Assembly: GCA_026874595.1 (NCBI GenBank)
Contig: CM049306.1
Coordinates: 11,367,019-11,431,018, forward strand
Origin: Sipunculus nudus
Taxonomy: Eukaryota; Annelida; Sipuncula; Golfingiida; Sipunculidae
Direction of reading: 5' to 3'
Length of the DNA: 64,000 bases
Translations under genes and position numbers: made by a program
Notes under the pieces: model-generated
Told to the model about the DNA's origin: nothing
What the model saw: the letters and a program-made list of their open reading frames with translations, nothing else
Database searches by the model: none
Part shown: positions 1 through 64,000 of the stretch, piece by piece
How positions within the stretch are numbered: the stretch's first letter is position 1
How the letters are laid out: each line of letters starts with the position of its first letter

Positions 1-1921
1 TCAACAAATATTATAATAAGTCATGCAGACAGAAAGATGAGATTCAGTGATATCACAGAAAATATAAATTTTAAAGTATCTAATTGGTTCATCTTTTGTA
101 TATATAAACTGAATTATATCATAACTTGTGTGGTCATAATGAAGTAGGATTAATACTACTTCCATCACTGCCAATGCAACCAATTAAAACTCAAAGAGAC
201 TCGCAGGTTTTAAGATGACTTCAAAGATTACAGAGAGAATGTTCACAAGATGTAAGAACCAAACATACAGATCTCCAGATGTGTCAGTACAATGGAACCA
301 TAATTTGGTTCGGTAATGTATGTCTTTGTATATTTCTGTAGTTTTGAAAGTCAAGCACAAGTAGCTTAAGAAATGGTGATAATAGACGGGTATCCATAAC
401 CACAATGAAGTTAGCAACAGTTCTCAAGTTTTGTAGGCCTATGTCTTCTTATTTACCCTTTTTTTTGTCTATTTACAAGGATTGTACAAACAGTTATAAT
501 TACTGATATGTGGCACTCTCCAGGGCTCAGAATGTGGCGTTTGGTAGCCAGTAGAGGTGGAGGAAACCAGAGGACCTGCAGAAAACCACCAACCTTAGAC
601 AGGCCAATGACACCCACTTTTAAGGCCACACCGGATCACCAGCAGAGAGAGATCAGCTTTTCACCACTTCACCGTCCAGGCCCGAGGCCCATTACACCAC
701 GGCTCTGTGTAATACCTTTCACAGAGAGAGATCAGCTTTTTACCACTTCACTGTGCAGGCCGAGGCCCATTACACCACGGCTCTGTGTAATACCTTTCAC
801 AGAGAGAGATCAGCTTTTTACCACCTCACTGTGCAGGCCGAGGCCCATTACACCACGGCTCTGTGTAATACCTTTCACAGAGAGAGATCAGCTTTTTACC
901 ACTTCACTGTGCAGGCCGAGGCCCATTACACCACGGCTCTGTGAAATACCTTTCACAGAGAGAGATCAGCTTTTTACCACTTCACTGTCCAGGCCGAGGC
1001 CCATTACACCACGGCTCTGTGTAATACCTTTCACAGAGAGAGATCAGCTTTTTACCACTTCACTGTCCAGGCCAAGGCCCATTACACCACGGCTCTGTGT
1101 AATACCTTTCACAGAGAGAGATCAGCTTTTTACCACTTCACTGTCCAGGCCGAGGCCCATTACACCACGGCTCTGTGTAATACCTTTCACAGAGAGAGAT
1201 CAGCTTTTTACCACTTCACTGTCCAGGCCGAGGCCCATTACACCACAGCTCTGTGTAATACCTTTCACAGAGAGAGATCAGCTTTTTACCACTTCACTGT
1301 CCAGGCCGAGGCCCATTACACCAAAGCTCTGTGTAATACCTTTCACAGAGAGAGATCAGCTTATTACCACTTCACTGTCAAGGCCTGAGGCCCATTTCAC
1401 CACAGCTCTGTGTAATACCTTTCACTTGTTGTTTGTGAAGTTTTTGTCAATTTGGAGTTACTTTTTCTTTTAATTTCCAGTAGCTTCATATACTGAGACC
1501 AAATACAATAAATAATGCCAAACTTGGATACTACACTACTGATCATGTTCATCTAAGACCACTGACAGCTGACAGGCACTGAGCTGTGTTTGGTATGAAC
1601 AATGTGTGTTTAATTTCTGTAGAAAGTCATGGAATCACTTCATGGGCAATATGCACTGGGCAGTCCATCAGGAGATCTGTAGGTTTGGTATTATTTACAA
1701 ACAGATCAGCTTTAATGATGCATATATGCCATAAGATATACTCCAAAAGCTGTATGAATTTCCTAAAACACCTACTAAGAAAACTAAGATAGAGGTATGC
1801 ACAAACATATATCATACTCTGGTATGACACATGTACTGCATTTTTTAACATAACTACTCAAACAATACACCAGTATCAGAGGTCAAAGGTTGACTGCAGC
1901 TGACCTTGAATTTGTACCTAC
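1..1921 (-). other. 3'-most DNAH12 intron (partial), with minisatellite
   Basis: No dynein exon is recognisable in this stretch on the minus strand. It holds the 78-bp minisatellite at 642-1425 and otherwise AT-rich non-coding sequence. Confidence 0.75.
642..1425. repeat. 78-bp minisatellite, about 10 units
   Basis: The anchor cattacacc recurs at 690, 768, 846, 924, 1002, 1080, 1158, 1236, 1314 and about 1393, an exact 78-bp spacing except the last. Units differ by a few substitutions. Each unit holds an inverted repeat, CTCTGTG ten bases from CACAGAG. Since 78 is a multiple of 3, a plus-strand frame stays open over 508-1473 with a 26-residue repeat; I do not regard it as a gene. Confidence 0.95.
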
Positions 1922-2136
1922 TTTGTTTAAACGTTTGCTTGAGCAGCAGTGGTTCCAGTGACGGGTCCAGCTCTTCGCCCACGTTCTCTAGCAGTACTGG
2001 GTTACCGAATGTGATGGAGTTTTCGAGGGTACGCATGTAGTCAGAGTCTGTGAGCTTGATGACGGACAGTTTGTGTTCCTTCTCCATGTTCTTAGTCCAC
2101 TTGTTGGCCTGGCCTTGCGGGTCAATCATCAAGGGC
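1922..2136 (-). CDS. DNAH12: DNAH12 coding exon 50 (residues 2950-3021), last exon in window
   Basis: Acceptor tgtaaccag, donor gtaggt, 215 nt, ends phase 1. Encodes [18 protein letters not shown] and [20 protein letters not shown] of AAA5. The next exon must begin beyond position 1. Confidence 0.94.
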
Positions 2137-5100
2137 CTGGTTACACAAAATGTCAATGTTTATAACACTGGTAATAACAGACACACAGACAGAGATATAG
2201 ACCAGGCAGAGAGGTAGACCAGGTACAGAAAGTTGAACCAAATTTAAAAGCTTGTTATGTTCACATGATGTTTGAGGACACTGGCATTAAAAATGTCATA
2301 GATATGGAAAGAAAAGTAACAAATATTATGTGGTCTTTATTTAGTGAAGCTGTCACACCTAAAATGTCCAAGTTGACATAAACAGTTAAGAGCAAAAATA
2401 ACAAGAAAGAGGTGTGGGGGATATGAAGGAGGTAAAAACAAGGTGACAACATAATCCCAGCTAAAAGATTTACAGTTAACCACAATTAGGTCTAAGGGTT
2501 ATATCCTGCTCAATGAGAATGCAGATAATTTATAAAACTCCTGGTGGATGATGTGTGTGTGTGTGTGCATATCTCTGAACATCAGTCAGCTTTATGGTCA
2601 TTGAACAGCTAGTGTCATCTATTGGTCATCTATAACTAACTGAATAAGGATGTAAAACAGGTAGATCTTCTAGATCAAGGAAGTCAACATAAAACAAATG
2701 TATTTTATCACATGTGCAGCTGTGTGATATTGATATAAACATGGCTGACCATCTCCTGGAGTTGGCTACGATGACACCGTTATCCACAGAGAAGCTGTCT
2801 CGTGGAAGACCGGCAATGTTCCATGCCTGGATCTTGATAGGCTCACCAAGAGTCTTGGTCAGTGAGAAGTTCTTGGAACACGGGATCTTCTTGGACTGTA
2901 AAACAAAGACTCACCTCAAGAAGAAAATGCCTTTCAGATAATATGTTTATTTAAACATCAGATTAAAGCCTTATAAGTTGCTGTCAAAAACAGTGAGAAA
3001 TATGACTCTGAATATTTCACCACTTTATTACAACAGAAACTGTACTTAAAAATAAACCTACAGTTGGATCTTAAATAAAATTGATACTGAAGTAGTGAAC
3101 AGATATCTATATATGAACCCTAGCTCACTGTAAAAATGACTGGGTCTGGTAAACATTCAGTTAAGTCATAATTCTGAAAAGATAATCAACAGGAAATAAG
3201 AGCAGCGCAAAGGTGCATAATAAACCCATTGTATGTCTTGTGAATTCTGACCTCATTACATATGCATGGGATTTGATGAAAACTTAATTCATTTGAGAAT
3301 CAATTGGTAAGTATTTATCAAGAGTTATATGATAATCCATCAGACTTTTGGAAAGTCTTCATGGCGCCACCAAAATATGGTGAACCCGAACCATATTAAA
3401 TATACATGGATTTTGCACAGAATCAAACTTAGGAGAAATATTATTATGTCTAATATTTCTGTTGTTTTAAAAAAAATCCATCATACTCCTGGTAAGTTAT
3501 TGCAGTGACATCACAAAGTAGACTGGTGACCTCTGACCTCATAAGATATTCATAGATTTTGCCTATTATCAAACTTTGGCAAGATAATCTATTGATAAGT
3601 TGTTATGGTGATTTTTTGTGAAAAACCATAGAAACAATTATCAGCCAAATGGACTATGGGTATTACATAATACATCCTATCTGAAAGGGGCGTATAAAAA
3701 TAAACTTAATTATTATAGTTGAACACAATACTAGGTTAATGCATGCTGACTCCAATCCATGTACCTGGCATGTAGAGACCCAGCCTGAAGTACAGCTGTC
3801 TCTGAATGCTCCAGTGAATGGACCAAGGTAAGCAATCACACCGGCAGAGATAAGCACGTCACCCAGCAGGTTGTCATACACAGCCTGCAGATCAGCTGCT
3901 GCCTGTGTCCAACGATCCTTCTCACCTCCAAGTCCACCAATCAGCTTCTCAGCTCGTTTTAATTTTTTGCCGCACAGGTCCACCTAGAATAAATAAGGGT
4001 TTAACTCTTTGCTGTTTGACTCTGTGTGGCAATAGACTGTCCACTCTTTTTTTATGTAGTCCATCTACCATTCATGATACTCATAGTCCTCTTTTAGATT
4101 TATATGAAAGTATGTATCAAGCTCTTTTTAAATTATATATGCTTTCATATAAATTATGCACTTAGTGTAAAGTAGTGAAAAAGCTAATGAAAGTGTTTGT
4201 CATAAAAAAACCCATATACCTCATATGATATGACATATCCACTGAAAAAGTGCTTTTACATTTCTGAATAAGGCTGAATAATTAAGGCTATTATATTTAA
4301 AATGACAAGTTGCTCATTCTTTCAGTGTGATACATATAAGCTGTCTATGTGTTAAACTTTCATAAACTTTAAATGGGCAGCCCATGGTGTCACAGGTCTA
4401 CATGCTTTATACTTCATTTCATTACCTGGAATTCCAGGTTTTCCTTCTTCTCTGTCATTTCTTTAAACTGCTGCTTCAGGTTGGCCAGTCTCTCCTCAAC
4501 AGCCTGTAGTTCAGCTCGTTTAGCATTCAGCATGGCCATGGTCTTGGCCAACTCATCCTCTGCCACTGCTAAGCGCTCCTTCTTTGGAGCGACTACCTTG
4601 GCCACACGGTCGTAGAGCTCCATCGCAAGAATCCACTTACACAGACCTTCAGCAGCCGTTGAGGCGTTAGCAACCTTAGCTGGATCAAAATCTGGATTGC
4701 TGATGTATTCCTTACGGATTTTGGCCATAATATGAGGCTGTTGTAAACAAAAGAAAACAAGGAAATAGTAATTGTAAATAAATACATCATAGTCAAGGCA
4801 TTAAGTGCCAGATACAAATATACAGATTTCATTTTTCTAATGTAATCTTTATACACTTTGTGCTACTGTAGATAGGCTGTAAAGCTTCAGTGGAAATTAA
4901 GGAAAGCATATAAACATGTTGTACAACAAATGAGTTTACAAAGGTTTATGGATCAACTGCTCATATAGATACTTCAGTGAAACATTATGGCAAATTTACT
5001 GCGCATGGAGAGGAGGAGGTAGCTTTTTAAGTGTGCTAACAGTTCAAGGTTGGTAAGCTTAAGTGAGCAGAACATGTGTACTCATAATTTGAATAGCATC

Positions 5101-8100
5101 AAAACTGACCAAGGTATCATGTTAAGTGTAACATTTAACCCAAAAAACACAAGCATGCGCATCATGCGTATCAAGTGTCAAAACTGGAAAAGTTCCTTCA
5201 GCCTATTTTTCTTCAGCAAAACAGATCAACGTGCGTCACGCATCACCTTCACTCCTGAATCTGTTTTGGGCTTTAGTCAAGTGTAACAATATTCCAAAGA
5301 TTTTATGCATGGGGTGAGGCAAGGGTGTTTGTTAGCCAGAAACAAAATTTTTGGTGTCTCCAAGTCCATCAATATAGGAGCTCATCATGTGTATATATAA
5401 ACATACAGTTTGAGAGAAGATATATATATATACAGGGGTTTTAGAAGTGTGGGAATAAGCATAAGAAATGTGTGATACATGTACCTATCCCCCGCCATAT
5501 CATTCCACAAGCTAAAGATGAGGAAAATAGGTGCACCCACAGCATGAAATATTTTGTATTTATGATCTTTTTTCACTCAATCGTGAATTATTAATGATTG
5601 AATGTTTATATGTTTCATGCAGAGAAACACTGTGTATTTGAAGAAAACTTTAAAGATGGAGTTCTTGAACATTACAACAGGTATTTGTGAATTTTGTAAA
5701 GCTACATTTTACTAGTTCATAAGATGAGCCTGATTTCATATGAATGGTGTATATAAGACAATAATATTAGAATTAAAGCTAAAATTATGCAATGTGTTTT
5801 CTTTATTTTGTGCATAATCAAATAAATAATAATGCTGCTATATAAATAAATATTGATTTGATTTGATGCAGACCCTCCAATATTAGCCACGGACCCACAG
5901 GACCTGCCAAAATCCTATGGGAGTCTCCAAAATTCCAAAAACTGCCCTATTGAAAGCCTTGTTTATATATATATGTGTGTGTGTGTATTATTTTATACAT
6001 ATTAATATTTTATTAGAAACTTTTTAATTGGTTCAGTTTTATAATTCATATAAATTATAAAACTGTCAGTTTATTATTAGGAAGTGTTAAGACCTATATT
6101 ATTGCTCACCGAATGATTATATCTTCTTAAATTGCTCACAAGACGATCTTGAAAACGAATGAAATCATTCAGTTAAAGTTTGTCAACTGAAACACTTATA
6201 CGTGTTTAATCCATATGATCACAGAACAATAGACAAACTTGTTATTTTGAGAGAATTCACAATTTTTTATGATATATGGGGTGTCAAATGTAGGGTGTTG
6301 TGGGTGACAATGGGCTGTCTCAGGTGACTTTCACCCATCCAAAACTGATGAAAGCCTGTAAAAAAGACGATGAGACAGCCCTCTGGCTTACATTCTGGGT
6401 GCGGTCTATCCAGGAAGTTGTTTCTTGTCATAAAACAGAACAACAAATCTTTGAGGTTATGTTGAGGTATACCCTGGAAGAAGTGGCAGTGTTAGATCAT
6501 GCCGAGAACTACACAGAACAGTGGTGAAGCCCACTCCTTATCCACACGGGTACATCCCACTCCATAATGGAATATGTTCAATGTACTTACCGGGATATTG
6601 TCCTTGTCATAATCTTTCAGCATGCCGAGGAAGTTCATGTCACCAAGGAGTCTCTTGGAAGGTCCCCAATAATCTAACATCTGGACAAAGAGTGAATAAG
6701 TTTTAGTGTAACTCACACTGGAACCATTCATGCATGTACTTGTAGGTGCCTCCCAAAAAATAATGAAATCAGGCATCATTATCTGAACACTGTTCATCCA
6801 ATTTTTTGTTTGTCTTGGGAAATTTCAGTGTCTTTCATGTTATCAAATGATTATTGCTGGATTAAAAATAACTTTAACCATAATGTTACCTTCATGATTG
6901 ATATATTATCTTTAGAAGCAGACATTACTCCCTTAATATCAATTAAAACAAAACAAAAATTATTTCAAATTCTGCGTTATCAAACATACACATAATATAT
7001 TGCAAAGCACATTAAAATTAGATATATATATATTCAGAGGTTTCATTTTTTGGGCAGAGGACACAAATTTTAGTAATGTTTACTTTATAATCTACATTAA
7101 ATTTTGGAGCTTAATTTTTCATGTTTTCTGGGTTTTTTTTTTTACTTTTAAATTACAACTTAAAGAAAACATTAAAGCTCTATTTTCCAAATTACCTGAT
7201 TTCCTGATGAGCCCCTATAATGTTTATGAAGAAAGGTAGGTACAATACCTTTTGGCCCAGGTTGTTTGGGTCGTTAACCTTGTCTGGTTTAATATCTTTC
7301 ATCACACAGACTGCGGCCATCACTATTTTCACACCTCCAGGTGGATTCTTCATGGCCTTTACAATTGTGATGTCTGCAGGCTGTCAAAGAAAACATACAA
7401 GGGTGTACATGATGCCCAAACAATCAGACTTTGTAAATTAGGGGCATTTGACTAAATGGATCATAAATATCACTTTTAGGAAAGCAAGTATACTTTATAA
7501 TCATTAGGGCATTTGTTTCATTTTACTCTATTGATGTGGCATGGGGTTTTCTGGTGAATAAAAGGATAATTCCTCAGGTTTTACTGGGTTTACCATGTCA
7601 GCCACTGCAACACATTTAGTCATTACTTAACCTGTTCAAATATCACTAAGACAAGATAAAAATAGATTATCTTAATTCCTGACTGGAATTTGTTCATGGC
7701 ATGACCAATGACACTGAATGTGTGAACAACTGTTAAATTAAATGTAAAATTAAGATTGTACACCTACTGTAAACATACATAAATATAAATTAGGTAGAAT
7801 TTTACAATTTCCATTAAATTGAATATTTTATTTTATACATACTAGTTTTAAATATAAATAATACTTACATGATCAATGTTAATTTCAAATTATTATTGAC
7901 ATATGAATAAATAATTATGCAAGTAAGTACCTTGAGTGTGTTCAGAGCTGCAATGGCAGCCTCCAGAGCAGGAATGGCTTCAGCAAGCTCTGCCTCACAT
8001 TCATCCTTCAGGGACTGAGCAGCTGCTGCCTTCTCGTTGGCCACAGCTTCGTCAGCCCTCACCTTTTCCTGTGTGACTTCAACTTCGGCCGTCTCCTTAT

Positions 8101-11100
8101 CGATGATAACCATCATCTTCTCGTTTTCCTCAGCAGCCACCACCAGCTGTGGCTGCAGATCTTCCAGTTCCTTCTGCATGTCTGAGACCTGTCACACAAA
8201 CAAAAGGTAAAGATTTACAGCCTGATATTATTAACGATACCTGTCCCATCTGACTTTACACTTTGCCTTCCTGGTCTTTCAGTAAAATATGTTCTCTTTG
8301 AGATAATGCATATGAAATAAATTCACCAATTGTGCTCTCACCACCATTTTGGATTTGAGTGGGTCAGTAATTAGATAGGGCTGGAGCACTCATATGCACC
8401 AATCGTCCCTGTGAATTTGAGAATAATCAAATATATTCTATTTGAGATAATGTGTGCAAAAGCAAGCATCACTGATGGATGGATGGAAGGAAGGACAGAC
8501 AAGCCCAGTGGGGCCTGAATAAAATAAAATAATCTGATGCAATTCTGTGCTACATGTATTTTTTTATTAAGAACTCTAGCAGGCAAATGTAATTGAAGAA
8601 ATGATATGATAAAACACTAATAATTTCTAACCTGTGATGCAGCAAATGCCAGTTTTTCCAGGCCAGTCACATATCTCTTTTTGGCCTTCATGGTGGAGTT
8701 CTGTTTGGTGTTAATCAGGTTTTTGAATGATGTAATCAGCTCCAGGTATGAGGTTGGGGTCACATAATTCTTGCGTCCAAGTTGGTTGAAGAACCTGTAA
8801 TTTCAAATATATTCCAAAGATGTTCTGCCACGGGTCAATTACAACGTAATTCAGACCTCAAATCTTCAGACAAGATTTAGTATCAGTCAACAGACCCCCA
8901 GAGAATCATTCTGGAAGAACTTTAGTGTTGGAGAACAGAAACAACTGACAAACTTATCAGAGGTCTACCTAAGATTGTGAACAGAAAATCAATGACTCCA
9001 GCATGAGAGTGACACAGGTGGAAGGGGACAGGCATTTCAGACATTTAATCATATTTGTGCTAAAAATACAGCATGAACTGCTGATGAGTTTTAATAAACA
9101 GAGACATTCTAGCAAAACAGAACAAAATGTAATTCCAGTGTCCTGGAAAAAATCTTATTCTAATAGTAAATATACTGCAAAATATGATTCCAGCTACAAT
9201 TATTTACATAAGGATTTGACATTGATCTGTGACATGAAGTCCTGAATGTCCACGAAGAGTCAAAGATACCTACTTGTCAGAGAGGTCCATGGCACTGGTA
9301 TGGAAGTGCTGACAGATGTGGACAGTCTCTTTCCTCTCGTTGTCTGCCAGCTCCACGTTCTCAAGGTACTTGATGGCCACTTTCTCAAGGGCATCTTGTG
9401 GCCAGGCCTGCAGATCAGAGGGTACGCATAATATATATCCTTAACTAGAGAATATCATCTGGTACATGATGTTACAGAAATAGTATTACACATTTCTTAG
9501 GCCTGTTTGAGTATAACTATCTCTTGTCTGCATCTATACTGAGATTATATTAAGAACAACCTGGGTAAAAAAAGAAAACACCAGAAAAGTAGTCTGCAAC
9601 AACATGTAAGGCCCTGCCATGTTGATCAACCTCATGACTGATCACAGATGAGATCAAGTATAACTATGGCTCCTTATACCAGTACACTGGTCTGGCCCTT
9701 TGCTTGGATAAAGAAATTTCTACACAGTGTAGATTCCTTTGGATTAAAAACATATAAAGCATCACACAATACTGTCTCTTTGGTTTTCCCTTACCCAAAT
9801 AAAATTTCATAAAATCTGTTCATGACATTTTGAGCAAAGTTGCTGACAGAAAAAACAAACTGAGACAAAAAAATATATATCTGAACAAATAGGAACAGGT
9901 ATTTCAAATTCCAAATATCATTTAAATGTTATAAAAAGAAATATCCAACCTGGAACCAGTCTATGGTGCAGCAGTTGATGAGAGACGGGAACTGTCGGAG
10001 TCGATTCCTGAAGGCGTCACCAATTGGGCTGAAAGCAATCACGATGTGCAGATTCTCCTGACATCTGTTGACAAAGAAAGCAAACAGAGCCAGCGGGCTG
10101 AAGTCTGCATTCTTATCCCCAGCCTGGGCAACAGGTCTGACAGCCTGAAAAACAAAACCAACATTATTTGTTACAACCTGACTGCTTGAGAATTCCTGAC
10201 ATGGAACATGGCTATCAAACCAAAAACAACTGCACAGAATTAAGGTTTTTGCCCAAAATATATGGTCAAGGCCTGACGATGGAACTGCCTACTGTGTCAT
10301 GGAGGAGGTATCCACATGACAGGACTTTAATTTTATAAACTGGGCAAACTGTTATATAACTGTTCATAACTTCATAATGATACCTAACACAGTGAAGCTA
10401 TGTTGAGATTTCACGGTATCACCTTTCAAGCTCTGGATGGTCATATTCAGTTCTACAGAGTAATCTACCAAAAGTTTAAGTAAACTAATTAAAGATGAAA
10501 TTCAAAAGGTGGGTGTTACCTGAAGCAAAACAGGCACCTCAGATTTTATAATAGTGAAACAGGGTCATGGCAAAAACAATATGACCAAGCTGGCTGAATT
10601 TTGTTGATATTTGTTAAATGACTAACCTCCATAATCTCAGCCTTCTCGTCTGTCTGGAACAGGTTAGGAACTTCTCCGGTATTAAGCAGGCCGTCAATGT
10701 CCTCCAGGAACGACTCCTGTTTGATCTGTGTGTCGGTGATTAGGAATACGGTGGGCTTACCTTCAGCCCCAGCCTTCTTCAACAAGCTCTGCAGAAGAAA
10801 AACAAATTTAAACTGTAGTCTGAGTAAACAAAGACACCTCTACCAGCATAAAAAAGACTTTCCTGCATTCTACACCATGTTATCCTTCACTTACAGGGTT
10901 CACAGTCCTAGAACAAAGACAGCCCCTGGTCATGCACAATGGATGACCCTAGCATCTACAGTTTCTAAATATGACTAAAGGTAAAAGATCCTAAATTTTT
11001 CCAACAAACAACATATATGGAGTGGTTATTTATGAAAATTAACAGTGTGAAGTCAGTGACATGCTGTCCTGAAAGGAATGTTGTTCAAGTTTATTAACAG

Positions 11101-14100
11101 AACAAACTAGACTAGTTCACACAGAGTAGATCAAGTTTTTGTGTTTCATACACTCAATCTCTCTATGATGGTCTTAATCTCTTTCATCACTAATCAATCT
11201 TTCATCCCAGGTATTCACAGAACCATTTGGGAAAACAGTGTTATTTTTCTGGGAGATGAATCCTCTTCAAATGTAATCATTTTTTTAAATTTTGCACCTA
11301 TGCATAGCCCTTTTATTAACACATAACATCAGGCTCAAGGGTCTATCGGGATTGTAAATAACAAACCTTTAAATCCTCTCTCCATTCATTGGTACCATAG
11401 TTCTTGGAAATCTCAGGTTGGAACAAGCCATATCCGACCATGGAGGCGGCCAGCCGGGTCAGGGACTGCCGACCACTGCCACCGACACCCACCAGTAGAG
11501 CGTTACCACCGGGCACACGCAGAATACGACTGATACGAGACAGGTGCTCAAGCACATACCTGAAAACATTCAACCATCAGGAAAACTGGATACAATATAC
11601 AACTGTTTAAACCTTTTACAAAAATTACATCTGTAAACCACAAACATTTCAAATAAGATTTTTTAGATGCATGTTCATGTAAGAATTGAGCTTCTACATA
11701 TGATACAATCTTAAACATCATACTTACCTGAAGATAACGAGATTCATCCTTGTTTTGTGTGTGTTATTATATTCTTCAAGACACTGCTCAGCGATGGTGT
11801 AGAAATCATCGATGGACTTGACCTCCTCATAAACACGCTCCTCTGGTTCAAGGTCAGGGTTCATGTAGTCTCCAAACATTAAACTTCTCAGGTCTTCCTC
11901 TGTCATCTGAAACACAATGAAACCCAAATTGGAAAATTATCTCACAAACAAGTTACCTCGGGCAGAAGTTTAAGTTTTCTTTAGATTCTGGCAAATCATT
12001 ATATATTGACCATGCAGTAAAAATTAAATGTCTTAAACATGGCATGGCCTATAAAAGGCCTACTGAATCTTGCTCTTGAACTGAATAGATAATAACAACG
12101 TTTATCTCTAAGATCAACTGATGCTTTACATACAGTACAGCATTAAAGTTTTGTTGAGTATCAGCTGATATTCATTTAGTGAATTATGACACTTCTATTA
12201 TTTAAGTTTGTAATTTCAAGTATGATCTGTGAATTTCTTTCATTCTAAACCATGCAAAAATGAGTTTGGACTTACCGTGCCCCCCGTTCCATTGTTTGCC
12301 AAATGCTCAAACAGGCTGTCAAAGCTCTCCTTAAAGTGCTCTTTGACTAGGGTTTTGATGGTTCTGTTAACAAAAGGAGAATGAACTAAATAGTCATAAA
12401 AATTTGAAGATGAATTTTCAACTTTATATACCATGTAATGTTGCAATATATATTGCTTCAGTTTTTCACAACATATATACAACCTGGAGACAGAAATATG
12501 CATGTAAAGAATAGGATCAAAGCAAATAGACAAGAGATAAAAATATATTCAAGCAGTGTTGTGTTCTCTATATAATCTCTTTTACTGAATATTCTAAGAT
12601 TCCTCTGCAATAAAGAAATAATGCTGTATCTTTATTCTATTCTCCACATGCATTAAAAGACACATTATTACTTTGTGTTTGATTTTACCAATGAAATTGT
12701 TATTAGTTGCTTTATTAATTTCAACACTATTCATCAACTTACTTGAACAGCCACGTTCTATCAACGTCATCTATGAGCCGATCATAGAACACTCTCATCA
12801 CCTCATGTACCCACAACCTGAGGTAAGAAAATACATTATTCTTTAGTTTTAAACAATTGGACATAATTAACCATAAAAAAATTTTGGCAATTATAATTCC
12901 ATCACAATATAAATCTAAAAGTGACAAAAAATCACAGCAAAGCAACTATGTAGATTCACCTAGTCATGACTTTCTTGCTTTCCACCTGCTCCTTGCGGAT
13001 GAGGCATACACCAAGGATTACACGGCTGAAATCACGCAGGTTAAAGACGTAGTGCGACTTGGCTGGCGTTGGAAGCAGGTTCTTCATGGCTCCTTTGTAC
13101 GCCTCCATGGTTGCTTGGATGATCTGGTTTCCTACTGTGAAGAAATCTGGGGCAAAGTCCTGGCCCTGAAATTAACAACTCATACCTATTTAGTGGTGTA
13201 ATGACATACAACTACATTAAATTCTCGCCAACATGACCACATGCAGGACCAGCCAAAGAGGTCGTTGTGTTAGCAGGAGGTTTCTGTGATGATTAACATT
13301 AGTCCACCACCAAGACAAGTGGTCATCTTAGAGGGTGGCTGTGATAGAGGGGTGGTCGTGAAGCGAGATTTTACTGTATATTAGAGAATCAACCAATAAA
13401 CAGTATCTGATGACAGATATATTTTCCTGCAGATATTATATCAAAATCTTTTTCTTCTGAGTTACAGGAATGGACAAAAAATATGTTTTAGATATGGTTT
13501 TCTCTGGTATGAATCTCGAGAAAAAGCAGGAATCTTATTTACTAGAAACTATTCCCTTTTGTCTACTTGAGAGAAAGAGCTGGTGCTTATGCTGAAACCT
13601 CATGATCTGACTATAGATTTGATAAGGTGAAGAATCTAAAACAGCTGGACTTGCCACCAAAACTCTTTATCATTAATGGCTTAAAATCCTCTAATTCCTG
13701 TACCAAATTGCAGCACCAAATGCAGAACTACAGAGACAGATGTATAAATAGACAAACAACTACCCTGCACCCACACCTAGATCAATGAAGAAATATTGAA
13801 ACTCCTCTTTCTTTCTTCCTGTTCCATCATACACAAAAATTATGTTTGTTTTAGATATCTTGTTCACTAAGCCTGACATTGGTGAAATATGACCTCTATC
13901 CAATATCACAGCTTCAGGTAATACAGACTACACAACAAACATTCCCTACTTGCTTATACAGTGTAGCTTTACATCATTACTTACCCTGAGGTATGTTGTC
14001 ATCAAAGTGGAGAAGATTCGGATCATTGTGTCATCATTGAATGGATTCATAGCAATGATGTTAAAGTGTCGCATGAACCTCCTGGTCACATCATTACGTC

Positions 14101-17100
14101 CACCACCAGGCGGCCCCATCGCTGCCAGGAACTGGATGTCTTGTAGTGTGATCTTTGTTGTATCCTTGAGGTCGTACCAGTTGCCATGGTCAAAGAACTG
14201 TCGCAGAAGCTCAATAGGTGGCTGAGCTCCGTAGATCTCTTTCTGGGGCATGTTCATGTCGTCCACGAAGATCACCGCTTTCTTACCCATGGGTGGTCCA
14301 AAGAATCCTTTACGTCTCTTGTCCATCTTAGACATTATGATGAACTGAAAAATGAAATGCAGATTATTAGATTGGTATTTTATTACAAATGACATTTATG
14401 CTGGAAGCTTATCTTCCATTATTTTCTTATTCCATTATTTTCTGTATATTTTAGAAATCTTATCCGAAAAACAATACAAACAGCATTACATATTCCTTTC
14501 ATTCAGATTACAAACTCATAATAATCAGATTTTAAATTTTTAAGGAGTTAATTTTGAGTTGAGTATGAATTTTTATCACCAGATCTAAAATCATTTTTAA
14601 ATACAATAACCTCACTTTCAATAATTTTCAATTATTTATACAAGAATAAAGCAAAATGCCCTTTAAAGGTTGCCAATCGCACTGAATAAACTCGAGAGCT
14701 CTGAATCAATAAACAAATGAAATCATGGCCTCCCTGACAATTCTAGCCTTTGTAGAAGCAATCAAAACATTAGTGATGAGGACACACTGAGTGGTATGTC
14801 TTACCTGTGCCTGGTTGGCGCTAGTCTGAGCAGAGAAGTTAATGAATGTCGGGATGTACTTGTCCTTGGGAAGGTCGTTCATCATGGTCTGTTGTACATA
14901 CACTGATTTACCAGTTCCAGTGGGACCGACAAACAGGATCGGTCTGGAAAGATCAAATGGTGCCCAAAATCAGTATCTAACTAATTATAAATAGCATGCT
15001 CTGCAGAATAAAAATAGTGTTTTCCTTTTTATTTATATTCACATGTTTATAACGAGGGGGGGGGGGGGGAACATATTCAACAAGGGCACCTGGAGGCAAG
15101 TCAGATGAACCAGAGTTTTTGTAAATGGGATTTTGCAACTAGTTACCTTTCAACTTCTACAAATACGCAATGAAACACTTCAGTTACATGTTTTTTTTTC
15201 TGTTTGTCAACATCGACACACATATTTACCAACAGCTTGTTGATTAACAAGCTCATATATCTGTCACAGGGAGTTATAAGAACTTGTCTTGGCAGGTCAG
15301 ACATGCAATTTTTAATATGTACCCTGAGTAAACCAGAAATTAAGATACATTCAAAAGATAAGACAGGTGAATAGCTGGCATTAACATTGGATTACAACTG
15401 ATGCTATTTTGATCTCTCAGGTGTTTTGTTAGATCTGAATTACCATTTAAACAGTTTGCAAAAAAGTTTTAATAAAAAAAGAATTTAAAACAATTCTATA
15501 TGTAGTAAGATGAATTTTATATTATACAGAACAGTCTCTGTGCCCAAATATTTAACAACAGACTGATATATCTTATTTTTGGAAATTATACAGTAAAGGA
15601 GATGAATTAATGTTGGATTAAAAATTTAGAAACTGTAATTATTTGTGATCCAATAACCACCATCCTGATCAGTTTATATTTTATGAGTCCTCACCTCTGG
15701 AACTTGATGCCCAGGTTCATCAGATACTTGTAGCGCACCGTGTCCATCGTTGGCACCAGGATCTCCCGGATCTTCTTGGTCAAGGACACCTGTGATCCCT
15801 TGATGAAGTCATTCCAGTGTTTCCATGTCCCTCTGGCTTTTTGCTTAAGTTAAATTTATAGTTAAACTTACTGGTCAGAACATGTTTAATACATTAAAAG
15901 ACAAGTATCTAAACACTGGATGGAATGTCTGATATAAGAAGACATGCTTACAGATTAAATGTAACTGTATTTTTTTCAATGACTGACTCTCTTACCAGGC
16001 TAGATACCACATGGTCTATGATGAAAAGAGTAAAATAGCTAGTTTCTAATAATAAAAGAATAAGATAATTTATTTTTTATTATAACATTTCAGATCTACA
16101 GTGTATTTCTGTTTCAACTAGGCACTGAGTAAGTGACAATATATGGTTTCCATATCATGTTTTAAGGTAACAGCTGCTGCTGCTGGTCTAAAAAGAATAT
16201 AAACTAGAATAAGGGTAGCTTACAAGCGACTAGGTGTATCCTCCAAAATCAGAGTGAAACAGGTGAAGTGAGGCATAGATTGAGTGGAAAGGGGAAATAG
16301 AGTGAGGTGTGTTGCATATTAGCATGGATGTCTGCAGCCGAAATGTGTATGTAGGTGGCCCCGCCTGCCAAAAAATCGAGAAAGCTATCCAAGATGTATA
16401 AACCTGCAAAATTTTAGGCAGATATGTCAAACACTGCCGAGATATGAGTGATTTTATCCCACGGCAGACAAACAAACAGACGCTGTGCAAAAATGGTTGC
16501 AGGTGGCCCCTTCCAATTTTGTGTATGATAAAGAACTATATGAGATCTATACACATGCAAAGTTTCCGGAAGATACGTCTAACCAGTCCAGAGGTATAAG
16601 CATGGATGTCTGCAGCATGAACTTGAATGTAGGTGGCGCAACCTGTCATAAAATCAAGAAAGCTATCCTGGATGTATATGCATGCCAAATTTCAGGTGAA
16701 TTAGTCAAACCACTGCAGAGATGTGTGATTTTAACCAAAGGCAGATGAACAGATGGACACTGTGCAAACATGGTTGCAGGTGGCGCCATCATTTTTTGTG
16801 TATGTTATAAAGCTATCCAAGGGCTACATTTATACAAAAATTTTTTTCTTGATCGGTCAAACGGTTCCCGAGATTATGTGGGTTTATGTGTGGAAACAAA
16901 CGCACAATGGATGCTGAGCAGAGAGGAAAGGTCAGAAGTCCACGCCAATTGGTTAGGCACCAGTTCACATGTGACCCGATAATTGGTGTAAGTTTTGGCA
17001 GTAGTCTCAGAGGAGTTCTCCGGAAATGAATGCGGCAGCGGCGGCAGAACCAAGTCGAATACATAGCATCCGCAAAACTTCATTTGGTGGATACAATTAA

Positions 17101-20100
17101 CCTCACAATTTACTATGGCCAAAAAAAAAGGATGAAAAAGCACAGCCCTCTTCATTAATTATTATTTTTATTCATGGTTAAAAGTTCAAGTCAAATATAA
17201 AACATCAGTCTCACCTCATAGCAGAAATCATAGACAGTGCCGTTTTCTGGGATAGGAACATCAATTTTGCCCAGAACTTTTGGCATAGGGTGCTCATCTA
17301 GCTTGCCCGAGAGAAGCTCACGGAAAAAACTGTCAAATTTCTCTCTGCCATCCACATCTGTGATACCTCCCACAGACCACGTCATGCCAAACAGCATGGC
17401 AGACTGGGAAAGGGATAAATTTAAAATAAAACTCTTGTCACATACTAACATTTGTCACATACTAACATTCTTAATATCAGTATCTTTTAAATTCAAATAT
17501 GTTTTATTACATATAATATGTACACATTCTCATACATAATGACCTTCAAACTTAACTTAACTGAAAATACTAAAAACATTGTCAGCAGGATGTAAATAAA
17601 TTTTACACTTTTAGTTGAGACTATAACAAAATTCCTAAATAATAATATTTATATGTTGTTCAGAACATCTGAAATAAACACTAGTTACTTATTAGCTTTT
17701 AAAATGAACTTTGAAAAAAAAATTAATTTTTTCTGCTTGTTATAATCTCATTCAACCAAATATGTTCACTTGAAAAGAAATAAAATGAAAATAAATACCA
17801 TATTCTTCAAAGGAAGTTTGTGGGCAATACATTCAGTCATCCAGAAACAAATCTGACAACTCTTCTTAAATGGTGTTAACAAAGCTCTCTGATATAAACT
17901 AGTAATTATGTCTCACTTCCCAGAACAGTGTTTCTGCATTAAGAATAAGACAAGATGCCTATCAGACTGATACATACCACCAGCCATGTGCGTAGATGTC
18001 GGTTTTCTGCCGCGTCCTCCGCCTGACAAGCCTCTGTCAGTAACAGTTCAATCAAGTACATCAACGAGCGGACACCATTGGCCTGGCCAGGTTTGACATA
18101 TTCCTGAAGTACAAAATCACTATACATAACACCTGTAAAAGCCAATTGTAACAGAAAGCATTTCAAGCTGAAATGATGACACTTAATGTAATGATTTCTG
18201 TTTTCACATTTAATTCTCTACTTATGATGGTATATATTATTGTAAACATTTCCACTGATTCAATGGAAATCACTGATATGGCTGCTACTTTGAGAATTAA
18301 AATTGATTTAATTGATAGTGAATTAGAACCACAGGACAAAATACTGTCAAAGCATAAGCAGAACAGTACACACGAGATAATTTTAATTCGCAAATGACTA
18401 TGTAAAGGCACAGATATAAAGGGTATATTGTAAATCTGAGAGCCCCAAATCACTGATTGATGAGATAAACTTGCAAGGACATAATTTGGTTAAGAAAAAA
18501 TAGTTGCTGCAAGCAGTACCAATGATGCAAAAACACATGCAACACATACTTTACAGTTCTTGGCCACAAATCGTAGACATGGGTCAACCAGCCACTCCAT
18601 CAAGGCTTCAAGCAGTTCCCCATTTTCCTTTGTCAAAACCTTTGGCAAGGCATTAATCCATGAGCGCATGATCGGTCTCCATCCAAGTGTAGTTGGCTCC
18701 AGGTAAATCATACCACAGCGACTCACTGTGGCCGGCTGATGTCACCAGAGGAAACAACAGTATCAGTACAAGTAAAATTTCATAAACTTTTTTTTTTTTA
18801 ATTTCAAAACTGCTTTAGTTAAAATTAAAAGTGCAAAAATCAGTGCTAATAAACTATTCCTTTCTCTTTTAGATCTGAACAGCTAGTAATCAGAAATTGA
18901 TTTATATGGTTTTTTTCTTAAATACAATTTTAATCAAAAATTTAACTATATCCCAAAAACATTATTTTTGAGACAAACAATTTTTAGTGAAGCATGCACG
19001 TTTCTTTTCATTCCACTTTCTTGAAATTTAATATCATTATAATTTTATAATTTTATAAAAGGTATGATCTGAGTATAATGCAATAGCAAAGTAAACTGTG
19101 ATCCAATGCCCTGTAGATGTGGCCTTATTGAAGATTAATATAGCTTTGAAAAAGTGTACAAGAGAAAGTCTAATATTGGGTAGATTTACTGGTGGGACTT
19201 ACAGAGGCCTGGGACAGATCCATGGTCTCAAAGATGAGGCTCATGACTGAGGACATCTGGATGACCTCGCCACTCATCAGGCAAAGCTTCTTGTTGTCGT
19301 CCAGTACTGTGTTCATGTTCTCAATCCACACCGCGTCGATCGGACCGTCAAAGATTACCCACTTCCTGTCCGGTGTGTCCGTTGATGCAAAGTCACGGAA
19401 TGTGTTGGCTGTCACACCATCTGACCACTGGAATACATGGTTAGCATAAACATCAGAATATGAGAAATCCTTCCCTGGAGTTCAAATATGCAGAATTTGT
19501 TTGCAATAGCCTGTGAAATCAGTGTTCAAAGCATTAGATATTTGCAGAATAAATGCTTTTAAGAAAATTAAGAATTAGCCAGCACAGTAAAAATGGCCAT
19601 ATTCCTAATTATCTGCAGTTCACTGGTAACTAAGTACCATGAACAGTTTTAGTAAGAAAACCTGACTTCAGTAGATATGTTCTGATGGTGATCTAAGTGA
19701 AATCCCACTGTTAGGTAATAATGTTATGGAAGTATGCATGGTGCATTACCAGCTTATACAAAATGGAAAGATATAAATGAGAAGAAAGATTGTGTTATAT
19801 AAAAGTGAGTATGGTAACCAGACATAGGGAGCTCGTATTATTAACATATCAAAATTATAAAGAATTTTGGCCATATATCACCTGACAAACTTATATTCCA
19901 AGTCATTTCACAGTCATAAGATAAACATGTATGCTGTAACTACAGTGATACCTGTGTAATAAGACCACACCTGTGTGGCCAAAAGTGGTCTTTTTGGACA
20001 GGTGGTCTTTTTGGACAGGTGGTCTTTCAAACAGGTTCTACTGTATTTGTGACCATGTGCGAAAGCCTGTTTACCTCGTGTGACACTGGGTCAAACTGGC

Positions 20101-23100
20101 CGTACAGCTGACCCATGGTGATGGCTTTGGGGTTGATGGTTTTGTAGATGACTTTCTCGTAATCCTCATGTCCCTGCTCGTTCAGGAGCGTCATGGCTTC
20201 TGCCATCGTGTGCATCACACTGGTCTTACTTCCAAACGGCTCACCCACCAACATGAAGCTGTAAGAATGCATAACAAATGTATTTTAATGTTACTAAAAA
20301 AATGAGAAGTCCCAATGTTGTATGGTATAATGAAAGCTGCCCCTGATAAAATATGTGCATCAGTGGAGAGTTAAACATAAATCTGTGTACTATTTGAACA
20401 GGATATTAACTTACCCATAACAAAAGTTTCATTATAGATCATTTAATATGTGACTTTATTTTCTCTACAGTGCAGTCTGTTAAGCTCAAGAGAAATGGTC
20501 AGGTGGAAACAACAGGATGTGAGAACATGCTGCCCTCTGTTATTGATTTATTAAAAAAATCTAAAGAAAAGAAATATATAATTTTATGGAAAAGTGCCCC
20601 TTGGAAATTGGAATATAACAATGAGCCCTGAATCAGAACATACATGAACTGTAATCACCCACACAATCAACAGGTTTTGTATTAACCATGTTCAACTCAA
20701 TAACAAAACTCACCCGTGTCTGACAATCATCATCTCGTACATCTGTATGACCTTCTCGTTGAAGAAATCCACGTTCTGAAGATTCTTCTTCTTGCAGATC
20801 TCAGCCACCGCATCCAGGAATACGGTGTAGTCAGCTTTAGGCAGTGTGACCCCGGGGAAGAGATCAGAGATGATGCCGTTAAACAGCGGGATGTCATGGG
20901 CCAAAAACTTAGGCAGGTTGACATCAATGATGGAACGCAAAAGCTGAAAGTACACAGAAAACGTAAGTATGTTGTAATAAAAATTAATACATTGTTATAA
21001 ACAACTTAAAGCAGACCTGATACAACCCAAAGAATATGATATATGTATCAGATGTTCCAGAATTACCAGCAAGGTTTGTTTTTGTATAAACGCATGTGCT
21101 CAAAATTGGTCATTTTAAAACACACTTCAGCAAAACACTTACTATGTCAGATTTTATCAATCAATGATAATCCAATCATTTTGCATTTACACCATGACAC
21201 TGCACATTATTTAATATTTGATGTCTTTTTTATATATATATATATATTACATGACATTTTGAATTAATAGAACTTCTACCAATTTATAGATTCAGTTCAT
21301 AAAATACATGTAACAATGGGAAAAATGATAATATAAAACAAAGGCCCAGAGGCACAAATAGTCCCCCGTCATATGTTAAACTAGGAAAGTGTGGCATCAG
21401 TGATGAAGCGGGTTGCATGGACAGAAGGATGACAGACTCGGACCATTTTAGTAGTTCTCCCTCCTTACAGTGGTGGACTAATTACATACAAAGGGTGTTT
21501 CATATATCAGAGAAGGTGCACATATATCTTTAAAGAACTAGGAACTTACCAGGATGTTCTCATTCTCATCAGGGTACTTGAGCTTCAGATTTCCAGCGGC
21601 AGACAGCACAGCCTTCACAGCCCTCATACCATAATCATAATGAAACTGGGAGGACAGCTGCTCTGAGCACAGTCTGTAGGTAGTCACAATCTTAACCGCC
21701 AGGTTCCTGGCATCCATAAAACCAAACGAATACAGAGAGATTTCTGCAATCATGGCGTAGTCTGGAATCATCATGGCCACTGTCCGGAAGAGAACCTTCA
21801 GGTTGTCCGGGAGTTCAGACCTTCCTGCGTAGCCAGGATTCATGGTAATACACACGTAACAGTTGGGATTTAGACTCAGCTCTGTCCCTTCAAAGATGAA
21901 GGTGTCCACATTGCCCTGCACAGCTCTAATGATGCACAGAATCTGTAATAAAACAATAAAAGTTAAGTGATGAAGATTTGGTATGGAAGACAATGCTTAA
22001 ATTAACATTATTTGGCAAAAAAAAAACAAGATTGATTAAAATCAATGCAATTTGATATACAAAACAATTTCAACAAATCATTTAAAATGTTTCATGCAAA
22101 AAATATTAATAAAGTTTATTTCATTGTGGCATACAAAAGGTCTATTCTCCTCAGATGACCTCATGCAGGGTCTCTTGGTTTTGTTCAGACCATGACAGAA
22201 GTAATTTCAACAGATCAGATCAAAACAAACACTGTAATTAGAGGTTATCCATTGACAAAATGCTATTAAATAACAGTCTGACTAGGCCAACTGAGTTATA
22301 CTGTATGAGCTATATAATGGCAATGTAGCATGAACATGAAAATATATGGTTAAATATGTAACTAAAACAAGAGGATGAAGATGGTACCAACCTGCTGAGC
22401 GACCACAGACAACACCTCCAGCTCAATGCGGTTAAACTCATCAAAACATGCCCAGGCTCCTGCTGAGGCCAAGCCCTTGAAGAACTGTCAAAGACAACAA
22501 ATAAGGACCTGTACATTTTCATGGTTTTGTAAAAAACGTACTTCATAAATAAGCAATATTTAGTGATAAAATGCTGGTAATTGTTAATTACCTCACAAAA
22601 ATTCATGTTTTGTACAACAATCTCTTCAATGAAAATAACTGATGTAGTTCAAAATATTACAGGCTCATGAAAAATATTCACTTTAAATGTTCATTATTAA
22701 TACTTCCAATAATATTTTAGTTTTTGAAATGGTACCTATCCAACTGACCATAACTTTATCTCAACAGTTCTTGTGAAATACAGTGTACAGTGTAGGTAAA
22801 ACTGTTCCATTTTGTCACTTAGTATGTATGTACTTTTTATAAACAATATTCTGTATCCCACTCTTACACACCTTGCCCATAGCAATATAATCCAGGCCAT
22901 CAGAGCAGTTGAACACCACACACTGTACAGCCAGGGCCTTGGCCAGATCCTTTGTTGTTTCCGTCTTTCCGGTACCGGCAGGGCCTTCTGGGGCTCCATT
23001 GAGATGTAGATGAAAAGCTCCCATCAGGGTACGGTAACAACGATCAGTCAGTGGGGTGATCACAAGACTGTAACAGCCAATCAGCATCAAGTCAGTCACA

Positions 23101-26100
23101 CGTCACATACCTGATATCAACAGTATGTGTACATAATAACATGTCTGAGGAAGTCTTCTAGAGTTTTATTATAGTTAAAACATGACCTTTATTAAAGCTG
23201 CATGGTGAACCTAAATACTGCTTGTTGGTTCAACAAAGTATTTTCTGCCAGGAATAAAATGTTCATGTAAATATCTAATGAAAATCGAAAGACATTACAC
23301 CTAAAACTTATTATATGTATGCAGATGTCAAGAAACACTTTAAAATCACTTAAAATTTAAACACATGAATAGCCAGCAAAAAGAAAACCAAATTTAACCA
23401 GATTTCATACGAGCTTCTAGTTAATTTACCAGTCCATACATTTTATTAATTTGTAAGCTCTTTTTATTTCTAGGAATCTGCCAATTAAAAAGTTCAACAC
23501 AACACCAATTTTAAAGTTAATCTGAAAACTAATTAATAAAACATACCTATTTTTAAAAGACATGTATGCAAACTGTTAATGCTGATCGATGTTATATATT
23601 TATTAGAAAAAATTATGAAACAAAAAATCCTGCAAATACTCAACAATTTTATTAGCTTGGAACTGTATTTTTTTTAAATAATGAAAAAAAAAAATTTCCA
23701 CTTCCAATACACATACTGGTTGACAAAAAACTACAAACAAAATGGGTTATTTCTTAAATGAAAAGCTATTATCAAAATTAATATGGGAATGCAAGACATG
23801 TCTGCCATAAACAAAATGTGAATACACATTCACATTATCAAAAATAAGATATGGGTTCTATAGTCCTTCTGACAACCAGGTGTCTCACGAAATTTGAGGA
23901 AAATTTTTACAACTTAAATCTTTTGCAGTAGTTCAGTAGAACATTTAATATATGAGTAAATGTTTAATATGATAAATGAGAAAGTGTCATAAGAATATCC
24001 TGAATTTAACATTTAGAGCATTCTCATATACAACCTCACAGCCATGTAGTTTGGTGTCATCCATAAATGCATACCTATCATTTGTGGGTTAAGTTTTCAC
24101 ATGAAATTTAAGGACAATGTCAAATCAGTAACTGAAATGGGATTGTTTAAAACTGATCAACATACAATAAAAATAGAAAAACTGTGTACACAGAAAAAAA
24201 AAATATTTAAATGTTCTATTGAAACAAGTTGCAAAGCGAGTTTTGGGTTTCCTGCTAGTTAATCAGCAATATACTTCATTCTTTCATTAGAAGTACTTTT
24301 GGGCCATGAAGTGTGGATTACATAAATTGCCAAATTTCAGTTGACACCTAATAGGGGACTATAGAAAACGATATGAGTATATTAGAAATGTATTAATAAA
24401 CTTCAAAGGAAGTTTAAGTATGGGAAGAAAACATACATGTTAGTTAAACTCCTAACACCAACTACAATTGCCATTGTAACACCCGACACTCGTAGCGGGA
24501 CTTTGGTCTCACCGTCCCAGGTTCCCCAGGTATTCATTTTGGTACTGCATGCCAGCATTGGTTATCTTTATTTGACATACACGTGCTTGGTGGTCCCAAT
24601 AGTAACGCAGCTGTGCTAACCACATAAAGTCACCTTCATTGTCCAAACCTGAAATACCACGGGTCCACCACATACAGTATACACCACAAACAGTCAGCCA
24701 GAAGGAATAACATCGCAGAACTCTGCAGACTTGGCAGAGAGTTCCCAAATGACTACCACATTTAATGAGCGGTATGGCTGCGAATGCAACTGAATGAAGC
24801 ACCAAGTACCAACTCTAATAACAGGAATGTACAAGAAGTCATTTAGGCGACATTATACTTGCTTGGTGAGAGAAGAGGTTGGGTCTTACAAGTGTGGCAT
24901 TTTTTTTTCTCATTTTGGGGGGGGGGGGGGGGGGGGTTGTTATTCTGAAAGGTCATTTGTATAGCCTGGTATCAAATCATCTTTGGCATTATTAAGATAT
25001 TTACCAGATGGGCAAGCTGAAACATCAGGACAGGGGAGTGAACTTCAGAGGATTAAAATCACATTTATAGGAACATTCCAACCGTAGTGACCAGAAGTAA
25101 TATCTGAATGGGTCTGATAAGGTAGGGATGATGTTAATGGTTGATGGACAGCCACAACACTGTTTTTCAAACCAGCGAGCATATCTATTAAGGAGAAGTA
25201 TGATGCCACCTTAATGCTGTGAATTCTTGAAAATTGCTAACTATCCAGCAAGTTGTAGAAAACATTGCTGTTGACAAGTGGTGCAGAGCTATTCATGTTG
25301 ACATTGGTGCAACACTATGTCTACATACAAGGTGGCAAATTAAAACAACATAAAGAGGTCAGATGCCTGTGTGCCTGTAGGAGAAATACATGCAAGGATT
25401 GCTGAAATATACAAGGAGAATGTGAAATTGATAAGCCTGCTTCAAGCAGGAAGGCTGAAATATACAAGCAGGAGGTGAAATGGACAAGCATGCTCCACAT
25501 TTAACATGATAAAAAAACCAGCTGAAATGTGAAACAGATCCGTGAAAAACAGGTGCATAAGAATGGTCTTTATAGCAAGCTTACAAACACAGTGTTCATT
25601 ATGGGGGTCAGGGGATCTCATGGTGGCCAAAGATATTTTAATATGATAATTCTCTATGAATATTTAGATTTCAATGCTCTATCATACTGTAAATATATCA
25701 TTCATATTACTGATAAAAATGGCTAATTCCTGCACATTTTAAAATCTAAATATGAGAAATGGTATGATCAATTTAATTGATCTATATAGTTAGAAAAAGG
25801 GTTTGTCTAAATGAGGTATATACATATTCATAAAAATTAAAGCACACCTGAATATGCCAAAATGAACACTGGTTTATATGAAAATATTTAAAGAATCAGA
25901 CAGGTTTATGTTTGCAATCTGTCTGTAATCAAAACAGATTAGTGTTGATTCATACATATTTATTCAGATTTCAAGACATGAAGCAGATCTTGCTGTATTT
26001 TTCCATGTAGGAAACTCAGATCGTGATGAATTATGAGAGAAATAGCTGAAGCTTTGTACAGGATGTATGTACATTTGGGAAAGAATCCCCCGTCACCATA

Positions 26101-29100
26101 CACAGACCTAATAGCTAGTCATACAGCAGTTTACAGGTTCTGTATCATCTTACCGCCCTGAGTTTCCAAGATATTCATTGGCATAGTCTACGCATGCATT
26201 AGTGATGCGCACTCTGGCGTGATCATCCTCCCAGTAATATCTCAACTGTGCTAACCACTGAAAGTCATTCTCTGACGTAACACCTACAGGTAACATAAAA
26301 CGTACCACATGAACATAATACATGCTGATACAGTAACAAGCCATGCCTTACATAAAAATAAAGTGTACGACTAACAGTGTCATGATGTGCATACACAGAT
26401 GATGATACGGTATGGGAACACCTTGTGGCAGTCATCACGTGTAAACTGTGCTCACATTTATACAGGAATAAAGTGACTACAATGGTAACACATTATCCTT
26501 GGAGTACCAGTCTGGATTTTCTTGTGATATTTCAGAGATTATAAACACAAATCAAATAAAAATCCCTATGTTCTCTGACACAGCATCCACTGAAACATTA
26601 TGCAAATAATTATAACCTATATCAGGATACTCCAGCTGAATGTGACTGTACCAAAATTCAAGTACAATAAAAAAATCTGCAGCATAAATTTTCTCATATT
26701 CTCATCTGCATTAATTTGTGTGTGAACACAGTTTATGAAAATGGTGATGTTGCTTGCTTGTTGGGTATTTCCTACATGTGCACTCATGCGGATGAGTCAA
26801 AGAATACTGAAATAAACAAAATGTGATTTTAGTGATAAATCAACATTCAAATAATAAAAAAAAAATCATGCACTGCTGAAATAAATGAATTCAGAGACAA
26901 CATATAGTTCTACCAGTGTAATATTGCTGTGCATTTCAGTGAAATGAAAAACAGTTCAGAGTGACATGTCTTTGTATGAGGAGCAGGACAGATGGACATG
27001 ACTGCATTCCTCCAGTATAACAGGGAAAATAAAATGTTCCTGTACAAGCACAAGATTCCCTAAACAAACAGCTATGTACCTTTCTGCACACTTGAGTATT
27101 TCTACTCACTCAGGAGAAAACATGTGGTATGTTTCCCCTGTCAGTATCTGCATATAATGATGAGGTCTTTTCTGGTTTAAGACTGTGTATCTGCTCCTGA
27201 GACTGTACTGGTCACAATGGCCAAGCCAAGCCAAAAGAAGTATACGCTCATCGAGCAGCTACAGGTTGCTGCGGTCAAGACCTCATCCCTGTGCGCTCCT
27301 TAAGCATGTTCTCTGAGCCAACAGCCGCAGTGCCACACCAAGCCAAGCAGGGAGCCGTAGAGGGCGCCATCGTCTCTCCTGGGCCGTTGTCCTTGTTAGA
27401 AAGCTACAGCATCCACAGCCACAAAGCCAGAAGCAACCCGCATTCCCTCCACCGATCCCAGCAGTGGAGACCCAGCCATGCCATTCGAGAGCCGAACTCG
27501 ATCCTTGTGAACGACCTTACTTCAAGACCCAAAGCCCTTTTACTTGCAATTTCGGTCATTTGGACCGTTTAACCGGTTTCCCGGTTATGCAAGTTTTACA
27601 AGTTTTTTCGTCATCGGCAAATATGCCAATGGCCTAAACACTTAGTTTACATTGCAATTTCTATGGCTGGCTCTGGACATTTAAAGGGGCAAAGGCTGAG
27701 GTGACACAGTGTTTTAAGATTTGTTGGTGCAAAATTAGAAAATTCTTCCATAAATGTGACAGCTGGTCATTATTTATCCTGAAATTTGAAGTAAATCAAT
27801 ATGCAGTTACTTGTTTAAACATACTGGGTATAGCTTTATGACTGGCAAGAACTGTAAAGAGAAATAAAAAAATACTGCCTTGTCACTGCTCTAAATAATC
27901 TAGTTTTGGAGCTTTCTGTGAAGGTCTAAAATTGTAAAAATTAAATATCAAATATTTAATTGTAAAAATCAGATAGGAAATGCAAGTAGGACCACATAAC
28001 CAGCATATAAATACAACATCAAAGCATAAAACAGCATGGTTGTCAACCAGTAGAAGTGATCTGAAGCTGTGATCCGTGAGTTCTCTTGTGTATACAATAA
28101 AGCTGTGACCGTAAACCTGAATCTGAACATACCGAGACTGGTTACCCAAATATTCATGCATGTAATTGACGACTCCGTTGTTGATGGACACTTTGGTCTG
28201 ACCATTCACCCAGTAATATCGCAGTTGTGAGAGCCAGGTGAAGTCGTAGGAGGTTGCGATACCTAAAATGGTCACTTCATAGTTCTTGTACTACATTTAG
28301 AATGGTTTATACATGAAATGTCAAGAGTTTTACTTGAATTTTAAAAATAAGATATTTAAAACTTTATTATCAAAACTGAAAGCATGTGTGTAGACTCTGC
28401 TATGTTATTTTAAAACTGGAGAAATCATCCTTGGATAAGGAAAGATATCTTACTCATCCTACAAATACATATCACCGACAGTTCTCCTATTAAAACTTGG
28501 AAAAAAAACATTAAAAAAGGAATAAAAAAAAAACACTGATTACATACAATAATATGAAAAACCGACAAAGAACAGATATCAAAACCCTTTATTATTTGGT
28601 AATAAGTATTTTTTTGTGAGAAAAACTGCACATTGATAAAAATTAAATATATAAACCCCACAAACAATTGCAAAAAAAAAAATCTGGACCATAAAAAGCA
28701 AAGCACAACTGGATGCATAAAAATGTATGCATCAATTGTGACATCAAAGAAAAAAAACTCTGCCACCTAAATCCTGTCAGTCCTTGTAGCACATTCACAA
28801 TTGTGATGTTACAGTGCTGCAGCCATCTGGCTCAGGAAAAGTGAAGGTAAAAGGGAGTTTATGCTGTGTCTAAACATTACATTTGTCTTACTTATCATAG
28901 CAGTACAAATGAGAAAACAAAAAAATGACAAGAACTTCAGCTTGCAGTCCTACTGTCAAAACTCGTAAAAAATTAAACAACAGGTTTGGGACGATTCTAA
29001 AAGCAGCTGGTGCAGCAAAATAAAATTCAAAATTCTTAACATGTCAAAATATTATTAATAACAAATATAGGCATTAACATCTGGCACTGTAAACATTTTT

Positions 29101-32100
29101 TATAGGAATGCAACTGGTGTAACAGAAAGCCTTAGTGTTGCACGGTCTCTAGTTATCACCTGGTTTCTCAAGAGTAACTCCTGTAAAATGTTCATTCAAC
29201 AGAATTAGTTAATCATTCGATAAATGAATATATAATCAAAACTGTTTGCAATACATGAAGAAATATGTCATGTGGGTTTCTGTAAAAGAATCATTTTCAT
29301 GATTTTCCTGTAATAAAATTAAATCTGAGATACATTATCATTTCTGTAACAAAATCAAATTTGAGACAAACTAGGGACCCAGGGGTCTCGAGGCTCAGCT
29401 GTGTTTGTCTATAAGGATATTTTTAAAGAAATTTTTCAGAATGACAGTCCTTACCTTAATCAAGGACCTTGTGACCAAAACATCTGAGAACTTATTATCC
29501 TTGAACTTGCAGCTTTTAGGTTATTGTAACAATCTTTTTTAAAAAAGTGGGTTCAGTTACCTTGACCTCTGACCAGGTAATCTCAAAATCTAAAGATTTC
29601 TTTCATTTTGGGCAGGTAAGCCAAGTGTGAAAGATGGAAAGTTTGGGATGAAAAGATTAACAGTGCATCCACAAGCTATTTCAAGATGTGGTTTCTGCGA
29701 CCTTCACCTTTGACCTCTGGACCCAGATAATCAAAAGGTTTCTTATTTAAGTGGTGGGTCATTAATAAATCAAGTTAGGTTCCAATCTGTCTATCTAAAG
29801 CAGAATTATCATCCATAAACTAACTTGTGAATGAATGGGCCCTGTGACCTTGACTTTTGACCCTATGATCCCAAATCTAAAAGAATCATCCCATATTGGC
29901 AGGTGAGTATAATATCTTGAATATTGAAGGTTTGTAATGAAAAGTTTAACTTTTAATGCATACACTATCCTTTAAAAGAAATGGATTCAGTGACCTTGAC
30001 CTGTGACCTTTGGACCCCAAAATCGACGGATCCTTACTTTAGTGGCGAGGTATATACAAGTTTAGTTTGAAACTAATATGTCAAACCAAACTGGAGTTAT
30101 TATCTGGAAACTAATTTGTGAATAGATGGCCCCTGTGACCTTGACCTTTGACCTTGTGACCCCAAATTCATGTATGCTCTCCCCATACTGGCAAGTCCGC
30201 TAAATGTGCAAGATGAAAAATTTGGGATGAAAAGATTGGCTTAAAATGCGGGCATAATCTTTTTAAATCAGTGAGTCTTGTGACCTTGACCTTTGATCTC
30301 ATGACCGAAAAATAATACTGGGTCATTCTTTGGTGGTCAGCCATATGTAAGTCATGTTTGAAATATACCATTCCAACCTGCAGTTATCATCTGGAAACAA
30401 ATTTGTGTGGATGGACAGATGGACAGACAGACAGACAGACAATCAAACAGGTGATTACTATAGGGCATCCACTTGTGATCAATAAACACACAAGGTTTTG
30501 GGACACTAGATGGAATCACAGCTGAGAAACTGACATGATTGTTGTCATTTTATAGTAAAAAAAATAGAAAAATATTCGTAAAAACATGAAAAAAAGGAGG
30601 CACCACTTCTTTTTGGAAACTGACAAAACTAGTCATGGTCAAACGGCAAGATTCATGACAAACCATGATTGAATTATCAAGATACTGGAGGTTTTGTATC
30701 AATTTTTTTTTATAATTCCGGGGGGTATTTACAAGCCCCATAGCTCGGAGGATATAGGTCGCAGTAACCTAATTTCAGATTTCCAAGGAGATTTTTAATG
30801 GACCTCCCTGGATTTTAAGTTACAGGCATATTAGGTCAGGGGTAACGATTTGTGCCCTGCTAATGGACGGCCGGACGGCCATACAGACAACAGACAAAGT
30901 GTCATAACTATGTATCAGATGACTTACAGTCAGCGAGCTAAAAATGCAGTCAACCATGACATATCAAAACACCAATCTAAGGCAAATGACATACATCACT
31001 TGTATCAGCAATCTGAAGCAAAGGCTCCAGCTCATAGTGTCTGCAGAAATATATTATTAAAGTGGAACCAAATGGCACATCCATGCTGATAAATAAACAC
31101 CACATTAGAAAATAATTAAGTAAATTTATAATGGTAATAATGACATCAAGTTATCTGTAACAATGTGTTTAATTTTTATGATTCAAATTACTAAAAGAAA
31201 TTGATACTGTCAAAAATTCAATAATAATTCCTATAAAAATAAGTACTATAACCAAACCCTTTATTACACAGGTTTGAATAAAAGATATTATTACAATCCT
31301 TATAAAGAAAACTGAAATAAATCAAAGTTAAACATGCTTTGACAGAGCGCATTTGCTTTTTTTTATGTTTCTGAATAAATATGAAAGGACCATGACTGAA
31401 ATGATGTAGCTTACCTTTGTTCGCCATGTCTAACACAACATCTCTGGCATGTACATCAATAACCACCAAAGCTCCAAGTGTAATGCGCTGCTGCTTCGTC
31501 AGTTTGCCTCGCACTAGCTCCACAATGGCACCAAGCTGTTTCTGCAACTTTCCCCAATAGTCTTTCAGACCATTAGCACCCCCTTTGATGGCATCATGCA
31601 CCTCCGCTGTCCAGTAAATCTGCGACACGCAGAGGACCACCTGACCAGGCCAGTCCTTGACCCACTCCTCACGGGCCTCGATTGCGTATTGCTGCAACAG
31701 TTGGATCACATTTACAAGAAGAACTCACAACACACATATCCCTATAAAATAAACATCTGTTCTAGAAAAAGAGTTACTATATTTATTGGTACAAATGTCA
31801 AGTATATTTTCAGGTAAAACTTTTTGACTCTAAAAATGTATCTTCATAATATATACTTTAAAAATCCATTTGTTTATGGGGGCTGAGAGATCAGAACTGT
31901 TTCCTTTATAAGAAAAATAAACCTGTAAAACTTTACAAAAAATAGAAATATGAGAGGATATTAAAATGCCTGTAATGAAAAATATATTAAATATTAAAAA
32001 AAATATTAAAAAGATATGTAAGAAGGAAATAAAAAATAAAGATAAAATATTATCAGTAATGATGTTTCATCTTTAGCATACTAATGTTTGTTCAGCAGAA

Positions 32101-35100
32101 AATAATGAGGCTCACTGGATCTTAAAGCTGGAAAAATAACTGCACAAAACAAAAACTGTATTTGTCACATGCATTATGGCACTATAGTCAACATTTCGTT
32201 TGGAATGTTTCACAGATACAAGTCCCAGAAACATTCCTTTCCCCATCAAACATGCATTTAGTAGTTCTGATCACAATGTATTAAGCCAACTGAAATTCAT
32301 GTTGTTTTATCAAATGTTTGTATTTTCACCTAAAAATGGAGGCCTACTCAAACATTGAACCCTAATGCAAAGTTTGGTTGAAAGACTGTTTAATTATTTC
32401 TACAGGGAGAAGAAGCCACAGATTTACACACATATCGAAAAAATAATGTGACACAGCTTTATTTAATAGTTATCCTTACTTTCTTTCTAAGGGAGCACCT
32501 TAAATTTATTTTTCCAAACTTCTGAATGATGGATATTAAAAGGGACAGGTCCCCTTTTGTGTATATGTGAATGATATGTTTTAGAGATGCCTTTACGTGC
32601 CACCAATGTGAACCTGGCTGCCAAACTGTAATTTCCTGAAGTCAGTCATTTCAACCAGTCTCAAGGACTTACTCATTCACATGAAAACATGGTCACCAAA
32701 ACATCTTTAGGTTTTTTTATTGTTATGTAAAATACAGTGCTTTAATATAAGTAGTCACTGCCCTAACATTAGCTGTGGACACATACTCCTTCCTAGCAGG
32801 GCTTTTTCAAACTTTGTCCAAAATGTACTTTATGGTTGTATATGGTCAGTTCATTAGATCCCAAACAGAAGTTAATAACTAAATAATTTGTTTCGCGTTC
32901 TCTTGAGTTCTTACAGGACTAAGACTCTGAAGGAATGAACTGACTTTGTGTTATTATCTTATTGTACAAAGCATATTATAATGTTTATTGGGGACCCTTT
33001 TTTTTATTTGATTTATACCAGGACTTTGGCACCAACATTCTTTAGATTTAAAAGAAGAAAAAAAATGAGACCAACTTATCTAGGACTAAATTTTAATTAA
33101 GAAAACACAAACATTTGTCAACATGAATTGTTCAAATGCATCTACACATCTTCATCACTACCATGCAATGTATGTCCAATGGCAGTCCTTGTGCTGTTAA
33201 TAGGTATACAAACAATCAACCCTGACAGCACCACCGACAAACACAAAGGCACAAATGAACAATATATAACTGCATTGTCATGGCACTGAACGGCTGTGGT
33301 GGCCTACATCAAATGTGTGAATATCTCACCAAGTCAAAGTAAATATGGGATTTGTAGGCCTAGCAGTCGGGAGAAAAACATCAAAATGATAAGTTAATCA
33401 CAGCAGTATAAATCATATATCAGGTTGTTCTACATTCAGCTGTCTACTTGGACAACAAAGTAACAAATTTGTGCAGATTAACAGGGTTGCATTGTCAAAA
33501 ACACAACTAAAGACAAATCAACTGATGCTAGATCCACTGGGGGTATACAAATGGTAAATAATAGGATGGGCAGTGTATCATCCGTTGTTTATCACAAAAA
33601 TTAACAAATTTACAAACCTAACCAAAATATAAGTTATGCTTAGACATGCCAAGATAATATTTAGTATGCTTAAAGAAGCAAGATGAAGACACATTTAAAG
33701 TAATACTGTGACATTTTTTTTTCTTTCTGTGAACCAATCTTCATATTAGTTCTGCACTGGTGTCATCTTAAAGACTCTCTCTACTGGAGTATCCTGATGC
33801 TCTGATCTTTACCATTAGGTGGTCTGTGCTTTCTAATGCACCTTTACAATGCTATTATTAAGTCACAGTCCAATATCTCTGTCCTTATATTATGTATCAT
33901 GTGTTGTTTCATGGTCACTTTTTCCCTGTTAAATGCAGATCCATTCAATACAAAAGGCTCCCTTTATATTTAAGATATCATGGTGGGGGTGGGGGGTGGG
34001 GGGGGGGGGGGGTCCGAGTTGTGTTGATACATCCAAGTGCACAGGCGTCCTACAGCCCTTACGAATAAAGATTATGAGGAAGACAAGACAGAGGGTACAA
34101 AATTTACAGGAGTTTGTTTTAGCTATACACCAGTCTTTGTAAAGGATCAAAAATTGAAGTTATGGAATAGCAGCTTTTATCCTTGTATGGACATGTTAAC
34201 TTCAGCACATCAGAACACTAAGTTCATCCTGAAGACTACCAAATATTACATATACTGTCCTGGTAGTGTCTCAGTGCTGCAGTAACATTCATATTTTGTT
34301 CTACCAAAGTGCAGGCCGTTCCAATCCACAAGGTTTGTCCTTTCCAAGAATTTTTAAATTACTTTTGACAATAGGTGATAGTCTGGTGCTGAAAGAAACT
34401 TTCTACATTCATTTCTGAAAAACTCCCACAGATCAAACTATGCTGGCTGATAAAATTCATCAAGGGATAAGAAAAGGTGGCACTGGGTAGGAGTTAGGCA
34501 TTAATAGCAGCAATAGCAATTTGACATGTTAAACAAAAGCGTACCTTGTATGAAGCCTCGATGACATCACGGATGGACATCAGCATGACATCCTGAACCT
34601 GTAGCAGCCATTTCTCCACAGCTCCACGTGCCTCTGAAGTTGAGATGGCCTGGCTAAAAGTGACTTTCTCACCCTCGCTGCTGAACATGGCGTGGATGTC
34701 CAGTTTAGAATCAAACTCCAGCTTTCCAATGCCCTCAAAACACTTCTTCAGATGGGGCTGCACACGGGTTGGGTCTTTAGTTTCTGACAGGATTTCCAGC
34801 ATCTCATCATTGGACAAGAAAAAGAACCTGCAAACAGAAACACAGCCTTACAGAGGGACTTCTTTATTCATCATCATTAATTATAATATCCTGAAATATC
34901 ACAAAGTTTATATGCACATTCTACTTACTTCTTCACAATTAAATCATATAGGAATTTCTGAATGGTGATACAGTGCATGGTGAAATAGTTTAAAAATGTC
35001 CTAATTATAACATATAAAATATATCCAACAAATAGATGGCCAAATTGCTTGATTTATATATAAGTCCATTACTATGAGTGCTAATGGTGTTCTTCCTTGT

Positions 35101-38100
35101 TCTATACCTTTAATTATTTCTTTTAAACCTTTCATTTGCATATATTTACAAAAAATTATGAAAATACCCTGAATAGCAGGGAGTTCATCTCACATTTAGT
35201 TTTTAAAGAAATTCCACATGAACGTTAGTGGTACCACCTGTTGATGGGATAAACAGGTAAACCTTACATGGGGGGCTGATGACAGAGACAAGATTATTTA
35301 ATTCTTTACATGAGCCTAATTCTTTGAGGCCATTTCTCAGCAATGGTGTGGCCTCAAGTTTAATCATCAAAGAAATGCTTGTGAAACAAGACACATGGCT
35401 AGAGGACCTACCTGGGGAAGAACAGCCTCTTCTTTTCTAGGTAAGCGTTCAAGCCTTTGTTGATTTTGTCCAGCAGGTGATTACTGTCCAGCAGTTTATC
35501 CAGTAAACCATTCAGACTTGTGGCTACAAGTACCTACAACAGCAGCGTGTTCATACAGGTAAACTGATATCAACAAATACTATAAGAATCTGTTCTCTTG
35601 TTGACAAGGTGAAATTATTTGAATTGAACATTTTAAAAAATGTAAATATATCATTTTAGTACAGCTAACTAATATTTTTCTCTACAGTTTTTCATTACTG
35701 ACATATTTGTAATTTTTTAACATGATATTGTAGTTTCTTTCTGTTTTCTAACAGGTCTTTGACAGCATTTTTCATCATTGCCCCATACCCATATGCAGAT
35801 TCATCATAATGATGCCATAATTACATGCTGGTCCTTGACCATGTTTTATTTCAATGATGATATACTTACATGCTGGTATCTGATGGTGTGTTTCATCACT
35901 ATGCTGCTATACTAACATGCAGGTTCTTGATCTTGTGTCCTATCATAATTATGCTGTAATTACATGCTGGTCCTTGACCTTGTTTACTGTAATGCTGCTA
36001 TACTTACATGCTAATATTTGATGATTCTATAATTACATGCTGGTCCTTAACCATATTTTATTATAATGATGATATACTAACATGCGGGTCCTTGTTGGTG
36101 TGTTTCATCACAATGCTGCCATAATTACAGGCTGGTCCTTAACCATATTTTATTATAATGATGATATACTAACATGCGGGTCCTTGTTGGTGTGTTTCAT
36201 CACAATGCTGCCATAATTACAGGGTGGTCCTTAACCATATTTTATTATAATGATGATATACTAACATGCGGGTCCTTGACGGTGTGTTTCATCACGTCTT
36301 TCCAGTTGCGGTCAACCATCTGGAACAGCCTGCCTTCCTCTGGCATCTGTTGCATGATGTCCTCAGAGGAGAAGATTGGTTCCAGGTACAGCCACTGGGC
36401 TTGTACTTTGAGCCACTCGTCTATGGTTTCCTGGATTCGCATCAACCGTTCCTCCCATTCCTGAAAATATCATGGTGCAGATTTATTAGTAGGAATGTTT
36501 ATTTCTGCAAAGATAAAAAAATGGTACCAATCTACAGAATATTGTGTAATTTATTAGCAACAAAAATATATATTTGGACTAAAAACACCTCATCAGCTTC
36601 ATAATTATGTGATAGGAAAAAAAATCTTATTTAGACAGAAAAACTGTTGAATAACTAACAGCCTCTGTGAAACCACTAACAAAAAATCAACTGATTTTCT
36701 AAAAAGCTATTTATTTTGAATCAAATTCACCTTGAAAGGAAACCTATGTTTATAGCAAAAAAGACCTGTGTTCAAAAGACATAAGTAAGTCTTTATGATA
36801 CACAGTGAATAAAAACTGCAAGTCCATTTTTTCCTATAAGAACATTTGTTTTGTGTGAGTACATAAGTTTCTGCAACTCATGGCAATCCCTAACTTTTCT
36901 GCTTTGAATGCAATTTTAAATGGAGTTGACTGTTTAATTATATGCATCTGAAAATAGAAATTGCACTGTTCAGATAAAGGATTTAGAAGCACTGACCTTT
37001 ATTTCCTTTTCAAATGGTTTGATGAATGGAGAGCCCCTCATGGTCTGGGTTTTGACGATCTGGTCATCCAGCATGGTCTGTATGTCATCGACGGATGCCA
37101 ATATGGCAATCCCTGTGTCACGGTACTGTGTGGTGCCGAACAAAACATCATCCCACTCCTCCATCATCTTGTTCATGGCTCGCTCCAGACCATGTTCCTA
37201 TTGGTATGTATAATATAATCCTTTACTAGTCATACAAACAACTCCCACTACCTCCTCCTAGAAAGTTGTGTTTTCATTTGTGCTTGTTACATCATTTCTA
37301 TTAAGTGATCACCTCCTTTTAAAACTGCTAACTTAACTAATCTGCAGAATTACATATTGGTTTTGGACTTCTGAAGAGGGCAATTACATGTTTCCTGTCA
37401 TTTTATACCTAAGTGTTTATCAGCCCCATTGACTACAGCAGCTGTGGCTCTTGGTTGTGTAATCATCCCAAATATCAAAACAATGTCTAATATAATGGTT
37501 CGCCATCTACAAGTTTGGTAGGGAAATACTTAAAACTAGAATCTGAACTAGATGAACGCAATCACCATGTGATCACTGGTAGCCTCCCAGCTTCACCTGT
37601 AACTGAGCTATAATGAAGAATAGGCTACAGAGTGTACAGCCTTCTAAAGAATAAGGTCAAGGTTAAAAAAAATATCAGGTGTTAATCTGTGACCTGGGAC
37701 TAATATTGGGCCCGATATGTCAGGTATGGAAAATCAGCAATATTGGAGATCCAGTGCAAACAGAAGAAGTAGCAGAGTAAAAAAAATTATATTGATGGGT
37801 TTTGCACTCAGGGACCTGTGTAGGTTTCACCCACAAAATTTGTTTACAGTAAATGATATGGATATAGAAATAACCCCCCCCCCCTTCCTACAGAGGGAGG
37901 CTTAAATACTTCCTATTGGAGTTGGGTGGTGGGGGGGGGGGACATTTAGAGGATTCCTAGGGTAATTAACACTATGATGACCAGACTCCTTACCTTGGTG
38001 GCAGCACCACTGATAGTCTCAAATTGTTCCATGAATGGATCCAGCTTCAGCTTCAACACCTTGCGTAATGTTGTTCCAGAGTTGGGTGTTAAATCAAAGC

Positions 38101-41100
38101 CAGCTATCTCAGACATCTTGGTCCAATGTCGAGCTCTCATCCCACGGTTGCACATGATTGAGATTATGGGGATGAAATCCTAAAACAAACGTAGACCCAA
38201 CCACTGATCAAAAGCTGTACCTACCCAAACAGTAAAAACACACACAAATGCACAGACCTGTAACTCTATTTAAATTCACTGAAAATAAGTGCATTTGTCA
38301 AAATATATATACATAAACACAGGAAATTTGAGTAAAACTTGCAAATTCATTATGATAACTTTTAATTCATCTGTAAATTATTTATGAATAGCCAAGTTAA
38401 CGTGGGACCATGTTTCATGTTTGGAAATTGAGTTTGGGCCAGTTTCTTGAATAAAGCTAAACATTTTAGTAGGCAGTATTATAATGCTGTTAAAATGGAA
38501 AAAAATGAAGATAAGTGAAAACATCATCACAAATGATGGAAAATACATAGTTTAAATATTAAAATATTGATGCCTATGTAAAGTCAAAATAAAATTATAA
38601 ATACATATTCATCCTAGCATCATAAATATCATCAAGACACAGTGAAAGGCAATATTTAAATATCAATATTTATATATATATATATATTTATATTAAAACT
38701 GAGCACATCTGAAGTATGATAATACCTTGAAGTCCTTGATGTTTTCCTGTACTGTGTTTGTAACATTAAGGGCCTCGGGGGTTTTCACCTCATCTTCTTC
38801 CTCCTCGCCCGCTGCTTCCCCAGAGTCCTCCAGTTGACGACGGCGTTTCTTGCGTTCACGGTCCCTTTCCTCCTTGGCAGCCTGTAGCTTTTTGAGCTTG
38901 TTGTTGAAGAGTTTCTGGATTTTGTAAAGTTCTCGCCAGTATTCCTCAACCTCTAGCTCAATCGCTTCAGCATCAAGGTCCAGGAAAGCACCGTCCATCC
39001 ATCTAAATAAATATAAACAATTATGAAACATTCTTGTGAAACTGCTCTCCATAATGATATGGGATCTTACCTAAAATAAATTATATAAACCCTAAAACTC
39101 AAAAGTTCACTATGGCATATAATAAGCTTACAGTAACCTCTGTCCAGTCAAAATGTTGACTGTAAGAACTGATATCTAGGTACCATCAGTAAAGTGCCCA
39201 TCATTAGCCTGCAGTGAGCCATCCTTTTGATGTGGTCAAGAGATCATTATATGAAAGTATCTTCCAGTCATTTATCAATTTTAAAGGTAATAACACGCAG
39301 TGAACAGCACAATTTTTTGGACTTTATCTCTGAAAACTGTTTTGAATATATTTACAATGAAAATATAACTAAACTGCTCATACAGCAATGGTAGCTTTTA
39401 TAATACAGGTAAAGACAATATCATCCATGAGGCTGAACATCAAAAGGCATAATTTTAATAAAATTTGCATCACAATAAACTGTTAAAGCCAGCATTTAAA
39501 TAATATATACTTTCACATGTTATCAAGAAGTAAATGATGAAAAAAACCCAAAGTATTACAGATGGCTTACTTTTTCTCAGCACGCTGCCATTTGTTGACC
39601 ACCTGAAACAGCCTCATGAACGGATCGATACCCGTGCTGACCTCGTCAACCTCCGGGTACTGGGAGATGGGGTACTTGTAGAGGGCCTCTTCCTTGTTGA
39701 TCCAGGTGATCTGTTCCTGAGCGTCGGCTAAACGTCGGTGCACCAGGCGGACGTCCTGGAGGTACTGACTCATCATGTCCAGCTCACCATAATCATTAAA
39801 CTCGTCCACGCGCTGCTTCAGCTTTGACAGCTCTAACATCATCTTCTCTTTCTTCTCAATCAGCACCTTCTCACCAGCCTGCTTGGACTTCTCCACAAGC
39901 TGAGAAAAAGATTTGTTATGTGATTGACATCAATTGCAACCCTCGGGTTAGACTTATCAACAGCCAGACTTGGACTAGTAAAATCTAGGTTGATCACATA
40001 AGGGTCCTTCTTAGGGGAGCTTGACATATTTTACTGAATGAAAGTCTAAGAAGCCAATAAAAATCAGAATTTACTGATCTATGGCTTGGTTGAGACGGCT
40101 GAATTCAAGACGGCAAAATCCAATATGATTGCCCTGCAGTAAACATAAAGTTGACTGACGTTAATATGGAAGCCCCTGAATGGACCACAGGAGGAAGAGA
40201 CCCCTAGTGGCACTGTTGAAAATTATTGTGTTGCAAAAACTTGAGGTGAAAGTTATAGCAGGTCCAGCAGAGACCTAGGCTAAGTCCACATAGTTCAACT
40301 GACCAAATCACCAAATCCAGCTCACAAACATTTCACATTGGGTTGGGCCAAGTGATTGCTTAGACCATTTTACACAAAGGAGTTAGGTCATACATGATAA
40401 GCTTGGCACAGATCTCTCCTTTCAATCACACAGCATTCAGCTGGGCCTAAACATGTAGTTCCACTGCCCATATAGTAGCAGTGCTAAGTAAAGCTGGGTC
40501 ACGCTAGATCTGAGTGCTAGATCAAGAGTGGGTTGCTTCAGTTCTGTTTCCACACAAACAAAGCATGAATTTAATACTTTCAAACCACAGTAAGAATCTG
40601 GACCAACCTCAAGCTACTGGTCAAGTTTAGACTCCTCCAAATACTAGTAGCCCAAGGGCCATGACGCTCAGCTAAATTTGACATACAGGTGATGCATGTA
40701 TTAATTATTGATGTTATGACCAGGTGAAAAATATTTTGTTTAGGAACCTTGAAAAATGGGTAGAATGACATCTTGAGTGCTGAAAATCATCTTTTTGGCC
40801 ATAGTCCAAAGAAAATAGGTAAAAGCAACCTTATTTAAGGTTTCCAAGAAGATTTTACTAGGAAATCCCTAGATGCTAAGTAAGAAGTTGCTATGTAAGT
40901 GCTACGACTTGTGTCCATCTGACCAATGTGTTTATAACAGATGGGGTCCCAACTCCTGGTCTGGTTATTATTGCTGACAGGAGTCATAAAACTCACTGCT
41001 CAAAGCCACAGAGAGATGCTGCTGATAAGCCCTGTACTAATTGATACAGCACGAGATACCTTCCTTAAGCATGACTTGGAACAGCCCATTAGTATCTGGA

Positions 41101-44100
41101 GACCCCAAGCATGAGCTAGTGCCTAAGTTTCTCCCTGAATTATTTTTGGACTATTTAATGTAAATACTGAAACAATCTTAAGTTTATACAATTTATTTTC
41201 ATATAAACATTGTCTAGCATGCGAACGTGTGTGAAGCCTTCGTTGTTAAATACGCATGAGCTAAATATTAGCTGGGCAGCGGTAAACATGGGCAATAAAA
41301 CGAAAATAACCCCATCAGTAATGCATCAGTGAGGTCTCACAGTTTGAAAATGAAAGTCATCTGAACATGGGAGACTTAAAATTTTGTTATCCATGGTATA
41401 GTAAAAAAGTGACCCATGGGTCATGAGGCTCAGCTGACTGGGAAGAGATTCGGCAAAGGAAATTTTATCATCTGAATGGTAGTATATACCCATTCAACTG
41501 AAGCATCAAACAGATTAACCAACAGGCCAAGATTGTGACTGTATTTATATATCTCAAAAATAGAGAAAAAATGCATAAACTTTAAAAAAAAATACAGGTT
41601 GTTCCACCAGTCAGCAGAAACTAATAATAACACTTAATGGTCAATATCCATGCAAAGAATCATGGTGATCTCTGCATTAGTTGTTCAGATACTTCAGCTT
41701 TTGTATCAAATTTTCCATTATTCTGAGGGATACTTCAGAGTCCTATAGCTTAAAGGATAAGGGTAACAGAGACCTAATTTAAGGTTTCCACAGACACTTT
41801 TCATGGGCCTCCTTGCATGACAAGAATGAAGATTCTAGGTCCAGTTGTTACAATTTGTGCCACGTTAACAGATGACAGCATCCTTAAAGGTCTCAAAATA
41901 GAGAAGAAAAATAGAAAAATTGAATAAAATATAGGCAGCACCACCAGTCTGCAGAAACTGATGAAACACTCCATAATCAATATCCATGCAAAGAATCATG
42001 GTGATCTCTGCATTGGTTGTTCAGATACTTCAGCTTTTGTATCAAATTTTCCATTATTCTGAGGGATACTTCAGAGTCTTATAGCTCAAAGGATAAGGGT
42101 AACAGAGACCTAATTTCAGGTTTCCATGGAGATTTTTCATGGGTCTCCCTGTGTGTCAAGAATGAAGATTCTAGGTCCTGTTGTTACAATTTGTGCCCTG
42201 TTAACAGATGTTCATATCTTTAAAGGTCTCAAAAATAGAGAAAAACATTCGTTAAAAAACCCGAACAAATACAGGGGGTGCCACCAGTCTGCAGAAACTG
42301 ATGAAACACTCCATGATCAATATCCATGCAAACAATTATGGTGATCTCTGCGTTAGTTGTTCAAGTACTTCAGCTTTTGTATCAAATTTTCCATTATTCT
42401 GAGCTGTACTTTGGAGTGCCATAGCTCAAAGGATATGGGTAACAGAGACCTAATTTCATGTTTCCATGAAGACTTTTCATGGGTCTCCCTGTGTGTCAAG
42501 AATGAAGATTCTAGGTCCAGTCGTTACGATTTGTGCCCTGTTAACAGATGTTTACATTTTTAAAGGTCTCAAAAACAGAGAAAAAAATGTAGAACTTTGA
42601 AAAAATACAGGTGGCGCCACCAGTCTGAAGGAACTGATGGAACACCTCTTGATCAATATGTATGACAAAAAAATGTTATTCAAGCAATTCACTGCTCAGT
42701 TACTGGATATATCGCTCTTGGCCTGATGAGCTTCAGCGGACTTCGTCAGTTAGATCCGACAGCCTGGCTATATCAAAGACCGTACCATGGCTGCACCTGA
42801 CACCACGGTACGATAAGCGCACAATAGGGTTAATGGACTTATGGTGTATTAATTGCAATTAGCACAGGACTGACACATGAGTGCTGGCAGAGCTTCACAG
42901 ATTTGGGACTCAATTGGGTGTAATGAGTTAATTAGTTAACTTTGTACCAAGCCAGCTAGTAATTACTCAGTGATATTTTGTGAATTCATAATCAAAGACC
43001 AAATAAACAAGAGACCCATGGGTCACATCGCTCAGCTGAATTTTTGAAAATATTAGTAACTGCAAAATATTTTTATTTCTTTTGGTTTTTCATGTATATT
43101 TTCATTTGAAAAGCTATGAGAAAATCACCCTGCTTAAATGAAACACTGTAAATTATAGAATAATGGACATGAGCTAAACCATTTAGTGATACACCAAGGG
43201 AAACAAGGGACCCATGGGTCACGGTGCTCAGCTTAAGTTTGAAATTTTCTCAAATGCAAAATATTCTATTTTAATGTTTTTCATTTATATAAGCATATGA
43301 GAAGCTAAGAGGAAAGAGGCCCTCCTACTTGATTATAGTTAAGTTTTAAATATATGATTGCAAACTAATACTCTGACAAGACTGTCATGAAGAGAAACAG
43401 TAAAAGTTTTGAGATACTGTGATGCATATGAAAAATTTACAGATGGACAGGCCAGTGGACAGTATAGACTAATACCTTTATTTCACTTTCAATGGAATAA
43501 TGCATTTAAGTTTATATATAAGCCTATTATTTAAGCATATTCACTTTTTTCATTAAAATAGCTTTTATCTGATTAATTTTTTTTTATTTACAAGTTTTAT
43601 AAATTTGTATTAAAAATCACTGAAAATATAAGTTAAAATATTAGAATTCTAAGTTGAAATCATTATATATCCAGAGTGTAGCTCATATTGGGTCATATTA
43701 TGCATACAGATATATTTTTATTATTTTTAAATCACAAAAGTCAGCTGAGCTAAAAAATGGAAAAAAAACAATTTTTAAAGAAATTGTGATATCAAACAAT
43801 AACTCTGACTACATTATATCTGTTTTCCAGTAAAAATGGTGCACATTGTCCTGCATTATACATGTGTTAGAAACATCCTGTAAGATAGACAAGTGATGTG
43901 ACATACCTCGTCATTCTGGTCATATATTGGGTTGATATTCTGCGGCCAAGTAAGGACCGTACTGTTAAGGTCAAGGTCTTCTTGGTCAAAGAAGAACACT
44001 TCAAGCAGATACTGCATTCGGTTCTGAGATTCCTACAAGAAGAATTCAAGTGAATGACTCTCCTGTGAGTATATCTCCAGCATGTAGTCATATAAACTGC

Positions 44101-45516
44101 GATGAAAAATAAAACCTAGAATTCATATAACTTTAGTAAACAGCTTAGAATAATCTTTGTCTGAGATAAGATAAACAAATTTAAACAGTTCAAATAATCA
44201 TAAAAAAAATATATTTCGTTCATTTAGTGAAATCTGAAACATACAAAAAATAGTCAACGTCAAAAGGAATTACATAAATTACATGAAATTCTTTTCCTCT
44301 TTTGAATGTTAACAATCACTGCCGAATCAGGATGACATGGCAAATTATGGTGCTTTCCTAAAAACATCATGCCCAATTTCCACTCCAAATTAATTACCAT
44401 TCAGTGTATACAACATCATTCAGATCCACATATGAGACTGATGTCCTTATTTTATTTACAAACAGTACATAACCTACCTTAATTCTCTCATTGAGCTTGA
44501 TCATGCCCATGGTACGAGCGTTCTCGATAAACGCCACCATATCCATCAGTTCCTCAGAGGTCTCAGGCTCCTTCAGCGCCCTCTCCTTGATGGTAACAAA
44601 TTCTTGACAAATTCTGTAAAAACAAGATCTGCATGTAATGGAAAAACAAACATTTCAGAATGAAAAAAAAAATCACTTTCTCAAAAACAGTAAAATAAAT
44701 GCAAAAAAATGCATTTCTCATTCATAGAGGCAAAGTGGGATTAATTAATTCCAACTGTATAAGTATTTATATTCTGCAAACAATCCAATGAACAATGAGG
44801 TAAGATGGTAGTACAAATTGTAAACATTATGATTTAAAATTGTTCTCACATGAATGAATGAATAAATGAATATTTTATTCAGAAATGTAAGGCCTCGGGC
44901 CCATAGTTCCATAAGTGCATATATCACATGTAGAAAAACAAAATAGACAATGTTTTCAAACTTGAAAAACAACATCACAAAGATAAAAGAAATGAAATAA
45001 TAAACAAATGATAATATATGATATATGCATTCCAAAATATTAACAAACAAACAAAAAAAAAAAAATCATGTAGAGGTCATTTCAACCATATATATAAATA
45101 TAAATAAATATACGGTTCTCATAAGATTAATAAATATGCAAGTTAATAATTACACATATATGCATGTGTATACACATATTCTCAATACATATACATGCAT
45201 AACTACATATTAAGCCATATGTAATCATAAAATATATTTTATAAATACAAATATATCTATATTAATATAATTTTAAATTAAACTTTACATATTGAACTCT
45301 TTTAATGTGGACAATTTACTTAAATTTTAATATGCATATATAATAATATCTAAATATTGTACTACTCAGCTACCCAAGGACTCGTTCACAGCTTCCTGCA
45401 GATGGTCCGCATGATAAACTTGCAAAGGGGGCCCAAGTAGTACCAAATAGTATTGTATCTCAATTGTTTTTATCCATATATATATATAATACACATACAT
45501 ACATATATATACACAC

Positions 45517-45551
<35 letters not shown>

Positions 45552-48500
45552 TTTACTTGATCAAAATTTACATAGTTTTATTCATATATTAATATTTATA
45601 ACCAGAGTAAACATGTAGCAGCATGTCACATGTTCAATATAATGTTCTTAAATGTTGACACAAAAGAAAGACATCATAAGACAGTTATACAGTCAATAGT
45701 CTTCAGGGGACTGATTACCATATTATGGCAGAACCTCCCAAGGTAAGGATCACTGGGAATAAATTTAAAATAATTAACATTCACATATATGAAATTGGAA
45801 ACCTGTCAAATAAAATCACAGGTATGTGTAATGCTGTGAATATACATATTTCTCAGCAGTTGTATGTAATTGTAGAATTTTAGGTCAAATTTTCACAAAT
45901 GGACCAGTAAAGAGATGAAAAAGAGTACAGGAAACAGGCTTCGGAAGTTCATATAAATACTGAATGATGTTTAAGAACTTAGTTTGAAAGATTAGCGACA
46001 TACTCTTTATTCTCCTGCCTGTGGTCAGCCACCACTTTCTTCAGAACAATTTCTGCCAGATCTCGAGCAGCATCAGATAAACCTCGTTTCAGATCTTCAC
46101 AGTCCAGGCGGATCATGTCGTAGTGTTCGATGCTTGGCAGGCTCATGATTTCCCTGGCCAGTGTCCTAAACTTCTCTATGTACTGTAAAAAGTCTTAAAC
46201 TTTAGTGTGTAATAATACAATCACAAGTTACTGCAATGCTTGGGAAACTATTTCAGTATGTATCTGGGCATGGAGAAAATGTGAAACTCAGGTTTTCAAA
46301 TGATGAATTATCATCAAAGAATTATAGGAAATTATCTTGGTTAATATTATGTAAAATGCTAAAATTTATGGAAAATTCTACTCATGAATAAGAAAAGCCA
46401 TGGACCTCTGATGTCTGATAATTTCTGTAGAACTGTAGGAGTACTTAACTAGCGCTTTTAATAATATTTTCAACCTCCTTTCACATCCCAAGACATTTTG
46501 GTAATTGGCAAACTATAGTGCTAACTAATCATGAATTACATAATTTACAGAGCCTCCCACAATGAATGGTACCTGTCTGAACTGACAGTTTTCCGTAAGG
46601 AGTCAATCACATATACATGCTGATAATGTTACCTCAGTATACTCCTCAAATGTGTGTTTTTCTGCCATGTATTCTTCAATCTGCTTCATTCCTTCACCAT
46701 TGACAATCCATTCATACTGGTTAACTGTAAATGAACACACTGAGATAAGCATAAACAGTAATAAAGTCATTAAATGTGGTAACAAATTACTGGTGAATAA
46801 AACTTTAAAAGTGGAAGGTTCTGTGGTGCTTTGTGACCAAGCTGTGGCATATGGTACAATTCAGCAATGATTTTATTTTCAATAAACCTATAGGACTGAA
46901 GAAAGCACTTACATGCACTTGTGCTAAGATGAACACAACAGACAGAACAGCTGTAAATACTGAAAACACTTTTAAAGTAATGCTTTCAAAATACCATTTT
47001 AATAATAGACAGCAGCAACTCGTACATAAATCAAGGTTATAACTGCAATTCATACATCAGCTAAGTACTTACCAAACCACTTCAGATGTGCTTTGGGTTC
47101 CTCAAAGTTCCTCATGACTGCCTCCTTGAGTTTCTGTGTTGCTGCACTGACTATATGGGTTGCTACCCGGGCGTCTGTGTTGACTGTATTGCTACCTCCG
47201 GACAACCAGGAATGTACAGTGGGCACCTGATGTCAGAATCAATTACAAATCTGCTGAATCAGCATATACTTGTTTTCTCTCTGGTAAACTAATACAAGAG
47301 TAAATATATAGAATGCAGTCTAAGGAATAAACCATTGCACTGTATGCTGCTCTTAGTGGATACAAAATATTATTGCTACATATCAGACTACATGAGAAAA
47401 AAGAGGATGTTGAAATGCACATAAGATGGACTAAATGCACAGAAATGTGGCTGTACTAATTATAACGTTCTTTGGCATTGCTTAAATTACCATCTCAGCC
47501 ATTGTTAATACATGGTTTCACCAGATTTTTTTTTAATAATTTGAGGCAATAAAAGTATCAATGGTCATGCTTCTCCAACACTTGACTTGATTGAGGAAGG
47601 CTGTATCAGGATCAGGAATTATTAAAACAAATGACATAAGACTGTCAATGGCATGAATAGTGGCTAGCAAAAACCATCCATAATCAACAAGAGCACAGCA
47701 AATGGTGCATAATATGCCTGTTGCATATATTGTGACCTCTGACCTAATTTAATATGTGTTAATTTTGCTAAGAATGTAATTCAGGTGAGAAACTGTACTG
47801 GTTAATATTCATGAGTTTCATGAAAATCCATCAGATATTGGTAAGTCATCATGGAGCCACCAAAGTATGGTGACCTCTGACCTCATCAAATATGTCTGGA
47901 TTTTGCCCATAATTAACCTAAGGCAAGATAATTTTTTAGTTAGTAGTTTTAGTGATTTTCACAATAATCCATCAAAGCCCTGTAAGTTATCATAATAACG
48001 CTATACAGGTTGACTGACAGACGGACGGTATACAATACCAGACTATAGGTGACCCATAATGCGTTCCATCTGTTCATAGACAGGCATATTATAAAAAGGG
48101 GCACCCCACTGCTGATGTAATTGTTCCCATACAAGGACATTGAGCTCGCCCTGACTTTGAGCTGTTAAGTTCTAATTCCTATAACTGCTGGTCTGGACTG
48201 TCCTTAACCCACCTCTTGTAATCTTTGTGTGATCTGCTCCATCACAAACAGGATGAGCTCCTCCAGGTCTTCGTACGTCGGGTAAAACTGCATCTTCTGG
48301 TCATCAAAGGTCAGCTCCATCTTGAGGATGGGCAGGTTCTGTTTGTTGCTCTCATCAAACAGATTCACCCACATCTCCATGGTCCTAACCAACAGGTCTT
48401 TCAGCTGAAATACATTAAAAATAACGTAATCTGTGCTGAAATTCACAAGAAATTTGGTGAAATCAGGAGAAAGTTTAGAAAATTAAATTTGGCTGCTGAG

Positions 48501-51500
48501 TAAGGATTTTTGGATCACTGCATAATATCCTGGTATAGTTTTGCTGATTAGTGATAAATGAAGTGTTTACATTCTTGCTTTATTTAAGAAAACCTGACAA
48601 ATATTCTGATATGCATTTATGACACAAAAGTATCTCAAAAGAATTGATTTATCAAAGATCAAGATTAAGTCAATGATCTTTATTCTTTATTATGCATCTG
48701 GAAACAGGCGCAGTACATAAGGCTCCTTCCCATTGGGATTTTGACCCAACTTCATCTTTAGGGTGGTTCAACAATGAAAAGTCTACACTGGCATAAGCAC
48801 TGCTGTGAATACTTATTTGACACAACCTACCTGATTTGAAATGAGGGTGGTGACACAGCTGTAGAAGCTGTCGTATTTGTCTGATCTGATGGATGTAAAA
48901 TTATTCTTGTCTGCAAACACATTGATGACGGATGGGAGCCAGGAACTTGTCAGTTTCTCCTCTGACTTCTCACACTCCAGAATCACGGTGTTCCTCAGGT
49001 GCTCAAACTCCAGTGGTCCTTGTGCTCTGTGGAAACACAGCACGAATAATTTATTTGTTAACTTCCAGCTTTGTTTTACATCAGTGCTAATAAATACTAC
49101 ATAGTAACATAATGTACACACGCTTATTATATGCACGATAACACCAACAATATCCCTAAATCTGCCAGAAGGATAGTTGTATGTTGTGCCTTCTAGTAAA
49201 ATTATCAATGTATACCAGAAATCTTATGCTCTGTCACCCCCTGAAGAAAGGATAACCAAATAATGTTTTGAACTGTATCGTTTCTGTTTCTACTGTTTCT
49301 GTAACTCTACCTGATTCAGCATAGATCTGAAGGTAAAAAGCAAGGAGCATAGAAATAGGGATTTAATAAAACTATAGATGGTCATCTATGTTCTTCCATT
49401 AGACATTTCCTCATATTTTTCACTTATTCATCCATTAAATGACAGGGTCATGGACTGAAGTCGGCACTATCTACTGTATTAAGATAGAGAGAGCAATATA
49501 ACAAAAACAATGATTAAGTATGATCATATAATTTCAAGGCTTGAAGATTACAGGTTTAACATGCATAGGATAAGGAATAAAGAAGAAGTAAAAATTAATC
49601 AACAGGACATAAAACAAACCTCTGAGGGGTTTTACTCAAGTTTCACCATTTTCCCCTGGAGGCAGAGGCAGGAAACAAACCAGAATCTCTCAAGTCCAAT
49701 GACAAACACAACCATTTCAAGTTCTATCCTTCTTAATCTCATAATATCTATAACATAATTTTCATCAAAGGACCATTTAACTCCCCCCCCCCAGGGCACA
49801 GTACATATTGTCTGTAACCTACACCTTACACACAGCTGTGTGGCTTTGTAACACTAAGAGTTTGAATGATTATGGTCCTCCTACCTGTATCCTGAGCAGT
49901 CTACAAGCAGGATGGAGCCCAGGGTTTTCTGACACATGTTCAGTATAGTCTGCATGGATGGATGTAGAATGTGTAGGTTATTTCTGATTTCCTCTTTGTT
50001 CTGGATGAAGGTCTCATGCCATGGACTGGAGTAATCCAGACCCTCCGGCTCCTCTAGAGGTGGTTCTGTGTCATCTTCTTCTAGACCCTTCACATTTGGT
50101 TTGACTAGGGCTTGTTGTACTGTAATGTATCAGGACAGCTAATTACATGATAAACATCTGACTGTCCTGACCAATTTGTATAATCTTAAATTAACATTAT
50201 AATGAAGGGATCAAAAAGTGTTCGAAAAAAAAAATGAAATAGATGATGTATGAAAGAAAGTGTCCTTTAATGAAAGAATAAATTATTATAAGGTATGAAG
50301 ATATCAGCATTTTAATAATGTGTACACCATAAGATAAAGGCAGAATGGTCTGACCTGAAAGATGATTTACATATGATAAAGGTCAATGCAAAGGAGCAGC
50401 AGAGTCTGACAGCATATGTATGAACAGCCCAGCCATACAGGATCATGTATTGTATTTAGACTGTGGTTATTCCTAAATTATGTGCTAAGTTGAGCACTGC
50501 CATGGGGTGCAAAATTATACCTACCATGGTAACAGATATCATACTAAGCAACCACTGGCCTTACATGTCTTTTAGAAGATATGGGAAAATGATACTTGGT
50601 GAAAATATGGTGGCTAAGATTTTTTCATAATAACTGCAGATTCTGAAAAGAAATAAATGGATACAACAGAAAAGACACTAATGATGACAACAAAAACTAG
50701 AATACGGGTAGTTGACAAGCAACTATGTGTATCCGCCGAAATCAGAGTGGGATGGGTGAAGTGAGGCATGGATTGAGTAACAAGGGGAAATAGAGTGGGT
50801 GTGTTGCATATTAGCATGGATGTCTGCAGCAGAAATGTGTATGTAGGTTGTGCCACTTACCACAAAATCCAGAAAGCTATCAAAGTTGTATACAAATGCA
50901 AAAAGTCAAACCACTGCTGAGATATGAGTGATTTTATCCCATGGCAGACAAACAGATGGACCCTGTGCAAAAATGGCTGCAGGTGGCACCACCAGTTTTG
51001 CGTATGATAAAGAGCTATTGAGATCTATACACATGCAAAATTTTGGCCCAATCAGCCAAATGGTTCCCGAGATATGAGCTTGGATGTCTGCAGCATAAAT
51101 GTGAATGTAAGTGGCGCCACCTGTCATAAAATCAAGAAAGCTATCCAAGATGTATAAACCTGCAAAATTATAGGCAAATAAGTCACACCACTACTGAGGT
51201 ATGAGTGATTTTAGCCCACAGCAGACAAACAGACTGACGCTGTGCAAAAATGTTTGCAGGTGGCACCACCAGTTTTGCTTATGATAAAGAGCTATGAGAG
51301 ATCTATACACATGCAAAATTTTGGCCCAATCCGTCAAACGGTTCCTGAGATATGAGCTTGGATGTCTGCAGCGTAAACATGAATGTAGGTTGCGCCACCT
51401 GTCATAAAATCAAGAAAGCTGTCCAGGATGTATACACATGCAAAATTTCAGGTGGATATGTCCAACCAATGCAGAGATATGAGTGATTTTATCCCTAGGC

Positions 51501-54500
51501 AGATGAACAGATGGACACTGTGCAAAAATGGTTGCAGGTGGCGCCACCATTTTTTAAGTATATTATAAAGCTATCCAAGGGCTACATTTGTGCAAAATTT
51601 TTTTCTGGATCGGTCAAACGGTTCCCGAGATATGTGGGTTAATGTGTCATAACAGACGCACAGATGGACGCAGAGTGCAGAGGAAAGGTCAGAGGTCAAA
51701 ACAAATTCTGGGTGCAGCAGTTCACATGTGACCCGAACATAATCCGGGGTTTCGTTAAATTCCGTCCAGCGGTTACGGAGGAGTTCTCCGGACACCTACT
51801 CAGTGGCGGCGTCCAGCTGAAAACACAGTATCCGCAAAACTCTGTTTTGGCGGATACAGTTAACTTTACAAACTTTTCTTGGTCCTATTTTTCAAATTTT
51901 TGTTGGAGGTAACTGCCTCCTTTTTTTAATGCTAGCTTAACTCTAAGTAAATGTAGGTCTGCATGGCAAAATTCTATTTCAGTTTCTCGCTACATTATAT
52001 ATATATTTACAGGGCAGTATCACAGGCTTCCCCTCCTTTTATATCCTTGTGTTAATCAGGCCTGGTGACTATTGCACCTTTGAGTCCTGGGTGTGTATTC
52101 ATCCCTATTGCTGGGTCATACCACCAAGGAACCCCCAAAAGGTGCACTTGTTTGTGAGTGAAACAATGGCCTTTGGGTACGGCCTTCCCATTAAGCCTAC
52201 AGAGGGCTAACCCTAAGTGGGGGCCAACAGTGAAAAATCTAACCGCCTTTGCTGAAATTTGACACATGATCGACTTTTAGACCTCTGCTCTACCCCTGAG
52301 CCACAGAAGCTGGTCTGGTCCAAATATTTATTAAATTTCTCTTCTAGGACTGGACTGAAAAAGAATGGAGCAGCAATTATTAACATTTCCTAGGCTTTCT
52401 CCAGTTTCAGTTACACAAAGAAATGTTTACTGTAGTGTCAACTAAAGAACATACCCATGGATTTCTTCATGCTCTGGTTGAAGTCCACTTGAATCTCCTC
52501 AAACAGTTCCTTAATGACATCTTGAACACCGGGCTGTTCTCTCAGCTCAGCTGGTATCAGGCCAAGAATGTTATCAAACCATTCCTGTTGCATCTGTGTG
52601 ACTGGTGCAGTCTCTACACACTGCTTCATAAACTGGTAGTTCAGCTGTTCATGACAAGTGTTAATGTTACTAAAGTATGTTCTCGAAAATGGCATTCTAT
52701 CAGGTGTATATACTATCATTCATGAGCATTCATGAGTTATATGAAGATCAAGACAAATAAGAAAGTTAGAATCCAAAATCTGATTAAATAAGAAATATGT
52801 TTCTTTAACTTGCACTTTTCATGTTACCACTAATTTGAACCCATATGAGATCAATTGTGTGGACTGTGGATATCTTTATATATATTATGTGTATAATATT
52901 TTGTATTATTACAATTGAAACCATAAAATAACTTCTTTTAAGCATGCACAAGGACACTTACATACACACACATGTAAAATATTATGCATGTAACTTCTCA
53001 TGAGCATTCAGGTGTATTTACATGTATCCTAGCCACAAACAGCAATGGTGCCCTTATCAGCACAATCAAACTGCCTTGGCACCATGCCTTAGGCTCAGGC
53101 CATAAACTGAACAACACAAACATAATTCATACCAATTGAAATGAAGCCACACATGGCCCAGTAACATGCATATAAAATAGCTTTGTGCTCAAATGACTGG
53201 TTCTATCTTGAATGATTTTTCATAGTGTGCCATTTCTGCACATATTTAGAAGAAATTCAGTGAAATTTTAAAACCTTTGCATAATCTAATTTACCACCAC
53301 ATGGTATACTTAATTAACTGTATTTTATTTTCACTAATGGTTGCGGCAATGATCCATCTTTACTTTGTTTAATGTTTTGAATGTATCTTTTGCATGGCAC
53401 CAGGTTTACCTAGTATTTTCAAATCTATCCACAGACCTAATGTCATTAAATAAACAGTTGAAGTTACAGGAGAAATACTGTAATATGTTGTGAAAGAAAC
53501 ATGAATATTATCTTGCAAAGAACACTATGACATCTGCTAAGTCTGCTTATAGGCTTATTAAAAGAATTATTCTGATAATATGTTTTTTTGAGGAATTATT
53601 AAATCTTGCTTCAAGGACAATATAATTTTTTACATAAAAATGAGTGAGTAATCAAATAAAAATGTGAAAAGTTGCTGCATTAATGATGAAAGCTTTTCCT
53701 ACAGTACCAACAGACAACAGTTCAAGAATATATATGTACAGTGATGAAGAAATGATATCTAAAGGAACCTATATTATGTATCCTTACTGAAACATTGACC
53801 ACAAAGAGGTTATAAATATCTCATACACAGCCTGGTAAGAAAATCTATCTTCTACAATTACAATGATGTTAAGTTCATAATAAACCTATTCTTTGTTTCC
53901 TATAAGCAGTGAACATGTATCTTGATTCTTGAGACATAACATCTAAAAACTGATAAAATCAAATGCCTAAAAAAAAAAACAAGTTTGTTCAAAATAAAAA
54001 TCTACTGAAAAGGATATGTACACATATGATAAAGAAAACACATAAAAAGTGCAGAACTGACATTTTCTATACAATCAGCAATGGAGAATCAATTGTATGC
54101 AGGAACAGACTCTTTAGTCATTTAATGATATTTGGTCTCTTCATGTACAGTTATTTTTCTCACATTCAAAAAGTGGAGAATTTATATCAATCAAAGACAA
54201 GGAAGATAACATTTTTACAAGACAAGGATCTCCCACAAGAAATCTGTCAACTCTGATTATTATTGGTTATGTATCAGTTATAACATCAAGAAAGAAACTG
54301 AGGTACTTTAATCTTTAAATTTTACATTCTCGGTTGATGAAACTGAAAGCATAATTATAAATATAAATATTCATGTAACTGACAATAATTTTAAATATAA
54401 CTGCTGAATTTTGATTTTTAAATTTACAATTCTATTGAGGGGACTGATTTGTTAGGTGAAGTGACATGTATTGAGTGACAGAACTGACACCAGGTGGTGG

Positions 54501-56856
54501 CAGTGGTGCAGAAGCTGAGCTAGAAGAAGTATTTCACAGAAGCTATGGTGTGAATCCATGACCAACACTTACCCGTATCCTGCGATCCTGACTCATCATC
54601 TAATTAACACACATTTTAATAATTAAGTCATAAATATTTCACATCAACACAGGGTTTTTCCACAGTATAACAACTAAATACTGAGGTGAACACTGTTAAT
54701 CTACTAAGAATCAAATTGGGTGGAATTATTAATTTGAATGAACTGCTGAGCTCCAATGGTATAAACTTTACAAATAATTTCAAATATCTTTTTTTTCACA
54801 GTTTGCAGAAAATTGTGACAGCAAATTTGATAGGAGAAGTGGCACTTTCTGATATATTTTCCTGCTGGCATTTACAAGCAACTGGTCAGCAGCAGTTTGA
54901 TTTTGACCATTTTAAAACATATATGAAAAGTGATGTCTTCATGATGAAAAATTTAAATTATGAGAAGCTTAGTTTCTTCAAAATTTAATCTGTTTGAGAG
55001 CTCTTAATATATAACTGGATGGTAATTTTGCACCCAATATAATACACAGCCTAGGTTGATAAATTGTTCAAAAGAAAGTAACACACTTCTTACACCAGTT
55101 TTAAACTGTGGGGAAACCCCTAATTTGGGTTGAAGTTTCAACATTTGTAAGTTCACACAAATATGAATAGAGCTGAGCATAAGATGCAAGTGCATATATC
55201 ATCGATAGTGCATAACATTTCGGATGTTAACATGCAGTGAATAAGAATATTCAAAGCCTCGCATATAAATATGCACGCTTTGCTGTGAGGGAGGCAAATT
55301 AATGGTTTCCTTGAATTAACACAATCTTTTAATGATGTTAAAAAACTGTTATGGGAGTTTGTTATTGTCACATACAGTATCACATGAATGCATTGCACAC
55401 AGGTAGTATAAATTCAAGGAAACTGTTTAAATAATAAATGTTCCCTTTAACCTACTGTCACATCTGATAAACCATTAGTTAAATATAAGTGAGAGAAACT
55501 CAAACCACCATCATCCCACTTACTATCTTGTTCTTGCTGTGAGATTCCAGCTGAAGAAGGGATAGGAAAGCATCAAATATTAATTAACAACCTGAACTAA
55601 TACAATGGCTACATTTTGGATGTCCAGGTTGGAACTTCGGTTTTCCCCACATTGTCTTTCTAATTATAAGTATAAAAAATGTTTGAAGAAAATTCGGTTT
55701 TTATTGTGCTCCATTATATATGCTCTGTAACCAAATCTGAGGCACAGGAGGCACTACAGTGAGGAGCTCCATGACAAAATTCTTAGTTTTGCCTCTTTCA
55801 GTGATCTGGACATAGCCTGGCAAAACCTTGCTGACAAAATGCATGAAAAAGGTGATGAAAATCTTGTAAAATAAATCTGTCAAGTCTCAACAAGTGTCAG
55901 TTCCTGTTCATTAACAGTCTGAAAGCACTGTTTTGAAGCTGGGTTTGTTTGTAAATGGTTCCAAAACAGTATTCAAGGTAAAGGTAAGAAAAGTACCCAA
56001 AAAAGAATATTTCTTGAAAAAAAAAGTAAAATCCCATTCAAAGGTACAAACTGGATTATTGGCAGAACTCATGCCAACAACCAATAACAGGTGACCATAA
56101 CTGGATAACATTAACAATAATAAACTGTTTGTTGAAGGGAGAAGAATAATTATAAATCATTTAAAATCACAGCTACTTGAGTGGGTTCTGTATCAATTAC
56201 CTCTTTTGGAAAATCTGGCTCCTGTGCTTTCTTTGTCTTTTGTTCTGTATATTCTTGTGTTTCTTCATAAACCTTCATGGCATTTTCATGTCTGAAACAG
56301 AATCACAGGATCTTAAAAGTTAGCTGCAGAACAGAAGCTGTATGCATTTAATATGACTGATGGTGATGGATGCCTCAATACATTTTCCTGTTATGCCACA
56401 TTTGGCTAGCAGGCTTGCAGAGTTGCAATTTTCCAAAATAATCTAAAAAATATCACATTACATATATTTTCTTTACTTTTTTTAAAGGAAAGGCCTTTGT
56501 GACAGAAAATTGCATGCAAATGTATATTATAAAGTTTGATAATATTTGCTGTTAGTGGATATTATTATGCATATTATGCATAACGCATGAATGACTTTGG
56601 TCAACAGATGACATTTACATATATTATACATACACACATGTATATCATATCATCTGCACACTTGATTCACTTACATGATTTTCTTTAGCAAGTCCTGTTT
56701 GTGCTTTGCCATTCTAAATTTCATTAGCTTGCTGTTTGCATAAGGGTCTTCTGCAGTTTTTGGTTTTTGTATTGGAGGTAGGCGTGGTAAGCCATCAGGT
56801 CCCACTCCCCGTAACCTCCCATTGACCTTTGCTGGACTGTTGACTGAGGCTGACAT
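1922..56856 (-). CDS. DNAH12: Axonemal inner-arm dynein heavy chain, DNAH12-like (50 coding exon positions, 3' end outside window)
   Basis: Force-generating heavy chain of a single-headed inner dynein arm; it walks on doublet microtubules in motile cilia and flagella. Seen: 50 exon positions joined by GT/AG introns with continuous phase, about 3,021 residues. Order: disordered N-terminus (1-110), tail, linker (to about 1230), AAA1 with P-loop GPAGTGKT (1304-1311) and Walker B CFDEF, AAA2 with GEPFGSKT (1585-1592), AAA3 with GPTGTGKS (1939-1946), AAA4 with GVGGSGRQ (2306-2313), stalk coiled coils around a microtubule-binding domain (about 2535-2850), start of AAA5. DNAH12 is preferred over DNAH3 or DNAH7 because the divergent N-terminal stretches ([45 protein letters not shown]) resemble DNAH12 as I recall it. 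Family length is about 3,950, so roughly 900 residues lie beyond position 1. Start: the ATG at 56,856 directly follows a splice acceptor, so a 5' UTR exon lies upstream. Odd: three alternative exons at position 22 and a Ser in the AAA2 P-loop. Confidence 0.93.
2750..2895 (-). CDS. DNAH12: DNAH12 coding exon 49 (residues 2902-2949)
   Basis: Acceptor gttttacag, donor gtcagc, 146 nt, ends phase 2 inside a Trp codon completed by exon 50. Encodes [20 protein letters not shown] and [16 protein letters not shown] of AAA5. Confidence 0.93.
3233..3660. repeat. Dispersed repeat, copy 1 (related to 47.7-48.0 kb)
   Basis: Contains two internal sub-units with gacctcat, a TGGCGCCACCAAARTATGGTGA-like core, and a gattttgcc motif with caaactt. 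The same order of motifs occurs at 47,720-48,010. Lies in the intron between exons 49 and 48. Confidence 0.6.
3765..3983 (-). CDS. DNAH12: DNAH12 coding exon 48 (residues 2829-2901)
   Basis: Acceptor tattctag, donor gtacat, 219 nt, phase 0 to 0. Encodes [20 protein letters not shown] and [20 protein letters not shown], end of stalk and start of AAA5. Confidence 0.95.
4426..4737 (-). CDS. DNAH12: DNAH12 coding exon 47 (residues 2725-2828), end of microtubule-binding domain and stalk coiled coil 2
   Basis: Acceptor gtttacaacag, donor gtaatg, 312 nt, phase 0 to 0. Encodes [40 protein letters not shown] and the descending coiled coil. Confidence 0.96.
4738..6590 (-). other. Intron between DNAH12 exons 47 and 46
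   Basis: 1.85 kb of AT-rich sequence with short TA and TG microsatellites near 5420 and 5965-5990. No coding or RNA gene seen. Confidence 0.75.
6591..6680 (-). CDS. DNAH12: DNAH12 coding exon 46 (residues 2695-2724), microtubule-binding domain
   Basis: Acceptor ctttgtccag, donor gtaagt, 90 nt, phase 0 to 0. Encodes [19 protein letters not shown] and DYDKDNIP. Confidence 0.95.
7249..7380 (-). CDS. DNAH12: DNAH12 coding exon 45 (residues 2651-2694), microtubule-binding domain
   Basis: Acceptor tctttgacag, donor gtattg, 132 nt, phase 0 to 0. Encodes [20 protein letters not shown], the entry into the microtubule-binding domain, and [12 protein letters not shown]. Confidence 0.95.
7931..8188 (-). 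CDS. DNAH12: DNAH12 coding exon 44 (residues 2565-2650), stalk coiled coil 1
   Basis: Acceptor gtgtgacag, donor gtactt, 258 nt, phase 0 to 0. Glu/Lys/Ala-rich coiled coil ending [20 protein letters not shown], typical of the ascending stalk helix. Confidence 0.96.
8632..8794 (-). CDS. DNAH12: DNAH12 coding exon 43 (residues 2510-2564), start of stalk
   Basis: Acceptor gaaattacag, donor gttaga, 163 nt, ends phase 0. Encodes [20 protein letters not shown] and the first heptads of the stalk helix ([15 protein letters not shown]). Confidence 0.95.
9274..9407 (-). CDS. DNAH12: DNAH12 coding exon 42 (residues 2466-2509)
   Basis: Acceptor tgatctgcag, donor gtaggt, 134 nt, ends phase 2. Encodes [20 protein letters not shown] and [12 protein letters not shown]. 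Confidence 0.94.
9950..10144 (-). CDS. DNAH12: DNAH12 coding exon 41 (residues 2401-2465)
   Basis: Acceptor gtttttcag, donor gttgga, 195 nt, phase 0 to 0. Encodes [20 protein letters not shown] and CTIDWFQ of AAA4. Confidence 0.96.
10627..10788 (-). CDS. DNAH12: DNAH12 coding exon 40 (residues 2347-2400), AAA4 Walker B
   Basis: Acceptor tcttctgcag, donor gttagt, 162 nt, phase 0 to 0. Encodes [20 protein letters not shown] and [11 protein letters not shown]. Confidence 0.96.
11367..11559 (-). CDS. DNAH12: DNAH12 coding exon 39 (residues 2282-2346), AAA4 P-loop
   Basis: Acceptor atgttttcag, donor gtttgt, 193 nt, ends phase 0. Encodes [10 protein letters not shown] and [20 protein letters not shown], the AAA4 Walker A with Arg in place of Lys, as usual in axonemal dyneins. 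Confidence 0.97.
11728..11906 (-). CDS. DNAH12: DNAH12 coding exon 38 (residues 2223-2281)
   Basis: Acceptor gtgtttcag, donor gtaagt, 179 nt, ends phase 2. Encodes [15 protein letters not shown] and [18 protein letters not shown]. Confidence 0.95.
12276..12363 (-). CDS. DNAH12: DNAH12 coding exon 37 (residues 2193-2222)
   Basis: Acceptor ttgttaacag, donor gtaagt, 88 nt, ends phase 0. Encodes a helical stretch ending in a Gly-rich loop (NNGTGGT). Confidence 0.88.
12743..12817 (-). CDS. DNAH12: DNAH12 coding exon 36 (residues 2168-2192)
   Basis: Acceptor cttacctcag, donor gtaagt, 75 nt, phases 2 and 2. Encodes [19 protein letters not shown], start of the AAA4 region. Confidence 0.94.
12960..13165 (-). 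CDS. DNAH12: DNAH12 coding exon 35 (residues 2100-2167)
   Basis: Acceptor gttaatttcag, donor gtgaat, 206 nt, ends phase 2. Encodes [20 protein letters not shown] and VILGVCL, end of AAA3. Confidence 0.95.
13205..13380. repeat. Short dispersed repeat with gtggtc motifs
   Basis: Holds gaccacatgcaggacc, gtggtcatcttagaggg and ends ttttactgta. Related wording occurs at 19,945-20,042. Probable old interspersed element; family not identified. Confidence 0.4.
13985..14344 (-). CDS. DNAH12: DNAH12 coding exon 34 (residues 1980-2099), AAA3 Walker B
   Basis: Acceptor catttttcag, donor gtaagt, 360 nt, phase 0 to 0. Encodes [37 protein letters not shown] and [20 protein letters not shown]. Confidence 0.97.
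14805..14943 (-). CDS. DNAH12: DNAH12 coding exon 33 (residues 1933-1979), AAA3 P-loop
   Basis: Acceptor gatctttccag, donor gtaaga, 139 nt, ends phase 0. Encodes [18 protein letters not shown], the AAA3 Walker A, and [14 protein letters not shown]. Confidence 0.96.
15695..15843 (-). CDS. DNAH12: DNAH12 coding exon 32 (residues 1884-1932)
   Basis: Acceptor taacttaag has a weak pyrimidine tract; donor gtgagg; 149 nt, ends phase 2. Encodes [11 protein letters not shown] and [13 protein letters not shown], leading into AAA3. Confidence 0.88.
15844..17214 (-). other. Intron between DNAH12 exons 32 and 31
   Basis: 1.37 kb; most of it is occupied by a TIR-bearing repeat element at 16,202-17,130. 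Confidence 0.8.
16202..17130. mobile_element. Non-autonomous TIR-like element, copy A
   Basis: Shares ordered sequence with 50,695-51,890 over nearly its whole length. Near-terminal inverted repeats: TGTATCCTCCAAAA at 16,235 against ATTTGGTGGATACA at 17,082. The interior has tandem modules containing GTGGCGCC, a TCAAGAAAGCTATCC motif and a GGTCAAACGGTTCCCGAGAT motif. No transposase reading frame. Confidence 0.65.
17215..17403 (-). CDS. DNAH12: DNAH12 coding exon 31 (residues 1821-1883)
   Basis: Acceptor ctttcccag, donor gtgaga, 189 nt, phase 0 to 0. Encodes [23 protein letters not shown] and [10 protein letters not shown]. Confidence 0.93.
17978..18103 (-). CDS. DNAH12: DNAH12 coding exon 30 (residues 1779-1820)
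   Basis: Acceptor gtacttcag, donor gtatgt, 126 nt, phase 0 to 0. Encodes a variable helical AAA2/AAA3 connecting segment ([15 protein letters not shown]). Confidence 0.88.
18550..18735 (-). CDS. DNAH12: DNAH12 coding exon 29 (residues 1717-1778)
   Basis: Acceptor gtgacatcag, donor gtatgt, 186 nt, phase 0 to 0. Encodes [20 protein letters not shown], the conserved end of AAA2 large domain. Confidence 0.96.
19203..19427 (-). CDS. DNAH12: DNAH12 coding exon 28 (residues 1642-1716), AAA2 Walker B
   Basis: Acceptor gtattccag, donor gtaagt, 225 nt, phase 0 to 0. Encodes [20 protein letters not shown] and [16 protein letters not shown]. Confidence 0.97.
19945..20042. repeat. Short tandem of gtggtctttttggacag
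   Basis: The 17-bp word gtggtctttttggacag occurs twice in tandem, preceded by a related copy and followed by gtggtctttcaaacag, ending in ctactgta. Similar in style to 13,205-13,380. Confidence 0.55.
20075..20258 (-). CDS. DNAH12: DNAH12 coding exon 27 (residues 1580-1641), AAA2 P-loop
   Basis: Acceptor ttcttacag, donor gtaaac, 184 nt, ends phase 0. AAA2 Walker A reads GEPFGSKT: a Ser stands where the family has Gly or a comparable small residue before Lys-Thr. Then [20 protein letters not shown]. Confidence 0.95.
20714..20943 (-). CDS. DNAH12: DNAH12 coding exon 26 (residues 1504-1579)
   Basis: Acceptor gtactttcag, donor gtgagt, 230 nt, ends phase 2. Encodes [34 protein letters not shown] and YEMMIVRHG leading into AAA2. 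Confidence 0.96.
21550..21942 (-). CDS. DNAH12: DNAH12 coding exon 25 (residues 1373-1503)
   Basis: Acceptor gttttattacag, donor gtaagt, 393 nt, phase 0 to 0; the largest exon in the window. Encodes [51 protein letters not shown] and [17 protein letters not shown]. Confidence 0.97.
22392..22484 (-). CDS. DNAH12: DNAH12 coding exon 24 (residues 1342-1372), AAA1 Walker B
   Basis: Acceptor ctttgacag, donor gttggt (weak), 93 nt, phase 0 to 0. Encodes [20 protein letters not shown] with the catalytic Asp-Glu of AAA1, and [10 protein letters not shown]. Confidence 0.96.
22872..23067 (-). CDS. DNAH12: DNAH12 coding exon 23 (residues 1276-1341), AAA1 P-loop
   Basis: Acceptor gctgttacag, donor gtgtgt, 196 nt, ends phase 0. 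Starts [18 protein letters not shown]; carries the AAA1 Walker [20 protein letters not shown], the main ATP hydrolysis site, then [12 protein letters not shown]. Confidence 0.97.
24513..24648 (-). CDS. DNAH12: DNAH12 alternative exon 22c (residues 1233-1277)
   Basis: Third homologous exon. Acceptor ggtatttcag then GT; ends CG before donor gtgaga; 136 nt, two codons longer than its siblings. Encodes [12 protein letters not shown], then [12 protein letters not shown] and EYLGNLG. The extra residues fall in the loop after RYYW. Same splice phases as the other two. Confidence 0.92.
24649..26153 (-). other. Intron separating alternative exons 22b and 22c
   Basis: 1.5 kb. Contains a G-run of about 20 at 24,917-24,936 and an imperfect duplication around 25,395-25,500. 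No fourth exon copy was found here. Confidence 0.7.
26154..26283 (-). CDS. DNAH12: DNAH12 alternative exon 22b (residues 1233-1275)
   Basis: Second homologous exon. Acceptor acctgtag then GT; ends CG before donor gtaaga; 130 nt. Encodes [12 protein letters not shown], then HARVRITN and EYLGNSG. Closest of the three to the usual dynein sequence here, so possibly the ancestral copy. Same phases as 22a and 22c. Confidence 0.92.
26284..28132 (-). other. Intron separating alternative exons 22a and 22b, with a GC-rich island
   Basis: 1.85 kb. The part 27,190-27,600 is much richer in G+C and CpG than its surroundings and looks like inserted sequence. No further exon copy found. Confidence 0.65.
28133..28262 (-). 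CDS. DNAH12: DNAH12 alternative exon 22a (residues 1233-1275)
   Basis: First of three homologous exons in transcript order. Acceptor ccattttag then GT; ends CG before donor gtatgt; 130 nt. It encodes a linker/AAA1 junction with [12 protein letters not shown] and EYLGNQS. This is the most divergent copy: Ser replaces Ala in the LxQLRYYW core and the middle reads [12 protein letters not shown]. It joins exon 21 (phase 1) and exon 23 (phase 2) in frame. No stop or frame damage. Confidence 0.9.
29369..30445. repeat. Degenerate tandem repeat rich in tgaccttgacctttgacc
   Basis: The word family tgaccttgacctttgacc recurs near 29,566, 29,699, 29,838, 29,992, 30,133 and 30,280, spaced about 130-155 bp, each followed by a diverged common body. 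It starts with a gggacccaggggtc head and ends in a gatggacagacagacag tail. Confidence 0.8.
30540..30900. repeat. Diverged single copy of the 338-bp repeat family
   Basis: Shares with the 41.5-42.7 kb array the order: aaaaatagaaaaat, ggcaccac, gaaactgacaaaac, ttttgtatcaa, catagctc..ggata, cctaatttca, tttccaaggagattttt, gggtaacgatttgtgccctg. Confidence 0.65.
31415..31691 (-). CDS. DNAH12: DNAH12 coding exon 21 (residues 1141-1232), last constant exon before the alternative cluster
   Basis: Acceptor aactgttgcag, donor gtaagc, 277 nt, ends phase 1 with a single G. Encodes [29 protein letters not shown] and [13 protein letters not shown]. The leftover G needs an exon starting with two codon-completing bases; all three downstream candidates provide GT. 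Confidence 0.95.
31692..34544 (-). other. Intron between DNAH12 exons 21 and 20
   Basis: 2.85 kb, AT-rich, no exon found. Contains a G-rich run at 33,980-34,012. Confidence 0.75.
33980..34012 (+). other. G-tract, candidate quadruplex-forming run
   Basis: Plus strand carries four or more G-runs of at least four within 33 bases, which meets the usual G4 sequence pattern. In the dynein pre-mRNA this is a C-run. Confidence 0.5.
34545..34827 (-). CDS. DNAH12: DNAH12 coding exon 20 (residues 1046-1140)
   Basis: Acceptor ctgtttgcag, donor gtacgc, 283 nt, ends phase 0. Encodes [19 protein letters not shown] and [16 protein letters not shown], near-invariant linker motifs. Confidence 0.96.
35412..35533 (-). 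CDS. DNAH12: DNAH12 coding exon 19 (residues 1006-1045)
   Basis: Acceptor ctgttgtag, donor gtaggt, 122 nt, ends phase 2. Encodes [15 protein letters not shown], the conserved linker helix. Confidence 0.94.
35780..36310. repeat. Tandem array derived from the end of DNAH12 exon 18 and its donor
   Basis: The plus-strand word ctaacatgcgggtccttg followed by ggtgtgtttcatcac occurs at the true exon boundary (about 36,261) and again about 91 and 182 bp away (36,170 and 36,079). More diverged copies continue to about 35,790 (tacttacatgctgg, atgcaggttcttg). Each close copy reproduces the last exon bases and the gttagt donor. Confidence 0.85.
36266..36460 (-). CDS. DNAH12: DNAH12 coding exon 18 (residues 941-1005)
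   Basis: Acceptor tattttcag, donor gttagt (weak), 195 nt, phase 0 to 0. Encodes [20 protein letters not shown] and [13 protein letters not shown]. Its 3' end and donor have been copied into a tandem array in the next intron. Confidence 0.94.
36997..37197 (-). CDS. DNAH12: DNAH12 coding exon 17 (residues 874-940)
   Basis: Acceptor ccaatag, donor gtcagt, 201 nt, phase 0 to 0. Encodes [16 protein letters not shown] and [15 protein letters not shown], a highly conserved linker segment. Confidence 0.95.
37994..38179 (-). CDS. DNAH12: DNAH12 coding exon 16 (residues 812-873)
   Basis: Acceptor tttgttttag, donor gtaagg, 186 nt, phase 0 to 0. Encodes [19 protein letters not shown], the linker signature, and [13 protein letters not shown]. 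Most dyneins have CNPGMR; here Asn-Arg-Gly. Confidence 0.94.
38726..39002 (-). CDS. DNAH12: DNAH12 coding exon 15 (residues 719-811)
   Basis: Acceptor ttatttag, donor gtatta, 277 nt, ends phase 0. Encodes [12 protein letters not shown], then a Lys/Arg-rich block ([12 protein letters not shown]) followed by an acidic run, at a place where DNAH12 relatives also carry a charged insert. Confidence 0.93.
39571..39899 (-). CDS. DNAH12: DNAH12 coding exon 14 (residues 610-718)
   Basis: Acceptor ttttctcag, donor gtaagc, 329 nt, ends phase 2. A long charged coiled-coil-like stretch followed by [12 protein letters not shown] and [12 protein letters not shown] at the tail/linker approach. Confidence 0.94.
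41553..42660. repeat. 338-bp tandem repeat, about 3.3 units
   Basis: The anchor ctcaaaaatagagaaaaa recurs at about 41,553, 41,891, 42,228 and 42,567. Each unit repeats ccaccagtctgcagaaactg, tccatgcaaagaatcatggt, atcaaattttccattattct, cctaatttcaggtttcca and gttacaatttgtgcc. Confidence 0.9.
43010..43490. repeat. Two copies of acccatgggtc-headed repeat
   Basis: caagagacccatgggtcacatcg at 43,009 and acaagggacccatgggtcac at 43,204 share about 80 following bases. The head contains the perfect palindrome GACCCATGGGTC. Single heads of the same type occur at 41,408 and, diverged, at 40,635 and 29,369. Confidence 0.7.
43907..44032 (-). CDS. DNAH12: DNAH12 coding exon 13 (residues 568-609)
   Basis: Acceptor ttcttgtag, donor gtatgt, 126 nt, phase 0 to 0. 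Encodes [15 protein letters not shown] and [18 protein letters not shown]. Confidence 0.92.
44478..44613 (-). CDS. DNAH12: DNAH12 coding exon 12 (residues 522-567)
   Basis: Acceptor gtttttacag, donor gtaggt, 136 nt, ends phase 0. Encodes [20 protein letters not shown], a helical tail segment. Confidence 0.92.
44614..46003 (-). other. Intron between DNAH12 exons 12 and 11, with TA-rich tracts
   Basis: 1.39 kb, extremely AT-rich between 45,080 and 45,600, including a (TA)n microsatellite at about 45,520-45,547. No gene seen. Confidence 0.75.
46004..46182 (-). CDS. DNAH12: DNAH12 coding exon 11 (residues 463-521)
   Basis: Acceptor ctttttacag, donor gtatgt, 179 nt, ends phase 2. Encodes [16 protein letters not shown] and [11 protein letters not shown]. 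Confidence 0.92.
46633..46724 (-). CDS. DNAH12: DNAH12 coding exon 10 (residues 432-462)
   Basis: Acceptor catttacag, donor gtaaca, 92 nt, phases 1 and 0. Encodes [11 protein letters not shown] and [10 protein letters not shown], a tail motif conserved in this dynein group. Confidence 0.9.
47073..47226 (-). CDS. DNAH12: DNAH12 coding exon 9 (residues 381-431)
   Basis: Acceptor gacatcag, donor gtaagt, 154 nt, ends phase 1. Encodes [11 protein letters not shown] followed by a helical tail segment. Confidence 0.9.
47720..48010. repeat. Dispersed repeat, copy 2 (related to 3.2-3.7 kb)
   Basis: gtgacctctgacctaat, gaaaatccatcagat, taagtcatcatgg, gccaccaaagtatggtga and gattttgcccataatt occur in the order seen at 3,233-3,660. 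Lies in the intron between exons 9 and 8; ends near a gacagacggacgg tail. Confidence 0.6.
48213..48404 (-). CDS. DNAH12: DNAH12 coding exon 8 (residues 317-380)
   Basis: Acceptor tatttcag, donor gtgggt, 192 nt, phase 0 to 0. Encodes [16 protein letters not shown] and [14 protein letters not shown]. Confidence 0.92.
48831..49026 (-). CDS. DNAH12: DNAH12 coding exon 7 (residues 251-316)
   Basis: Acceptor tttccacag, donor gtaggt, 196 nt, ends phase 0. Encodes [11 protein letters not shown] and [17 protein letters not shown] of the tail. Confidence 0.92.
49885..50119 (-). CDS. DNAH12: DNAH12 coding exon 6 (residues 173-250)
   Basis: Acceptor acattacag, donor gtagga, 235 nt, phases 1 and 2. Encodes an acidic patch followed by [12 protein letters not shown] and [11 protein letters not shown], close to DNAH12. 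Confidence 0.9.
50695..51890. mobile_element. Non-autonomous TIR-like element, copy B
   Basis: Inverted repeats TGTATCCGCCGAAA at 50,728 and TTTTGGCGGATACA at 51,845 match with one mismatch. Preceded by a small hairpin (TAGTTG..CAACTA). The interior holds two to three tandem modules with GTGGCGCCAC palindromes, GCAAAATTTTGGCCCAATC and AAACGGTTCC-GAGATATG. Longer than copy A by expansion of the modules. No transposase seen. Confidence 0.7.
52020..52315 (-). mobile_element. tRNA-derived SINE candidate
   Basis: On the minus strand about 52,305 reads TGGCTCAGGGGTAGAGC, a good tRNA A-box, followed by a decayed B-box-like AAAGTCGATC and a roughly 230-bp tRNA-unrelated body. Ends near a TA microsatellite. 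Only one copy in the window, so family identity is open. Confidence 0.5.
52455..52644 (-). CDS. DNAH12: DNAH12 coding exon 5 (residues 110-172)
   Basis: Acceptor atgaacag, donor gtatgt, 190 nt, ends phase 1. Encodes [15 protein letters not shown] and a helical segment with [12 protein letters not shown], characteristic of the DNAH7/DNAH12 tail start. Confidence 0.88.
52645..54572 (-). other. Intron between DNAH12 exon 5 and microexon 4
   Basis: 1.9 kb of AT-rich sequence without recognisable exon or repeat. Confidence 0.7.
54573..54599 (-). CDS. DNAH12: DNAH12 microexon 4 (residues 101-109)
   Basis: 27-nt exon with acceptor tgttaattag and donor gtaagt, phase 0 at both ends. It encodes MMSQDRRIR, which aligns with a Met-Thr-Ser plus basic stretch just before the FNYIYMKQ-type motif of vertebrate DNAH12 (recalled). 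This supports it as a real exon. Confidence 0.65.
55524..55550 (-). CDS. DNAH12: DNAH12 microexon 3 (residues 92-100), possible cassette
   Basis: 27-nt exon between acceptor ccttcttcag and a perfect gtaagt donor, phase 0 at both ends. It encodes LESHSKNKI. It can be skipped without changing frame. The human protein, as I recall it, has no counterpart here, so this may be an optional exon. Confidence 0.6.
56201..56291 (-). CDS. DNAH12: DNAH12 coding exon 2 (residues 61-91)
   Basis: Acceptor ctgtttcag, donor gtaatt, 91 nt, ends phase 0. Encodes a charged Glu/Lys/Gln-rich segment ending PDFPKE. No known domain. Confidence 0.8.
56675..56856 (-). CDS. DNAH12: DNAH12 coding exon 1 (residues 1-60), start codon
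   Basis: Acceptor tctcttgcag is followed immediately by ATG (56,856-56,854). The exon encodes a Pro/Lys-rich disordered N-terminus with LPRLPPIQ, a motif style shared by DNAH7 and DNAH12 N-termini. 182 nt; donor gtaagt; ends phase 2. Confidence 0.85.
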
Positions 56857-57029
56857 CTGCAAGAGAAAAATTTTTTTACATGAATATTTGTTATCCTTAA
56901 AGTTTAAAAAATAAGTGCAAAATGGATGATGGACAGTGGACTACAAAATCATGAATAGTTTCTGAATGGATATGAATATTTCAGGTCATGGTCAAATTTA
57001 ACATTATGATTAAATGATATAAAAAACTG

Positions 57030-58020
57030 GATGTGTCGGAACGACACGAATACCCTCGCCTGGGGCAAATTAGAAACATTTGTAAAATTATGAAAAAATT
57101 TTTAAGTTCAGGTGGTGTTGTATGGTCAAAAGTAGGTCAAGAAGGGCAAAATGCAAACTCGATCTGTAACGGGTCATTATCAAGCAACACACCAAAAATC
57201 ATGCCAGTATATGCAGGCATTGTGAAAAAAGTCCATACATGTGCATTTTCCATAAAAATTTCTGTCTTTCATATAATTTTCTATGTTTAGGAGCTGTAAA
57301 ACAATCAAAAGTAGGTCAACCGAGACGAAACGCGAACTAGATCTGTAACTGTCATTATCTGCCCACACATGAAAAATCAGGGTGGTATCTGCAGGCATTG
57401 AGGAAAAAAAGTCAGTACATATGCATTTGTTATGAAAATTTCTATTTTTCATGAAACTTTCTATGTTCAGGAGCAGTGACATGGTCAAAAGTAGGTCAAC
57501 TGGGAAAAAACAACAACTCGATCTGTAACTGGTCATTTTCTGCCTACACACCAAAAATCAGGCCCATATCTGCAGGCACTGCGAAAAAAAGTCCATACAT
57601 GTGCACTTTTTTATGAAATTTTCTATGTTAGAGCATCGTCAAATGGTCAAAAGTAGGTCAACTGGGACAAAACGTGAACTCGCTCTGTAACTGGTCATTA
57701 TCTGCCCACACACCAAAATTCAGGCCCATATCAGCAGGTATTGCGAAGAAAAGTCTGTACAAGTGTATTTGTCATGAAAATTCTATTTTTCATGAAATAT
57801 TCTAAGTTAAGGAGCCGTAAAACAGTCAAAAGTAGGTCAACCGGGACGAAATGCAAACTCGATCTGTAACTGGTCTATATCTGCCCACACACCAAAAAAT
57901 CAGGCCAATATCTGCAGGCATTGCGAAAAAAGTCTGTACAACTGTTTGATTTTGGAAGGACGGAAGGACGGACATGGGTAAAACTATATGCCCCGGCCAC
58001 TTTGTGGCGGGGGCATAAAA
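57030..58020. mobile_element. Pearl/Helentron-like element with about 5 tandem units of ~178 bp
   Basis: The word caaaagtaggtcaa recurs at about 57,127, 57,307, 57,486, 57,652 and 57,828. Units share gatctgtaactggtcatt, tctgcccacacaccaaaa, atctgcaggcattgcgaaaa and tttctatttttcatgaaa. Left end: hairpin GTGTCG-GAA-CGACAC (57,033-57,047). Right end: ATGCCCCGGCCAC facing GTGGCGGGGGCAT (57,988-58,016), then an A-run. A tandem core between palindromic ends is the plan of bivalve Pearl/Helentron non-autonomous elements. Confidence 0.65.
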
Positions 58021-58879
58021 AAAAAAATCATTTCCAGAATGCAACATTTGATTAATATTTAATTATTAATAATTTATTCACATGAAATATAAATCATACA
58101 CTAGACACAAATGAGCATGTTTCGTATATAATCAAAACTGAGGGTACCTGGTGGTGGAATACGTATTTATATAAACAGTTTCTTGAGTTCATTTATGCAA
58201 TTTTTGACAGATATTCTATTCAATTTGTGACATTTTATAAATGTAATGCAGAAAGTGTGTAAACTGGGGGATCAAAACTTCATGCCACATCAGCTTGTTG
58301 TCAAACTTAAATGTTAATTTAATTAAAAAGGCAAAAGCAACAAACTATTAAATTAAAGTTTGAAGGCAGGGTACCATGGCATTGGTAAAAAGCGATTATA
58401 CACATAATATTTTTTAAATTTTGGTGGCTCTTATCAACATCTAAATTTTTATTTTTACAGTTACAGGCCATAGGCAGTTTTTAAGTTGCACAATCGAGGC
58501 GTTGATAATCAGGTCTTCAGGATTTGGTCCATGCAATACCACTTTTCCAGGTAAATATTTAAATGTTCTAGAGGACAGGCAGTGCAGCAGGATGCTAATA
58601 CAAAAAGAAACTTCAACTGTACCTTCACATCAATAATGCCTCAATTTAAAACAACTCATTAACTCTTAAAGAGACATGGATTCGCTGCTGTCAAACTTGC
58701 TCAGTTACGGAGGGCGCCATATTGCTTACAACCCAAACAACCGACAAGCACACCACACAACTGAATTAATGCTTTTACCTTTGTATTTTTGTGATCAATG
58801 GCCAAAAATATGTCTTTCTTTGATGGACGATCACTATATCAAAGTTTTTAGTTGTTGCCGTTCCAGCATTATCCACTAT

Positions 58880-59180
58880 ATTCCATGTTATATCTTATTT
58901 TACAACTTTCAGCCTCAAATTACTTGTTGTCATGGACCGTCCGATCATCTCCGGAGTACGCCGAAGCCACCTAATGCGTATAGTACGCGGATTTCTATTG
59001 GTTCTCAAAACAAATGCAAACCAATCGTAATACATGTTACAAATCGTGTTGGTAACCATGACGTCATGAAAACAACCGGGGTTCTATGGGGCAAAAGGTT
59101 CACGATATATGGAGGAATGTCATAACATCCACATCAAGATCGCTGTTTTTCTGTTGAAATTCTAATGCAGATACCTTAGG
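58880..59180. promoter_or_regulatory. Candidate bidirectional promoter of DNAH12 and IQUB
   Basis: CpG density is clearly higher here than in the AT-rich surroundings. It holds ATTGG at 58,997, CCAAT at 59,021, a full CRE TGACGTCA at 59,059-59,066 and a GGTAACC at 59,052 that could be half of an RFX X-box. It lies between two divergent genes that both need upstream UTR exons. Placement is inferred. Confidence 0.5.
59100..59179 (+). other. IQUB: Possible IQUB 5' UTR exon end (donor at 59,180)
   Basis: CTTAG followed by GTATGT at 59,180 is a strong donor just downstream of the CpG-rich region. It could pair with the acceptor at 61,183. The 5' limit is not known. Confidence 0.35.
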
Positions 59181-59749
59181 TATGTAGATAATTGATTATA
59201 GAACGCTAATTTGGATGGATCGGTTATATTCATAAACATTGCCTTTTGCGAGAAGGGTCGTTCAGTTGTGTGGTTCATATGATACTTGTACTTGCATGGT
59301 GTCTTTGAAATTGAAGTATGGCTTTCCAGTATGACTGACCATACATTGCCATTGGATCTGTCAAACTGTTTTTCACTGTGTTATTGGTTACTTAATTGTG
59401 AATTGTATAGAGTTGTGATACTAATAGATAGATATATTTTATTCACAACAACAACACATACAGATCACAATATAATGGATAAATATAAAAATACATATAT
59501 CTATCAAAGTTATATTTATAAAATCTGTAAGTGTTAAAAACTATGAAAAAGGAGCAATGTAAAGTAACCTTACATTTTGTGAGGTAAACTTATTTTCATT
59601 GTGGACCTAAAATTGTTGTGTCCAAAGTAATAATGTATATTTTAGATCTGGTTTCATTCCCTTTACTATGAACTTTACTCTTTAGTTGGATTATCATTTA
59701 TCTACATTGTATTATATGCCAGCATATAATTTATATTATAAATTGAGCC

Positions 59750-59752
<3 letters not shown>

Positions 59753-59797
<45 letters not shown>
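59753..59797. repeat. (TA)n microsatellite
   Basis: About 22 uninterrupted TA units. Confidence 0.95.
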
Positions 59798-59800
<3 letters not shown>

Positions 59801-60349
59801 ATTGTATGAAAAATCTGATCCCCTCATTTCATTTGCTATATATCAGTCATGAACAACCAACATTACAGGGAATATCTACCAGTGCCCCTGTTTCATAATG
59901 CTTCAGATTTTTCAAATTATAATGTGTATAAAGTGTCCATTAAGGGTAACTATTTCTGAAACTCAACATGAATTATGTTGCCCATGTGAAACTTTTCTGT
60001 TGCACCTACAGACAGTGCACAAAGATGGCACACAACACTGTAGACATTCAAAGCCTTGCATTACCAGTGGAAAGTTTATTTTAAAGAGAAAACTGAACTG
60101 TATGTACATCTATTCTTCAAAGAAAACAACAATAATTATTGTGAGAGATCATAAATGACAGCTCATTAAATGCATTTCTTATTTTTTTATCCTGTTATTC
60201 ATTTGGTCAGATGAGTCAGGCTGAAATAGCAGATTTTCTTTTTAACAAATCAAATGACAGCACATGATCTACACATGGACAAAGGCTGCTTCTGATTAAA
60301 CCTCCTGCCTGATCCATAGTTCTGTATGATTGTCTTACTCTATATCAGT

Positions 60350-60672
60350 GTCTAGCATAGACACACAGTGTAACATTCATACACAGTGCAGTATGGACAC
60401 ACAGTGAAGCATTGACACACTGTAGCATGGACACAGAATAATGTGGACCCACATTGTTACATAGACACACATTTTAATATGGACACACAGTGTATCATGG
60501 ACACACAGTATAACATAGCCACATAGTGTAACATTGACCCTCAATGTATCATGGACACACAGTGTAATGTGTACACACAGTATAATATGGACACACAGTA
60601 TAATATGGACACACAGTGTAACATGGACACACAGTGAAGCTTGGAAACACAGTGTAGCTTGGACACAGCAGT
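60350..60672. repeat. Short minisatellite, unit about 18-20 bp
   Basis: atggacacacagtgtaac-type units repeat about 15 times with small length changes, cleanest at 60,480-60,650. Lies about 0.5 kb before the IQUB start. Confidence 0.85.
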
Positions 60673-61183
60673 ATTTAATGATATATATATATCAGTGTTT
60701 AAGTGATGATGGACACAGAATTTTAATGCCTGAGCCTCTGATATATGAACTGAATCTGATGACTCTGATCTGTAAATGTCTTCCTCATATAATAAAATTA
60801 TGAAATTAATAAAACTGTTTCAACTGTCAGCTGTACCCAGGAGTTGTGATGCAACACAAATCTATATTTGATTGGTAGAGTGTGCTGGTGTGACACTGCT
60901 ATGCAGACAAATTTGACCAATGGGTTATAAATCATGACATTGAATTTTAAAGAATCATATTCACTGTTCATGTTTGGATGGGTCATCTGTAATGCATTAA
61001 TGTAACACTTATTTGGAAGTTTTAAATCTTGTTTTTCAATTTACAGTAAAGTTACAGGATATGAATGTTCACCTGTACAAATCATTATGTATTGTATTTA
61101 AGTATTATGCTCTACCTGCAGTTACTTTTTTAAAGAGAGCATTATTGGTTGATTAACACCTTGGGAAATGTTTATCTCAACAG

Positions 61184-61820
61184 ACAACTATGGCTGACTC
61201 TGAACAGACACCAGCAGATACTGAGGCTGTCAAAGAGCAGGTAGAAGAGACACCTCAAGAAGAACAGCCCCAAGATCAGCCAGATAACACTGAACAAGCC
61301 ACTGATAAAGAACAAGAAGAAACACAAACAGAGGCTGCTCCAGGAGGAGAACAGACTGCGAAGGAGGAGGTTGAAAGTGGAGAAAAAGCAACACAGCAGC
61401 CAACTCCAGTCCCAGAAAAAACAGGTGAAGATACAGCAGCTGAAGGTGAGCAGGAGGCTGAGACAGAGCCTGCTCCAGAATCTGCAGAAGTGACAGAAGA
61501 TGCTCAGGCTGATGCAGCACCTGAAGTTACTGTAGCAGCAGCTGAAGATGCAGCAGAAACAGCACCACAGGAGGCTGCAGCTGAGGATGTTGCTGCTGCA
61601 GGGACAGATTCAGAAGATGTGTCAAAGGATGAAGCAGCAGCACCACAGGAAGAACAAGTGACAGCACAGCAGGAGCCTCCATCCCAGCCATCTCCAGAAC
61701 CAGCTAGAGATGATGCTGCAACTGGTACTGAAGCCCCGAAAGATGGGACAACAGAACCAGAGGTTGATCCACACGCCCCATCACCAGAACCTAAAGCTGA
61801 CATGGAGGCAAATGCTACAG
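61184..61820 (+). CDS. IQUB: IQUB exon with start codon (residues 1-210)
   Basis: Acceptor ttatctcaacag, six 5' UTR bases, ATG at 61,190, donor gtaatt at 61,821, ends phase 1. Low-complexity acidic region, starting MADSEQTPAD; no folded domain. The opposite strand is also open only because of the codon bias. Confidence 0.85.
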
Positions 61821-64000
61821 GTAATTTAAAAACTTATATACGTCTCATAAAACTTATTCTTATGTCTTGTACATATTCATGTATCGTCAAAATACTTTAA
61901 AAAGCATTTAAAGCATTTAAAATATTTTTTTTTATGTCATGTCTGTGGACTATTAATAATTACATATTTTATTTTCAGTGCTTCATTATGACACAAATTT
62001 TTCCATTTATTTAAAGAATGGGTAAAAATCACTTGTTTATTATCTTCATGATAAAATAATCTAATACACAAAAATTGATTGAATTGCATGCTTTTCTTAA
62101 AAGCCCTACCCCTTGATATGGTTCCATTAGTAATCACATGAACAATAAACAAATAGCACCACATCACTTCTGATAATGAAAGGTTAAAGGCCTTCAATTT
62201 TAAACACTTCAACTGCTAATGGATACATCTAGCAGTATTGTGCTGATTGTCATGTAAATCAGGTAATTGTGCCATTACCGGTATACACAAATTATATTGT
62301 AGGTGTTGCATTTCATTCATTAAATAGTTCTCATCCACAAACTTTTTTTTATTGTAGTTCGTTTTGTATTAATGCCAAGTGGCCAAGTAGCAACACTGAG
62401 ATGTAACTTGAGCCAGACTCTGGGAGAGCTGAAAGAACATTTTGCTAGTGAACTCAAGATGCCGGCTACACTCATACTTCTCATGTTTGATGGTAAGTAA
62501 AGCAGTATTGAATTCCTCTTATATTATATTCCCAGGCCCCAGCATAAATGTCTCTTGGAATTGTTTTTTAATAGATGTCATTTTTTTACTGTGATGCTAT
62601 TATTAAGAACATCACATTACTAAAAGCACCAGTGGTAAATATTTAACCAACGTATTTATTTATTCTTCATCAGGAGCATTTTAAGTGTTTCTGAAAGGGC
62701 AGATACTTTAACATTCTGGATAATTCAGTATGTTTCTTCTTTTTGGTCATTCAGCAAGCTGGATTGGTAATAACAGTAATACCTATACTAAGGCAGTCCT
62801 TCTAAATATATTGTGAATTGAATTTATTTACTGGAATTTTATACCCACACCATCGTGGTAGCGAGTCATGCACACTTGACACTGAATAATGATAAATACA
62901 GCTGCCAAAAACCCACAGATGTCATGGGCCTTGTGAAGCATATGGTCCTTGACCTATCCTTCAAGGAGCACAGGTTATACGAGATCAGGAAGGGAAAACT
63001 TACCTGCAATGTATTCATATAATTTATCAGTCACATAGTGTTCAATTTTATAAGTTCTGCTCACAACATTATGAACAACCTTGGTAAACAATACAATCAT
63101 GCCTAGATGATACAGAACCCTACTTGCCTTAACCTGAGATAAAAGTTATGAATCAAGATCACTATGTTTGATGTATGGTGTTGTTGCCATATTGGTTAAA
63201 TCACAAGCTTGCTCTTTGAGTGCATTGTGAATATTTTGATTTACAGGAAAGAACATGGAGAACACATTAACTCTAGCTGATCTTGGCGTCAGACCTAATG
63301 GTACTGTTCAGCTGGAGATGCAGTCGGCTGACCCAGTGAACACACCAATCAAAGCCATCCGCCCTAGACAGGAGTACCACATGCCTGATGTCATCACAGT
63401 GCGGGTACAGACAGGTATGTTACAGGAGTACTTATATATAATCCCTACAGAATATGTGTAGTAATAATGAAATCTGCTGAATATTTGTTGTGGTAATTAC
63501 TTCATGAATATTTATGACAGGGATCATATCCATAGGGTACTTGTATTAGGTATAACATCCAGATTACTGGTATATCTGTTTCAGTTATGGTAAGCACACA
63601 ATATGTTAAATAGTATAGATTCCAACATGGCAGATATCTGTAATAGGCATGTTATCAAAGGAATGTCATTTGCAAAGATGATTTCTCCATGAAAATTAAA
63701 ATTTGTATTTTCATAATTATTTTTTTTTTATTTAGTAATAGGTAATTGTCAGTAAATACAAAAAACTGTAAAGGTGTACTTTACAGAGGGGTATATACAC
63801 AATATATATGTTTTTAGCTTTTTTATAAGCTATATGATAAAATTTGAAAATGCTACCTTAATCACAACAGTTTCTCATTTCAAATTTGTTATGCACATTC
63901 TTTTCAGCAGAAGGAGAGGAGGCAGACATTGTGGTGGAGATTGAGAGAGCAACAAGGAAAAAACCTTTCCTTGGAGGTTACAGACATAAAAAGACTGGTG
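61190..64000 (+). CDS. IQUB: IQ motif and ubiquitin-like domain-containing protein (5' part, truncated by window)
   Basis: IQUB is a cilium and sperm-flagellum protein linked to radial spoke 1, with a ubiquitin-like domain and calmodulin-binding IQ motifs. Seen: four exons (61,190-61,820; 62,358-62,492; 63,247-63,414; 63,908-64,000), all internal junctions phase 1, about 342 residues. Residues 1-210 are an acidic, Glu/Ala/Gln/Pro/Thr-rich disordered region. About 211-285 form the ubiquitin-like fold (VRFVLMPSGQVATLRCNLSQ; MFDGKNMENTLTLADLGV). Then ITVRVQTAEGEEADIVVEIE and KKPFLGGYRHKKTG, a motif I recognise from IQUB. IQ motifs lie beyond the window. Start: first ATG after acceptor atctcaacag, context acaactATGG. 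Divergent from DNAH12. Confidence 0.9.
62358..62492 (+). CDS. IQUB: IQUB exon, first half of ubiquitin-like domain (residues 211-255)
   Basis: Acceptor tttattgtag, donor gtaagt, 135 nt, phase 1 to 1. Encodes strands b1-b2 and the helix of the fold, QTLGELKEHFASELKM. Confidence 0.93.
63247..63414 (+). CDS. IQUB: IQUB exon, second half of ubiquitin-like domain (residues 256-311)
   Basis: Acceptor gatttacag, donor gtatgt, 168 nt, phase 1 to 1. Encodes NTLTLADLGVRPNGTVQLEM and RPRQEYHMPDVITVRVQT. Confidence 0.93.
63908..64000 (+). CDS. IQUB: IQUB exon (residues 312-342), runs off window, tandem NAGNAG acceptor
   Basis: Acceptor is ttttcagcag: splicing at 63,907 or 63,910 would include or drop one Ala while keeping frame. 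Encodes EGEEADIVVEIERATRKKPF and LGGYRHKKTG. The exon is open to the window end. Confidence 0.9.

Follow-up and report, generated by a model that had tools for sequence, protein, structure and literature searches.

Results

Organization of the DNAH12 locus

A 64,000-nt stretch of the Sipunculus nudus genome (contig CM049306.1; hereafter the window) carries, on its minus strand, exons of an axonemal dynein heavy chain gene in which three homologous copies of one exon lie in tandem. The copies, here a, b, and c, stand between two exons that a sequence-only reading of the window had numbered 21 and 23. The features are as follows, with intron spans taken from the exon boundaries.

31415..31691, minus strand: upstream exon (exon 21), 277 nt, C-terminal part of the linker, ending in phase 1
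28263..31414, minus strand: intron between exon 21 and copy a, 3152 nt
28133..28262, minus strand: alternative exon copy a, 130 nt, 43 residues; best PDB match DNAH12, 35.9 bits
26284..28132, minus strand: intron between copies a and b, 1849 nt
26154..26283, minus strand: alternative exon copy b, 130 nt, 43 residues; best PDB match DNAH12, 54.6 bits
24649..26153, minus strand: intron between copies b and c, 1505 nt
24513..24648, minus strand: alternative exon copy c, 136 nt, 45 residues; best PDB match DNAH12, 38.4 bits
23068..24512, minus strand: intron between copy c and exon 23, 1445 nt
22872..23067, minus strand: downstream exon (exon 23), encoding LVITPLTDR and the P-loop GPAGTGKT of AAA1
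22392..22484, minus strand: exon 24, 93 nt, AAA1 Walker B (ACFDEFNR)

Exon 21 has an AG acceptor and a GTAAGC donor. On re-reading, the coordinates of the copies, their lengths of 130, 130, and 136 nt (all 1 mod 3), their GT starts and CG ends, and the AG acceptor and GT donor belonging to each proved exact, and each copy is open, as claimed, and is so in only one of its three frames. Copy c differs from a and b by a net gain of two codons, a multiple of three and the sole length difference among the copies. The copies are therefore adjacent homologous exons of similar length and the same phase, each open and flanked by canonical splice sites.

DNAH12 is a single-headed inner-arm axonemal dynein. 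A DNAH12 chain ranks first among PDB sequences when a, b, and c are queried singly, and DNAH12 chains also top the ranking for a joint query of copy b and exon 23; the exons from the linker to the C-terminus are colinear on one strand (descending from C1:11405203 to 11339020, linker onward). These comparisons support the gene as the DNAH12 orthologue, an assignment already made from the sequence and here upheld by each copy separately. Copy b is the closest of the three to the PDB DNAH12 chains, with 28 residues identical to one such chain versus 22 for c and 21 for a, and it aligns to DNAH12 residues 1205–1248, after which comes the P-loop exon, in keeping with the placement of the cluster at the linker/AAA1 junction.

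Reading frame and proposed exclusive use of the copies

Messages were assembled in silico from exon 21, a combination of copies, and exons 23 and 24, and then translated. All three single-copy messages (21-a-23-24, 21-b-23-24, and 21-c-23-24) are open, while the five other combinations (none, ab, bc, ac, and abc) all meet an early stop, within about 6 codons past the wrong junction. The proposal that exactly one copy restores the frame thus holds in actual translation, and the mutually exclusive use proposed with it fits the homology of the copies, their matched phase, the frame test, and the long-term purifying selection suggested below. We put at roughly 85% the probability that a, b, and c are three mutually exclusive tandem exons of DNAH12, such that a functional mRNA would contain exactly one of them. 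The frame, together with presumed nonsense-mediated decay, is the only check on exclusivity visible at this cluster.

The early stop in 5/5 non-single combinations would also be expected of a switch-off device, in which two-copy or no-copy messages are made for nonsense decay and the cluster sets the amount of DNAH12, not its isoform. We regard this as very improbable, since conserved protein sequence is not required of a switch-off exon, whereas DNAH12-like residues and a single open frame persist in a, b, and c alike.

Divergence and selection among the copies

Protein comparisons between copies give E values of 8e-15 (b-c), 4e-14 (a-b), and 1e-8 (a-c), far beyond chance. Amino acid identity is 20/42 for a-b, 20/41 for a-c, and 28/41 for b-c, with 19 positions identical across all three. 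The earlier description, by which about half of the remaining residues differ, is approximately correct where a is compared with b or c, and overstated for b against c. Between copies, silent change is saturated (pS 0.75–0.96) versus a replacement change of pN 0.26–0.35, and Fisher tests on rounded counts give p values of 8e-5 (a-b), 2e-8 (a-c), and 1e-10 (b-c), in a copy-to-copy test that is blind to recent loss in one of them. Since silent sites are saturated and replacement sites are not, the copies look like old coding exons under long-term purifying selection rather than relics.

The contrary reading, that only copy b is used and that a and c are relic exons still coding-like, draws on the greater closeness of b to known DNAH12 (54.6 bits versus 38.4 for c and 35.9 for a, besides its lead in identical residues) and on the acceptor of copy a, which has the lowest pyrimidine content measured in the gene (0.41, versus 0.45–0.73 at 14 other acceptors). 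With acceptor strength taken as the pyrimidine fraction over the 22 nt that precede the acceptor trinucleotide, two unlocated sites being dropped, b (0.59) and c (0.50) lie within the range of the other sites and a just below it, a comparison that is not informative. Relics are hard to reconcile with silent change that is saturated while replacement change is low, with a length difference that keeps the frame, and with the retention of splice sites and 19 shared residues, and neutral relics would rarely look so. Under a simple substitution model starting from b, lacking indels and run 20,000 times per setting, sequences that stayed open and kept both AG/GT sites and 20/42 residues made up 5% at 0.3 substitutions per site and 0.2% at 0.5, and there were none at 0.75 or 1.0. 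We therefore hold the relic reading to be quite improbable.

Intron flanks of 700 nt per side revealed no clear homology between copies, and the copies are therefore not a recent or assembly duplication. An assembly artefact or collapsed haplotypes, for which nothing speaks beyond the reliance on a single assembly, would have to account for the presence of all three on a single contig and for the saturation of silent sites between them, and genome searches with b and with a returned one exact place each and listed c once; we give this explanation almost no credence. The first rank of DNAH12 in PDB for every copy fits copying within the DNAH12 gene. A tree of the copies (16 sequences, ~43 residues) left 10/13 inner branches open, and phylogeny therefore gives no proof of a single origin inside DNAH12 or of the order of duplication.

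Splicing-mechanism tests

Splice-site class was judged against the U12 consensus, and U2/U12 incompatibility was rejected because the donors of a, b, and c (GTATGT, GTAAGA, and GTGAGA, respectively) and their AG acceptors show no mixed classes. In a scan for complementary matches between the introns (Watson-Crick pairs only, this sequence alone), the best score was 29 versus best scores of 26–34 in 20 dinucleotide shuffles, so no candidate docking/selector pairing was seen above the shuffles. Steric hindrance was likewise rejected, as the introns of 1849 and 1505 nt between copies are too long for a limit of about 50 bp, the value used in the portion of PMC5740500 consulted.

Duplicated exons in other dynein genes

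DNAH1 in this genome carries four tandem, phase-matched 106-nt exons for the AAA1 Walker B, versus the single copy found in DNAH12 (exon 24). When spliced in silico, the single-copy DNAH1 messages are open (4/4) and all other combinations are stopped (12/12); by this translation test, the DNAH1 Walker-B cluster obeys the same frame rule as a, b, and c and is an independent parallel to them. DNAH12 itself has a second tandem pair of 141 nt, between AAA5 and AAA6 and outside the 64-kb window, DNAH7 has a 93-nt tandem exon pair, and the last exon of DNAH2 exists in two versions, while no duplicated exon of such kind was found in a DNAH3-like gene. The lengths of the DNAH12 141-nt and DNAH7 93-nt pairs are multiples of three, so the frame cannot serve across these genes as a general means of exclusivity.

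Several further candidates were set aside. Inspection of the overlapping Pfam matches at C11:54485416/54486185 and C6:85890533/85889030 revealed no duplicated dynein exon, an overlap in AAA5 of DNAH1 is a short tandem repeat of the exon 3′ end and not a full exon, and smaller overlaps between matches were taken, by eye, as alignment run-on.

Discussion

Relation to known systems

Dscam clusters hold dozens of exon copies, whereas the DNAH12 cluster has three. Insect Dscam, in which each message takes one of several tandem homologous exons, as proposed for DNAH12, uses docking/selector RNA pairing (PMC6071210); between the DNAH12 introns, no pairing above shuffles was seen. Mutually exclusive exons are already known in a cytoplasmic dynein and in insect myosin, among others. 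According to sections of PMC3228551, the Schistosoma mansoni cytoplasmic dynein heavy chain 1 (SmDHC1) has a mutually exclusive exon, and the two cases share a dynein heavy chain, length-matched homologous exons, codons split at both ends, and a sequence-based identification, although SmDHC1 is cytoplasmic and DNAH12 axonemal; in Drosophila, the same sections count 90 exons that resemble such pairs among 16,180 on the X chromosome with a constitutive or differentially included annotation. In arthropod muscle myosin heavy chain, mutually exclusive clusters (relay, converter) swap mechanical parts of the motor domain and, as in DNAH12, there are several per gene, as described in parts of PMC2257972, which also cite functional work on the converter exons. 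Arthropod myosin is, unlike DNAH12, an actin motor and not homologous to dynein.

For axonemal dyneins, a dynein-directed search of the open-licence literature, covering few papers in full, found no mutually exclusive exons, in agreement with the statement of the sequence-only reading that no description in DNAH12 was known. Human mutually exclusive exon clusters are treated in PMC5740500, whose main text lacks the term DNAH and has dynein in its reference list only; the passages of the pearl oyster paper PMC11270918 on expression and splicing-program categories contain no dynein exon cluster, and a paper on insect exons, PMC3303723, contains none of four terms looked for.

Proposed mechanism and meaning

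If the copies are mutually exclusive, one of a, b, and c would be joined between exons 21 and 23 in each functional mRNA, probably as chosen by splicing factors specific to a cell or stage; products with none, two, or three copies would meet the early stop and be removed by nonsense-mediated decay. The exon codes for the last part of the linker, which is the lever, and for the first part of AAA1, the main ATPase; more speculatively, an exchange might for that reason alter the power stroke or linker docking and leave the location of the dynein unchanged. Such tuning of the stroke could be likened to that by the converter-domain exons of insect muscle myosin. One DNAH12 gene could in this way yield differently tuned motors.

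The copies might instead be mutually exclusive and yet equivalent, the cluster being kept by drift or dosage and not for motor tuning, a reading that the conserved core residues common to all copies would suit. Against this, the copies disagree at about a third to a half of their aligned residues, the site is a mechanical junction, and exon duplication is seen repeatedly, in DNAH1, DNAH7, DNAH12, and DNAH2; we consider equivalence unlikely.

Cilia of different tissues beat differently despite one common dynein gene set. To a further, tentative proposal we lend somewhat less than even odds: that in this animal exon choice, and not only the duplication of genes, may diversify the single-headed inner-arm axonemal dyneins, so that ciliated cells of differing type (gill, sperm, larva) would build axonemes that differ in power stroke out of one shared set of genes. 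Three hinge exons and two AAA5-AAA6 exons would allow six DNAH12 motors, and to these would be added the choice among four AAA1 Walker-B exons in DNAH1 and between two exons in DNAH7. If exon choice does swap the hinge between lever and engine in DNAH12 and the catalytic Walker B in DNAH1, each gene would hold natural, selected variants of the stroke; dynein would gain a natural experiment akin to that offered to muscle by insect myosin exons, and the tuning of beat by cell type would become testable by junction counts. Gene models with one arbitrarily picked exon would misread dynein evolution in such genomes.

Three copies of exon 22 in DNAH12

The DNAH12 orthologue of Sipunculus nudus carries its exon 22 as three homologous copies, a, b and c, lying between exon 21 (the upstream flank) and exon 23 (the P-loop exon).

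Exons around the DNAH12 cluster (window positions; the window is C1:11367019-11431018)
31415-31691, minus strand, exon 21, phase 1 at its end
28133-28262, minus strand, exon copy a, 130 nt
26154-26283, minus strand, exon copy b, 130 nt
24513-24648, minus strand, exon copy c, 136 nt
22872-23067, minus strand, exon 23, supplying the rest of the split Arg codon

Each copy is 1 mod 3 in length, begins with GT, ends with CG, is bounded by an AG acceptor and a GT donor, and is open in a single frame out of three; the coordinates, lengths, splice sites and exon ends put forward by the sequence-only reading proved exact on direct check of the sequence. The copies match one another at the protein level (E 4e-14 for a-b, 8e-15 for b-c and 1e-8 for a-c), with c longer than a and b by two residues. 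Joined to exon 23, copy b found DNAH12 on top in a PDB search (9fqr_PW, 97.5 bits; 8j07_g1, 94.9), followed by DNAH7 (89.3) and, lower down, DNAH1 (80.5), and each copy alone also matched DNAH12 first (a 35.9, b 54.6 and c 38.4 bits). Pfam profile searches and a comparison with DNAH1 gave colinear linker and AAA-module matches for the gene from 11405203 down to 11339020 on the same contig (C1).

In the alignment, the linker region ends within this exon, at DFxWLxQLRYYW, and AAA1 begins there with YxxEYLGN; LVITPLTDR and the P-loop, both in exon 23, follow directly. Nineteen positions are identical across the three copies, among them DF, WL, QLRYYW and EYLGN. The linker end and AAA1 start in this exon presumably have the structural roles generally ascribed to them. 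The exon border between R and LVITP (window 23067 / 24513, 26154, 28133) seems unlike that of several paralogues elsewhere in this genome, in which the open frame continues through LVITPLTDR; the border in DNAH12 may have shifted before the exon was copied.

Reading frame and exclusion of copies

Exons 21, x, 23 and 24 (the AAA1 Walker B exon) were spliced in silico, with x being no copy, a single copy or a combination. Messages with a, b or c alone are open. Without a copy, a stop is reached at codon index 94 (junction near codon 92), and ab, bc, ac and abc stop at 139-141 (wrong junction near codon 136), so that every wrong combination stops within about 6 codons of the junction. Actual translation thus bears out what had been argued from length arithmetic, that exactly one copy keeps the frame.

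Steric exclusion is ruled out because the introns between copies measure 1849 and 1505 nt. Incompatibility of U12-type sites is likewise rejected, as every site is GT-AG and none has a U12-type donor by comparison with the consensus. Complementarity between the introns did not rise above shuffled sequences, a weak test without other species to compare. The reading frame is the sole visible check on copy number, and mis-spliced messages would be removed by nonsense decay. A human survey counts 377 clusters (60% of 629) with lengths not divisible by three (PMC5740500).

Age and constraint

Silent differences between copies are saturated (pS 0.75 for a-b, 0.96 for a-c and 0.94 for b-c) and replacement differences are unsaturated (pN 0.32, 0.35 and 0.26), with Fisher tests on rounded counts giving p of 8e-5, 2e-8 and 1e-10. 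Neutral decay was simulated from copy b with substitutions only (20,000 runs per setting), counting as survivors sequences with an open frame, intact AG/GT and 20/42 residues: 5% survived at 0.3 substitutions per site, 0.2% at 0.5, and none at 0.75 or 1.0. Between copies, the intron flanks (700 nt per side, compared on one strand) show nothing beyond short matches of low significance (best E 0.019). The copies are old and appear to have been retained for what they encode; in a tree built from 16 short sequences, their order of duplication did not resolve.

Duplicated exons in other dynein genes

Whole-genome searches covered 1.43 Gb in 153 contigs, and visual grouping of 90 DHC_N2 and 96 AAA_6 matches gave 18 loci for dynein heavy chains. 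One locus, DNAH1 by its best PDB match (E 1e-58), has four AAA_6 matches to the same profile stretch.

DNAH1 AAA1 Walker-B tandem cluster (contig C6; whole 39308507-39316364, or 2107-9964 of extracted piece L001)
39308507-39308612, exon copy, 106 nt
39310363-39310468, exon copy, 106 nt
39312191-39312296, exon copy, 106 nt
39316259-39316364, exon copy, 106 nt

All four are 1 mod 3, matched in phase, and retain the Walker B DE. Among the 16 combinations, the four single-copy messages are open and the other 12 are stopped; all four copies together are in phase by length, yet stopped. Pairwise pS is 0.78-1.08 and pN 0.09-0.25. Elsewhere in DNAH1 (C6:39359850-39360450), about three extra copies of the 3' end of an AAA5 exon, donor included, follow directly downstream in tandem, giving several candidate donors.

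Comparison of DNAH12 (C1:11338501-11412018) with DNAH1 from AAA1 on (C6:39306401-39419000) gave 43 colinear pairs, a few being interspersed, non-dynein repeats. Repeats aside, the clearly duplicated DNAH12 exons in this comparison are exon 22 and a 141-nt pair between AAA5 and AAA6.

Further tandem pairs
C1:11358456-11358596, minus strand, second DNAH12 pair, 141 nt, left of the window
C1:11357013-11357153, minus strand, second DNAH12 pair, 141 nt, left of the window
C16:48839453-48839545 and 48841534-48841626, DNAH7 pair, 93 nt

The second DNAH12 pair shares 34/46 residues (pS 0.76, pN 0.20); since its lengths are multiples of three, none, one or both copies keep the frame, which does not force exclusivity there. 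The window also holds tandem arrays at 643-1425 (78-bp units), 41552-42659 (340), 50898-51554 (278) and 57126-57940 (about 180), the 340-bp array resembling repeats in the DNAH1 locus on the other contig.

Two more loci were scanned as controls with the same exon queries (E 1e-4). In DNAH7, identified by sequence search, a single place was hit by 40 of the 41 DNAH12 queries that matched and by 38 of the 39 DNAH1 queries, and both leftover queries point to the same 93-nt pair (16/31 residues identical, pS 0.98, pN 0.28), which is absent from a self-comparison restricted to stronger matches (E 1e-6). The DNAH3-like gene, whose top PDB match is named as another molecule with DNAH3 second, showed no duplicated exon at this threshold, with one place for 38/38 DNAH12 and 37/37 DNAH1 queries. 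Tandem internal exon clusters thus occur in three of the four genes scanned with exon queries (DNAH12, DNAH1 and DNAH7). Genome-wide queries never matched another locus more than once: exon b gave 14 matches in total, copy a 13, the Walker-B exon of DNAH1 18 and the second DNAH12 exon 19, some of them weak.

The other 14 loci were judged by eye from Pfam models only (PF08393, PF12774, PF12775, PF12780, PF12777, PF12781, PF03028, PF18199); the survey covered each gene outside its tail exons, and the DNAH12 linker exons through DHC_N2 alone. Both the 141-nt pair of DNAH12 and the 93-nt pair of DNAH7 escaped these eight models, so further duplicated exons may exist. Two putative versions of a last coding exon lie at 1314-1451 and 3374-3550 of extracted piece L018 (C9:46792950-46796700); the gene is probably DNAH2, the best match of the second version.

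Relation to known exon clusters

Homology, matched phase, the frame test and constraint, all read from sequence, support the earlier proposal that a, b and c are mutually exclusive, and the cluster would be of a kind already known. In arthropod muscle myosin, exon clusters encode parts of the relay and converter (PMC2257972). A mutually exclusive exon in a Schistosoma mansoni dynein heavy chain was reported as a software test case; that chain is cytoplasmic, whereas DNAH12 is axonemal. In the same source, 90 Drosophila X-chromosome exons look like mutually exclusive pairs out of 16,180 that carry a constitutive or differentially included annotation (PMC3228551), and this base rate favours exclusivity. 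A dynein-directed search of the open-licence literature, with partial coverage, found no report of mutually exclusive exons in axonemal dynein. What adds to the interest of the DNAH12 cluster is where it sits in the motor and that exon duplication recurs across DNAH1, DNAH7 and DNAH12; one hypothesis is that exon choice tunes the function of the motor.
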